Shown: piece by piece, positions 1-64,000 of the stretch
Layout: every line of letters starts with the position of its first letter
Position numbering within the stretch: the stretch's first letter is position 1
From: Onthophagus taurus
Lineage: Eukaryota > Arthropoda > Insecta > Coleoptera > Scarabaeidae
Assembly: GCF_036711975.1 (NCBI RefSeq)
Contig: NC_091972.1
Location: forward strand, 29,021,001-29,085,000
Direction: 5' to 3'
DNA: 64,000 bases
The notes under the pieces: model-generated
The model's database searches: none
The model's input: only the letters and a program-made list of their open reading frames with translations
What the model was told of the DNA's origin: nothing
Program-made: the position numbers and the translations under genes

Positions 1-171
1 ACTATACATCTTTATGAAAAATTTTGAATTTTTAAAATTAGTATACTTATTGAATAAGTAGGGGTTGACTTATTGACTTATATAAAGAAATATTTGGGCA
101 TGGCCCACGGAACCCTAGGGGATAGCCCACGGAACCCCAGGGTTCCGCGGAACCTAGTTTGAATATCGCTG
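1..171. mobile_element. hAT-type DNA transposon, right end
   Basis: The tail of this stretch carries the repeated words CACGGAACCC and GGTTCCGCGGAACC and ends in ATATCGCTG. This is the style of terminal inverted repeat seen in many animal hAT elements (CAGxG start, internal wrong-way GGTTCCG repeats). It is followed at 172-179 by GTCTAGAT, an 8-bp word expected as a hAT target duplication. The same 8-mer occurs twice at the matching place in unit 2 (38050-38069), which supports the boundary. No transposase is visible and the left end lies outside the window. Confidence 0.5.
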
Positions 172-833
172 GTCTAGATATACAAAAGGGAAATTTAAGC
201 TAGAAAGAACTTCGAATTGCATATCATTTCCGTGGTAAATGAGAAGGCTGGAGTCCGATCGAAAACTACGTAGAAATGAACGACCGTTATTACAGTCGTT
301 ACAATGTAGAAGCTTTCGGAAATAACTAGGAAATAACTTTCCACCCAACTACCGAATCCACTACCAAGGCAACCCACAAAAACCTAACACTACTCCCCTA
401 CATAATCGGACACAGCTCCTGTCGCCAACCAGTTCCAGTCATGCATATGGAATTATGGCTGTCATCCATAATCTTATTCAACTCTCCTTTACCTTCTGTC
501 TCTCTCATCTCCTCCCATTCGGACACTCTTGCAAGATATGCTGCAGGGTGTCCTCACTCACCTCACATACCACCCATCCATCCATCTGTCGTTCATAAAC
601 CTATAGACTACTCTACCCTCCTATATCACCTCCCTTGACCCTTACCACCTTACCCGCTCTGCTCATCCCTACATCATCTCGAAACTCTCATCTCAATCCC
701 ACTATCCTACCCATTTTCTTCGCCCTCTTAAATATTTTCATAACACCATTCAACTCTACACTTCTTCTCTTACTCATTATCAACCACTCTACCGTTGTCA
801 TATTGCCGTTACACACCATTAAAGGGCAAAGCC
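172..833. other. Spacer left of the H1 pseudogene, with a faint LINE relic
   Basis: This is pyrimidine-rich sequence shared with 38062-38634 at visibly less than full identity. On the minus strand, 521-555 reads EDTLQHILQECP, which resembles the C-terminal Cys/His tail of LINE ORF2 proteins; unit 2 reads ENTLQHILQECP. A 60-bp word near 275-335 recurs inverted near 16,985-17,045, so part of it is a dispersed repeat. No intact gene is present. Confidence 0.35.
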
Positions 834-1200
834 ACGGAGTCGTTAACGAAAAAGGCGAAGATTCAGAAGTCGAAATCACCAACTCATCCACCAACATCAG
901 AAATGGTTAACAGCGATATTACGAATCTAGTTGAGCGCGGCGGTTCATCATTGCAAGCAATCAAAAAGTACATAAAAAAAATCTTGAAAGCCCCCACCGT
1001 TTCGGGTGCTCTTATCCAGACCAAGGGCAAGGGAGCGTAGGCGAAATCACGATCGGCGAAATCCTCCACTGCAGACAACAAAGGAAAAAGGACAACAACC
1101 AAGGCGAAAGGTCCCCGATTGACGAAAGAAACGAGACTATTACGTCACCCAAAGCAACATTAAAAGCGAAAAAGACCCCCAAAGGTCCGACGAAAAAGGT
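834..1200 (+). pseudogene. Histone H1 pseudogene, unit 1
   Basis: The plus strand encodes a globular-domain remnant similar to the real H1 at 35345-36133: THPPTSEMV, then [10 protein letters not shown], then IQTKGKGA. Compared with that gene, about 17 residues ([15 protein letters not shown] region) are missing between AIKKY and IKK, a stop follows the KGKGA motif, and the Lys-rich tail continues only in shifted frames, ending near KTPKGPTKK. It lies on the opposite strand to the real H1 and has no start or histone stem-loop. It reads as a dead H1 copy. The tail runs straight into a transposase scrap at 1201. Confidence 0.75.
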
Positions 1201-1425
1201 TCTCGATAATGCACTGGCACATTCACCAGATTTAGGAGCAGAATTTGGGTGGATTACGGTGACATAAGACTGTTACCTAAGATCACCTCCCTTATACAAC
1301 CCACGGATCAATTGATGATAGCCAATTTCAAGAAAGTCTATATGAAACACATTTATCGAAACACTTTCAAAATGCGAACGAATTCGATCGCATCGTCAGT
1401 ATTCGGTCGATATTCTAATGAATAC
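1201..1425 (+). pseudogene. pogo/Tigger-like transposase scrap, unit 1
   Basis: Two short pieces in different frames are diagnostic of CENP-B-type DDE transposases: VLDNALAHSPDLG near 1202-1240 (the second catalytic Asp with the NAPAH-like motif) and ITSLIQPTDQ with MIANFKKVYMKH near 1280-1350 (the SLIQPLDQ motif around the third acidic residue). Frame breaks separate them. Unit 2 keeps about 35 further bases of this scrap (39040 onward). No terminal repeats are recognised. It is a fragment of a dead element fused to the H1 pseudogene. Confidence 0.6.
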
Positions 1426-1441
1426 ATTATATTTTTATATA

Positions 1442-2790
1442 CAGGTATCCCGTGACTCGACCGACAAACTTATGCCGTATATTCCGGGGGTTATTACGAT
1501 CAAAAAATGATATATCAACTATAGGTGTATCCCTCTTTATTTCGAAGATATCGACGGTATTAAAAAAATTGACTGTTAGTCTTGACGATTTACCGTTTGA
1601 CAAATTAATGATTTTTGTGCTGTCTTATTAATTTAAGCCATTATGTCGTATTTTGCTAATGCAGAATATGCTGATACAGTTTTCGTATATGGTTTTTGCA
1701 ATGGAAATGGACATGCTGCAGCTGCGTAGCACCTCGGGCGATACCCCGATCGCATTGTGCCTCACCACACAACATTTTCAAACGTTTTTCGTTGCTTGAG
1801 AGAGGCGGGATTATTCCCACGTCGTCGTATAGAAAGAGATGGAGATTGGCACGCTGAAGCAGTTTTAAATGCAGTTGAACGAAGTCCTTCTACCAGTATT
1901 CCTAGAATATCTCATACAACGGGAATTCCTCAAACCAACGTATGGAGAATTCTGCACTATGATGGACTTTATCCCAATCGAGTACGGTATTGCAGTGGTT
2001 ACAAAATAATTTAGAGGTTATTTCACACATACTTTTTACGGATGAGGCCCAATTACAAGGAATGTTGTTAACCATGAATATCGTTTTTCCGTCAACGTGT
2101 GGTGCGGCTTGTTAAATAATCATCTTATTGGGCCTCATTTTTTTGAAGGACGTCTTAGTGCAGGCACTTACCTTCACTTTTTGGAAGACGAATTGCCGAA
2201 TTACATGGAAGATATTCCTCTAGAAGCTCGTCGTGGCATGTGGTTCCAGGAAAATGGGGCACTACTACATTTTGGGAGATAAGCCGCACCAGTGACGGTA
2301 TTTCGTAATGAAAATTTTCCGGAAAGGTGGATAGGACGAGGTGGTCCTGTACATTGGCCAACTCGGTCACCTGACTTGTCCCCTCTAAATTTTTCTCTGT
2401 AGGGTTGCCTCAAATCTCGTGTGTATAGTTGTAATCATAAACCAGATACACGCGAAGTGTTGATTGTCAGAATAGTTGAAGCTACTAATTCGCTAAAGAA
2501 TGAAATGGCGATAATTAACTGGCAACGTTCTATGACACGAAGGATAGCTGCGAAGGATGTTTAGAAAATGGCGGTTCTCATTTTGCACAGCTACTGTAAT
2601 TCTGTGTTAATTAGCTACCCATTCATAAATAAATAAATGAATAAATTTTCTTTTATCATTTTTATTTTTATTTCGATATCTCCGAAACAAAGAGGAATTC
2701 ACCTACATATATATGATATACCATTTTTTGATCGTAATGACCCACGGAGTGTATGGTATACGTTTGTCAATCGAGTCACGGAACACTCTG
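1442..2790 (+). mobile_element. mariner-like element with DUF4817-type transposase, unit 1
   Basis: Inverted repeats of about 115 bp bound the element (1442-1554 and 2673-2790; outer ends CAGGTATCCCGTGACTC and its complement, slightly diverged), with TA before the left end. The interior encodes a decayed transposase: ADTVFVYGFCNGNG and TFSNVFRCLRE in the N-terminal helix-turn-helix, PSTSIPRISHTTGI, LIGPHFFEGRLSAGTYLHFLE, then WIGRGGPVHWPTRSPDLSPLNF near the catalytic end. This matches the insect family with a DUF4817-like N-terminus and IS630/mariner-type DDE domain. Several stops and frame shifts break it, for example after RYCSGYKII and after ENGALLHFGR. It is a dead relic at the same place in both units. 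Confidence 0.8.
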
Positions 2791-3298
2791 TGGTATGTAT
2801 ATATTATTTTGATTATAATATTAAAGGACTTCTGGAAAAACTACTATACGAGTTCACGAGAAGAACTCTAAACTCTGCGTAGAGGAAACTACTGCCGTCA
2901 GCTAATTCTTATGGGATAATTCGGTTCGGAGTTCGTCGGTTTCCAACTGTACCACTGTAATCGTATTGCGAATCAGATACATACATATCTAACATTACAA
3001 CCTTCGTTGTGATCATTAATATTTGAATGCATATGGAAGCAAATTAAGTTTAAATTATTTAATTGAATTTATTTCATATAAATTAAAAAAGAAATTAATT
3101 TTTCTTGATTAAATCACATCTAAAGTTCACATTGAATTCTTATTTAAAGGCCACCATAAAAATATTACACGCTATTACGTTTAGAAACTAGAAAATTTAC
3201 ATTATCCGAAGTCCATACTGAAACAGCATTTTTGCCTTCATAAAATTCACAGACTTAAGAGAGCAAAACGAAAATTCTTTTTCATAAAACAAGTGATT
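2791..3298. other. AT-rich spacer downstream of H3, unit 1
   Basis: No gene, RNA or repeat boundary is recognised between the mariner relic and the H3 stem-loop. The stretch is AT-rich and identical to 40693-41200. Confidence 0.5.
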
Positions 3299-3314
3299 GG
3301 TTCTGAAAAGAACC
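3299..3314 (-). terminator. Histone 3' stem-loop of H3, unit 1
   Basis: On the minus strand this reads GGTTCTTTTCAGAACC, a perfect 6-bp stem with a 4-nt loop, about 45 nt past the H3 stop. It fits the stem-loop bound by SLBP that replaces the poly(A) tail of replication-dependent histone mRNAs. The third stem pair is T-A where the usual consensus (GGCxCTTTTCAGxGCC) has C-G. Confidence 0.9.
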
Positions 3315-3359
3315 GGTCGTGTTGGGAAGGTTTGGTTGATTGATTGTAGATGATGCAAA

Positions 3360-4372
<1,013 letters not shown>

Positions 4373-4437
4373 GAAATTTAAATTATGTACCTATTTTAAT
4401 TTTGAGGACGACTGTTCTGTATTCAACATGACCACCC

Positions 4438-4453
4438 GGTTCTTTTCAGAACC
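4438..4453 (+). terminator. Histone 3' stem-loop of H4, unit 1
   Basis: GGTTCTTTTCAGAACC lies 65 nt after the H4 stop. It is the same stem variant as in H3 and H2B. Confidence 0.9.
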
Positions 4454-6208
4454 ACTATATTTATGAAAGTTAAAGAATATTTTCACATACAATCCGAACA
4501 ATTACGTACATACATACATATGTATACTTCAGACTACCAATTGACGGCCGCAATCCTGCGCAGTTGAAAAGTGCTGCCACCGTCCGACTGAACCGTGGAC
4601 TGGTCAGCGACGTTTTGTCAAGCGTTCCAACCACAGAATATTATGTTATTCTGATTTATGTTCCAACGGCCGTCAGACAAATTCACGTATAGTCGTCCAC
4701 ACCAAGATCCGGAATTACGATACGGCTGTAAAAGACCCTTAACAATAGAAGGGGCAATAGTTTTATGATGGTGCACATAAACAAGTCATAAATAAAGAGG
4801 TATCTTTTGAGTTCACACAAATCGGGCACGGCATAAGCATAATTTAGAAGAATCAGATAGTGATTCTGACTAAGTTCGGCCTTTAGGCTTACGTTTTCGA
4901 TGTTATTAGTATTATTATTATATAGATTACTGACCAATACAGTTAAGTGTAATGAACTGAAAGAAATTCATTGGTACGTCCCTGACTTTCTAAACTATGC
5001 AGGGTTCTCGGTCTCGTCTTAGGTAGAAATGGTTAAGTACCCTTAACCGCAGAGAAGCGGGGGTCTACAATTTATGGGGGTTGTAATTCCGGATCTTTTC
5101 CAATTGTACAGCCTGTCTGTTAGTATCTGTTATGTTTACTATGAAAGCGTATATTTGGATTATTTTCTATTCTTTTACATGTTTCGGGTATTTTGTTTAA
5201 CAAATTTTATTTCATATTATGCATGTTTTATGATAACTTTTATAGACAAATTAATCAATAAATATGTAAACACATGCATATCTTTATTTCATTTTTCTAC
5301 TATTACCGCTATTAGGTTTTTTTAGTTCATTACTGTTAAAAAAATTAGTAAATGAATTTCGTTTAAAATGGTAAACTGTGCTTGCAGCGCCAATTCTCGG
5401 CAAGGTTCCGTTCCAACGAACATGCGCAAAAGAAAGTCGTGAATAGGTCGTGTACGCGTACAGGAACGGGGCAAATTTGTACGGTTGTTCGGTTTTAACG
5501 AACTTTTCTTAACTATTATAACTTATGAAAAAACACAATGTTGTTTGTTATATTCAAAACTCGAAGAAGCTATGAGTAGGGTGTTCGTTCGTTCTTATAC
5601 GTAACACGTTAACAATATGACAGAATTAACAATTTGTTTTTGTTACAACGTATATTTTCTGGTGAAATACGCACAACGACTAGAATGTCATTATTTACCA
5701 TCTACCTGAAAATGTCGGGTTGGATCGTCCGTCGAAAAAAAAAACTTTAACATTCAGATCGACAGGAACAAGCAGGTAGATGGTAAATAAAGGCGCTTTA
5801 GTCATTGTACTTCGAAAACCCGAAAATATGCGTCATAGTATATATCAACAAGTTTCATTTTTACTTATTGGTGTTGTGTGCGTGGATGTGGAAAAAACAA
5901 TTAATGCGACCAGTGTTAATACATCTTGCGCGGGATGCGACTAAACTCGTTTTGCATGTTATTGATGCCCGCTACACGGTAAGACTTTGGCGGCAAAATG
6001 CCCGCGCAAGATGTGTTAACCGTGTTGCTGTGAAAATACGTCGTTAGCGTGACGTCACATTGAAATTTTAAAAATCGAAAGATATTTTTCGGTAAGTTTA
6101 TCACTTAAGAGTTATTTAGAATTAACAATACTGTTACATTCAAAAACTTGATACAATTACACCACCGCAGCAGACATCGATAGTTCATTATTCGACTATA
6201 TTTTTTGT
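4454..6208. other. H4-H2A convergent spacer, unit 1
   Basis: No host gene is recognised. The stretch holds a 15-bp inverted repeat (AAGATCCGGAATTAC, 4704-4718, and its complement at 5083-5097) that may bound a small MITE. It also holds a block at about 5,590-6,120 that belongs to a dispersed repeat family also seen near 16,260-16,400 and 17,180-17,340. Shared words are CGCACAACGACTA, TTTACCATCTACCTG (inverted at 5773-5790) and GAATTAACAA. The small open frames here show no family resemblance. The spacer is identical to 42356-44110. Confidence 0.5.
5915..6020. repeat. Inverted repeat with 20-bp arms, unit 1
   Basis: The arms are 5915-5934 (GTTAATACATCTTGCGCGGG) and 6001-6020, its complement with one mismatch, separated by 66 bases. 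GACGTCAC follows shortly after, as in the MITE-like block at 16,200. It is probably the core of a foldback or MITE element. Confidence 0.7.
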
Positions 6209-6224
6209 GGCCCTGAGAAGGGCC
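6209..6224 (-). terminator. Histone 3' stem-loop of H2A, unit 1
   Basis: On the minus strand this reads GGCCCTTCTCAGGGCC, the classic C-G-rich stem form, 36 nt past the H2A stop. It differs from the H3/H4/H2B form but matches that of H1. Confidence 0.9.
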
Positions 6225-6260
6225 GTTTTGTTAATATCGTGTGGCCAAGTTGTAATTAAA

Positions 6261-6880
<620 letters not shown>

Positions 6881-7165
6881 AAGCTCAACGAGCCGAAGCA
6901 AAAGGCGACCGACGACCCCCCGAAGCTGTCGAGGTCGCAGAGGAGGCGTCACAATAGGAGGCTTCGTAAAAGCGGGTCGATCGCGGTGGCTGAAACACCA
7001 TTCCCGGTCAATGTTGCGGCACAGGCGGCGGTTGAACCCCCAACCGACCCCCTCGTCAACATACTGGCGATGATGAGCGAGGTCATCCAAATCGACAAAT
7101 CCGATAGGGACGCACGAGTTAGGTTGTGCGTCCAAATCATGTCCGAGATGATGAAACTCTTATGA
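6881..7165 (+). pseudogene. LINE ORF1 3' fragment (copy A)
   Basis: This is the last 94 codons of the gag-like ORF1, from KLNEPKQKATDDPPK to EMMKLL. It includes a basic stretch (RSQRRRHNRRLRK) after the lost zinc knuckles and a C-terminal helix with NILAMMSEVIQIDKSD. The stop overlaps the ORF2 start (ATGA at 7162-7165). It is truncated by the insertion's 5' end. Confidence 0.85.
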
Positions 7166-9849
7166 TGACTCATCGAAGACCGAGAGTACCGCAATCGCTT
7201 GAGTTGGCTTATTGGAACGCCAACGGCCTTGTCTGTAAACAGAATGAACTTCGCGAGTTCGCCGAAAGGTACGACCTTGACGCGATACTCATTTGCGAAA
7301 CCCATCTGCGAGCGGGCGACAGGCCACGGCTGCCCAATTATCGCTTCTATCGAAACGATAGAGTTGGAGCAAGAGGCGGCGGGACAGCCATCTTTGTAAG
7401 GACCAGTTTGGATCATTACGAAGATCTGACTCCCCCTCTTCAACATCTCGAAGCTACTACGATTGTGGTACGAACACTATCGGGGTGCGTCCGCTTGATC
7501 GCCGCCTACAATCCGCCGAATCGGCGGTTGTTGGAAGACGATCTAACGGGTGTCTTGGATACGGACAAAGGCGTGGTTATCGCCGGCGACCTAAACGCTA
7601 AGCACCCATCGTGGAACAGTCGGATCGCAAACGCGAACGGTAAAATACTGCGGAGTTTTACCGACGAGACGGGCATTGTCACCGATGCCCCCGCCGACCA
7701 CACGTATTACCCGTCGAACGAAGGGCAACGATCTGACGTTTTGGACGTGGTTGTAATTAAAGATGTCCGACTAGTTCATAGAGTTACCACGCTCAACGAA
7801 CTTAGTTCCGATCATCTCCCTGTGCTGCTGCAGCTAGGAGACGTCCCGGACGTTCGCGTCCCGGTTGAACGTTCCACTGTATCGTGGCCGGCTTTTAGCG
7901 ACCACTTGCACCACAATATGGGACAAATACGACCGATCCACAACGCTCAGGAACTGGATGAGGCTGTTGAACGACTCACGGTCGCAATCGAGGATTCTCT
8001 TCGATACGCGACCAACACGATTCCCGTAAAGGACCATCGATGGGTGCTTCCGGCGCACATCAGGGAACTTATGCGGGAGCGTGATCGCGTCAGGCGGACT
8101 TATCAGCGCAATTGGGATCCCGATCTCAAGCGTCGCTATAACCGTCTGCGCGGTGATGTGAGAAGGGAGCTCGCGGAGTTCCGATACGCGTCTTTCGACG
8201 CCAAACTCGACGCCCTGAACACCGAAGACGATCACTCCTGTTGGAAGATGGTCAAGGTGCTGAAGGGGAACACGACGCGCATGCCGCCCATTCACGGTGA
8301 AACCGGAATGGCTTTCACTCTCGAAGAGAAAGCAGAGGCTCATGCCGATAACTTCGAAAACCAGTGCAGCCCGCTATGCGACGATGACGAAGATGAAGAT
8401 TTCATCGATCGAGTCGAACGCGTAGTGAGTAGGCGGCTGGCCGTAGAAGATCGTCGGCATATCGAGCACGCTTCTCCGACCGAGGTGAAAGAGGCAATCG
8501 CGAGATGTAAGTCGAAGAAGGCATCGGGACCGGACGGGATAGGAAACACTGCTTTAAAGGCCATGCCTTTAAAAGCGGTCGTTTCGCTGACGGGAATCAT
8601 CAATGCGGCGTTCCGGCTGCGGCATTTCCCTACCAAGTGGAAATGCGCGGACGTCGTCGTGTTACCGAAACCCGGGGCGAACCTAACGTTCCCGCAAAGC
8701 TACAGGCCCATCAGTTTGCTTTCTTGTCTCGGCAAGGTATGCGAGAGGATCGTCCAGACGAGACTACAAAGATCAGTTCAAGATCTTAAGCTCATTCAGG
8801 ACGAACAGTTTGGTTTCCGACCCAAACATTCGACCGTACACCAGGTACTGCGACTTGTCGAATACATAACCGAAGGCTTCAATCGAAAGCAAAGCACTTG
8901 TGCGGCGCTTTTCGATGTTGCCAAGGCGTTCGACAAAGTATGGCATGAAGGACTTTTGTTCAAAATGCTAGAAGCGGGCGTGCCCCTGGCGTTGGTTCAA
9001 TTGATCGCGTCCTATCTTGGCGGTAGGAAGGCGCGCATCAAATTGAACGGTACGCGTTCGACAGAGCGAATCCTAACTGCTGGCGTCCCTCAGGGGTCGT
9101 TGCTTTCACCGATACTCTTTTGTATCTTTGTTAGCGACCTACCCCGGTGCGAGGGCACTCAGTTAGCGATGTACGCCGACGATGTGTGCATCTACAGCAG
9201 ATCTTGGTCCCCCGAGATCGCCGCTCGTAGACTGCAGACAGCATCGGATCAGCTGCAAGACTACTTCGCAAAGTGGCGGGTCAAAATCAACGCTGATAAA
9301 AGTACCGCAGTACTCTTTACTCGGCGTAGACAGAGACCCCCCGATGCGTTGGTACTGCGAGGGAACGAGCTTCCCTGGCATTCCGAAACCAGGTATTTGG
9401 GTGTCATTCTGGACTCTAAACTAACTTGGAAAAGTCACATCGAGGCCATGGCGAACCGGGCGAAGGTAGCTCTGGTCAATCTGTACGCTCTGATAAATCG
9501 CCGAAGTAAGTTGGATCCTCTCCGGAAGATTCGACTCTACAAAGCGGTTATCAGACCTGCGATGACATACGCTTCTTCAGTCTGGGGTTACGCCGCGCAC
9601 TCGCACGTGCAAAAACTCCAAGTGGTTCAGAACAAGGTCCTAAGGATGGCATTCGATGCTCCTTGGTTTGTCAGTAATGCGACACTGCACAATGATTCCC
9701 AGATGGTGACCATCGAGGAATTCATTCGGAACAAAGCCAGTACCGAGTTTACGCGGCTCGAAGACCACCCAAATCCCCTCCTAGCGGGATTAACGGATTA
9801 CGACGTTGAACACCTTCGCCATAAACGGCCAAGGCTGCTTCTCGTCTGA
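7162..9849 (+). CDS. LINE ORF2: endonuclease-reverse transcriptase (copy A)
   Basis: This is an intact frame of 895 residues from MMTHRRPR. The N-terminal third is an APE-like endonuclease: LAYWNANGL, ICETHL (catalytic Glu), VIAGDLNAKHPSWNS (Asp/Asn), LDVVV and SSDHLPVLL (catalytic Asp-His). The RT follows with KASGPDGIGN, SYRPISLLSC, EQFGFRPKHSTV, FDVAKAFDKVWH, GVPQGSLLSPILF and MYADD. The C-terminus ends RHKRPRLLLV with no RNase H. It nicks target DNA and primes reverse transcription. The upstream in-frame ATG at 7126 would overlap ORF1; 7162 matches the ATGA overlap and is preferred. Confidence 0.92.
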   Translation: MMTHRRPRVPQSLELAYWNANGLVCKQNELREFAERYDLDAILICETHLRAGDRPRLPNYRFYRNDRVGARGGGTAIFVRTSLDHYEDLTPPLQHLEATTIVVRTLSGCVRLIAAYNPPNRRLLEDDLTGVLDTDKGVVIAGDLNAKHPSWNSRIANANGKILRSFTDETGIVTDAPADHTYYPSNEGQRSDVLDVVVIKDVRLVHRVTTLNELSSDHLPVLLQLGDVPDVRVPVERSTVSWPAFSDHLHHNMGQIRPIHNAQELDEAVERLTVAIEDSLRYATNTIPVKDHRWVLPAHIRELMRERDRVRRTYQRNWDPDLKRRYNRLRGDVRRELAEFRYASFDAKLDALNTEDDHSCWKMVKVLKGNTTRMPPIHGETGMAFTLEEKAEAHADNFENQCSPLCDDDEDEDFIDRVERVVSRRLAVEDRRHIEHASPTEVKEAIARCKSKKASGPDGIGNTALKAMPLKAVVSLTGIINAAFRLRHFPTKWKCADVVVLPKPGANLTFPQSYRPISLLSCLGKVCERIVQTRLQRSVQDLKLIQDEQFGFRPKHSTVHQVLRLVEYITEGFNRKQSTCAALFDVAKAFDKVWHEGLLFKMLEAGVPLALVQLIASYLGGRKARIKLNGTRSTERILTAGVPQGSLLSPILFCIFVSDLPRCEGTQLAMYADDVCIYSRSWSPEIAARRLQTASDQLQDYFAKWRVKINADKSTAVLFTRRRQRPPDALVLRGNELPWHSETRYLGVILDSKLTWKSHIEAMANRAKVALVNLYALINRRSKLDPLRKIRLYKAVIRPAMTYASSVWGYAAHSHVQKLQVVQNKVLRMAFDAPWFVSNATLHNDSQMVTIEEFIRNKASTEFTRLEDHPNPLLAGLTDYDVEHLRHKRPRLLLV

Positions 9850-9892
9850 CGATCCGGGAACCCGACTGTCCTTTCCAAATCCACTTCCGATA

Positions 9893-9907
9893 TCGCTAAT
9901 TTAGCGA
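9893..9907 (+). repeat. Palindrome in the LINE 3' UTR
   Basis: TCGCTAATTTAGCGA is a 15-base near-perfect palindrome 44 nt past the ORF2 stop, able to form a small hairpin in the RNA. It is present in the full-length 3' ends here (also near 44,740, 45,480 and 59,285, by strand) but altered in the older fragment at 12,160. A role in template recognition by the RT is only a guess. Confidence 0.4.
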
Positions 9908-10116
9908 ATATTAACTAATATATTTTCCGTCTGTTTTAGATCCGATGAAGAGGGTTAAGGAAGATTCCAGGAACCTCAAGAGGCCCGTCAAGTTCACCGT
10001 TCACCGTTCACCGTCATTTTTATAACACTGCATATGTACGTCGTCATTACTGTCGAAGTTGCTGTCGAAAATCTTGTCACCGATAAGTTTTACTAACTAA
10101 TAAACGAACAACAACA

Positions 10117-10488
10117 ATGCCACCGAAAACTAGTGGGAAAGCAGCCAAAAAGGCGGGTAAAGCGCAGAAAAATATATCGAAAACCGATAAGAAGAAGAAA
10201 CGCAAGAGAAAGGAAAGCTACGCTATTTACATTTACAAGGTATTGAAACAAGTTCATCCCGATACCGGTATTTCGAGCAAAGCTATGAGTATAATGAACA
10301 GTTTTGTGAACGATATCTTCGAGAGGATAGCCGCTGAAGCATCCCGTTTGGCTCATTACAACAAAAGATCAACGATCACCAGTCGAGAAATCCAGACTGC
10401 CGTCAGACTTCTGTTACCTGGAGAATTGGCAAAGCACGCTGTAAGCGAAGGCACCAAGGCTGTTACTAAGTACACAAGTTCCAAATAA
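10117..10488 (+). CDS. Histone H2B, unit 1
   Basis: This encodes a 123-residue H2B with a Lys-rich tail ([28 protein letters not shown]), the fold [21 protein letters not shown], and the C-terminal helix [22 protein letters not shown]. That helix includes the Lys of the AVTKY motif that is ubiquitinated in other species. It is intact and intronless, with a stem-loop at 10529. It is separated from the H2A-side promoter by the LINE, but a TATA-like word created by the target duplication (TTTTTATAA at 10017-10025) lies about 90 bp upstream of its start. Confidence 0.97.
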
Positions 10489-10528
10489 ATGGCGATATAA
10501 ACGTCCCCCTCCCTACCAAACAACGACC

Positions 10529-10544
10529 GGTTCTTTTCAGAACC
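10529..10544 (+). terminator. Histone 3' stem-loop of H2B, unit 1
   Basis: GGTTCTTTTCAGAACC lies 41 nt after the H2B stop. Confidence 0.9.
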
Positions 10545-10784
10545 AAAAATTAGTATCTGAATAAAGAATATTATCGCAATTTACAATATTTTTAAGTTAA
10601 TAGTAGGTAATATACATATGTAAGTGCGATCCTTGTAAGTTGTATATAAGTTGTCGAGATCGTTAATTTGTTTGATAATATCCTCCTCATAAAGGTTGAT
10701 AATATAAGTACGAAGACTTTCACGGCCGGTATTAATTAAACTAGAACCTTTCGAGTAAAGATGTGCTTCTTTTGAAAAGATGTT

Positions 10785-13700
10785 TGTTACCGGAGATGGG
10801 AGGGACAGGAAACACGTGATGGAGTCAAACTCTCAACAACACTTAACAGGGTTTTTTATTTAAAATATTTTTTCACAAGATTAGTAGTAACGATATTTGT
10901 AATATAATATCCTCTGAGTCGAACGGCCTTCCTGTTTATCCCAGCTTGATGAATTCCAACCAATGGGGTGCGTCCGACCATTCGGCGCGGTCTTCCCAGT
11001 GTTCGAAGGGACGGTAACCATCCCCTCAACAACCCCCGACAACCCTCAAGAGCCCATCAGTTTGCTTTCTTGTCTCGGCAAGGTATGTGAGAGGGTCGTC
11101 CAGACGAGGCTACAAAGATCCGTTCAAGATCTTAACCTCATTCAGGACGAACAGTTTGGTTTCCGACCCAAACATTCGACCGTACACCAAGTACTGCGAC
11201 TTGTCGAACACATAACCGATGGCTTCAATCGAAATCAAAGCACTTGTGCTGTGTTTTTCGACGTTGCCAAAGCGTTCGACAGATTATGGCATGAAGGACT
11301 TTTGTTCAAAATGCTAGAAGCGGGCGTGCCCCTGGCGTTAGTTCAATTGATCGCGTCCTACCTTGACGATAGGAAGGCGCGCATCAAATTGAAAGGTACG
11401 CGTTCGAGAGAGCAAATCCTAACTGCAGGCGTCCCTCAGGGATCGTTGCTTTCACCGATACCCTTTTGTATCTTTGTGAGCGACCTACCCCGTTCTGAGG
11501 GCACTCAGTTAGCGATGTACGCCGACGATGTGCTAGACTACTTCGCAAAGTGGCGGGTCAAAATCAACGCTGATAAAAGTACCGCAGTACTTTTTACTTG
11601 GCGTAGAAAGAGACCCCCCGATGCGATGGTACTGCAAGGGGACGAGCTCCCCTGGCGTTCTGAAGCCAAGTATTTGGGTGTCATTCTGAACTCTAAACTA
11701 ACTTGGAAAAGTCACATCGAGTCGATGGCGAACCGGGCGAAAGCAGCTCTGGTCAATAAATCGCCGAAGTAAGTTAGATCCTCTACGGAAGATTCGACTC
11801 TACAAAGCGGTTATCAGACCTACGATGACTTACGCCTCTTCCGTCTGGGGTTACGCCGCGCACTCGCACGTGCAAACACTCCAAGTTGTTCAGAACAAGG
11901 TCCTAAGGATGGCATTTGATGCACCTTGGTTTGTCAGTAATGCGACACTGCACAATGATTCCCAGATGGTGACCATCGAGGAGTTCATTCGTGACAAGGC
12001 CAGTACCGAGTTTACACGGCTCGAAAACCACCCCAATCCCCTCCTAGCGGGATTAACGGATTACCACGTTGAACACCTTCGCCACAAACGGCCAAGGCTG
12101 CTTCTCGTCTGGCGATCCAGGAGTCCGACTGTCCTTCCCAATTCCACTTCCGATGTCAATATTAATTAGTGAAAATTTTGTAATATATTTTCCGTTTGTT
12201 TTAGGTCCGATGAAGAGGGTTAGGGAAGAAATTCCAGGTACCTCAAGAGGCCCGTCATGTTCACCGTTCACCCTCAAGAGGCCGCGCCGGGTTGTCGGGC
12301 TCGTTGTCGGCGTGGGAGGTGCCGAACGAAGATCGTTCACGTGGACCTTGGTGGCTTCCGCGGTGTTGAACCGTCTAACCCAATAAGTGTTGGTTTCGGC
12401 GGTACTGATAATGATGTGAGGTCCGTTCCAACGTGAATTGAATTCGTGGAGGAACCTCTCCTGCGTTCCGTTGCCGGTATCTATGCTCGTTCATATGGGC
12501 GCGTCGTATTCGTTCTTGTCTTCTATCTTCTCCGTTAGGGGCTTGGTTGGGTGCGGGATCTTCGGCGAACCATTCTCTAGGTTTACGGAGTCGGAGTGCA
12601 TTTTCCAGGTTTACGGAGCTCGTAACCCAATAGCATAAGAGCCGGTGTTTGTTTCGTTGCGGCATCCCTTCGAGAACGGATGTTGAATAGAGCGGTTTGC
12701 AGGTGTTTGTCCCAATTATTACGTATATGACGTAGGCATTTTTTTAAGTCCTGTTTTCGTCGTTCTGTCGGGTTGGCTTGGGGGTGGTATATCGGCGTAG
12801 TCCATTGAAGACATCCCCACCGTCGGAGTGCAGCATCCCATTCGATGGATATGAATTGTAAGCCGTTGTCGGAAAGGATAGCCCTGGGGTATCCGAATCG
12901 TGGGAATACTTCTATGTCCATTACACGGATGACGTCTGCGGTGTCCGTCCTTTGGATGGGGAACGCCTCCACCCAGCGACTGAACAAGTCTGTGATAACC
13001 AGTATGTGGCGGTTACCAGTAGTGGTAGCATTATATGGTCCCATTAGATCCACCGCAATCACATCCCAGGGTATTGTGGGCTCATGTGGCCGAAGAGGCA
13101 CACGCCCAACAGGTGCGTACGTGTTACGAACATCGTCGTCCACGTTTAGCCAGTGACGTGCTATGGCTCGTGCAGTTTCTTCCGCTCCTGGGTGAATCGC
13201 GGTACGCGAATAACACGTGCTCCTGCATGTCTGTGGGTACGACGAGTCTGTTGCCGTCATCATTTCTTCGCCAAAGCAGGCCGTCAGCAACCACGTATTC
13301 CCTTAGGATTTTTTCTTCGGTCGCGTTCGTAGAGCCGTTAGTATGTATATTATTCCACGCATGGATGAGGTCTTTTGCGTGATGATTCTTTTTCTGGTTT
13401 TCTTTAATCATGTTGGCCAGGTCCGCCACAGCTATGGCGGCGACGAAAGGTTGTTCTTCTTACGTAGCTGGTACGGTTTTGTTTCCAGGTGGTAACATTC
13501 TGTTTATGCCTCGCCGTTGTCAGTCAGTGTTTGTTGTGCCGGTTCTCTTGACAAGAAATCTGGTAATTCGTTCTTCTCGCCCGATACTTGTTCTATTCCG
13601 AAGTTGAATTCTTGCAATAATAGGGACCATCGTGTGAGTTTGGCATTTTGGTTAGAAAAAGTTTTCAGCCATAGCAAACTACGGCTTTCGGTTCGTAGTG

Positions 13701-15813
13701 TGAAAGATATCTTCTAGATAGGGTCGGACATGTTTCATGCCCCAGACTACAGCCAGGCACTCAAATTCGTTTGCATGGTACTTCTCTTGCGTCGGATTAA
13801 GTCGAGCGCTCGCAAAACCGATGATTTCTCTCTGGTTCTCCTCTTCCTGGTATAAGACCGCTGCGATCCCTTTGGCGCTGGCGTCTGTTTGTAAGACGAA
13901 TCGTTTTTTGAAGTTCGGACGATGGAGGTGGAGGGGTTTTTCCAAGTTCCTTTTAATGTTTTGGAATCCTTCTTCGGTTTCGGAGGTTCATTTGAAAGGC
14001 TTATTGCCATGGAGTAAATCTGTCAGGGGTTGAAGAATTTCGGCACATCGGCGTATGAATTATCGTAACCAACCGCAGAGACCCAAGAAGCTTCTCAGTT
14101 GTTTCTTTGTGCTGGGTTGTGTGGAATTATTGATTCCTTCCACGTAACAGTCAAGGGCTCGATACCACCAGGGACGATGCGGTGGCCGACATATTCTATC
14201 GTCGTCTTCCCAAGTTGACACTTTTCTGGTGAGATATGCAAATCGTGGATATGCAATTTTTCGAAAACCAGATGTTGTGAAGTACGTGTTCTTCCCAGCT
14301 CTTGCTGTATATGATGACATCCGTCGAGGTAGACGAATGCAAACTTCCTGAGATACCCTGGTAGCACTTCCCTCGTTATTACATTCTGGAAGGTGGCCGG
14401 CGCATTCTTGAGGCCAAAACGCATCACCTTAAACTGATATGTTGCCCCGTCTGGTGTGGTGAACTCTGTTAGGTGTTTGGATCCTTTTGCCATCGGGATC
14501 TGCCAATATCCGGATTTCAAATCCAACACGGAGAACACTGTAGCTCTGCTGAGGTCTCGCAGTGCTTCAGATATGATAGGAAGGGCCGATGATTCATCTT
14601 TAGTTTGCGAATTTAATTTTCGATAATCCACGCAAAATCTCGCGGCTCCGTCTTTTTTCTTTACTATTACCATCGGTGATGAATAATTCGACTGGCTGGG
14701 TTCGATAATGCCTTCCTCCAGCATCCTTTCCACCTCCCGGGCAATGATTTCCTTGGTCTGTGTAGGATAGCGATACGGGGGTGATTGGAAAGGTTTCGAG
14801 TAGAATATCAGTTTTAATTTGTGTTGTGTTGATCCTGTAGTCGTCCCGATGTTGTTGGAAAAGAGGTTTCCGAATCTCTTTATTGTGTTTTCTAACTGTT
14901 GTTTGTATTTTTCTTGTGATATTGATTCGGTCCGTGGGAATCTTGTTGGTGATAGCTTGGGAAGTTGTCCAAAAAATGTTTGTCTTTGCTTCCTTCCAGC
15001 GTAAAGACATCTTAGCTGGAAATCCAACAGCACTCCCTCACGAAGAAGCCAGGGTTCGCCGAGAATGATGGGGTGTGACAGTTGCGGGACCACCAGAAAT
15101 TCTTCAGTAAATTCAACGTTGTCGATTGAAAATCTGACGGTTATCGAGTCCAGGATTTCGAGTTTGCTGTTGGGGTCTGCTAGTTTTGCTTGATAATTCT
15201 CTTTTAGGTAGCTACCAACGATATCAATAGCAATGAAATTGGCGGTTGCCCCTGAATCTACAAGAGCCGTGGTTTGCTTGTTGTTGATGTGTACGCATAG
15301 GGTTGCTTTCAGGTGGCTGCGATCGCTCTGTCCTTCCAGCCCTATCAATGGGTTGATGATGTTTGTCGAGTTCATCTTGTTGACGACAGGTTCCGCTGTT
15401 TGCATATTCGGGTTCATCGTAGGGGTAGGTTCCTCTTCTTCGGAAGAGCTGCTTGGTGCTTCTCGGTACGTTATTGAGCGGGATTGATCCGCAATACGTA
15501 AACTTCTTCTGAATTATGAGGTAGAAATTTTCGGCATCAGTGCAGAGGAACGTTGGGCGCCAATTGTTACCGAAGATGAGGGGGAGAGGAAACACGTGAT
15601 GGAGTCAAACTCTCAAAAACACTTAACTTGGTTTTTTGTTTACAATATTTTTTTTACACAAGATTAATATAGCAACGATATTTGTCATCTAATGTCCTCT
15701 GAGTCGAACGACCTTCCTTTTTATCTCAGCTCCATGAATGCCCACCAATGGGGTGCGTCCGACCATTCGGCGCGGTCTTCCCAGTGTTGGAAGGGATGGT
15801 AACCATGGTAACA
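10785..15813 (-). mobile_element. Gypsy-family LTR retrotransposon fossil 1
   Basis: It is bounded by LTRs of about 240-250 bp (left about 10785-11020, right 15565-15813) starting TGTTACC and ending GGTAACA, with the 4-bp duplication TGTT outside both ends. A primer-site-like TGGCGCCCAAC adjoins the right (5') LTR. On the minus strand the order is aspartic protease and RT (15417-14095), RNase H (about 13945-13679) and integrase (about 13290-12583), the Ty3/Gypsy order; no gag was recognised. The element is broken, with roughly half a dozen breaks. By eye the two LTRs differ at about one site in ten, so it is fairly old. A LINE fragment (11053-12269) is inserted beside the left LTR. Confidence 0.85.
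11053..12269 (+). mobile_element. LINE fragment of the same Jockey family nested in Gypsy fossil 1 (copy E)
   Basis: This is a 5'-truncated piece of ORF2 from SLLSCLGKVCERVV through the RT core to RPRLLLVW, plus 3' UTR and two GTTCACC repeats. It is flanked by ACCCTCAAGAG at 11042-11052 and 12270-12280, a target duplication. Relative to the intact ORF2 it lacks 23 residues just after YADDV and has a 14-nt deletion after ALVN that shifts the frame. It reads through the old stop into WRSRSP. It is more diverged than the other copies, so it is an older insertion of the family. Confidence 0.88.
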
Positions 15814-16060
15814 TGTTTGACGGTTCGGATGCCATGTTTCTGAAGAAGTGTTTTTCTTAAATTTAACTTAACAAAAAAAATTTCACTACGAATCGTAGTC
15901 GCATAGATATGCTAAAATAGCCAACCCAAAAATTCCAAAATGTCGAACTAATAACTTAGCAAAAATTCACTCACACTTCTTCTCTTTACGAAGTCTGGTG
16001 ATAAAGAGGAAGACCTCTCGCTAAAATCTTTCCAAAACCGGTACTAAAAAAAAAGTAGAA

Positions 16061-16877
16061 AAATTAAAGATCCGTCAATATCCTTTAAAATCGATGATTT
16101 TTTTTTTAACCGATGTGAAATTGCCTGAAAAACACGTTAAAAATAAAAATGATTGCCGGAAAAGTGTCAAAGTGACCGAAAAATCACTTTAAAATTTCGA
16201 CGTGACGTCACGTTTTGTGACGTCACGTTATTTTTAACAACAGTACTGTTAACAGTAGTCCAAGACAATGTTTTTTTCCGCATCCACGGGCACAACACGA
16301 ATAAAGTAAGTAAAAATTAAATAATTTTTTCAAATTTAATGTAAGAATTAACAACTTTTGGACGCACAACGACTAAAACGTCCTTATTTACCATCTACCT
16401 GCTCGTGTGGATCTGTTTCTTTTACAACCCTCCCTTACCCCGAACCCAACCCGACATTTAAGAATCTCTATCTCAAATTCTAATACCTACACAAAATTCT
16501 GAAATAAATCAGTATATTAGGTGGATCCGAATGTAACGTTTTTTTTTCAACAAGACCATACCAATATTTGACCCACACCCTTTTAACGTATTTCAACCGA
16601 AAAATGCGTTGTAAAAAACCTGTTAATTCTTTTATAAATTTGGTGAAAATTATTTGATTTTGAATTTTATCAGATTAATGTTATATGATTGGCTGTAAAA
16701 AGAAGTAAACGATTGGTTCTACCGTTGGTGATGCCGAGATATGTGGTTAGCATTGCTGATGACGTCACAAAACGTGACGTTACAGCGAAACTTTTAAATT
16801 GCGTGAATAATACACGCAATTTCACATCGGTTAAAAAAAAATCGTCGATTTTTAAAGATATTGACGGATCTTTAATT
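16061..16877. repeat. MITE-like element with inverted ends
   Basis: The left arm at about 16061-16124 (AAAGATCCGTCAATATC, then AACCGATGTGAAATTGC) is mirrored at 16816-16877. Inner inverted words built on GTGACGTCAC at 16,201-16,228 are mirrored near 16,757-16,785. There are no coding motifs. Words inside it (CGCACAACGACTA, TTTACCATCTACCTG) recur in the H4-H2A spacer. Confidence 0.6.
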
Positions 16878-17538
16878 ATGCCAAAGCAATCTCTATAATT
16901 AAATTCGCGAATCCTTGTCGTGATTGTACTCCAAGTACTCCAACTCTGTCTCCGACCGTCAAGAAGGAATATAGTTATTTGCGAAAGCTTCCGAAAGCAT
17001 TGTAACGACCGTAATAACGGTCGTTTCTTTCCACGTAGTTTTAGTACAAAGTTTTATTTTGAATTTTTTGTTAATCGATGGGAAATGACCTAAATATGCC
17101 GTTAGAGTGACGTTATAAATGTGCGGATAAGTGAAGAGCTTACGGAAAGTGTAATTAAAAGTTTCGATTTGATGTCACACACACAACACCAACCAATCCG
17201 GTAAGTAAAAAATGAAATAATTTTCTCAAAATTAATAAAAGAATTAACAATTTGTTCATGTTACAACGCATATTTTCGTGTGAAATGCCCCTGTTCCTTT
17301 GGTTTTCAACGCACAACAAGTGATTACCATATTATTAAAAGGAAATCAGGTTCAATTTTATTGTATTGTCCTACGATGCTGACAAAGCAGCAAAAAGGAT
17401 ATACATAAATCGGTCAAAACTGAATAACAATTAATTAATATAGTAATTTCCGCCGTCCGCGTGTGTCGTCTCAAATCGCCGACACCCGATACACGATTTA
17501 CTATTAAGTTTCTTTTTTGATGTTTTTTGAAGAACTTA

Positions 17539-17556
17539 AATGGCGCAGTCAGCAGG
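17539..17556 (+). other. Primer-site-like word of an old retroelement leader
   Basis: TGGCGCAGTCAGCAGG follows an AT-rich stretch (17,440-17,537) and resembles the tRNA primer site next to the 5' LTR of many insect Gypsy elements. No matching second LTR or coding region was found in this orientation, so this is a weak call on a fossil. Confidence 0.3.
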
Positions 17557-17663
17557 TCATACGGTAAACGCGTGTGATCTTCTGTTATGTCTCAAATCGA
17601 TCCAATAAACGGACGTTCGCGGTAAACTTAGAAGTTAATTATTACTGAATTTTACGAAAACAA

Positions 17664-17809
17664 ACCGACCAGCCGAGGAAAAAGCTCCAATCGTCTAATT
17701 CCTGGACAACGTACCGACCAGCCGAGGTAGAAGCTCCAATTACCGAATCCCTGGACAACGAACCGACCAGCCGAGGAAGAAGCTCCAATTGCTGAATCCC
17801 TGGACAACG
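17664..17809. repeat. 49-bp minisatellite, three units
   Basis: ACCGACCAGCCGAGG starts at 17664, 17713 and 17762, each followed by AAGCTCCAATT-type and CCCTGGACAACG words. The period is 49 bp with a few differences between units. It lies just inside the retroelement-leader-like sequence, a common place for such arrays. Confidence 0.85.
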
Positions 17810-18231
17810 CAGAACCGGCCGAAGAGTTGCATACATCTAAAATTGGCTATCAATTCCCGGGACTACAGAAGCAAGACAGAACAAATGAGAATCATCATAA
17901 TTTTACTATCGTAAGTACTTTCTGCAATCCTTATTCTTAATAGAGGAATACCTACCGACAGTACCACGAAGCTCGAATGAAGTAAGAATTACGCGATTAC
18001 TTATGATTTTCATGGGAAAATTACGTGCTCAAAGCACGCGAGGCAGTGGACGCAAATAAGATGCCCACGTTTTGGCCCGAATTAAAGAACATACTCGAAT
18101 TTGTTTAGTTTCGCAGTAGCGTTTAACCTCAGGAATAAAGTGGCAATCAAACCAGTTTTCGAAGATAGACGTTGTCATCCAAGCCTTATTATAGGATTTG
18201 ATTTCCAAATTACGAGCAAGCCAGTTTTACA

Positions 18232-18474
18232 CTAATTTTTTAAAGCTCTTGGATTTTCCGATCGGTAAATTAAAAGAGGCTTTAACTTACAGCCACTTCT
18301 GTGGTGCATTCGAACTTCTGTAGTTGCATTCGCAACAACCATCACGGTCAAACGGTCTTTAGACGTATTGAAACCTGGAAATGTTTTTTGCTCGCGAGCT
18401 ATAAATGTTCCTTTAGGCATCTTTTTCCAAAATAACGTTGAATTTGGTTTGGCTCGTGTAACCACCTTCCTCAA
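18232..18474 (-). pseudogene. Tigger/pogo-like transposase fragment
   Basis: Eighty codons on the minus strand read NSTLFWKKMPKGTFIARE, PGFNTSKDRLTVMVVANAT and LKPLLIYRSENPRALKN. This is the signature central DDE region of Tigger-type (CENP-B-like) transposases. It is a fragment only: no first Asp context, no C-terminus and no terminal repeats are seen. One insertion-like stretch (TEVRMHHRSG) interrupts the usual GDFKLKP word. Confidence 0.85.
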
Positions 18475-18559
18475 TCAAACTTTTTAATTGAACTAAAATT
18501 AGAACTAAAGATTAAAACTTCTGTAAAAACTTGATGCACAGGTCATCTCTTCTAACGTC

Positions 18560-19060
18560 CAGTGCAGAAAAGTTGTGACGTTGCATCAGGGATGCGTAAT
18601 CCGTTCGACAATCCCGGTATGATCCAACCAAGCGTATCTCTCCAATGTAAGTCTATGACACTCATATTGTCTATACAAAGGTCAAAAACGGGGACTTGTA
18701 CACACAGTGATGTCAGAAAACGCACGCGAGGTGCGTAAAACTAAACGAAGCATCTTCGCTGCAGAAGATTCAATATCTTCAATGTGCGGCACAAAAGACA
18801 ATTTGCGGTCATAAGTAATTCCCAGATCTTTGATTGTAGATAGTTTCTCAAGAAGAACATCTTTTATGTAATAAGAAGCCATCTAAGAGGAGACAGCTTG
18901 CGTATAAAACTAACGGCACCGCACTTATTGGCATTAATCTTTAGTTGATAATAGTTACACAATTCCACCAAGATGTCCAAGTCCGACTGTAGACTGACAA
19001 CATCACCAGGAGCTGAGCCTAAAGCACCAAGTTTATAGATATCTCAGTAACCACCGCGAG
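18560..19060 (-). pseudogene. LINE reverse-transcriptase C-terminal fragment
   Basis: On the minus strand, LDILVELCNYYQLKINANKCGAV (in two overlapping pieces) and then IKDLGITYDRKLSFVPHIEDI match the region after YADD in non-LTR retrotransposon RTs. It is broken into at least two frames, with no 3' end recognised. Its sequence is unrelated to the Jockey family here at the level visible by eye. Confidence 0.65.
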
Positions 19061-19213
19061 ATTGGTAAGCGTTGAACAACGCTTGCAAACACAGATGTTA
19101 TTTTCGTTATTATTGTAGTACTTTTTAAGTCATTAACTTGTGATGTCTCTATAAAATTAGACAAGTAATCAACAATTACTATAAAGTTTTTGTTACAGTA
19201 GTCAAAAATAGCT

Positions 19214-19671
19214 ATAATATTTGATTAAATTTTGATTTTAAAAATCACTAACTGTACTTTTATACTGGTTTATTATAAAAATATTTCGCTTTACATGTTT
19301 CGACTAATTAGTCATCTTCAGAAGCGTTGTCGTAATACAAGAAATGGAGTCTAAAAACTTCGTATGAAAGTAGAAAAAGTAGATATGGTCAGCACATCAA
19401 ACAAGGCGATATTCAAACAATAATTGTAAATATTAATTTAAAAAACTATATAACTAACATGTTAAAAATGTAAAATGTAAAGTTTAAAAATTAAAAACGA
19501 CGTTACATGAAAAACGTTACAAAAATAAAAATGAAAATCACGCGTTGTATTACGACAACGCTTCTGAAGATGACTAATTAGTCGAAACATGTAAAGCGAA
19601 ATATTTTTATAATAAACCAGTATAAAAGTACAGTTAGTGATTTTTAAAATCAAAATTTATTCAAATATTAT
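19214..19671. repeat. Foldback element with 127-bp inverted arms
   Basis: The arms 19214-19340 and 19545-19671 are near-perfect complements around a 204-bp AT-rich centre. They include CTTCAGAAGCG and GTTTCGACTAATTAGTC. The CTGAAGATGAC...CGAAAC motif resembles terminal repeats of Penelope-like elements (compare 33,487-33,520), so it may be an inverted pair of such repeats. No coding sequence is present. Confidence 0.8.
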
Positions 19672-20609
19672 TCACATTTACTGGTAAAATGGATTTTACT
19701 ATTAACATTGATCAAAAAATGCCATGGAAGTTTAGGTGTTTCTCTCAAAATTAACTTAGATTTCTGTTTGTTATCTTTATATTTATTGCAAATATCACAT
19801 TTGTCAATATATTATTCTATGTCTTTGTTAATTTTTAACCAATAAATTGTGTTAAGAGCACGATTTTTCATTCTTTCTTTTCCTGGATGACCACTATGTA
19901 GTTTTTCTAACATAATCTTTCTAAGACTGTTTGGTATTAAGATTCTGTCATCTTTAAAAATTAGATTTTTACATATGGTCAAAGTTTGTTTAATGTCAAA
20001 GTAAGGTTGCATTTCTTTAGGTAAAGTTGCTCTGTATCTTGGAAAACCTTTGATTATCCAATTTCTTAATGTTATTATAATTTTATCTGTCTCACCTTCA
20101 GTTGTAATTAAATTACAATTTTTTTGTGTTACTGGTAGATTTTCAACTAATAAGTTAACTTGCAGTTCAATTGGTTCTTCTAATATCATCTGATTATCTA
20201 CATGTAAATATTTCCCTGGAACGTGTACCATTTTAAATGTGTATGGTTGAAGTTTAAGCATCAATCTTTGCAATCTTGAAGTTAATTTGTATAATGGTTT
20301 CTCACATAATGGCTTATGATCCGTTTCGATTATTATATTTTGTCCATAAATATATTGTTTAAATTTTTCACAGCCAAAGACTACCTAATAATTTTTTTTC
20401 AATTTGAGCATATCTTTGCTGTGCTTCAGTCAAAGCTTTTGATGCAAAAGCAACTATTGTTAACGATGTTTATTGTTTTGCATAATACATGCGCCTAATC
20501 CTTTAGAACTAGCGTCTACTGATAAAGTAACTTTATCTTTCAGGTTGAAAAGTTTCAATTGTGGAGAATTTATTATTTTATTTTTTAAATCATTTAGATC
20601 TTTTTCTAA

Positions 20610-23600
20610 CAAGGGAAGTGTCACAACTGTGTCTCACCGATTTCGATGCAATTTGGTACAGTCATAGAATGGGCCAAAATAAGGTTCGTACATTTTTTTA
20701 TACGTGCGGTAAAAGCCCCTGGGGCGAGTTATAGGGGTTGAAAGTTTGGAGAAAAAGTACGTTTTCACTTATATTTTAAAAATGAAAAGTGCTATCAAAA
20801 TTTGGTAAATTGTAACTGATATTCATTTTAAAAGAGCTTTCTTTTGATGTATCACACATATACCAGAGGGTTAAGAAGGGCGAACTACCCCTATTTTTTT
20901 GGAATTATTTAAAAACCACCCTATCGATTTTGGCGGCATTAAGTATACTTCCAGCACGTTCAAAAATATTAGTTAAGGGTTTTTTCCCATTCGCTCTAGA
21001 TCATCCCCAGCGAAGTTACGGGGGTTAACATGTAACCACTTTTCGTAAGAATGATGTGATAAAATTGTCAGGTATTTTGAAAATACTTTAACAAAACCGT
21101 AAATTAGTCGCACAATAAAATGTTTAATGTAAAATAAGGCATAATACACCATTTAGGGGTGGTTGGGGTTAACCACCCCCTTAAAAATTAATTCTATCCC
21201 GGGCATTACTTGTTGATTACGGCGAAATTTGGTACTGTGTTTGTTTTATATAGTTTATTAGTTTATTTTTATTCTACATAATGTTGCCAAAAATACACCT
21301 ACCAAAAAAATTTTGGCACAATATTTGTTTTTTTAGTGCCGCTTGCTAAAGGTCATTTCTCAAAATAGTTTTTTCTAGTATAAAAGAACGTGTGCCCAGT
21401 GGGTAGATTTTAGTTTCAGAGCAACTGACAGAAGCAATGGTTACAATAAACCCAATAAACGTTTTAAATTTGCTAATGACAGTTTTTACTGTTATGAATA
21501 TTCCCCAGACTCCTGTAAATGAAGCAGAAGTTAGTTTAAAAGAAAATATACAGCGTATTTTAATGGAAAGTATGGAAGACTACAATATGCAAATTGAAGA
21601 CGAAACTGTATTAATTTTCGATTCATCCAATGGCATCAATGACGGTCAGCAAATTATTGAAGACCAGGATACAACTGACAGGTTTGTAGAAGATACTGAT
21701 GCTCATTGTCCATTGAAGGATGACATCGACTACGAGTACAAATTAGAGGCGGTAAATTACTGGACAAGTGGGAAGAAAGGTTATTTGAAACTAGAAACCG
21801 TAAAAAACAAATACCGAAAAGTAACGTCAAAGACCCAATTGCACAGATGGTCTAAATATATTGAAGAAAGAGGGACATACAAAGAAAAATTAGCAGAAAT
21901 TACCGAATTTGTAATTAATCAAGCGAGAGCCGCCGTAGATAATAAATTGCCACTACATGATATTGATATACGCAGATGGGCTATACAAGCTAGAAATGAA
22001 AAGAATTTATCTCCTCAACTGTTCAAAGCATCTCATAGCTGGGTGCAACGTTTTAAGAAAGCAAATCGGTTAGTAAGCCGAAAAATAACAAAATTTCTAT
22101 CCCAAAAACAAATTGGAAATGTTGATCGAGTAAAAACTTTAGCAAAAGATTTCGTTAAAGAGGCAAAGCTACAAATCCAAATATATGGACCTGAAAACAC
22201 CTACAATTCGGATCAGAGCGGTTTTAACTTGGAATTCCATTCGGGAAGAACATTAAGCGATTTAGGAGTTAAAACCGTAGAAAGTGTGGTCCAGTCGGTG
22301 TCATCTACAACGCACAGTTACACAATTCAACCCGTAATATCTGCTGATGGGAAACTTCTTTCTCCACTTTTTATTGTTTTAAAAGAACCCTCTGGCAGCT
22401 TTGGACCGAGGGTAGCAAATACAATGTTTAAAGCAGACAATATATACGTTTTGGCATCAAAATCTGGAAAGTTAACTTCAGAACACATGAAAAATTGGCT
22501 CCAAAATGTATATTTTCCAAATACTGGTTCTAAATCATTATTATTATTAGATTCTTGGAGTGGCCATTGTCCTGAAGTTATTAGTGAAATAACTCCATCA
22601 GGTACTAATTTTAAACATTTATCTATACCTGCAGGGACAACAGGTCAAATACAGCCCCTAGATGTATTTGGTTTCAGAATATGGAAAAATTTTATTAGAA
22701 GATTCTCTGATCAGATTATTCTTTACCAGTATGATGTCAATTTACATCAGAGGGATAACATATTAAAATTGCAATCGTTGACGCATAACCAGTTGGCTTC
22801 CCCTCGGTTTATAAATGTTTTTAAATACGCATGGTTTGCAAGTGGCTATATAGAGGAGAGACCAGACCATTTTGAAAATCCCGTGGAAGTTTGCTTTTCG
22901 AGTGAGAAGCCAACGTGTGATATCTGTGGGGATATAGCGGTCATAACATGTGCATGGTGTAAAAAATCCTTATGTTTAAAACATTTTTTCCACGACTTTC
23001 ATTTTTGCCAACACTACGTAGAATAAAAATAAATTTAATATTGAAAATTAATATAATACATAAAAAACGTCAATTAGTAATGTAGAATAAACTTCTTTGG
23101 TATATTGAACTATTTTTTTTGTCAGTTGCTTTTTAACTCATAAATAAATAAAATATCTTATTTATCTAGTAGTTTTATATTTATTATTTAAAGAAAATGA
23201 GGGTAGTTTACCTCGTGGAACATCGATAGATAGATTTTTAAAAAACAATACCACAGTTACGATGGCAGTTTTCATCTTCGAGGTATAAACAAAAAACTAC
23301 CCCTAATTTGTAACCCTTATAACCATTTTCAAAAATTTTTACTTCAAATATAAAACAAACACAGTACCAAATTTCGCCGTAATCGACAAATAACGCCCGG
23401 GATAGAATTAATTTTTAAGGGGGTGGATAACCCCAACAACCCCTATATGGTGTATTATGCCTTATTTTACACTAAACATTTTATTGTGCGACTAATTTAC
23501 GGTTTTGTTTAAAGTATTTTCAAAATACCTGACAATTTTATCACATCATTCTTACGAAAAGTGCTTACATGTTAACCCCCGTAACTTCGCTGGGGTTGAT

Positions 23601-23990
23601 CTAGGGCGAATGGGAAAAAACCCTTAACTAATATTTTTGAACGCACTAGAAGTATACTTAATGCCGCCAAAATCGATAGGGTGGTTTTTAAATAATTCCA
23701 AAAAAATAGGGGTAGTTCGCCCTTTTTAACCCTCTGCTATATGTGTGACACATCAAAAGAAAGCTCTTTTAAAATGAATATCAGTTACAATTTACCAAAT
23801 TTTGATAGCACTTTTCGTTTTCAAAATATAAGTGAAAACGTACTTTTTCTCCAAACTTTCAACCCCTATAACTCGCCCCAGGGGCTTTTACCGCACGTAT
23901 AAAAAAATGTGCGAACCTTATTTTGGCCCATTCTATGACTGTACCAAATTGCATCGAAATCGGTGAGACACAGTTGTGACACTTCCCTTG
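20610..23990 (+). mobile_element. Apparently complete pogo-like DNA transposon with very long inverted repeats
   Basis: The terminal inverted repeats run 20610-21251 and 23348-23990, about 640 bp each and near-identical, starting CAAGGGAAGTGTCACAACTG. TAA flanks both ends (20607-20609 and 23991-23993), compatible with a TA-type target duplication. Between them lies one intact transposase gene (21437-23026) with about 180 bp of leader and 320 bp of trailer. The element sits inside Gypsy fossil 2. Near-identity of the arms and the open gene suggest a recent arrival. Confidence 0.88.
21437..23026 (+). CDS. pogo/Tigger-like DDE transposase
   Basis: This is an intact 529-residue frame. After an acidic N-terminus, residues about 100-215 form the DNA-binding part: EYKLEAVNYWTSGKKGYLKLE, then a CENP-B-like helix-turn-helix around FKASHSWVQRFKKANRLVSR. 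The DDE domain follows with YNSDQSGFN (first Asp), LLLLDSWSGHCPE (second Asp) and IPAGTTGQIQPLDVFGFRIWKNF (third Asp in the QPLD context). The C-terminus has CDICGDIAVITCAWCKKSLC and HFFHDFHFC, a Cys/His-rich zinc-binding tail unusual for Tigger proteins. It should cut and paste elements carrying the long inverted repeats. Exact subfamily is not known to me. Confidence 0.88.
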   Translation: MVTINPINVLNLLMTVFTVMNIPQTPVNEAEVSLKENIQRILMESMEDYNMQIEDETVLIFDSSNGINDGQQIIEDQDTTDRFVEDTDAHCPLKDDIDYEYKLEAVNYWTSGKKGYLKLETVKNKYRKVTSKTQLHRWSKYIEERGTYKEKLAEITEFVINQARAAVDNKLPLHDIDIRRWAIQARNEKNLSPQLFKASHSWVQRFKKANRLVSRKITKFLSQKQIGNVDRVKTLAKDFVKEAKLQIQIYGPENTYNSDQSGFNLEFHSGRTLSDLGVKTVESVVQSVSSTTHSYTIQPVISADGKLLSPLFIVLKEPSGSFGPRVANTMFKADNIYVLASKSGKLTSEHMKNWLQNVYFPNTGSKSLLLLDSWSGHCPEVISEITPSGTNFKHLSIPAGTTGQIQPLDVFGFRIWKNFIRRFSDQIILYQYDVNLHQRDNILKLQSLTHNQLASPRFINVFKYAWFASGYIEERPDHFENPVEVCFSSEKPTCDICGDIAVITCAWCKKSLCLKHFFHDFHFCQHYVE

Positions 23991-26429
23991 TAAGTGTTGA
24001 TTCCATTCAAATATTATGTTATCTTTTAAAAGTTCACGCATATTTGCCGTTAATTCTGCATAATTGGGTCTAAATTTGTTTAAATAATTAAAGAATCCTA
24101 ATACTCTTTGCAATGATTTTTTATCTGTTGGTGATTTCAACTCTTTTACTGCTTTTATTTGGTTATTATCAGGCTTTATTCCTTCTTTATTAAAAATATG
24201 TCCCATATAGTTTATTTCTTCAGCCTTAAGTATACATTTTTCTTTATTAAATTTTATTTTTTGTTTATGAGCAATTTCAAACACTTGTTTATTCCTAATT
24301 TCTAAGTCCTCCCAATTTTTGGCATGCATCAAAATATCGTCTTAAAATACTATAAGAATAGCTTTCTATTCTTACAAATATTTGCGAAATGATACGATGA
24401 AATACTATATCACTAGCGCAATTAAGACCAAAAGGCATTCTTAAAAATTTATATCGCCCAAAAGGCGTTTGAAAAGTACAAATGTTAGCACTTTCCTCAT
24501 CTAAAGGTAACATCCAATAACCGCAATTTGCATCCAATTTCGCGTAACACTTTGAACCAATCAATTTTGAAGCAATTTCGTCTATTATAGGAAAAGGATA
24601 ATGGGATCTTTTAAGAGATTTGTTTAATTGCTGTGGATCCAAACAAATTCTTATTTTACCACTCGGTTTTTTAACAATTACGATATTATGTACCCACTCG
24701 GTCGGTATATCTACTGGACTAATTATTTTTGATTTAACAAGATTATCTAATTCTTTTATAGTATCTTTTATATTATCTTATATCTTTTAATTGATTGTGT
24801 AGTAAAAAAGGTATTCTTCTAAAAGGAGCAACTTTAGGTTTTACCTATTTATCTAGTGATAAATGAATTTTTGGGTTAATACATCCTATTTCATCACTAA
24901 TTAGTAATTACACTTTCATGTATGACATTTAATTTAATACAAGCATTTAAACCTAGTATATTGTTAAACTTTTCTTTAATATAAAATTTTATTTTATATT
25001 TTTTATCATTATAAAAACAATCCAATATGGTAGTGCCAATAATGGGTATAATTTCTTTTGTATAGGTTGTAATGTAGTCACGCGTTTTATTTTCCAAATT
25101 TAAATTATTAAAATTAGAAATTGAAAGTAAATTACAATCAGCTCCAGTATCAAGTTTTAAACTAATATTTATATTATTTATTTTTAAAGTAACATACCAA
25201 TGCTTTTTTCACTCACCTACGTTGACGTTATTGATTCTTGCCAGGCGTCGACTTCGTTTATTTTTTTTTGTAGTTCTAAACCCTCTTTCTTCTCTGTCTC
25301 TCCTGAATGGTTTGCTATCGTACTTGTTTGCTTTCCCATCTCGTCTTCCTGTCGCCCTGGTATTTATCTTCTGATCTTGATATCCTCTGACCACAATATA
25401 AAGTAAATCAGTAGTCTCACTTGCCTTATATGGCGTCCTCAGTTTTACTACAGCACACACGCTGCGAGCATTCATGCCACGTTTGCTACCTTATGACTCC
25501 TTATGAGTGATCTTTATCATCGACATAAAAGTTTGTTGTGACAATTATTTCAATGGTGCGCCAAGCGGATGCGCAGTAAAAAATATACGGACACGACGTA
25601 AAAGGTGCCGACACGAAGTGAGACTACTGCTTTACTTTATACTGTGCTCTGACTTTTCAAGCCTGTGCAAAATGTCCTATTTTTTCACATTTTGAACATA
25701 TTTTTCCATACTTTGGGCATTTTCCATAAGGATCACATATTATTACCAAAATCACATATAGAACTAAGGTTTTTTAAAACTGTTATATACTGTTCGTAGC
25801 TTTCATTTTCTTTTTGTTTGCGATTAAAGAAAATATACTTTTCGTATGTAACATTTATTTTAGGCTTAAAGTATTTATCAAATTTGTATTTTTTCTTTTT
25901 CTTCTAATTCAAATGTTTGGTAAATGTCCATACCTTGTTCTACTGTATGTAGAAATAATGCTATTTTTTTCTTCTCTTTCATATCTTCTTCACCGAACGC
26001 TATCAAACAATTTTCAAATCCTCTTGTGAATTTCTCCCAGTTAGTAGATAGATTTCCCTCGTATTTCATCATACCCAGGTTTCTTTCCATTTTTCTTTAT
26101 TATTTTTTCACTTTGTTTATTATTTTTGCGCACAATCCTCGTTTTACCGCTTCAGTACATTTTATTATTTATATATAAACTATAAGTACAGGGTGATTCT
26201 CAACCTGTATGCATAAATTTGGGGATTTATTCCTCATGACAAATAATGAGTAATAGGTGAAAAAAATTGTAACAAATGTTTTTGCTTAAACCACGATGTT
26301 CCACTAGCGCGGTCTAAACCGGGTGTTGGCGAATTGTTTCGGTAGCAGTTTGTATCTGATTTCGCAATCTTTGCTCAGTATTCATTTCCTGAGCGGCAAT
26401 GTTAAATGTCTAAATGCATAGTATAATAT

Positions 26430-28500
26430 GGTTAAAGATGGTGCTACTCAAGGTAGATAAACATAAGGTATGCTCATACGGCGAACGAATTGACCCTCGC
26501 ACGTCATAATCGCGTCATAGCCATTGTAAACAAACCTACACTTAAAATAGTAGACAATAGTTGTTGCTAAGCTTTGACGCTGTGATGACGTACGAGAGCC
26601 AATTCGTTCGCCGTATGAGCATACCTTATGTTTATCTACCTTGGTGCTGCTGATTGCGACTCATTAGTAGATTTGATGAGAGAGCAGTTTCAGCCACTTC
26701 ATTTTGATCGTGATTTATTTGAGGAAATTAAACGTAGATCTCAGGGTCTACAGGAAAACATTGGTTTATATATCGCTAGCATGAAGGGATTATTTAACAA
26801 ACATAGTAATTCTATTCCAGAAGCAAAACAATTAGAAATTATTATGGAACGTACTGACCCTACCATTATCGAGCTACTTATTATGTGTCGAAAGTTGGAT
26901 GTTCAAAGGTTGAATGCTGTTACTTATGTACCTCCGCCTCCTAAAAGTAAGAGTTTGATACCAGAATTGGCTTATGCTTCTCCTAGTGCTACAACTAGTA
27001 ATCAGAGTGGTGAATTGCGTACGAATAAATTCAGAGTTTCTGAAGTACGACATCCGAATACTCGATCTAATCCCGCAACAAGTTCTAAATGTTGAAATTG
27101 TAGAAAGGTGGGACACTTGGCTTTGAATTATAGGAAACCGAAGCAAATTCCTTGTTATGGTTGTGGTCATCCTAATGTTATCAGAAAAAATTGTCCTAAT
27201 TGTGGGAATTTGAGAAACGGGTCGTCGGGGCGCCGTTAAAAGATCAAATTTCAAGGTCCCGTAATTCTTTTAAGCATGATAATGTTGTAAAACATCTTGA
27301 CTATGTTTTGTCATACACTCGTGGCAATGAAAGACCTTATTTAAAAATATCGATTTATAGCATTTAAATGTTGGGATTGCTTGATTCTGGAGTCACGTGT
27401 CCGCTATTGGAAGGACAAGGTTGGAATAAATTAGTTCGTGCTGGTGTTTCTGTGCTTGAAGCTGCCAAAGTGTCTGATATTCGTGTAGCAAATGGTGCAG
27501 AATGTGACTGGGTGTATTGCGTATAGTTGTTAAGGTGCAGGGAATAGAGAAAATTATTGATATACTGGTTGTACCTGGATTGCCTCATGTGTTAATTCTT
27601 GGAATAGACTTTTGGATCAAGTTGGAAGAGGTCCCGGATTTGAGAGCGAAGGAATGGAAGTTTGCTGCAAATTCTAATGACGTTGAAAAAATAGAAACCA
27701 TTGAGGCGTTGTACTCACGAAAAATATTAACTTCTGAACAGTCTGCAGTGTTGGATGAGGTGGTGAAGACGGATTTTACAACCCTAGGGTCTGGAATTGG
27801 ACACACTCATCTGGTAGAATATAAAATTGAAGTTTTTGACAACACGAATCCGATAAAACAACGATTTTATCCCTAATCACCTGCCTTAATGAAGTACATC
27901 GATAATGAACTAGATGAAATGTTGGCAAATGGCATTATTGAACCATCAAAAAGCGCCTGGAGTAGTCCTGTTGTGCTTGTGCGAAAGAAGGATGATTCAT
28001 ACCGATTTTGCGTGGACTACAGAAAAGTTAATAGTGTAACTAAAAAAGACGCTTATCCTCTACCCTTTGTTGGTGCCATACTTGATCGTATAAGGGATGC
28101 GAGATATTTATCCAGTCTGGATATTAAATCTGCTTACTGGCAGATACCAGTAGCAAAAGATTCCCGTCAATATACAGCTTTTACTGTGCCAGGACGTGGA
28201 TTATATCAATTTTGTAGAATGCCTTTTGGCTTACACTCAGCACCTGCAACATGGTTTTGGCATTTTGTCGCTTAAAAGAAGCTGGTTTGACTTTGAGCAG
28301 TGATAAATGTAACTTTTGTCGGAGTGAGCTCAGATATTTAGGATATGTTGTGGTTTCAGATGTTCGAAGTGTCATGGGAACTGCATCGTGGTATAGACGA
28401 TTTATACCAAATTTTTCTGACGTTATACAACCACTCTGTCTTTTGCTAAAGAAATTAATGCCTTTGTTAACCACTGTATACCATCCTCAATATCAGCGAA
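26430..28500 (+). mobile_element. Gypsy-family LTR retrotransposon fossil 3
   Basis: On the plus strand the order is gag with zinc-knuckle remains (about 26646-27240), protease (about 27330-27530), and RT (about 27540-28275) with a following RT tail to about 28500. The 5' and 3' ends are missing and no LTRs were found. It is broken, with more than five breaks. It lies inside the second mariner-like element. Confidence 0.8.
26449..26645. mobile_element. MITE with 44-bp inverted ends, copy 1
   Basis: CAAGGTAGATAAACATAAGG opens it and the complement closes it, with the arms extending through TATGCTCATACGGCGAACGAATTG. The 105-bp centre is AT-rich and non-coding. It lies within the gag region of Gypsy fossil 3, with GGTGCT on both sides (GGTGCTACT before, GGTGCTGCT after). 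Confidence 0.85.
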
Positions 28501-28848
28501 GAGGACGGCATCATCTACATAGCACTCAATCTTGATTTTGTAATCATTCATAGTGTATAGTTTATCAGTTTACATTACATACTTTGTAAATATTTTGTAT
28601 AAAAATAAAAGTCAAGAGGATTGAGATCGGGTGATCGAGATGGCCAGGACAATAGACTACCTCGACCTGTCCCATCTTCCGGGAAACACCGTATCTAGAT
28701 GTCGCCGCATATATCGGATATCTATGAAAAAAAAATCTTTTACTACAATTTTTTTCACCTATTATCTATTATTTGTCTCAAGGAATAAATCTCCAAGTTT
28801 ATGCGTATAGGTTGAGAATCACCCTGTATATAGATAAATATATTACTC

Positions 28849-29556
28849 AAGGTAGATAAACATAAGGTATGCTCATACGGCGAACGAATTGACCCTCGCA
28901 CGTCATAATCGCGTCATAGCCATTGTAAACAAACCTACACTTAAAATAGTAGACAATAGTTGTTGCTAAGCTTTGACGCTGTGATGACGTACGAGAGCCA
29001 ATTCGTTCGCCGTATGAGCATACCTTATGTTTATCTACCTTGGTGCTGCTGATTGCGACTCATTAGTAGATTTGATGAGAGAGCAGTTTCAGCCACTTCA
29101 TTTTGATCGTGATTTATTTGAGGAAATTAAACGTAGATCTCAGGGTCTACAGGAAAACATTGGTTTATATATCGCTAGCATGAAGGGATTATTTAACAAA
29201 CATAGTAATTCTATTCCAGAAGCAAAACAATTAGAAATTATTATGGAACGTACTGACCCTACCATTATCGAGCTACCTATTATGTGTCGAAAGTTGGATG
29301 TTCAAAGATTGAATGCTGTTACTTATGTACCTCCGCCTCCTAAAAGTAAGAGTTTGATACCAGAATACCTCGACCTGTCCCATCTTCCGGGAAACACCGT
29401 ATCTAGATGTCGCCGCATATATCGGATATCTATGAAAAAAAAATCTTTTACTACAATTTTTTTCACCTATTATCTATTATTTGTCTCAAGGAATAAATCT
29501 CCAAGTTTATGCGTATAGGTTGAGAATCACCCTGTATATAGATAAATATATTACTT
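28849..29556. repeat. Partial duplication of the MITE-gag-mariner block
   Basis: 28849-29366 repeats 26444-26964 (MITE plus start of gag), and 29367-29556 repeats about 28664-28848 (mariner end plus flank TATAGATAAATATATTAC). Identity is near complete, with only one or two differences seen in the gag part. The block between these two pieces, about 1.7 kb, is absent. It looks like a recent tandem duplication that lost its middle. Confidence 0.85.
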
Positions 29557-29940
29557 TCTTTTGTATTCCGCTGTCACCATGTTAATGTAAACTTCTTCGT
29601 GTAAGGTTTAGAACTGTCTTTATTTTAAATCAACTTTAAGGTATATACAAAATGTACAGTTGGTTGTTTATATTAAAACAAATCAAATACATATATAACA
29701 TCCCCTGTGCGACAAGTTGCTTTTACGTAGTTTATTTTCTTTTTATTCATGAGGTGGCTCAGGTGATTCCATTTGTTTTTTTATGTTAGAACTAACGGTG
29801 CTACTCTCGGTTTCTTTATTGCGTCGGCTGTTGCCAATTTTTTTCTGTTTGATGTGTTGGTTCTAGTTTATTTTTTGGCCGCTTCTCTCTTTGTTTGTCT
29901 TCGTGTCTTCTTCGTCAAGTCCTTCTTCTTCGTGGTCGCC
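29557..29940. other. Unassigned AT-rich stretch
   Basis: No coding motif or repeat boundary is recognised. It is T-rich on the plus strand and possibly the worn 5' part of the Penelope-like element that follows. Confidence 0.3.
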
Positions 29941-30656
29941 CAGACAAGAAGGAAGAAGGACACCACAGACAATATCGTAAGGAAAATGAAGGACCTGATA
30001 AAATCCACAGGAATTCCAGCAGAACAGCAGAAAGGTTTGTTTGTACAGGCGCCGGTACCACCAAGAATTTATGGACTACCGAAGATTCATAAACCAGACG
30101 TCCCCCTCCGCCCTATCGTCAGTGCCAGCAACTCTCCAACATACAAGTTGGCCAAATATCTTGCAAAGATTTTGTCTCCTTTCACAGGGAATACGGAATC
30201 GTATGTTAGGGATTCTACACACTTTGTGGAATCGTGTTTGTGGAATCCCTTTTTACTAGAGCACCAGTTAAGGATGCTGTAGATGGTCTTCGCCAAAAGC
30301 TCATTCCGGAGGGATTACCAGAAAACGTGCCAGATCTAGTGGAGTACTGTTTATCATCGACGTATTTCAGCTGGAACGGAGAATTTTACGACCAGTTCGA
30401 AAGGGCAGCCATGGGATCTCCATTATCGCTTTGAAGAAGAGCCGGTGGAAACCAAAACTATGGCTTCGATATGTGGATGACACGTTTGTGATATGGCAAC
30501 ATGGTCAAAAATGGCTTCAAGAGTTCTTGGATCAGTTGAACTCTCAACATCCCATGATTAAGTTTACCATGGAAACAGAAACTGCCAAAAAACTACTTTT
30601 CCTAGATGTGTTGGTCACCAGGACGACAAATGGAGATATGGAACTTGGTGTATATA

Positions 30657-32647
30657 CACAACGCAATACCACAATCTCTTAAAAGAGCTGCTCTTGACAG
30701 GGGAGTGGAAGCAACTATAGCGGGTTGGATCCGCAATATGCTAGATAGTAGAATAGTTTCTACTTCACTTCACGGTGATACGATACGCTTCAGGCCGGAA
30801 GGTGGCTGCCCGCAGGGAGGGGTGTTATCTCCCCTGCTTTGGTCCCTCCTAGTTGACGATCTGATTGCGATAGTCGAAGCCGTTGGTGTGGAAATACAAG
30901 CTTATGCTGATGACATTGTCGTTATGGTCAAAGGAAACAGATATCCTCGGCAAACAGGTGCCGAGGATATCTAAAGTCCTCCAGGTGAGATACCATAGAT
31001 ACCATTTGCGCTTGGTGTAAGGGAGAGAACCTCTCAATAAACCCGCAAAAGACAATTGTTGTGCCCTTCACCAGGAAGCGAAAGTTGGATGGACTAATCC
31101 GCCCAACTATCCAAGGTGAAGAAATTCCTTTCTCAAAGGAAGTCAAATATCTAGGAGTAATCCTAGACAAAACCCTGTCATGGAATGGACATTTGCAGGG
31201 AGTTTTGCACAAAGCTAGACTATCCTTGTGGACTTGTCGCAGTCTTTGTGGAAAAAATTGGGGTCTTACCCCTGAAAGACTGTACTGGCTCTATGTGACT
31301 GTGGTTAGACCTATGATCACATACGGAGCAGCAGCCTGGTATAGGAAAGTCCGACAGACTTCAGTTATCAGTAAACTTTCACGAATTCAACGAGTAGTTG
31401 GATTGGCAATCTCTGGTGCGATAGGCACAACGCCAACTCTAGCAATGGAGGTTCTGCTTGGCCTATCTCCTCTGCATTTACATATAGAGAAAGTGGCTAG
31501 AACAACCATTTACAGATTTAAGCAATATGCTCAAAACTGTTCCGACATGTCCTACCAATGGGCTGCGGAAGACATTATAAGCACTGATATTGGGCTATCA
31601 ATGCCGTCAGATTTGGCGGTATCACTATCAGTGATTAATGCTCGATACCAGATTGTACTGCTTGAGCGGCAGTCTTGGATCGAAAATGAAAATTCTCTGG
31701 TTCGGGCAGACATTTGCTTGTACACAGATGGATCAAAAACGCCTGAAGGGGTAGGAGCAGGAGTATACTGCCAGACACCTCGAATTAAGCAAGCCTACAG
31801 CCTGGGTACGTACTGTACTGTATTCCAGGCGGAAGTATTTGCTATTGACATGGGTGCTAAAATCCTTCTTGAAAGAGGGGTGAAGAACATGACAGTACGA
31901 ATTTTCTCAGACAGTCAAGCCGCTCTCCAGGCACTGCAAGCCGTGAAAACGGTGTCGGCTCTGGTTAATGATTGTAAGAGAACATTAAACACACTGAGTT
32001 GTGATAACAGAGTCTCTCTGATCTGGGTCCCGGGTCACTCTGGGGTTGCTGGCTATGAAGCGGCAGATAAGCTAGCACGAGATCGCAGCGCTGAAGCGTT
32101 TGTGGGGCCGGAACCAGCAGTTGGTGTATCATTTGCGATGGCCAAATATAGGATTGGACTGTGGGCTGAAGAGAGTTCGCCTACTGTGGACCAGTTCTCC
32201 TGGAATGAGACATGCGAAGGTGTTTATTAACATCGCCACTGTCAAACCCGGGAATATTTTAGGACTTGCCCGTAGTAGCATAAAAGTTCTAATGGGTGTT
32301 TTTACTGGGCACTGCCGATTAAAAGCACACCTCAACTTGTTGGGTTTAGCCGACGATGTTGAATGCCGACTATGTGCGGAGGAAGCAGAGACGGTTGAGC
32401 ATGTTTTATGCCACTGCCCTGCCGTTAACCGTATCAGATTTTCGATTTTTGGGTCGCAGTTTATCTCCTCAAAAGATCTGAATGACCTTTCGCCGAGCAA
32501 GGTATTAATGTTCGTTAAGAGCATTGGACTGCACGGCGAAATTTGATAACGATATCTATCGGGGTACAATAGATCCTTACGGTCGCGGTGCAACTTTAGT
32601 TGGTCCGCCTACCCGATATGTATTCTATGTAATGTAATGTAATGTAA
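30657..32647 (+). mobile_element. RNase H-bearing LINE inserted in the Penelope-like element
   Basis: It is 5'-truncated within the RT and ends in a TAATG microsatellite tail (about 32626-32647). TGGTGTATATA at 30646-30656 and again at 32648-32658 is the target duplication. Its coding order is RT core, thumb, RNase H and a Cys/His tail, a different clade from the Jockey elements; an I- or LOA-like group is most likely. Confidence 0.85.
30670..32520 (+). pseudogene. LINE ORF2 with RNase H (5'-truncated, broken)
   Basis: Reading on the plus strand: RAALDRGVEATIAGWIRNML, GCPQGGVLSPLLWSLLVDDL and AYADDIVVMVKG (RT palm), then in another frame KTLSWNGHL and RPMITYGAAAWYR. ICLYTDGSKTPEGVGAGVYC, FSDSQAALQAL and IWVPGHSGVAGYEAADKLAR are the RNase H motifs (Asp, Asp, His/Asp). 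A third frame gives CRLCAEEAETVEHVLCHCPAV, the terminal CCHC motif. The first frame ends soon after YADD near 30,974, and the next shift is near 32,200. The element lacks its endonuclease. Confidence 0.85.
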
Positions 32648-32777
32648 TGGTGTATATAGGAAGAAGACCCATACCAACAGGTACTTGCAGGCATCATCAC
32701 ATCATCATCCCCAACAGAAGAGGTCCGTGATCCGCACTTTATTTCAGCGAGCAGCGAAAATATGAGAAGGAGATAAT

Positions 32778-33410
32778 TTGAGGAAGGAGCAACACTTTCT
32801 ACGAGGCGTACTGCAGAAGAACGGATACACTTCGAGGGACATCAACCGGGCCATCAAGCAGCGAAAGCAGAGGGAAAACGCGGAGAGTACAAAACCTCTT
32901 GGATTTATCTGTCTTCCCTATGTTTCAGGTGTAACGGAACGAATTGCCAGGCACCTCAAGAAGAACGACATCATAATGCGGTACGGTACGGTCAGCAAAA
33001 TCCGGAACACACTCCCGGTAGCCAAGGACAAACTAACTCCATTAAAAGGAGCGGGAGTCTACAGACTATCGTGTAGTTGTGGGAAGGTTTACGTTGACCA
33101 AACTGGACGTAACGTCGAGTACCGCATCAAGGAGCATGAAAGGGATGTAAGGTTGAAGAAGATCCAGCAGTCGGCGGTTGCGGAACATTGCCATGCAGAG
33201 AGACACCGAATAGACTTCGACCAAACAAAGGTGCTGGCTAGGGACAACAGATGTCACCAGCGACTGACAAGAGAAGCCATAGAGATCCACCGACATAGAA
33301 ATAACGTCAACAGAGAGGATGGCTGGGAGCTTAGCAGAACATGGAAGATGGTGATGAACACGAAGACCTCCCGCCTCACACCGGACGCGACGCAATTAGT
33401 TAATAATTAG
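32778..33410 (+). pseudogene. Penelope-like C-terminal GIY-YIG region
   Basis: This 210-codon open stretch contains KPLGFICLPYVSGVTERIAR, the linker typical of PLE proteins, and the GIY-YIG nuclease core GVYRLSCSCGKVYVDQTGRN with a downstream EH and RHRIDF. It is the 3' part of the interrupted PLE gene. Confidence 0.85.
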
Positions 33411-33560
33411 CTTTCATTGAATATTAATTAGTTTTCCGACTTATATATTATCCCTGATTTTCGATTTCGTCACTTCGAACCAGTTTCTGAAGAAGGTTGC
33501 AACATGGCATCCGAAACGTCAAACCTTTTCTTAAAGGACGCACGGCAAAACGCGAAAGTG

Positions 33561-35278
33561 TCTAGTTTTAGTTCAATTCTTGTTGTATTCTTCGTTTTTT
33601 ATTGCTTTCCGGTGGGCTGAACCCCTCATCTTCGTTTTTGGTTTTTCTTCCGCGATGTTACTTCTGTTGGTCCTTAAAAGGTCCTCCAAGGTTTTATTGT
33701 CAAGCTCTCGATATCGTGGATGTTCGTTTTTACTGACGCCGACTCGATACGACCTGATGATTTTTGACCTACTTACTGACAATCTGTTTACGGTTATATC
33801 TTGTATTCTTATATCATGCGTGCACCTTCTTCCTTCCGATCACCACGTCCCCCACCAAATAACATACATAGATGTCCAAGCATTTTTCTATAAGAATATT
33901 CCTCGAATTTTTATTGATTTAATTCCTTAAGTACTTCATGTACACAGTGTATAATATAAACTCTATTAGATCATCCTGCTAATTTTTAATCAGTTTTATA
34001 GGACTCCAAGGTTAAACAATAACACATCAATAGCAAAAATTTTAATTCTTAAAAATTATAAATATAATTTTATCAAGTTTTATAAAATCCGACTACAATG
34101 TTTTAGATATTAATCTATTGGATGGAAGTTTAACCATATTCCTCCTTTGGTTGAATACAGAAATGGAAATGAATCCAGCTCTAATTTTTGTGGAGTCTTA
34201 TCGTTAACTTCAATGTTAAAATTCATCACAATGCCAAATATAGCAACCTTCATTACCGCCGAAGCAAATCGTTGTCCTAAAATAAATTTTTTTAAGTTTT
34301 GATATATTTTAAGTGTAGAAAGAATATTTTTTCTGTTAATATTGAGCTAAGGAAATAAATTTGAGGAATTAGAAAATAAGATTGACGGGGAAAATGTCAC
34401 TAATATAAGACAAAAATTTTTTGGGTCTATAAACTTCGTGATCAAACGAATATTATTTCCCAAATAAGATATGTTTAAGTATCTTTGATGATATATGACG
34501 TCTACCATGAGGTTTACTTTATAGATTACAAAGATCTAGAGGGTGAAGTTGCTAGATGAGTACAACGTCCAGAAGAATCATTAAGGTTGTACATTATCAA
34601 ATTTTCACCGATATTAACTATCATATGTTTTAACATCCCTGCAAAAAGATTTAGATATAGATTACTGAAACAATACATAGGACAAGCAACACTGTTTTAT
34701 TCTAGATGTAAGAAGCCGAGGGTGCAGTGTAAAAGTGTAAATTGCATAGAAGGATTTTTCGTTTTAATGGACACCGGAGTAATATGTTTATACTTTAGAG
34801 ACAAGAAAAACTATCGGTGTCAAAATCGATAGCATGAAGTCTCTTTATATAAGAAATACAATATTACTTCAATTCGATAAAAATTATAATGTAAATTATG
34901 ATAAAAATTACTATGTTATATTTTTGAACGCGCATTTTTTGAGATAAAATTGAAATGTACAGGTATCCCAAAATTGAGATACCATGCCTAAGTTGACATT
35001 TTTAAATAGGCACCCCATGATTTTTTTGTTGCATTTATGGATTCTACGTAAAAGTCAGAGTATTTTTCATGTTACACGATATTCAGCTGTCTTCGAGAAA
35101 AATGGCAATTATAAAAGAACTGGTACTACTTTATTTCGGGTAAATAAAATTTTTTGAAATTTTCAATTACCACCGCACAAGTGGTAACTACTGCGAATGG
35201 AACTAAGATGCATACTGCCGGAGTACATTATGTATAGATTAAAATTATGTTAGAATTCTTTTTCGTTATACCATTATT
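33561..35278. other. AT-rich spacer before H1
   Basis: The first 250 bp probably belong to the PLE terminal region. Beyond that I see no gene. A short word near 34,964 (ACAGGTATCCC) resembles the mariner end at 1441 and may be a solo relic. The open frame at 34587-34832 has no recognisable motif. Confidence 0.4.
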
Positions 35279-35294
35279 GGCCCTGAGAAGGGCC
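35279..35294 (-). terminator. Histone 3' stem-loop of H1
   Basis: On the minus strand this reads GGCCCTTCTCAGGGCC, 50 nt beyond the H1 stop and identical to the H2A stem-loop. Confidence 0.9.
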
Positions 35295-35344
35295 ATTGTG
35301 TGGCGGCTTATGAGAAACCCCTTAATTCTAACAAATTGCAGAGC

Positions 35345-36133
35345 TCATTTTTTTTTTGGTAAACTTCTCTTTTTCGTGGACGACGATTTCAATTGTGCAG
35401 CACCACCAGCGACTTTCTTGGCGGTTTTGGGTTTCGGCGCTTTCGGCTTTTTCGTCGGTCCCTTGGTAACTTTTTTAGCTTTTGATGGTGCTTTTCTAAC
35501 CGTGGTGGTTTTTTTGACTGCGGCAGTAGTAGAGCTGGTTACTTTCTTTTCTCCGACCGTTGGCGACTTTTTGGCTTTTGCTGCAGCCTTCTTTTTGCTT
35601 TCAACAGCAGGGGAACCGGACACCGGCGTTGTTTTTGCCTTCGCAGGTGAGGAGGATTTCTTCGTAGAGGCAGCTCGAGCTTTGGCCCTTTTAGATACGG
35701 CGGCGGCGGCAGGTTTCTTTTTAAGGGAGGAAGTCTTTGCTCTGCCTGACTTTTTTGCAGAGGCCGATGCCAGTTTAAACGATCCTGACGCACCTTTACC
35801 TTTAGTTTGGACAATAGCGCCTGCAGCGATGGCGGTCTTCAGGAATTTCTTAATAAACGGAGCCATCTTCTCAGCGTCAACTTTGTAATTAGAAGCCATG
35901 TACTTTTTAATAGCTTGAAGGGACGAACCGTTGCGTTCCTGAAGGGTCTTAATCGCATTATTCACCATTTCGGATGTAGGTGGATGGGTGGCTTTTGATC
36001 GCTGGCTTTTCTTTTTCTTCGCGGACGAATCGGAGGAGGAACCACCGCCGGCTGCTTTGTTTTTTACGGGTGAAGTGTTTTCCGTTTCGGAAGATACGGG
36101 GGTTTGCTGTTCCGTTTGTTGTACATCCGTCAT
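35345..36133 (-). CDS. Linker histone H1
   Basis: This encodes 262 residues in three parts: an acidic/Ser-rich N-tail ([19 protein letters not shown]), the winged-helix globular domain ([25 protein letters not shown] through [23 protein letters not shown] to [17 protein letters not shown]), and a long Lys/Ala/Pro-rich C-tail with TPVSGSPA and SPTVG phosphorylation-like sites. The start at 36133 gives the usual MxD opening; an upstream in-frame ATG at 36154 would add MLQTAAT and is less likely. H1 binds linker DNA and compacts chromatin. It is intronless. It is the only intact H1 in the window, and its unit 2 counterpart would lie to the right. Confidence 0.95.
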
Positions 36134-38049
36134 TGTAGCGGCAGTTTGTAACAAAAATATTTTTCACAAAAACTCACGTGCACGAACGTCAACTTCGTAC
36201 AAGTTATTCACAAACATTTTCCTCAGAAAATTGAACCCAACGTTGAATGTACATACCGAAGCCGAAAACCCATCCAAAGTCGATTTTCATCCGTCCGCAC
36301 TGCTGGCATCACAACTGCGGTCTCGTGTTCGCAACTTTCTAGAAAAAGAGCCTGCTTGTGTTGGCGTCGCGACGTAAATATTCCCGTTAGGTATTTCAGT
36401 ATAGTGGAAGAAGTTAACTCGACGTCTACGTAAAAATTTTACTTGTGGCGGTACGATTTCGTTGTGTAGCGACGGTTGAAAGTATAAGATGTCATTGACG
36501 TGACCGTCGTCGTAAACTTTAGCGTCGTCGATTTTCGCGCGTATGTAAAAACGGACTGAATTTTCAATGAAAATAGCTTTCTTAAACGTTTTAAAACCAC
36601 GAGGCGTGTAAATTTTGTCAATATGTCTAAGCTTTTATCCTTAAAACGAGAGCGATGCGATCGGCAATTCCACATGGGTCACGAGTTTTCTCGTTGTTTC
36701 GAACATTATTGCCGACGCCGAGAACGCGAGAAAAGTGGTGTGTTGCGTTCCTAATTTAGGGATTACGTGTTCGCCTAAGTTTCGTATCATGCAAATACCT
36801 TCACGTGAGTGAAAAGTGAAATATTCGAGTGTTATGTCCACACCGCCAATGTCGGTCGTTACGCATTTACTCGTCTTTCGTTCATTGCGATTAGTTCTTA
36901 GGTTAATATGGTCAATATGATACCAATTATGTATATCAAATCTAATTTCTATTATTCTATACTTAATAGTAGTAGATCACTATGGTTCATATGCATATAT
37001 TTTTCCTTTCACACGCTTTATCATATCTAAGTGTTGAAAACATATTTAGTAGTCCTGGTTAATGTTATTAAGTGTTGTGTTTTATAATAATAATAAACTT
37101 TATTCCCAACAGGTTCTCCACCCAATTACAAGAAAACAAAATTAATATTCGTAACAAAAAATACAATAAAAAATAAAAAATGTACAATAAAATAAAATAA
37201 AAATACACTGTATATAATACAAAAACAAATGCAAAATGTGAACGTGCAGCGCAACAACTAAACCTACCTAAAACACACCAAAGTGTGTAACAACAAGATC
37301 CCTAATACCCGGCCACGAATCAGAAAAAAGGTCACAATCTCCCGATATTAAATTAAAGTAGCTACACATTAACGAAACTGGCGAGCGTTGGGATACCAAT
37401 GATCTATTGAAATCACAATAAAACAACCGCGATGATCTGACGTTGAGTCTAGGTAAAAAATGGTAAGTAGCCCGGCGGTCGAAAAATCCTTACAATTACG
37501 ATAAATAAATCCGTATGTTCGATAACATTTTGCGCAAAGAGTCGATACGTGTTTTACAAACCCAAGTTTTGCATCAAACACCACACCTAAATCAGTTAAA
37601 TCGTCAGTAACACGCAAAAACTCCAATTTACCAATTTTGTACTGAGAAGCTATTCTGGAACATTTGGTGTATGACATAGACGAGCACTTGGGCACATTTA
37701 ATGATAAACGATTACTCGCACACCACTCAACAAAACTATCCAGACCCCGCTGTAGAACCGCACAGTCCGTCAGTGACTTGACCGAAGTCACTGTTTTGAT
37801 GAACAATATGTTTTGAAACATATTGACTATGTTTCAGTTTATTGACGAAACTTGTTTTGACCGTTATTAAATAATATCATTTTAAATCAATGGATTATTT
37901 GGAGTTTCTCATTAGAGAAGAATGTCAGAAAAGATGAAGCAAATACTGCGACATGAGTTGCAACACTCGCAAAAATGTGTTGAATACGTTTTAAAATCAA
38001 CGACTTATTTTCATCGTTCTTCTTCATTGCGTCTGGCTACTAGACTACC
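36134..38049. other. H1 upstream region and spacer between units
   Basis: The first 250 bp upstream of H1 should hold its promoter. No strong TATA box was found on the minus strand, which is common for H1 genes. The rest is AT-rich except for the LINE fragment at 37,080-37,830. The small frames at 36439-36841 show no motif. Confidence 0.45.
37080..37830 (-). pseudogene. LINE RT C-terminal fragment with TAA tail
   Basis: On the minus strand: LQRGLDSFVEWCASNRLSLN, KCSSMSYTK, DLTDLGVVFDAKLGFVKH and CAKCYRTYGFIYRN, the post-YADD part of a non-LTR RT. The 3' end at about 37085 has ATAATAATAATAA-type repeats (plus strand view), the tail expected for this kind of LINE. It is 5'-truncated and the reading frame wanders after IFYLDS. 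Confidence 0.8.
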
Positions 38050-38069
38050 GTCTAGATATTGGTCTAGAT
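38050..38069. repeat. Possible hAT excision footprint, unit 2
   Basis: GTCTAGAT at 38050-38057 and again at 38062-38069 are separated by ATTG. In unit 1 the same 8-mer flanks a hAT end. Two 8-bp duplications with a few odd bases between them are what hAT excision leaves. Confidence 0.45.
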
Positions 38070-38634
38070 AGAAAAGTACGTAGAAATGAACGACCGTTAT
38101 TACAGTCGTTACAATGTAGAAGCTTTCGGAAATAACTAGAAAATTACTTTCCACCCAACTACCGAATCCACTACCAAGGCAACCCACAAAAAACTAGCAC
38201 TACTCCCCTGCATAATCGAACACAGCTCCTGCCGCCAACCAGTTCCAATCATTCATATGGAATTATGGCTGTCATCCATAATCCTATTCAACTCTCCTTT
38301 ACCTTCTGTCTCTCTCTTCTCCTCCCATTCGGACACTCTTGCAAGATGTGCTGCAGGGTATTCTCACTCACCACCCATCCATCCGTCTGTCCTTCATAAA
38401 CTTATAGACCACACTATCCTCCTATAACACCTCCCTTGACCCTTACCACCTTACCCGCTCTCCTCATTCCTGCATCATCTCGAAACTCTCATCCCAATTC
38501 CACTATCCTACCCATTTTCTTCGCCCTCTTAAATAGTTTCACAACGCCATTCAACTCTACACTTCTTCTCTTACTCATTATCAACCACTCTACCGTTGTC
38601 ATATTGCCGTTACACACCAATAAAGGGCAAAGCC
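38070..38634. other. Spacer matching 172-833, unit 2
   Basis: This is the diverged counterpart of the unit 1 left flank, shorter by about 65 bp near its start and with scattered substitutions. No gene is present. Confidence 0.5.
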
Positions 38635-38997
38635 ACGGAGTCGTTAACGAAAAAGGCGAAGATTCAGAAGTCGAAACCACCAACTCATCCACCGACATCA
38701 GAAATGGTTAACGGCGGTATTAAGAATCTAGGTGAGCGCGGCGGTTCATCATTGCAAGCAATCAAAAAGTACATAAAAAAATTCTTGAAAGCCGCCACCG
38801 CTTCGGCTGCTCTTATCCAGACCAAGGGCAAGGGAGCGTGGGCGAAATCCTCCACTACAGACAACAAAGAAAAGAGGACAGCAACCAAGGCGAAAAGGTG
38901 ATTGACGAAAGAAACGAGACTGTTACGTCACCCAAAGCAACATCAAAAGCGAAAAAGACCCCCAAAGGTCCGACGAAAAGACCAAAAAAAAAATCCT
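38635..38997 (+). pseudogene. Histone H1 pseudogene, unit 2
   Basis: It has the same globular-domain remnant as unit 1 ([28 protein letters not shown]) with the same 17-residue gap, but slightly closer to H1 ([15 protein letters not shown]) and open for some 25 codons further ([20 protein letters not shown]). A separate frame carries AKKTPKGPTKRPKKK, matching the H1 tail word [11 protein letters not shown]. It is broken in at least two places. Confidence 0.75.
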
Positions 38998-39330
38998 AGG
39001 GCATTTAAACTTTTCAATGTGTGCAAAGACAGTTTACCAGTGATGTGGCGCTTTAACGCTAAAGCATGGGTAACTCGCGACGTGTTGTCGTTCTCGATAA
39101 TGCACCGGCACATTCACCAGATGTAGGAGCATAATTAGAGCAGAATTTGGGTGGATTACGGTGACATAAGACTGTCACCTAAGATCATCTCCCTTATACA
39201 ACCCACGGATCAATTGATGATAGCCAATTTCAAGAAAGTCTATATGAAACACATTTATCGAAACAATTTCAAAATTCGAACGAATTCGACCGCATCGTCA
39301 GTATTCGGTCGATATTCTAATGAATACATT
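38998..39330 (+). pseudogene. pogo/Tigger-like transposase scrap, unit 2
   Basis: It is longer than the unit 1 version: GNSRRVVVLDNAPAHSPDVG (about 39065-39125) precedes the IISLIQPTDQ and MIANFKKVYMKHIYRN words (about 39185-39260). It shows the second Asp and QPxDQ motifs of the DDE fold in broken frames. The extra left sequence shows that unit 1 suffered a deletion joining the H1 tail to VLDNALAHS. Confidence 0.65.
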
Positions 39331-39343
39331 ATATTTTTATATA

Positions 39344-40692
39344 CAGGTGTCCCGTGACTCGACCGACAAACTTATACCATATATTCCGGGTGTTATTACG
39401 ATCAAAATATGATATATCAACTATAGGTGAATCCCTCTTTATTTCGAAGATATCGACGGTATTAAAAAAATTGACTGTTAGTCTTGACGATTTACCGTTT
39501 GACAAATTAATGATTTTTGTGCTGTCTTATTAATTTAAGCCATTATGTCGCATTTTGCTAATGCAGAATATGCTGATACGGTTTTCGTATATGGTTTTTG
39601 CAATGGAAATGGACATGCTGCAGCTGCGTAGCACCCCGGGCGATACCCCGATCGCATTGTGCCCCACCACACAACATTTTCAAACGTTTTTCGTTGCTTG
39701 AGAGAGACGGAATTATTCCCACGTCGTCGTATAGAAAGAGATGGAAATTGGCACGCTGAAGCAGTTTTAAATGCAGTTGAACGAAGTCCTTCTACCAGTA
39801 TTCCTAGAATATGTCATACAACGGGAATTCCTCAAACCAACGTATGGAGAATTCTGCACTATGATGGACTTTATCCCAATCGAGTACGGTATTGCAGTGG
39901 TTACAAAATAATTTAGAGGTTATTTCACACATACTTTTTACGGATGAGGCCCAATTACAAGGAATGTTGTTAACCATGAATATCGTTTTTCCGTCAACGT
40001 GTGGTGCGGCTTGTTAAATAATCATCTTATTGGGCCTCATTTTTTTGAAGGACGTCTTAGTGCAGGCACTTACCTTCACTTTTTGGAAGACGAATTGCCG
40101 AATTACATGGAAGATATTCCTCTAGAAGCTCGTCGTGGCATGTGGTTCCAGGAAAATGGGGCACTACTACATTTTGGGAGATAAGCCGCACCAGTGACGG
40201 TATTTCGTAATGAAAATTTTCCGGAAAGGTGGATAGGACGAGGTGGTCCTGTACATTGGCCAACTCGGTCACCTGACTTGTCCCCTCTAAATTTTTCTCT
40301 GTAGGGTTGCCTCAAATCTCGTGTGTATAGTTGTAATCATAAACCAGATACACGCGAAGTGTTGATTGTCAGAATAGTTGAAGCTACTAATTCGCTAAAG
40401 AATGAAATGGCGATAATTAACTGGCAACGTTCTATGACACGAAGGATAGCTGCGAAGGATGTTTAGAAAATGGCGGTTCTCATTTTGCACAGCTACTGTA
40501 ATTCTGTGTTAATTAGCTACCCATTCATAAATAAATAAATGAATAAATTTTCTTTTATCATTTTTATTTTTATTTCGATATCTCCGAAACAAAGAGGAAT
40601 TCACCTACATATATATGATATACCATTTTTTGATCGTAATGACCCACGGAGTGTATGGTATACGTTTGTCAATCGAGTCACGGAACACTCTG
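39344..40692 (+). mobile_element. mariner-like element, unit 2
   Basis: This is the counterpart of 1442-2790. It differs at several sites left of about 39,813 (for example RETELF for REAGLF and ICHTT for ISHTT) and shows no difference I could find to the right of that. It carries the same stops in the right part. Confidence 0.8.
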
Positions 40693-41200
40693 TGGTATGT
40701 ATATATTATTTTGATTATAATATTAAAGGACTTCTGGAAAAACTACTATACGAGTTCACGAGAAGAACTCTAAACTCTGCGTAGAGGAAACTACTGCCGT
40801 CAGCTAATTCTTATGGGATAATTCGGTTCGGAGTTCGTCGGTTTCCAACTGTACCACTGTAATCGTATTGCGAATCAGATACATACATATCTAACATTAC
40901 AACCTTCGTTGTGATCATTAATATTTGAATGCATATGGAAGCAAATTAAGTTTAAATTATTTAATTGAATTTATTTCATATAAATTAAAAAAGAAATTAA
41001 TTTTTCTTGATTAAATCACATCTAAAGTTCACATTGAATTCTTATTTAAAGGCCACCATAAAAATATTACACGCTATTACGTTTAGAAACTAGAAAATTT
41101 ACATTATCCGAAGTCCATACTGAAACAGCATTTTTGCCTTCATAAAATTCACAGACTTAAGAGAGCAAAACGAAAATTCTTTTTCATAAAACAAGTGATT

Positions 41201-41216
41201 GGTTCTGAAAAGAACC
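41201..41216 (-). terminator. Histone 3' stem-loop of H3, unit 2
   Basis: GGTTCTTTTCAGAACC on the minus strand, same spacing as in unit 1. Confidence 0.9.
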
Positions 41217-41261
41217 GGTCGTGTTGGGAAGGTTTGGTTGATTGATTGTAGATGATGCAAA

Positions 41262-42274
<1,013 letters not shown>

Positions 42275-42339
42275 GAAATTTAAATTATGTACCTATTTTA
42301 ATTTTGAGGACGACTGTTCTGTATTCAACATGACCACCC

Positions 42340-42355
42340 GGTTCTTTTCAGAACC
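42340..42355 (+). terminator. Histone 3' stem-loop of H4, unit 2
   Basis: GGTTCTTTTCAGAACC, 65 nt past the stop. Confidence 0.9.
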
Positions 42356-44110
42356 ACTATATTTATGAAAGTTAAAGAATATTTTCACATACAATCCGAA
42401 CAATTACGTACATACATACATATGTATACTTCAGACTACCAATTGACGGCCGCAATCCTGCGCAGTTGAAAAGTGCTGCCACCGTCCGACTGAACCGTGG
42501 ACTGGTCAGCGACGTTTTGTCAAGCGTTCCAACCACAGAATATTATGTTATTCTGATTTATGTTCCAACGGCCGTCAGACAAATTCACGTATAGTCGTCC
42601 ACACCAAGATCCGGAATTACGATACGGCTGTAAAAGACCCTTAACAATAGAAGGGGCAATAGTTTTATGATGGTGCACATAAACAAGTCATAAATAAAGA
42701 GGTATCTTTTGAGTTCACACAAATCGGGCACGGCATAAGCATAATTTAGAAGAATCAGATAGTGATTCTGACTAAGTTCGGCCTTTAGGCTTACGTTTTC
42801 GATGTTATTAGTATTATTATTATATAGATTACTGACCAATACAGTTAAGTGTAATGAACTGAAAGAAATTCATTGGTACGTCCCTGACTTTCTAAACTAT
42901 GCAGGGTTCTCGGTCTCGTCTTAGGTAGAAATGGTTAAGTACCCTTAACCGCAGAGAAGCGGGGGTCTACAATTTATGGGGGTTGTAATTCCGGATCTTT
43001 TCCAATTGTACAGCCTGTCTGTTAGTATCTGTTATGTTTACTATGAAAGCGTATATTTGGATTATTTTCTATTCTTTTACATGTTTCGGGTATTTTGTTT
43101 AACAAATTTTATTTCATATTATGCATGTTTTATGATAACTTTTATAGACAAATTAATCAATAAATATGTAAACACATGCATATCTTTATTTCATTTTTCT
43201 ACTATTACCGCTATTAGGTTTTTTTAGTTCATTACTGTTAAAAAAATTAGTAAATGAATTTCGTTTAAAATGGTAAACTGTGCTTGCAGCGCCAATTCTC
43301 GGCAAGGTTCCGTTCCAACGAACATGCGCAAAAGAAAGTCGTGAATAGGTCGTGTACGCGTACAGGAACGGGGCAAATTTGTACGGTTGTTCGGTTTTAA
43401 CGAACTTTTCTTAACTATTATAACTTATGAAAAAACACAATGTTGTTTGTTATATTCAAAACTCGAAGAAGCTATGAGTAGGGTGTTCGTTCGTTCTTAT
43501 ACGTAACACGTTAACAATATGACAGAATTAACAATTTGTTTTTGTTACAACGTATATTTTCTGGTGAAATACGCACAACGACTAGAATGTCATTATTTAC
43601 CATCTACCTGAAAATGTCGGGTTGGATCGTCCGTCGAAAAAAAAAACTTTAACATTCAGATCGACAGGAACAAGCAGGTAGATGGTAAATAAAGGCGCTT
43701 TAGTCATTGTACTTCGAAAACCCGAAAATATGCGTCATAGTATATATCAACAAGTTTCATTTTTACTTATTGGTGTTGTGTGCGTGGATGTGGAAAAAAC
43801 AATTAATGCGACCAGTGTTAATACATCTTGCGCGGGATGCGACTAAACTCGTTTTGCATGTTATTGATGCCCGCTACACGGTAAGACTTTGGCGGCAAAA
43901 TGCCCGCGCAAGATGTGTTAACCGTGTTGCTGTGAAAATACGTCGTTAGCGTGACGTCACATTGAAATTTTAAAAATCGAAAGATATTTTTCGGTAAGTT
44001 TATCACTTAAGAGTTATTTAGAATTAACAATACTGTTACATTCAAAAACTTGATACAATTACACCACCGCAGCAGACATCGATAGTTCATTATTCGACTA
44101 TATTTTTTGT
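42356..44110. other. H4-H2A spacer, unit 2
   Basis: Same content as 4454-6208, including the 15-bp inverted repeat (42606-42620 and 42985-42999) and the 20-bp-arm hairpin at 43817-43922. No gene is present. Confidence 0.5.
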
Positions 44111-44126
44111 GGCCCTGAGAAGGGCC
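44111..44126 (-). terminator. Histone 3' stem-loop of H2A, unit 2
   Basis: GGCCCTTCTCAGGGCC on the minus strand. Confidence 0.9.
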
Positions 44127-44162
44127 GTTTTGTTAATATCGTGTGGCCAAGTTGTAATTAAA

Positions 44163-44540
<378 letters not shown>

Positions 44541-44642
44541 TTACAATTAGTTGACTTGGTAGCGTGCCGAAAACTTCAACAAAATGTTTCAATGTAAACG
44601 ATATCGTTGTCGATAACGTTTCAATACTGAGCTGAGCGGAAT

Positions 44643-45367
44643 GGTGAACGGTGAACTTGACGGGCCTCTTGAGGTTCCTGGAATCTTCCTTAACCCTCTT
44701 CATCGGATCTAAAACAGACGGAAAATATATTAGTTAATATTCGCTAAATTAGCGATATCGGAAGTGGATTTGGAAAGGACAGTCGGGTTCCCGGATCGTC
44801 AGACGAGAAGCAGCCTTGGCCGTTTATGGCGAAGGTGTTCAACGTCGTAATCCGTTAATCCCGCTAGGAGGGGATTTGGGTGGTCTTCGAGCCGCGTAAA
44901 CTCGGTACTGGCTTTGTTCCGAATGAATTCCTCGATGGTCACCATCTGGGAATCATTGTGCAGTGTCGCATTACTGACAAACCAAGGAGCATCGAATACC
45001 ATCCTTAGGACCTTGTTCTGAACCACTTGGAGTTTTTGCACGTGCGAGTGCGCGGCGTAACCCCAGACTGAAGAAGCGTATGTCATCGCAGGTCTGATAA
45101 CCGCTTTGTAGAGTCGAATCTTCCGGAGAGGATCCAACTTACTTCGGCGATTTATCAGAGCGTACAGATTGACCAGAGCTACCTTCGCCCGGTTCGCCAT
45201 GGCCTCGATGTGACTTTTCCAAGTTAGTTTAGAGTCCAGAATGACACCCAAATACCTGGTTTCGGAATGCCAGGGAAGCTCGTTCCCTCGCAGTACCAAC
45301 GCATCGGGGGGTCTCTGTCTACGCCGAGTAAAGAGTACTGCGGTACTTTTATCAGCGTTGATTTTGA
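44643..45367 (-). mobile_element. Jockey-clade LINE, heavily 5'-truncated (copy B)
   Basis: On the minus strand this holds the last part of ORF2 (from KINADKS to RPRLLLV, stop at 44799), the 3' UTR and two GTTCACC repeats. It is flanked by TGAGCTGAGCGGAAT at 44628-44642 and 45365-45379; the first three bases overlap element sequence, giving a 12-15 bp target duplication. It lies in the transcription direction of H2A, just where H2A transcription should begin. It is near-identical to copies A and C (one change, RMVFDA for RMAFDA). Confidence 0.9.
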
Positions 45368-45537
45368 GCTGAGCGGAATGGTGAACTTGGTGAACTTGAC
45401 GGGCCTCTTGAGGTTCCTGGAATCTTCCTTAACCCTCTTCATCGGATCTAAAACAGACGGAAAATATATTAGTTAATATTCGCTAAATTAGCGATATCGG
45501 AAGTGGATTTGGAAAGGACAGTCGGGTTCCCGGATCG

Positions 45538-48225
45538 TCAGACGAGAAGCAGCCTTGGCCGTTTATGGCGAAGGTGTTCAACGTCGTAATCCGTTAATCC
45601 CGCTAGGAGGGGATTTGGGTGGTCTTCGAGCCGCGTAAACTCGGTACTGGCTTTGTTCCGAATGAATTCCTCGATGGTCACCATCTGGGAATCATTGTGC
45701 AGTGTCGCATTACTGACAAACCAAGGAGCATCGAATGCCATCCTTAGGACCTTGTTCTGAACCACTTGGAGTTTTTGCACGTGCGAGTGCGCGGCGTAAC
45801 CCCAGACTGAAGAAGCGTATGTCATCGCAGGTCTGATAACCGCTTTGTAGAGTCGAATCTTCCGGAGAGGATCCAACTTACTTCGGCGATTTATCAGAGC
45901 GTACAGATTGACCAGAGCTACCTTCGCCCGGTTCGCCATGGCCTCGATGTGACTTTTCCAAGTTAGTTTAGAGTCCAGAATGACACCCAAATACCTGGTT
46001 TCGGAATGCCAGGGAAGCTCGTTCCCTCGCAGTACCAACGCATCGGGGGGTCTCTGTCTACGCCGAGTAAAGAGTACTGCGGTACTTTTATCAGCGTTGA
46101 TTTTGACCCGCCACTTTGCGAAGTAGTCTTGCAGCTGATCCGATGCTGTCTGCAGTCTACGAGCGGCGATCTCGGGGGACCAAGATCTGCTGTAGATGCA
46201 TACATCGTCGGCGTACATCGCTAACTGAGTGCCCTCGCACCGGGGTAGGTCGCTAACAAAGATACAAAAGAGTATCGGTGAAAGCAACGACCCCTGAGGG
46301 ACGCCAGCTGTTAGGATTCGCTCTGTCGAACGCGTACCGTTCAATTTGATGCGCGCCTTCCTACCGCCAAGATAGGACGCGATCAATTGAACCAACGCCA
46401 GGGGCACGCCCGCTTCTAGCATTTTGAACAAAAGTCCTTCATGCCATACTTTGTCGAACGCCTTGGCAACATCGAAAAGCGCCGCACAAGTGCTTTGCTT
46501 TCGATTGAAGCCTTCGGTTATGTATTCGACAAGTCGCAGTACCTGGTGTACGGTCGAATGTTTGGGTCGGAAACCAAACTGTTCGTCCTGAATGAGCTTA
46601 AGATCTTGAACTGATCTTTGTAGCCTCGTCTGGACGATCCTCTCGCATACCTTGCCGAGACAAGAAAGCAAACTGATGGGCCTGTAGCTTTGCGGGAACG
46701 TTAGGTTCGCCCCGGGTTTCGGTAACACGACGACGTCCGCGCATTTCCACTTGGTAGGGAAATGCCGCAGCCGGAACGCCGCATTGATGATTCCCGTCAG
46801 CGAAACGACCGCTTTTAAAGGCATGGCCTTTAAAGCAGCGTTTCCTATCCCGTCCGGTCCCGATGCCTTCTTCGACTTACATCTCGCGATTGCCTCTTTC
46901 ACCTCGGTCGGAGAAGCGTGCTCGATATGCCGACGATCTTCTACGGCCAGCCGCCTACTCACTACGCGTTCGACTCGATCGATGAAATCTTCATCTTCGT
47001 CATCGTCGCATAGCGGGCTGCACTGGTTTTCGAAGTTATCGGCATGAGCCTCTGCTTTCTCTTCGAGAGTGAAAGCCATTCCGGTTTCACCGTGAATGGG
47101 CGGCATGCGCGTCGTGTTCCCCTTCAGCACCTTGACCATCTTCCAACAGGAGTGATCGTCTTCGGTGTTCAGGGCGTCGAGTTTGGCGTCGAAAGACGCG
47201 TATCGGAACTCCGCGAGCTCCCTTCTCACATCACCGCGCAGACGGTTATAGCGACGCTTGAGATCGGGATCCCAATTGCGCTGATAAGTCCGCCTGACGC
47301 GATCACGCTCCCGCATAAGTTCCCTGATGTGCGCCGGAAGCACCCATCGATGGTCCTTTACGGGAATCGTGTTGGTCGCGTATCGAAGAGAATCCTCGAT
47401 TGCGACCGTGAGTCGTTCAACAGCCTCATCCAGTTCCTGAGCGTTGTGGATCGGTCGTATTTGTCCCATATTGTGGTGCAAGTGGTCGCTAAAAGCCGGC
47501 CACGATACAGTGGAACGTTCAACCGGGACGCGAACGTCCGGGACGTCTCCTAGCTGCAGCAGCACAGGGAGATGATCGGAACTAAGTTCGTTGAGCGTGG
47601 TAACTCTATGAACTAGTCGGACATCTTTAATTACAACCACGTCCAAAACGTCAGATCGTTGCCCTTCGTTCGACGGGTAATACGTGTGGTCGGCGGGGGC
47701 ATCGGTGACAATGCCCGTCTCGTCGGTAAAACTCCGCAGTATTTTACCGTTCGCGTTTGCGATCCGACTGTTCCACGATGGGTGCTTAGCGTTTAGGTCG
47801 CCGGCGATAACCACGCCTTTGTCCGTATCCAAGACACCCGTTAGATCGTCTTCCAACAACCGCCGATTCGGCGGATTGTAGGCGGCGACCAAGCGGACGC
47901 ACCCCGATAGTGTTCGTACCACAATCGTAGTAGCTTCGAGATGTTGAAGAGGGGGAGTCAGATCTTCGTAATGATCCAAACTGGTCCTTACAAAGATGGC
48001 TGTCCCGCCGCCTCTTGCACCAACTCTATCGTTTCGATAGAAGCGATAATTGGGCAGCCGTGGCCTGTCGCCCGCTCGCAGATGGGTTTCGCAAATGAGT
48101 ATCGCGTCAAGGTCGTACGTTTCGGCGAACTCGCGAAGTTCATTCTGTTTACAGACAAGGCCGTTGGCGTTCCAATAAGCCAACTCAAGCGAATGCGGTA
48201 CTCTCGGTCTTCGATGAGTCATCAT
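45538..48225 (-). CDS. LINE ORF2 endonuclease-RT (copy C)
   Basis: This is an intact 895-residue frame with all the endonuclease and RT motifs of copy A. Differences seen are few (PHSLELAY for PQSLELAY, FAETYDL for FAERYDL, RLVAAYN for RLIAAYN, GNAALKA for GNTALKA). The start is set by the ATGA overlap with the ORF1 stop. It is potentially functional protein, but the parent copy is truncated in ORF1. Confidence 0.9.
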   Translation of the reverse strand: MMTHRRPRVPHSLELAYWNANGLVCKQNELREFAETYDLDAILICETHLRAGDRPRLPNYRFYRNDRVGARGGGTAIFVRTSLDHYEDLTPPLQHLEATTIVVRTLSGCVRLVAAYNPPNRRLLEDDLTGVLDTDKGVVIAGDLNAKHPSWNSRIANANGKILRSFTDETGIVTDAPADHTYYPSNEGQRSDVLDVVVIKDVRLVHRVTTLNELSSDHLPVLLQLGDVPDVRVPVERSTVSWPAFSDHLHHNMGQIRPIHNAQELDEAVERLTVAIEDSLRYATNTIPVKDHRWVLPAHIRELMRERDRVRRTYQRNWDPDLKRRYNRLRGDVRRELAEFRYASFDAKLDALNTEDDHSCWKMVKVLKGNTTRMPPIHGETGMAFTLEEKAEAHADNFENQCSPLCDDDEDEDFIDRVERVVSRRLAVEDRRHIEHASPTEVKEAIARCKSKKASGPDGIGNAALKAMPLKAVVSLTGIINAAFRLRHFPTKWKCADVVVLPKPGANLTFPQSYRPISLLSCLGKVCERIVQTRLQRSVQDLKLIQDEQFGFRPKHSTVHQVLRLVEYITEGFNRKQSTCAALFDVAKAFDKVWHEGLLFKMLEAGVPLALVQLIASYLGGRKARIKLNGTRSTERILTAGVPQGSLLSPILFCIFVSDLPRCEGTQLAMYADDVCIYSRSWSPEIAARRLQTASDQLQDYFAKWRVKINADKSTAVLFTRRRQRPPDALVLRGNELPWHSETRYLGVILDSKLTWKSHIEAMANRAKVALVNLYALINRRSKLDPLRKIRLYKAVIRPAMTYASSVWGYAAHSHVQKLQVVQNKVLRMAFDAPWFVSNATLHNDSQMVTIEEFIRNKASTEFTRLEDHPNPLLAGLTDYDVEHLRHKRPRLLLV

Positions 48226-49356
48226 AAGAGTTTCATCATCTCGGACATGATTTGGACGCACAACTTAACTCGCGCGTCCCTATCGGATTTGTCGATTTGG
48301 ATGACCTCGCTCATCATCGCCAGTATGTTGACGAGGGGGTCGGTTGGGGGTTCAACCGCCGCCTGTGCCGCAACATTGACCGGGAATGGTGTTTCAGCCA
48401 CCGCGATCGACCCGCTTTTACGAAGCCTCCTATTGTGACGCCTCCTCTGCGACCTCGACAGCTTCGGGGGGTCGTCGGTCGCCTTTTGCTTCGGCTCGTT
48501 GAGCTTAGCTTTAGGCGCCGCGACCTCTTTCCGAACTACCTTGGTAGCTGGAGCGTTTGCTTTGGGGGCAACGTTAGCGTTGCCTTTCGGCTTTTTCGCC
48601 TGACTACTAACCGTTTTCACGGGTTTCGCCGCGACTACTGGAGCCTTTTTGTCCCCCTTTTGCGCCTGAATAGGTGCTTTCGGGGGAACGGTCGCTTTGA
48701 CCTTTGGGGCTGCCGCCGGCGCCCTCGTTTCCGCCGCCTTCGGGTGTTTTGGGCACCCTTTGTAGTTGGCGGTATGAGGGCCACCGCAAAGGACGCACTT
48801 GGCGGGCGCATCCTTTGCTTTGGCACAGGAAGCCGTCGGATGGTCACCAGCGCACTTCACGCAACGAGGTGCACCGTTGCACATTCGTTGGGAGTGGCCG
48901 TAACGCTGACAGCGATGACACTGGCCGACTTCCGTCTTCTTCTTGGCGCTCTCGACAGTTATGGTTAAAGCCATGACCGTCTTGAGGTCAAAGATCCGTT
49001 TGGTGTCCGCGGTCTTTTTCAAGACGCACAGGACTAACGGGACCGGCCTCCTTTCAGAGCCCTGGCGCATACGTTTTACCGTATCGGGCCAGAATCCCTG
49101 TTTTCTCAGGTCGGCAGCAATGCTGTCCTCCCCGATAATGGTAGGGACGCCTCGAAAAACCACCTTTAACGGCTTTTCCTCCGGTAGAGAGAATGTGTGG
49201 TACTGGTGTTTACCAGCCATCAACATCTTCACCAGGGCGCGATAGGCTTCCGCGGTGGGGAGCTCAATCTTGATTCCTTGCGGAACCGCTCTGGCTTTCG
49301 AAAAGGCGATCCGAAGTCTCGCCATCTCCGCCGAAATGGAATCCCAGTTTTCCTTC
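48222..49356 (-). pseudogene. LINE ORF1 C-terminal two-thirds (copy C)
   Basis: It carries KVVFRGVPTIIGEDSIAADL (the domain that precedes the knuckles in Jockey-type gag), then CHRCQRYGHSQRMC, CVKCAGDHPTASC and CVLCGGPHTANYKGC, three CCHC zinc knuckles, then a Lys/Ala/Pro-rich tail. The frame stays open to 50252, but beyond 49356 it reads the antisense of the plus-strand ORF1 repeats, which is accidental. Confidence 0.85.
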
Positions 49357-51414
49357 AAGTTTCCATTCAAGACTGCCTCCCCTGTGGCGGCGGCAGCCAA
49401 ATCATCAGGCCGCACCGCCTCCCTCGTGAAGGCGGCGACCAAGAAACCAGTCATTGGCAGAACTGCCTCCCCAGCGGAGGCGGCAGCCAAGGCTGGTATA
49501 CCAGGCCGTACTGCTTCCTTAGAGGATGCGACGACCAGCGCGGCAGGCCGCACCGCCTCCCTCGAGCAGGTGGCGACCAAAAGCACACGTAAGGTTAGTA
49601 CCGCCATCCCCGAGAAGGCGACAACCGAAACAACCCCCGTCCTTGGCAACACTGCCTCCCCAGTGGAGGCGAAAGCCATAGCACCATCAGGCCGTACTGC
49701 TTCCCTCGAGGATGCGACGACCAGCGCGGCAGGCCGCACCGCCTCCCTCGTGAAGGCGGCGACCAAGAAACCAGTCATTGGCAGAACTGCCTCCCCAGCG
49801 GAGGCGGCAGCCAAGGCTGGTATACCAGGCCGTACTGCTTCCTTAGAGGATGCGACGACCAGCGCGGCAGGCCGCACCGCCTCCCTCGAGCAGGTGGCGA
49901 CCAAAAGCACACGTAAGGTTAGTACCGCCATCCCCGAGAAGGCGACAACCGAAACAACCCCCGTCCTTGGCAGCACTGCCTCCCCAGTGGAGGCGAAAGC
50001 CATAGCACCATCAGGCCGTACTGCTTCCCTCGAGGATGCGACGACCAGCGCGGCAGGCCGCACCGCCTCCCTCGAGGAGGCGGCGACCACCTCCACTCCG
50101 AGGTCATTCGCCGAGGCGTTGGCTTCCATCCCGGCGGGTAAAATGGATGTCGACGTGGCAGTCGGTCCATCCAACGGGAAAAGGAAGGCCAGTAGCGACC
50201 TGGAGGACGAGTACTCGGAGGCCGTGCGTCCTCGATTGGAACACGTTTCCAAGCGGGTCTCCCCGGTAATCCTTCATGCGAAGGAAAACTGGGATTCCAT
50301 TTCGGCGGAGATGGCGAGACTTCGGATCGCCTTTTCGAAAGCCAGAGCGGTTCCGCAAGGAATCAAGATTGAGCTCCCCACCGCGGAAGCCTATCGCGCC
50401 CTGGTGAAGATGTTGATGGCTGGTAAACACCAGTACCACACATTCTCTCTACCGGAGGAAAAGCCGTTAAAGGTGGTTTTTCGAGGCGTCCCTACCAGTA
50501 TCGGGGAGGACAGCATTGCTGCCGACCTGAGAAAACAGGGATTCTGGCCCGATACGGTAAAACGTATGCGCCAGGGCTCTGAAAGGAGGCCGATCCCGTT
50601 AGTCCTGTGCGTCTTGAAAAAGACCGCGGACACCAAACGGATCTTTGACCTCAAGACGGTCATGGCTTTAACCATAACTGTCGAGAGCGCCAAGAAGAAG
50701 ACGGAAGTCGGCCAGTGTCATCGCTGTCAGCGTTACGGCCACTCCCAACGAATGTGCAACGGTGCACCTCGTTGCGTGAAGTGCGCTGGTGACCATCCGA
50801 CGGCTTCCTGTGCCAAAGCAAAGGATGCGCCCGCCAAGTGCGTCCTTTGCGGTGGCCCTCATACCGCCAACTACAAAGGGTGCCCAAAACACCCGAAGGC
50901 GGCGGAAACGAGGGCGCCGGCGGCAGCCCCAAAGGTCAAAGCGACCGTTCCCCCGAAAGCACCTATTCAGGCGCAAAAGGGGGACAAAAAGGCTCCAGTA
51001 GTCGCGGCGAAACCCGTGAAAACGGTTAGTAGTCAGGCGAAAAAGCCGAAAGGCAACGCTAACGTTGCCCCCAAAGCAAACGCTCCAGCTACCAAGGTAG
51101 TTCGGAAAGAGGTCGCGGCGCCTAAAGCTAAGCTCAACGAGCCGAAGCAAAAGGCGACCGACGACCCCCCGAAGCTGTCGAGGTCGCAGAGGAGGCGTCA
51201 CAATAGGAGGCTTCGTAAAAGCGGGTCGATCGCGGTGGCTGAAACACCATTCCCGGTCAATGTTGCGGCACAGGCGGCGGTTGAACCCCCAACCGACCCC
51301 CTCGTCAACATACTGGCGATGATGAGCGAGGTCATCCAAATCGACAAATCCGATAGGGACGCACGAGTTAAGTTGTGCGTCCAAATCATGTCCGAGATGA
51401 TGAAACTCTTATGA
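49357..51414 (+). CDS. LINE ORF1 gag-like protein, 5'-incomplete (copy D1)
   Basis: About 685 codons of ORF1 sequence; the open frame reaches back to 49255, but 49255-49356 is antisense of copy C. N-terminal half: tandem GRTASLE-type repeats rich in Ala/Thr/Ser, then FAEALASIPAGKMDVDVAVG and KRKASSDLEDEYSE. Second half: KENWDSISAEMARLRIAF, an RRM-like or PRE_C2HC-like region with KVVFRGVPT, three CCHC knuckles at about residues 425-490 of this piece, a basic Pro/Lys/Ala linker (KAPIQAQKGDKKAPVVAAK), RRRHNRRLRK and a C-terminal helix. It presumably binds LINE RNA. The true N-terminus is not in the window. Confidence 0.85.
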   Translation, partial: KFPFKTASPVAAAAKSSGRTASLVKAATKKPVIGRTASPAEAAAKAGIPGRTASLEDATTSAAGRTASLEQVATKSTRKVSTAIPEKATTETTPVLGNTASPVEAKAIAPSGRTASLEDATTSAAGRTASLVKAATKKPVIGRTASPAEAAAKAGIPGRTASLEDATTSAAGRTASLEQVATKSTRKVSTAIPEKATTETTPVLGSTASPVEAKAIAPSGRTASLEDATTSAAGRTASLEEAATTSTPRSFAEALASIPAGKMDVDVAVGPSNGKRKASSDLEDEYSEAVRPRLEHVSKRVSPVILHAKENWDSISAEMARLRIAFSKARAVPQGIKIELPTAEAYRALVKMLMAGKHQYHTFSLPEEKPLKVVFRGVPTSIGEDSIAADLRKQGFWPDTVKRMRQGSERRPIPLVLCVLKKTADTKRIFDLKTVMALTITVESAKKKTEVGQCHRCQRYGHSQRMCNGAPRCVKCAGDHPTASCAKAKDAPAKCVLCGGPHTANYKGCPKHPKAAETRAPAAAPKVKATVPPKAPIQAQKGDKKAPVVAAKPVKTVSSQAKKPKGNANVAPKANAPATKVVRKEVAAPKAKLNEPKQKATDDPPKLSRSQRRRHNRRLRKSGSIAVAETPFPVNVAAQAAVEPPTDPLVNILAMMSEVIQIDKSDRDARVKLCVQIMSEMMKLL
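49417..50085 (+). repeat. GRTAS-type repeats with a 324-bp tandem duplication inside ORF1
   Basis: The block starting GCCTCCCTCGTGAAGGCG occurs at 49417 and 49741, exactly 324 bp (108 codons) apart, so the frame is kept. Each block contains several degenerate 15-18-codon units built on GRTASLEDATTSAA. The other ORF1 copies to the right carry the block once. The antisense strand is also open throughout, with no bearing on function. Confidence 0.85.
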
Positions 51415-53987
51415 TGACTCATCGAAGACCGAGAGTACCGCAATCGCTTGAGTTGGCTTATTGGAACGCCAACGGCCTTGTCTGTAAACAGAATGAACTT
51501 CGCGAGTTCGCCGAAAGGTACGACCTTGACGCGATACTCATTTGCGAAACCCATCTGCGAGCGGGCGACAGGCCACGGCTGCCCAATTATCGCTTCTATC
51601 GAAACGATAGAGTTGGAGCAAGAGGCGGCGGGACAGCCATCTTTGTAAGGACCAGTTTGGATCATTACGAAGATCTGACTCCCCCTCTTCAACATCTCGA
51701 AGCTACTACGATTGTGGTACGAACACTATCGGGGTGCGTCCGCTTGGTCGCCGCCTACAATCCGCCGAATCGGCGGTTGTTGGAAGACGATCTAACGGGT
51801 GTCTTGGATACGGACAAAGGCGTGGTTATCGCCGGCGACCTAAACGCTAAGCACCCATCGTGGAACAGTCGGATCGCAAACGCGAACGGTAAAATACTGC
51901 GGAGTTTTACCGACGAGACGGGCATTGTCACCGATGCCCCCGCCGACCACACGTATTACCCGTCGAACGAAGGGCAACGATCTGACGTTTTGGACGTGGT
52001 TGTAATTAAAGATGTCCGACTAGTTCATAGAGTTACCACGCTCAACGAACTTAGTTCCGATCATCTCCCTGTGCTGCTGCAGCTAGGAGACGTCCCGGAC
52101 GTTCGCGTCCCGGTTGAACGTTCCACTGTATCGTGGCCGGCTTTTAGCGACCACTTGCACCACAATATGGGACAAATACGACCGATCCACAACGCTCAGG
52201 AACTGGATGAGGCTGTTGAACGACTCACGGTCGCAATCGAGGATTCTCTTCGATACGCGACCAACACGATTCCCGTAAAGTGGGCGGCGGCAGCCAAATC
52301 ATCAGGCCGCACCGCCTCCCTCGTGAAGGCGGCGACCAAGAAACCAGTTATTGGCAGAACTGCCTCCCCAGCGGAGGCGGCAGCCAAGGCAGGTATATCA
52401 GGCCGTACTGCTTCCTTAGAGGATGCGACGACCAGCGCGGCAGGCCGCACCGCCTCCCTCGAGCAGGTGGCGACCAAAAGCACACGTAAGGTTAGTACCG
52501 CCATCCCCGAGAAGGCGACAACCGAAACAACCCCCGTCCTTGGCAGCACTGCCTCCCCAGTGGAGGCGAAAGCCATAGCACCATCAGGCCGTACTGCTTC
52601 CCTCGAGGATGCGACGACCAGCGCGGCAGGCCGCACCGCCTCCCTCGAGGAGGCGGCGACCACCTCCACTCCGAGGTCATTCGCCGAGGCGTTGGCTTCC
52701 ATCCCGGCGGGTAAAATGGATGTCGACGTGGCAGTCGGTCCATCCAACGGGAAAAGGAAGGCCAGTAGCGACCTGGAGGACGAGTACTCGGAGGCCGTGC
52801 GTCCTCGATTGGAACACGTTTCCAAGCGGGTCTCCCCGGTAATCCTTCATGCGAAGGAAAACTGGGATTCCATTTCGGCGGAGATGGCGAGACTTCGGAT
52901 CGCCTTTTCGAAAGCCAGAGCGGTTCCGCAAGGAATCAAGATTGAGCTCCCCACCGCGGAAGCCTATCGCGCCCTGGTGAAGATGTTGATGGCTGGTAAA
53001 CACCAGTACCACACATTCTCTCTACCGGAGGAAAAGCCGTTAAAGGTGGTTTTTCGAGGCGTCCCTACCAGTATCGGGGAGGACAGCATTGCTGCCGACC
53101 TGAGAAAACAGGGATTCTGGCCCGATACGGTAAAACGTATGCGCCAGGGCTCTGAAAGGAGGCCGATCCCGTTAGTCCTGTGCGTCTTGAAAAAGACCGC
53201 GGACACCAAACGGATCTTTGACCTCAAGACGGTCATGGCTTTAACCATAACTGTCGAGAGCGCCAAGAAGAAGACGGAAGTCGGCCAGTGTCATCGCTGT
53301 CAGCGTTACGGCCACTCCCAACGAATGTGCAACGGTGCACCTCGTTGCGTGAAGTGCGCTGGTGACCATCCGACGGCTTCCTGTGCCAAAGCAAAGGATG
53401 CGCCCGCCAAGTGCGTCCTTTGCGGTGGCCCTCATACCGCCAACTACAAAGGGTGCCCAAAACACCCGAAGGCGGCGGAAACGAGGGCGCCGGCGGCAGC
53501 CCCAAAGGTCAAAGCGACCGTTCCCCCGAAAGCACCTATTCAGGCGCAAAAGGGGGACAAAAAGGCTCCAGTAGTCGCGGCGAAACCCGTGAAAACGGTT
53601 AGTAGTCAGGCGAAAAAGCCGAAAGGCAACGCTAACGTTGCCCCCAAAGCAAACGCTCCAGCTACCAAGGTAGTTCGGAAAGAGGTCGCGGCGCCTAAAG
53701 CTAAGCTCAACGAGCCGAAGCAAAAGGCGACCGACGACCCCCCGAAGCTGTCGAGGTCGCAGAGGAGGCGTCACAATAGGAGGCTTCGTAAAAGCGGGTC
53801 GATCGCGGTGGCTGAAACACCATTCCCGGTCAATGTTGCGGCACAGGCGGCGGTTGAACCCCCAACCGACCCCCTCGTCAACATACTGGCGATGATGAGC
53901 GAGGTCATCCAAATCGACAAATCCGATAGGGACGCACGAGTTAAGTTGTGCGTCCAAATCATGTCCGAGATGATGAAACTCTTATGA
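51411..53987 (+). CDS. Chimeric frame: LINE endonuclease fused to ORF1 gag (array junction 1)
   Basis: 858 codons from MMTHRRPR. Residues 1-289 are the complete APE-type endonuclease up to NTIPVK. At 52280 the frame continues as WAAAAKSSGRTASLVK and the ORF1 repeat region, the gag domain and three CCHC knuckles to EMMKLL. The ORF2 and ORF1 frames differ in the normal element, so the 2,573-bp repeat joins them in phase. There is no RT. Whether the fused protein is made is unknown. Confidence 0.85.
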   Translation: MMTHRRPRVPQSLELAYWNANGLVCKQNELREFAERYDLDAILICETHLRAGDRPRLPNYRFYRNDRVGARGGGTAIFVRTSLDHYEDLTPPLQHLEATTIVVRTLSGCVRLVAAYNPPNRRLLEDDLTGVLDTDKGVVIAGDLNAKHPSWNSRIANANGKILRSFTDETGIVTDAPADHTYYPSNEGQRSDVLDVVVIKDVRLVHRVTTLNELSSDHLPVLLQLGDVPDVRVPVERSTVSWPAFSDHLHHNMGQIRPIHNAQELDEAVERLTVAIEDSLRYATNTIPVKWAAAAKSSGRTASLVKAATKKPVIGRTASPAEAAAKAGISGRTASLEDATTSAAGRTASLEQVATKSTRKVSTAIPEKATTETTPVLGSTASPVEAKAIAPSGRTASLEDATTSAAGRTASLEEAATTSTPRSFAEALASIPAGKMDVDVAVGPSNGKRKASSDLEDEYSEAVRPRLEHVSKRVSPVILHAKENWDSISAEMARLRIAFSKARAVPQGIKIELPTAEAYRALVKMLMAGKHQYHTFSLPEEKPLKVVFRGVPTSIGEDSIAADLRKQGFWPDTVKRMRQGSERRPIPLVLCVLKKTADTKRIFDLKTVMALTITVESAKKKTEVGQCHRCQRYGHSQRMCNGAPRCVKCAGDHPTASCAKAKDAPAKCVLCGGPHTANYKGCPKHPKAAETRAPAAAPKVKATVPPKAPIQAQKGDKKAPVVAAKPVKTVSSQAKKPKGNANVAPKANAPATKVVRKEVAAPKAKLNEPKQKATDDPPKLSRSQRRRHNRRLRKSGSIAVAETPFPVNVAAQAAVEPPTDPLVNILAMMSEVIQIDKSDRDARVKLCVQIMSEMMKLL

Positions 53988-54852
53988 TGACTCATCGAAG
54001 ACCGAGAGTACCGCAATCGCTTGAGTTGGCTTATTGGAACGCCAACGGCCTTGTCTGTAAACAGAATGAACTTCGCGAGTTCGCCGAAAGGTACGACCTT
54101 GACGCGATACTCATTTGCGAAACCCATCTGCGAGCGGGCGACAGGCCACGGCTGCCCAATTATCGCTTCTATCGAAACGATAGAGTTGGAGCAAGAGGCG
54201 GCGGGACAGCCATCTTTGTAAGGACCAGTTTGGATCATTACGAAGATCTGACTCCCCCTCTTCAACATCTCGAAGCTACTACGATTGTGGTACGAACACT
54301 ATCGGGGTGCGTCCGCTTGGTCGCCGCCTACAATCCGCCGAATCGGCGGTTGTTGGAAGACGATCTAACGGGTGTCTTGGATACGGACAAAGGCGTGGTT
54401 ATCGCCGGCGACCTAAACGCTAAGCACCCATCGTGGAACAGTCGGATCGCAAACGCGAACGGTAAAATACTGCGGAGTTTTACCGACGAGACGGGCATTG
54501 TCACCGATGCCCCCGCCGACCACACGTATTACCCGTCGAACGAAGGGCAACGATCTGACGTTTTGGACGTGGTTGTAATTAAAGATGTCCGACTAGTTCA
54601 TAGAGTTACCACGCTCAACGAACTTAGTTCCGATCATCTCCCTGTGCTGCTGCAGCTAGGAGACGTCCCGGACGTTCGCGTCCCGGTTGAACGTTCCACT
54701 GTATCGTGGCCGGCTTTTAGCGACCACTTGCACCACAATATGGGACAAATACGACCGATCCACAACGCTCAGGAACTGGATGAGGCTGTTGAACGACTCA
54801 CGGTCGCAATCGAGGATTCTCTTCGATACGCGACCAACACGATTCCCGTAAA
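52280..54852 (+). mobile_element. Jockey-clade LINE array, second segment (copy D2)
   Basis: A 2,573-bp tandem unit: ORF1 from the repeat region, then ORF2 to NTIPVK. It is near-identical to the corresponding part of D1, without the 324-bp duplication. The left junction reads CCCGTAAAG then TGGGCGGCGGCAGCC. Confidence 0.9.
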
Positions 54853-56560
54853 GTGGGCGGCGGCAGCCAAATCATCAGGCCGCACCGCCTCCCTCGTGAA
54901 GGCGGCGACCAAGAAACCAGTTATTGGCAGAACTGCCTCCCCAGCGGAGGCGGCAGCCAAGGCAGGTATATCAGGCCGTACTGCTTCCTTAGAGGATGCG
55001 ACGACCAGCGCGGCAGGCCGCACCGCCTCCCCTGAGCAGGTGGCGACCAAATGCACACGGAAGGTTAGTACCGCCATCCCCGAGAAGGCGACAACCGAAA
55101 CAACCCCCGTCCTTGGCAGCACTGCCTCCCCAGTGGAGGCGAAAGCCATAGCACCATCAGGCCGTACTGCTTCCCTCGCGGATGCGACGACCAGCGCGGC
55201 AGGGCGCACCGCCTCCCTCGAGGAGGCGGCGACCACCTCCACTCCGAGGTCATTCGCCGAGGCGTTGGCTTCCATCCCGGCGGGTAAAATGGATGTCGAC
55301 GTGGCAGTCGGTCCATCCAACGGGAAAAGAAAGGCCAGTAGCGACCTGGAGGACGAGTACTCGGAGGCCGTGCGTCCTCGATTGGAACACGTTTCCAAGC
55401 GGGTCCCCCCGGTAATCCTTCATGCGAAGGAAAACTGGGATTCCATTTCGGCGGAGATGGCGAGACTTCGGATCGCCTTTTCGAAAGCCAGAGCGGTTCC
55501 GCAAGGAATCAAGATTGAGCTCCCCACCGCGGAAGCCTATCGCGCCCTGGTGAAGATGTTGATGGCTGGTAAACACCAGTACCACACATTCTCTCTACCG
55601 GAGGAAAAGCCGTTAAAGGTGGTTTTTCGAGGCGTCCCTACCAGTATCGGGGAGGACAGCATTGCTGCCGACCTGAGAAAACAGGGATTCTGGCCCGATA
55701 CGGTAAAACGTATGCGCCAGGGCTCTGAAAGGAGGCCGATCCCGTTAGTCCTGTGCGTCTTGAAAAAGACCGCGGACGCCAAACGGATCTTTGACCTCAA
55801 GACGGTCATGGCTTTAACCATAACTGTCGAGAGCGCCAAGAAGAAGACGGAAGTCGGCCAGTGTCATCGCTGTCAGCGTTACGGCCACTCCCAACGAATG
55901 TGCAACGGTGCACCTCGTTGCGTGAAGTGCGCTGGTGACCATCCGACGGCTTCCTGTGCCAAAGCAAAGGATGCGCCCGCCAAGTGCGTCCTTTGCGGTG
56001 GTCCTCATACCGCCAACTACAAAGGGTGCCCAAAACACCCGAAGGCGGCGGAAACGAGGGCACCGGCGGCAGCCCCAAAGGTCAAAGCGACCGTTCCCCC
56101 GAAAGCACCTATTCAGGCGCAAAAGGGGGACAAAAAGGTTCCAGTAGTCGCGGCGAAACCCGTGAAAGCGGTTAGTAGCCAGGCGAAAAAGCCGAAAGGC
56201 AACGCTAACGTTGCCCCCAAAGCGAACGCTCCAGCTACCAAGGTAGTTCGGAAAGAGGTCGCGGCGCCCAAAGCTAAGCTCAACGAGCCGAAGCAAAAGG
56301 CGACCGACGACCCCCCGAAGCTGTCGAGGTTGCAGAGGAGGCGTCGCAATAGGAGGCTTCGTAAAAGCGGGTCGATCGCGGTGGCTGAAACACCATTCCC
56401 GGTCAATGTTGCGGCACAGGCGGCGGTTGAACCCCCAACCGACCCCCTCGTCAACATACTGGCGATGATGAGCGAGGTCATCCAAATCGACAAATCCGAT
56501 AGGGACGCACGAGTTAAGTTGTGTGTCCAAATCATGTCCGAGATGATGAAACTCTTATGA
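53984..56560 (+). CDS. Chimeric frame: LINE endonuclease fused to ORF1 gag (array junction 2)
   Basis: A second 858-codon endonuclease-gag fusion with the same join after NTIPVK. The ORF1 part differs from junction 1 at several residues (SPEQVATKCTRK for SLEQVATKSTRK, SLADATTSAA for SLEDATTSAA, RVPPVILH for RVSPVILH, RLQRRRRNRR for RSQRRRHNRR), so it belongs to the ORF1 of the last, complete copy. The same junction with different flanks argues against a simple read duplication. Confidence 0.85.
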   Translation: MMTHRRPRVPQSLELAYWNANGLVCKQNELREFAERYDLDAILICETHLRAGDRPRLPNYRFYRNDRVGARGGGTAIFVRTSLDHYEDLTPPLQHLEATTIVVRTLSGCVRLVAAYNPPNRRLLEDDLTGVLDTDKGVVIAGDLNAKHPSWNSRIANANGKILRSFTDETGIVTDAPADHTYYPSNEGQRSDVLDVVVIKDVRLVHRVTTLNELSSDHLPVLLQLGDVPDVRVPVERSTVSWPAFSDHLHHNMGQIRPIHNAQELDEAVERLTVAIEDSLRYATNTIPVKWAAAAKSSGRTASLVKAATKKPVIGRTASPAEAAAKAGISGRTASLEDATTSAAGRTASPEQVATKCTRKVSTAIPEKATTETTPVLGSTASPVEAKAIAPSGRTASLADATTSAAGRTASLEEAATTSTPRSFAEALASIPAGKMDVDVAVGPSNGKRKASSDLEDEYSEAVRPRLEHVSKRVPPVILHAKENWDSISAEMARLRIAFSKARAVPQGIKIELPTAEAYRALVKMLMAGKHQYHTFSLPEEKPLKVVFRGVPTSIGEDSIAADLRKQGFWPDTVKRMRQGSERRPIPLVLCVLKKTADAKRIFDLKTVMALTITVESAKKKTEVGQCHRCQRYGHSQRMCNGAPRCVKCAGDHPTASCAKAKDAPAKCVLCGGPHTANYKGCPKHPKAAETRAPAAAPKVKATVPPKAPIQAQKGDKKVPVVAAKPVKAVSSQAKKPKGNANVAPKANAPATKVVRKEVAAPKAKLNEPKQKATDDPPKLSRLQRRRRNRRLRKSGSIAVAETPFPVNVAAQAAVEPPTDPLVNILAMMSEVIQIDKSDRDARVKLCVQIMSEMMKLL

Positions 56561-59403
56561 TGACTCATCGAAGACCGAGAGTACCGCAATCGCTTGAGTT
56601 GGCTTATTGGAACGCCAACGGCCTTGTCTGTAAACAGAATGAACTTCGCGAGTTCGCCGAAAGGTACGACCTTGACGCGATACTCATTTGCGAAACCCAT
56701 CTGCGAGCGGGCGACAGGCCACGGCTGCCCAATTATCGCTTCTATCGAAACGATAGAGTTGGAGCAAGAGGCGGCGGGACAGCCATCTTTATAAGAACCA
56801 GTTTGGATCATTACGAAGATCTGACTCCCCCTCTTCAACATCTCGAAGCTACTACGATTGTGGTACGAACACTATCGGGGTGCGTCCGCTTGGTCGCCGC
56901 CTACAATCCGCCGAATCGGCGGTTGTTGGAAGACGATCTAACGGGTGTCTTGGATACGGACAAAGGCGTGGTTATCGCCGGCGACCTAAACGCTAAGCAC
57001 CCATCGTGGAACAGTCGGATCGCAAACGCGAACGGTAAAATACTGCGGAGTTTTACCGACGAGACGGGCATTGTCACCGATGCCCCCGCCGACCACACGT
57101 ATTACCCGTCGAACGAAGGGCAACGATCTGACGTTTTGGACGTGGTTGTAATTAAAGATGTCCGACTAGTTCATAGAGTTACCACGCTCAACGAACTTAG
57201 TTCCGATCATCTCCCTGTGCTGCTGCAGCTAGGAGACGTCCCGGACGTTCGCGTCCCGGTTGAACGTTCCACTGTATCGTGGCCGGCTTTTAGCGACCAC
57301 TTGCACCACAATATGGGACAAATACGACCGATCCACAACGCTCAGGAACTGGATGAGGCTGTTGAACGACTCACGGTCGCAATCGAGGATTCTCTTCGAT
57401 ACGCGACCAACACGATTCCCGTAAAGGACCATCGATGGGTGCTTCCGGCGCACATCAGGGAACTTATGCGGGAGCGTGATCGCGTCAGGCGGACTTATCA
57501 GCGCAATTGGGATCCCGATCTCAAGCGTCGCTATAACCGTCTGCGCGGTGATGTGAGAAGGGAGCTCGCGGAGTTCCGATACGCGTCTTTCGACGCCAAA
57601 CTCGACGCCCTGAACACCGAAGACGATCACTCCTGTTGGAAGATGGTCAAGGTGCTGAAGGGGAACACGACGCGCATGCCGCCCATTCACGGTGAAACCG
57701 GAATGGCTTTCACTCTCGAAGAGAAAGCAAAGGCTCATGCCGATAACTTCGAAAACCAGTGCAGCCCGCTATGCGACGATGACGAAGATGAAGATTTCAT
57801 CGATCGAGTCGAACGCGTAGTGAGTAGGTGGCTGGCCGTAGAAGATCGTCGGCATATCGAGCACGCTTCTCCGACCGAGGTGAAAGAGGCAATCGCGAGA
57901 TGTAAGTCGAAGAAGGCATCGGGACCGGACGGGATAGGAAACGCTGCTTTAAAGGCCATGCCTTTAAAAGCGGTCGTTTCGCTGACGGGAATCATCAATG
58001 CGGCGTTCCGGCTGCGGCATTTCCCTACCAAGTGGAAATGCGCGGACGTCGTCGTGTTGCCGAAACCCGGGGCGAACCTAACGTTCCCGCAAAGCTACAG
58101 GCCCATCAGTTTGCTTTCTTGTCTCGGCAAGGTATGCGAGAGGATCGTCCAGACGAGGCTACAAAGATCAGTTCAAGATCTTAAGCTCATTCAGGACGAA
58201 CAGTTTGGTTTCCGACCCAAACATTCGACCGTACACCAGGTACTGCGACTTGTCGAATACATAACCGAAGGCTTTAATCGAAAGCAAAGCACTTGTGCGG
58301 CGCTTTTCGATGTTGCCAAGGCATTCGACAAAGTATGGCATGAAGGACTTTTGTTCAAAATGCTAGAAGCGGGCGTGCCCCTGGCGTTGGTTCAATTGAT
58401 TGCGTCCTATCTTGGCGGTAGGAAGGCGCGCATCAAATTGAACGGTACGCGTTCGACAGAGCGAATCCTAACTGCTGGCGTCCCTCAGGGGTCGTTGCTT
58501 TCACCGATACTCTTTTGTATCTTTGTTAGCGACCTACCCCGGTGCGAGGGCACTCAGTTAGCGATGTACGCCGACGATGTATGCATCTACAGCAGATCTT
58601 GGTCCCCCGAGATCGCCGCTCGTAGACTGCAGACAGCATCGGATCAGCTGCAAGACTACTTCGCAAAGTGGCGGGTCAAAATCAACGCTGATAAAAGTAC
58701 CGCAGTACTCTTTACTCGGCGTAGACAGAGACCCCCCGATGCGTTGGTACTGCGAGGGAACGAGCTTCCCTGGCATTCCGAAACCAGGTATTTGGGTGTC
58801 ATTCTGGACTCTAAACTAACTTGGAAAAGTCACATCGAGGCCATGGCGAACCGGGCGAAGGTAGCTCTGGTCAATCTGTACGCTCTGATAAATCGCCGAA
58901 GTAAGTTGGATCCTCTCCGGAAGATTCGACTCTACAAAGCGGTTATCAGACCTGCGATGACATACGCTTCTTCAGTCTGGGGTTACGCCGCGCACTCGCA
59001 CGTGCAAAAACTCCAAGTGGTTCAGAACAAGGTCCTAAGGATGGCATTCGATGCTCCTTGGTTTGTCAGTAATGCGACACTGCACAATGATTCCCAGATG
59101 GTGACCATCGAGGAATTCATTCGGAACAAAGCCAGTACCGAGTTTACGCGGCTCGAAGACCACCCAAATCCCCTCCTAGCGGGATTAACGGATTACGACG
59201 TTGAACACCTTCGCCATAAACGGCCAAGGCTGCTTCTCGTCTGACGATCCGGGAACCCGACTGTCCTTTCCAAATCCACTTCCGATATCGCTAATTTAGC
59301 GAATATTAACTAATATATTTTCCGTCTGTTTTAGATCCGATGAAGAGGGTTAAGGAAGATTCCAGGAACCTCAAGAGGCCCGTCAAGTTCACCGTTCACC
59401 GTT
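54853..59403 (+). mobile_element. Jockey-clade LINE array, terminal segment with 3' end (copy D3)
   Basis: ORF1 from the repeat region, complete ORF2, the 3' UTR and two GTTCACC repeats. It ends at the same host position as copy A in unit 1: CATTTTTATAACACTGC follows at 59404. So the right edge of the array derives from the same H2B-promoter insertion as copy A, though unit 1 holds only the last 285 bp of its ORF1. Confidence 0.9.
56557..59244 (+). CDS. LINE ORF2 endonuclease-RT (copy D3)
   Basis: An intact 895-residue frame, preceded by the ORF1 stop overlap (ATGA). All endonuclease and RT catalytic motifs are present (ICETHL, GDLNAKHPSWNS, SSDHLPVLL, FDVAKAFDKVWH, MYADD). Rare differences include EEKAKAHADN for EEKAEAHADN and VSRWLAVED for VSRRLAVED; the second changes a conserved Arg between endonuclease and RT and its effect is unknown. 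The longest near-complete LINE here is D3 (ORF1 part plus ORF2). Confidence 0.92.
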   Translation: MMTHRRPRVPQSLELAYWNANGLVCKQNELREFAERYDLDAILICETHLRAGDRPRLPNYRFYRNDRVGARGGGTAIFIRTSLDHYEDLTPPLQHLEATTIVVRTLSGCVRLVAAYNPPNRRLLEDDLTGVLDTDKGVVIAGDLNAKHPSWNSRIANANGKILRSFTDETGIVTDAPADHTYYPSNEGQRSDVLDVVVIKDVRLVHRVTTLNELSSDHLPVLLQLGDVPDVRVPVERSTVSWPAFSDHLHHNMGQIRPIHNAQELDEAVERLTVAIEDSLRYATNTIPVKDHRWVLPAHIRELMRERDRVRRTYQRNWDPDLKRRYNRLRGDVRRELAEFRYASFDAKLDALNTEDDHSCWKMVKVLKGNTTRMPPIHGETGMAFTLEEKAKAHADNFENQCSPLCDDDEDEDFIDRVERVVSRWLAVEDRRHIEHASPTEVKEAIARCKSKKASGPDGIGNAALKAMPLKAVVSLTGIINAAFRLRHFPTKWKCADVVVLPKPGANLTFPQSYRPISLLSCLGKVCERIVQTRLQRSVQDLKLIQDEQFGFRPKHSTVHQVLRLVEYITEGFNRKQSTCAALFDVAKAFDKVWHEGLLFKMLEAGVPLALVQLIASYLGGRKARIKLNGTRSTERILTAGVPQGSLLSPILFCIFVSDLPRCEGTQLAMYADDVCIYSRSWSPEIAARRLQTASDQLQDYFAKWRVKINADKSTAVLFTRRRQRPPDALVLRGNELPWHSETRYLGVILDSKLTWKSHIEAMANRAKVALVNLYALINRRSKLDPLRKIRLYKAVIRPAMTYASSVWGYAAHSHVQKLQVVQNKVLRMAFDAPWFVSNATLHNDSQMVTIEEFIRNKASTEFTRLEDHPNPLLAGLTDYDVEHLRHKRPRLLLV

Positions 59404-59505
59404 CATTTTTATAACACTGCATATGTACGTCGTCATTACTGTCGAAGTTGCTGTCGAAAATCTTGTCACCGATAAGTTTTACTAACTAATAAACGAACAA
59501 CAACA

Positions 59506-59877
59506 ATGCCACCGAAAACTAGTGGGAAAGCAGCCAAAAAGGCGGGTAAAGCGCAGAAAAATATATCGAAAACCGATAAGAAGAAGAAACGCAAGAGAAA
59601 GGAAAGCTACGCTATTTACATTTACAAGGTATTGAAACAAGTTCATCCCGATACCGGTATTTCGAGCAAAGCTATGAGTATAATGAACAGTTTTGTGAAC
59701 GATATCTTCGAGAGGATAGCCGCTGAAGCATCCCGTTTGGCTCATTACAACAAAAGATCAACGATCACCAGTCGAGAAATCCAGACTGCCGTCAGACTTC
59801 TGTTACCTGGAGAATTGGCAAAGCACGCTGTAAGCGAAGGCACCAAGGCTGTTACTAAGTACACAAGTTCCAAATAA
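59506..59877 (+). CDS. Histone H2B, unit 2
   Basis: Identical to 10117-10488 and intact. The 5' leader back to CATTTTTATAACACTGC (59404) is kept, but everything upstream is LINE. The CCAAT box and the first TATA-like box are absent from this unit, leaving only the TTTTTATAA word beside the LINE tail as a possible core promoter. Expression therefore depends on that word or on LINE-derived activity. Confidence 0.96.
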
Positions 59878-59917
59878 ATGGCGATATAAACGTCCCCCTC
59901 CCTACCAAACAACGACC

Positions 59918-59933
59918 GGTTCTTTTCAGAACC
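59918..59933 (+). terminator. Histone 3' stem-loop of H2B, unit 2
   Basis: GGTTCTTTTCAGAACC, 41 nt past the stop. Confidence 0.9.
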
Positions 59934-60173
59934 AAAAATTAGTATCTGAATAAAGAATATTATCGCAATTTACAATATTTTTAAGTTAATAGTAGGTAAT
60001 ATACATATGTAAGTGCGATCCTTGTAAGTTGTATATAAGTTGTCGAGATCGTTAATTTGTTTGATAATATCCTCCTCATAAAGGTTGATAATATAAGTAC
60101 GAAGACTTTCACGGCCGGTATTAATTAAACTAGAACCTTTCGAGTAAAGATGTGCTTCTTTTGAAAAGATGTT

Positions 60174-63100
60174 TGTTACCGGAGATGGGAGGGACAGGAA
60201 ACACGTGATGGAGTCAAACTCTCAACAACACTTAACAGGGTTTTTTATTTAAAATATTTTTTCACAAGATTAGTAGTAACGATATTTGTAATATAATATC
60301 CTCTGAGTCGAACGGCCTTCCTGTTTATCCCAGCTTGATGAATTCCAACCAATGGGGTGCGTCCGACCATTCGGCGCGGTCTTCCCAGTGTTCGAAGGGA
60401 CGGTAACCATCCCCTCAACAACCCCCGACAACCCTCAAGAGCCCATCAGTTTGCTTTCTTGTCTCGGCAAGGTATGTGAGAGGGTCGTCCAGACGAGGCT
60501 ACAAAGATCCGTTCAAGATCTTAACCTCATTCAGGACGAACAGTTTGGTTTCCGACCCAAACATTCGACCGTACACCAAGTACTGCGACTTGTCGAACAC
60601 ATAACCGATGGCTTCAATCGAAATCAAAGCACTTGTGCTGTGTTTTTCGACGTTGCCAAAGCGTTCGACAGATTATGGCATGAAGGACTTTTGTTCAAAA
60701 TGCTAGAAGCGGGCGTGCCCCTGGCGTTAGTTCAATTGATCGCGTCCTACCTTGACGATAGGAAGGCGCGCATCAAATTGAAAGGTACGCGTTCGAGAGA
60801 GCAAATCCTAACTGCAGGCGTCCCTCAGGGATCGTTGCTTTCACCGATACCCTTTTGTATCTTTGTGAGCGACCTACCCCGTTCTGAGGGCACTCAGTTA
60901 GCGATGTACGCCGACGATGTGCTAGACTACTTCGCAAAGTGGCGGGTCAAAATCAACGCTGATAAAAGTACCGCAGTACTTTTTACTTGGCGTAGAAAGA
61001 GACCCCCCGATGCGATGGTACTGCAAGGGGACGAGCTCCCCTGGCGTTCTGAAGCCAAGTATTTGGGTGTCATTCTGAACTCTAAACTAACTTGGAAAAG
61101 TCACATCGAGTCGATGGCGAACCGGGCGAAAGCAGCTCTGGTCAATAAATCGCCGAAGTAAGTTAGATCCTCTACGGAAGATTCGACTCTACAAAGCGGT
61201 TATCAGACCTACGATGACTTACGCCTCTTCCGTCTGGGGTTACGCCGCGCACTCGCACGTGCAAACACTCCAAGTTGTTCAGAACAAGGTCCTAAGGATG
61301 GCATTTGATGCACCTTGGTTTGTCAGTAATGCGACACTGCACAATGATTCCCAGATGGTGACCATCGAGGAGTTCATTCGTGACAAGGCCAGTACCGAGT
61401 TTACACGGCTCGAAAACCACCCCAATCCCCTCCTAGCGGGATTAACGGATTACCACGTTGAACACCTTCGCCACAAACGGCCAAGGCTGCTTCTCGTCTG
61501 GCGATCCAGGAGTCCGACTGTCCTTCCCAATTCCACTTCCGATGTCAATATTAATTAGTGAAAATTTTGTAATATATTTTCCGTTTGTTTTAGGTCCGAT
61601 GAAGAGGGTTAGGGAAGAAATTCCAGGTACCTCAAGAGGCCCGTCATGTTCACCGTTCACCCTCAAGAGGCCGCGCCGGGTTGTCGGGCTCGTTGTCGGC
61701 GTGGGAGGTGCCGAACGAAGATCGTTCACGTGGACCTTGGTGGCTTCCGCGGTGTTGAACCGTCTAACCCAATAAGTGTTGGTTTCGGCGGTACTGATAA
61801 TGATGTGAGGTCCGTTCCAACGTGAATTGAATTCGTGGAGGAACCTCTCCTGCGTTCCGTTGCCGGTATCTATGCTCGTTCATATGGGCGCGTCGTATTC
61901 GTTCTTGTCTTCTATCTTCTCCGTTAGGGGCTTGGTTGGGTGCGGGATCTTCGGCGAACCATTCTCTAGGTTTACGGAGTCGGAGTGCATTTTCCAGGTT
62001 TACGGAGCTCGTAACCCAATAGCATAAGAGCCGGTGTTTGTTTCGTTGCGGCATCCCTTCGAGAACGGATGTTGAATAGAGCGGTTTGCAGGTGTTTGTC
62101 CCAATTATTACGTATATGACGTAGGCATTTTTTTAAGTCCTGTTTTCGTCGTTCTGTCGGGTTGGCTTGGGGGTGGTATATCGGCGTAGTCCATTGAAGA
62201 CATCCCCACCGTCGGAGTGCAGCATCCCATTCGATGGATATGAATTGTAAGCCGTTGTCGGAAAGGATAGCCCTGGGGTATCCGAATCGTGGGAATACTT
62301 CTATGTCCATTACACGGATGACGTCTGCGGTGTCCGTCCTTTGGATGGGGAACGCCTCCACCCAGCGACTGAACAAGTCTGTGATAACCAGTATGTGGCG
62401 GTTACCAGTAGTGGTAGCATTATATGGTCCCATTAGATCCACCGCAATCACATCCCAGGGTATTGTGGGCTCATGTGGCCGAAGAGGCACACGCCCAACA
62501 GGTGCGTACGTGTTACGAACATCGTCGTCCACGTTTAGCCAGTGACGTGCTATGGCTCGTGCAGTTTCTTCCGCTCCTGGGTGAATCGCGGTACGCGAAT
62601 AACACGTGCTCCTGCATGTCTGTGGGTACGACGAGTCTGTTGCCGTCATCATTTCTTCGCCAAAGCAGGCCGTCAGCAACCACGTATTCCCTTAGGATTT
62701 TTTCTTCGGTCGCGTTCGTAGAGCCGTTAGTATGTATATTATTCCACGCATGGATGAGGTCTTTTGCGTGATGATTCTTTTTCTGGTTTTCTTTAATCAT
62801 GTTGGCCAGGTCCGCCACAGCTATGGCGGCGACGAAAGGTTGTTCTTCTTACGTAGCTGGTACGGTTTTGTTTCCAGGTGGTAACATTCTGTTTATGCCT
62901 CGCCGTTGTCAGTCAGTGTTTGTTGTGCCGGTTCTCTTGACAAGAAATCTGGTAATTCGTTCTTCTCGCCCGATACTTGTTCTATTCCGAAGTTGAATTC
63001 TTGCAATAATAGGGACCATCGTGTGAGTTTGGCATTTTGGTTAGAAAAAGTTTTCAGCCATAGCAAACTACGGCTTTCGGTTCGTAGTGTGAAAGATATC

Positions 63101-64000
63101 TTCTAGATAGGGTCGGACATGTTTCATGCCCCAGACTACAGCCAGGCACTCAAATTCGTTTGCATGGTACTTCTCTTGCGTCGGATTAAGTCGAGCGCTC
63201 GCAAAACCGATGATTTCTCTCTGGTTCTCCTCTTCCTGGTATAAGACCGCTGCGATCCCTTTGGCGCTGGCGTCTGTTTGTAAGACGAATCGTTTTTTGA
63301 AGTTCGGACGATGGAGGTGGAGGGGTTTTTCCAAGTTCCTTTTAATGTTTTGGAATCCTTCTTCGGTTTCGGAGGTTCATTTGAAAGGCTTATTGCCATG
63401 GAGTAAATCTGTCAGGGGTTGAAGAATTTCGGCACATCGGCGTATGAATTATCGTAACCAACCGCAGAGACCCAAGAAGCTTCTCAGTTGTTTCTTTGTG
63501 CTGGGTTGTGTGGAATTATTGATTCCTTCCACGTAACAGTCAAGGGCTCGATACCACCAGGGACGATGCGGTGGCCGACATATTCTATCGTCGTCTTCCC
63601 AAGTTGACACTTTTCTGGTGAGATATGCAAATCGTGGATATGCAATTTTTCGAAAACCAGATGTTGTGAAGTACGTGTTCTTCCCAGCTCTTGCTGTATA
63701 TGATGACATCCGTCGAGGTAGACGAATGCAAACTTCCTGAGATACCCTGGTAGCACTTCCCTCGTTATTACATTCTGGAAGGTGGCCGGCGCATTCTTGA
63801 GGCCAAAACGCATCACCTTAAACTGATATGTTGCCCCGTCTGGTGTGGTGAACTCTGTTAGGTGTTTGGATCCTTTTGCCATCGGGATCTGCCAATATCC
63901 GGATTTCAAATCCAACACGGAGAACACTGTAGCTCTGCTGAGGTCTCGCAGTGCTTCAGATATGATAGGAAGGGCTGATGATTCATCTTTACTTTGCGAA
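60174..64000 (-). mobile_element. Gypsy-family fossil 1, unit 2 copy, cut by the window end
   Basis: The counterpart of 10785-15813 at an offset of 49,389, starting TGTTACC after TGTT at 60170-60173. The left LTR, integrase, RNase H and part of RT are inside the window; the protease end and right LTR lie beyond. It is broken as in unit 1 and nearly identical to it. Confidence 0.85.
60442..61658 (+). mobile_element. LINE fragment nested in Gypsy fossil 1, unit 2 (copy E)
   Basis: The counterpart of 11053-12269 with the same 23-residue gap after YADDV and the same frame shift after ALVN. The ACCCTCAAGAG duplication lies at 60431-60441 and 61659-61669. Confidence 0.88.

Follow-up and report, generated by a model that had tools for sequence, protein, structure and literature searches.

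Why do copies of one transposable element stand between histone genes and their TATA boxes, pointing the same way as the genes that they separate from their promoters? The question is raised by a 64,000-nucleotide stretch of Onthophagus taurus DNA (contig C7, 29.02–29.085 Mb, within a 290.8-Mb genome; hereafter the window), which holds two near-identical histone units, each with H3, H4, H2A and a divergent H2B (99.4–99.7% identity between units). In unit 1, the 5'-truncated LINE copy A stands between the H2B gene (10117–10485, plus strand) and the H2B TATA box (TATAAA, 6852–6857, plus). In unit 2, copies B and C (minus) precede the H2A gene (44166–44537, minus), and an array, D1–D3 (plus), precedes the H2B gene (59506–59874, plus). 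The answer favored here, with a probability of roughly 0.7, is that a recently active Jockey-like LINE is aimed at RNA polymerase II (Pol II) TATA core promoters, inserts in the sense orientation and thereby inherits a promoter. TATA boxes and transcription starts are throughout those predicted from the sequence.

Judged by its coding regions and termini, the element is a non-LTR retrotransposon (LINE). ORF2 encodes an APE-type endonuclease (Exo_endo_phos, 1.1e-19) and a reverse transcriptase (RVT_1, 2.8e-41) that matches L1 ORF2p with an E value of about 1e-21, no RNase H was detected in ORF2 at E ≤ 0.001, and ORF1 contains a PRE_C2HC domain (3.1e-12). The element is without LTRs, its 5' truncation points vary, its target-site duplications (TSDs) are mostly 8–14 bp with two long ones (about 53 and 73 bp), and its 3' terminus consists of TTCACCG in variable number. 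The Jockey-clade label given in the original prediction fits this set of domains (PRE_C2HC in ORF1; APE and RT with no RNase H hit in ORF2), as a placement made by domains alone. Within 49386–55235, ORF1 also carries degenerate GRTASLxxAATK-type repeats, whose number varies between copies.

At the H2A promoter, the 12-mer GCTGAGCGGAAT was found at three places in the window (6729–6740, 44631–44642 and 45368–45379), and allowing one mismatch still gave three matches, a number reached in 0 of 100 shuffles. The place in unit 1 (6729–6740, minus) is the empty H2A target site, and the H2A TATA box of that unit (TATATATA, 6755–6762, minus) begins 22 bp before it. In unit 2, the 12-mer flanks the 5'-truncated copy B (44643–45367, minus; 99.6–99.7% identical to other LINE copies in the window) on both sides and is therefore a TSD, of which the gene-proximal copy (44631–44642, minus; ATTCCGCTCAGC in the H2A direction) adjoins the LINE 3' end at 44643 in an exact junction (TATATATATTTGAAAAACCTGT/ATTCCGCTCAGC, 12-bp duplication) and the second copy (45368–45379, minus) separates B from C. 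The 5'-truncated copy C (45380 to approximately 49350, minus; 908-codon ORF2 at 45538–48264) abuts this TATA-proximal copy of the duplication with its 3' end. The expectation that B and C adjoin GCTGAGCGGAAT downstream of the H2A TATA box, in sense to H2A, was borne out, with a distance of 22 bp as measured in unit 1. The H2A site was indeed hit twice, with the correction that B and C share one site, C standing at the TATA-proximal end of the TSD of B. The interval originally given for both (44600–45400) takes in B but only the 3' end of C. Either of the two may have landed first.

At the H2B promoter of unit 1, copy A (from about 6883 to 10014, plus; sense to H2B) lies between two copies of an 11-bp duplication, CATTTTTATAA (6872–6882 and 10015–10025, plus), with the exact junction TATAAACGGCAAAAACAGGC/CATTTTTATAA, and the duplication begins 20 bp after the start of TATAAA at 6852. 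In unit 2, the same CATTTTTATAA (59404–59414, plus) adjoins the 3' end of D3 in the array D1–D3 (from about 49370 to 59403, plus), which consists of 2573-bp internal units repeated head to tail; ORF2 of D3 (56518–59244, plus) is a 908-codon open frame with endonuclease and reverse transcriptase. The predicted position of copies A and D3 at the H2B promoter, in sense to H2B, is thus correct; both divergent core promoters have indeed been entered in sense, as have the H3 and H4 promoters described below. Upon comparison of the units, unit 2 lacks the stretch corresponding to 6741–6871 of unit 1, in which both TATA boxes lie, and its H2A and H2B genes seem to have lost their TATA boxes. Copies C and D lie head to head at 49350–49370, about 15 bp apart, an arrangement that could be the outcome of two insertions at divergent promoters joined via their 5' ends.

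The distribution of the LINE in the whole genome was surveyed with a 16-base tag near its 3' end, which had 90 places with at most one mismatch among the matches listed (100 of 159); the two-mismatch class, for which a reversed-tag control gave 78, was left out. Of the 90 tagged 3' ends, 14 were no more than 300 bp away from the start of an H2A or H2B gene, each of them upstream and in sense. The excess over chance rests on this genome-wide test, with a chance expectation of about 0.003 (63 gene places, each of 300 bp, over 581.7 Mb of strand, × 90), after exclusion of six of the 37 H2A rows as fragments or weak. Three tags were dropped as non-LINE (C1:33875784, C5:3942088 and C11:21094803), and the 3' flank was read for each of the 87 copies left. 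Directly upstream of core histone genes and in sense were 21 of these (7 at H2A, 8 at H2B, 3 at H3 and 3 at H4), comprising the proximity set, copy C (stacked on B and counted among the seven at H2A) and histone matches in the flanks. Antisense insertions were looked for on both sides of H2A and H2B and in the 3' flank for H3 and H4, and H1, used as a query against the LINE 3' flanks, gave no match. The junctions at H3 (TATAAAGCAGCCTTCAACCGAGC/GATCTCTCAGT) and H4 (TATATAAGGGCGCGAAAAGTCCC/GGAAACGG) have a geometry like those at H2A and H2B, so that junctions fall at TATA +20 to +23 in all four gene types. Two insertions at histone genes depart from this rule, C7:27484208 with its end upstream of the H2A TATA box and C7:28698369 with its end some 14 bp short of the usual site.

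Many copies differ from one another in tail, truncation point and leader, though duplicated units blur the count of independent events, and flanks recur through duplication at three sites (with 8, 5 and 2 copies). Stacked copies show repeated use of a single promoter in the case of B and C in the window, of L106 and L107 on C6, and of an H2A promoter on C7 (L116). The 5' end L115 lies in an H2A promoter, whereas the closest 3' end downstream of it, 4991 bp away, is in an H3 promoter (C7:27637335); this pair is probably the product of recombination between two LINE copies, removing the genes between.

Sense insertion at promoters thus stands, but the histone specificity supposed in the original prediction does not: in 66 of the 87 cases, no core histone gene lies directly downstream of the LINE 3' end. 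The full-length copy C7:26429947 is placed within an LTR-like unit (TGT...ACA) and is flanked there by CTATATAAGGCGGCCGGGTTTCC and ATCAGCGG, and 11 of the 66 non-histone copies have the same 3' flank, that is, one site in an LTR-like promoter. Specificity for histone genes was ruled out by these 11 copies together with other TATA sites. Of the refutation proposed in the original prediction, half applies: most copies lie outside histone promoters, but a promoter and orientation bias is present there too. Two 3'-end subfamilies were recognized, one with all H2A and H2B copies and two of the three H4 copies, the other with the three H3 copies, one H4 copy and the 11 copies at the LTR-like site. 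A common sequence at the cut site was also considered and ruled out, the sites at H2A, H2B, H3, H4 and elsewhere being different, and pure duplication of units was ruled out by differing 5' ends and tails.

The spacing between TATA box and insertion was assessed at sites with a recognizable TSD. A search for the LINE 5' end gave 38 places, of which 32 upstream flanks were read and 6 left out; pairing 5' and 3' ends by common sequence yielded 22 of the 32 with a duplication, and 21 were used (the flank of L118 equals that of L117). The 24 copies whose 5' junction was inspected contributed eight 5'-truncated insertions, the rest being 10 without recognizable duplication, 2 that repeat a used flank, 3 that are 3' parts of full-length copies already used, and copy B, which was left out because C, not a TATA box, precedes it. 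In the resulting 29 TSD-bearing insertions, a perfect TATAWA starts 19–24 bp before the duplication in 15, compared with 0.68% of random positions in sampled DNA, and with up to one mismatch in 23, compared with 8.9%. Among the 16 sites belonging to neither histone genes nor LTRs, TATAWA is perfect in 6 and has no more than one mismatch in 10 (binomial 7e-10 and 1.5e-7, P values that assume independent sites, though LTR and histone sites recur). Scanning of 27 of the 29 sites from −60 to +19 (upstream shorter for a few) placed TATAWA at −24 to −19 only. The spacing is kept by the 5'-truncated insertions (5 of 8 with a perfect TATAWA, and 5 with at most one mismatch), and retention of working promoters is therefore no explanation. 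An initiator-like TCA occurs within the first 14 bases in 18 of the 29, compared with a background of 17.8%, a few of these TCAs lying past the duplication, in the leader.

Six of the 29 sites have two or more mismatches to TATAWA at this distance, namely L122, L124, L125, C11:62608, C7:28696782 (inside another LINE copy) and the window copy at 11052. The older, diverged LINE copies in the window (11052–12272 and 60441–61661) are about 90% identical and are embedded in another repeat at a site lacking a TATA box; their flank is common to five 3' ends genome-wide. L120, a LINE 5' end in a histone spacer, has no TATA box at the right distance. It lies in the H4–H2A spacer at TTTATTTACC (C7:28948143; window positions about 43680–43760), where a TATATAC is too far upstream, and this spacer may hold another transcription unit. 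The window also includes, at 21407–23026, a 539-codon open frame that looks by eye like a pogo/Tc1-type transposase.

In full-length copies, the duplication is separated from the constant LINE start (AGTCCG...) by a leader of variable sequence. The copy at C8:20943229 (L130/L131) has a 10-bp duplication, and its flank GATGAATTTATGGTGTAAA is followed by a leader of 52 nt, then by 19 other bases and then by the LINE. The 52-nt leader matches the H3 5'UTR at 50 of 52 positions and begins with TCAGTTT, the predicted H3 start, and the upstream flank is not H3. The 3' end of this copy, a single case, lies 23.7 kb from the 5' end and was paired with it via a 12-mer common to both. The leader suggests that the RNA was made at an H3 promoter, and in the simplest reading a parent copy would have stood in an H3 gene, with a long duplication, and reverse transcription of its RNA, begun at the H3 promoter, would have run through to the end of that RNA. 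A long duplication extending into the 5'UTR exists at H4 (C7:28822472, about 73 bp). Alternatively, the reverse transcriptase may have jumped onto an H3 mRNA. L104 (LTR target) and L111 (H3 target) have a common 19-nt leader of which the genome holds no exact match elsewhere; a genome-wide search found no donor, with two-mismatch matches at three places and five for the reversed-pattern control. The leaders of L125 and L129, proposed to hold 8–10 nt of the H2A start sequence, are ambiguous, with matches of only 10–13 nt, one of those of L129 lying elsewhere.

As to how the sites are found, we lean towards a mechanism in which the LINE reads the Pol II pre-initiation complex, enters the stretch that opens at the start, always in sense, and takes over the TATA promoter, so that its RNA would carry the first bases of the captured gene and the leaders of later copies would record ancestral promoters. 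The template strand would be cut about 20–24 bp downstream of the TATA start, about 10 bp before the predicted transcription start, with reverse transcription primed there, and the second cut would usually follow 8–14 bp further on. Expressed relative to the start, this would put the template-strand nick near −10 and the second cut at roughly +1 to +4. The stretch from about −10 to +1/+4 corresponds approximately to that which opens at initiation. The new copy would be in sense to the gene, with its 5' end just past the TATA box and start region of the target, and in a full-length copy the captured promoter would drive transcription, giving an RNA whose first few bases come from the 5' leader of the target. 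The duplication would rebuild the TATA-to-start spacing, and the same promoter could therefore be hit again, giving stacks like B and C. The commonest targets are multi-copy histone genes and LTR promoters. Recognition of TBP or of the assembled initiation complex (open DNA) by the element is part of this proposal, and the fixed TATA distance is suggestive of such guidance by transcription factors; transcription would start at the captured promoter, as supported by the one H3-derived leader.

The main rival is direct binding of TATA by a protein of the element itself (through the ORF1 zinc knuckles, or ORF2), with the endonuclease nicking at a fixed distance with no host transcription factor. 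Direct binding would account for otherwise dissimilar sites having the TATA spacing in common, and the PRE_C2HC domain of ORF1 is in keeping with it. However, TATAWA in the genome is far commoner than promoters, the histone and LTR-like sites resemble real promoters with an initiator-like TCA, and variants such as TATTTAAG and TATATGTA are in use, and we consider this rival possible but unlikely. A preference for open, nucleosome-free promoter DNA, with no ruler, would draw on promoters being open and histone genes highly expressed, but it is hardly probable, as open DNA alone predicts neither a TATA spacing only 6 bp wide nor the sense orientation of all 14 cases within 300 bp of H2A or H2B. 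Just as improbable is the absence of any integration preference, under which the pattern would come from amplification of histone units and retention of expressed copies. Amplified units (99.4–99.7% identical) do carry LINE copies, and the three flanks recurring by duplication (8, 5 and 2 copies) speak for such a process, but copies at one gene type differ in tail, 5' truncation point, duplication length and leader, and the TATA spacing occurs also in 5'-truncated copies (5 of 8) and among the 16 unrelated non-histone sites.

Members of the Jockey clade (jockey, Doc, F, HeT-A/TART) have zinc knuckles in ORF1 and APE and RT without RNase H in ORF2. Jockey-type elements are driven by internal promoters and target loosely; HeT-A relies on a promoter in its neighbor, and HeT-A/TART go to telomeres. 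The LINE described here resembles them in the domain make-up of ORF1 and ORF2 and differs in its location at TATA promoters instead of loose targets or telomeres. Among retroelements that precisely target transcription starts, those directed at Pol III genes are the best described. TRE5-A of Dictyostelium is an APE-endonuclease LINE guided to promoters, whose ORF1 protein binds TBP, Brf1 and Bdp1 (TFIIIB) and which inserts 44–54 bp upstream of Pol III tRNA genes in the opposite orientation (PMC5911963), and Ty3, a Pol III-directed LTR element with an integrase, lands 1–4 bp from the transcription start through TFIIIB (PMC5911963). These two are the nearest systems in guidance by promoter factors, a guidance that would apply to the present LINE. 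Unlike TRE5-A, the LINE here uses Pol II TATA promoters, standing in sense some 20 bp past the TATA box, and Ty3, alike in inserting near the transcription start, is not a LINE.

The nearest systems in way of life are R1/R2, which likewise insert precisely into tolerant multi-copy genes. R1/R2 of 28S rDNA occupy a precise position in a multi-copy gene, need no promoter of their own, are co-transcribed with the target and are tolerated through the many gene copies. Their target is a single DNA sequence within the transcribed region of one gene family, whereas the LINE here uses varied sequences with a TATA box at a fixed distance, before the transcribed region; a single conserved target sequence at the cut, as in R1/R2, was not found. 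A literature search of open-license PMC papers, with partial coverage, turned up no LINE that has histone genes or Pol II TATA promoters as its target. None of R1/R2, TRE5-A and Ty3 is known to be aimed at Pol II TATA promoters in sense, and the present LINE would be a novel form of target-specific LINE. If this is true, it would show how an element lacking a promoter survives, by acquiring one at each jump, and it would provide a natural setting in which core-promoter insertion can be studied and guidance of target-primed reverse transcription by the initiation complex becomes testable. The histone genes would then be a tolerant multi-copy home for the element, parallel to that of the rDNA elements.
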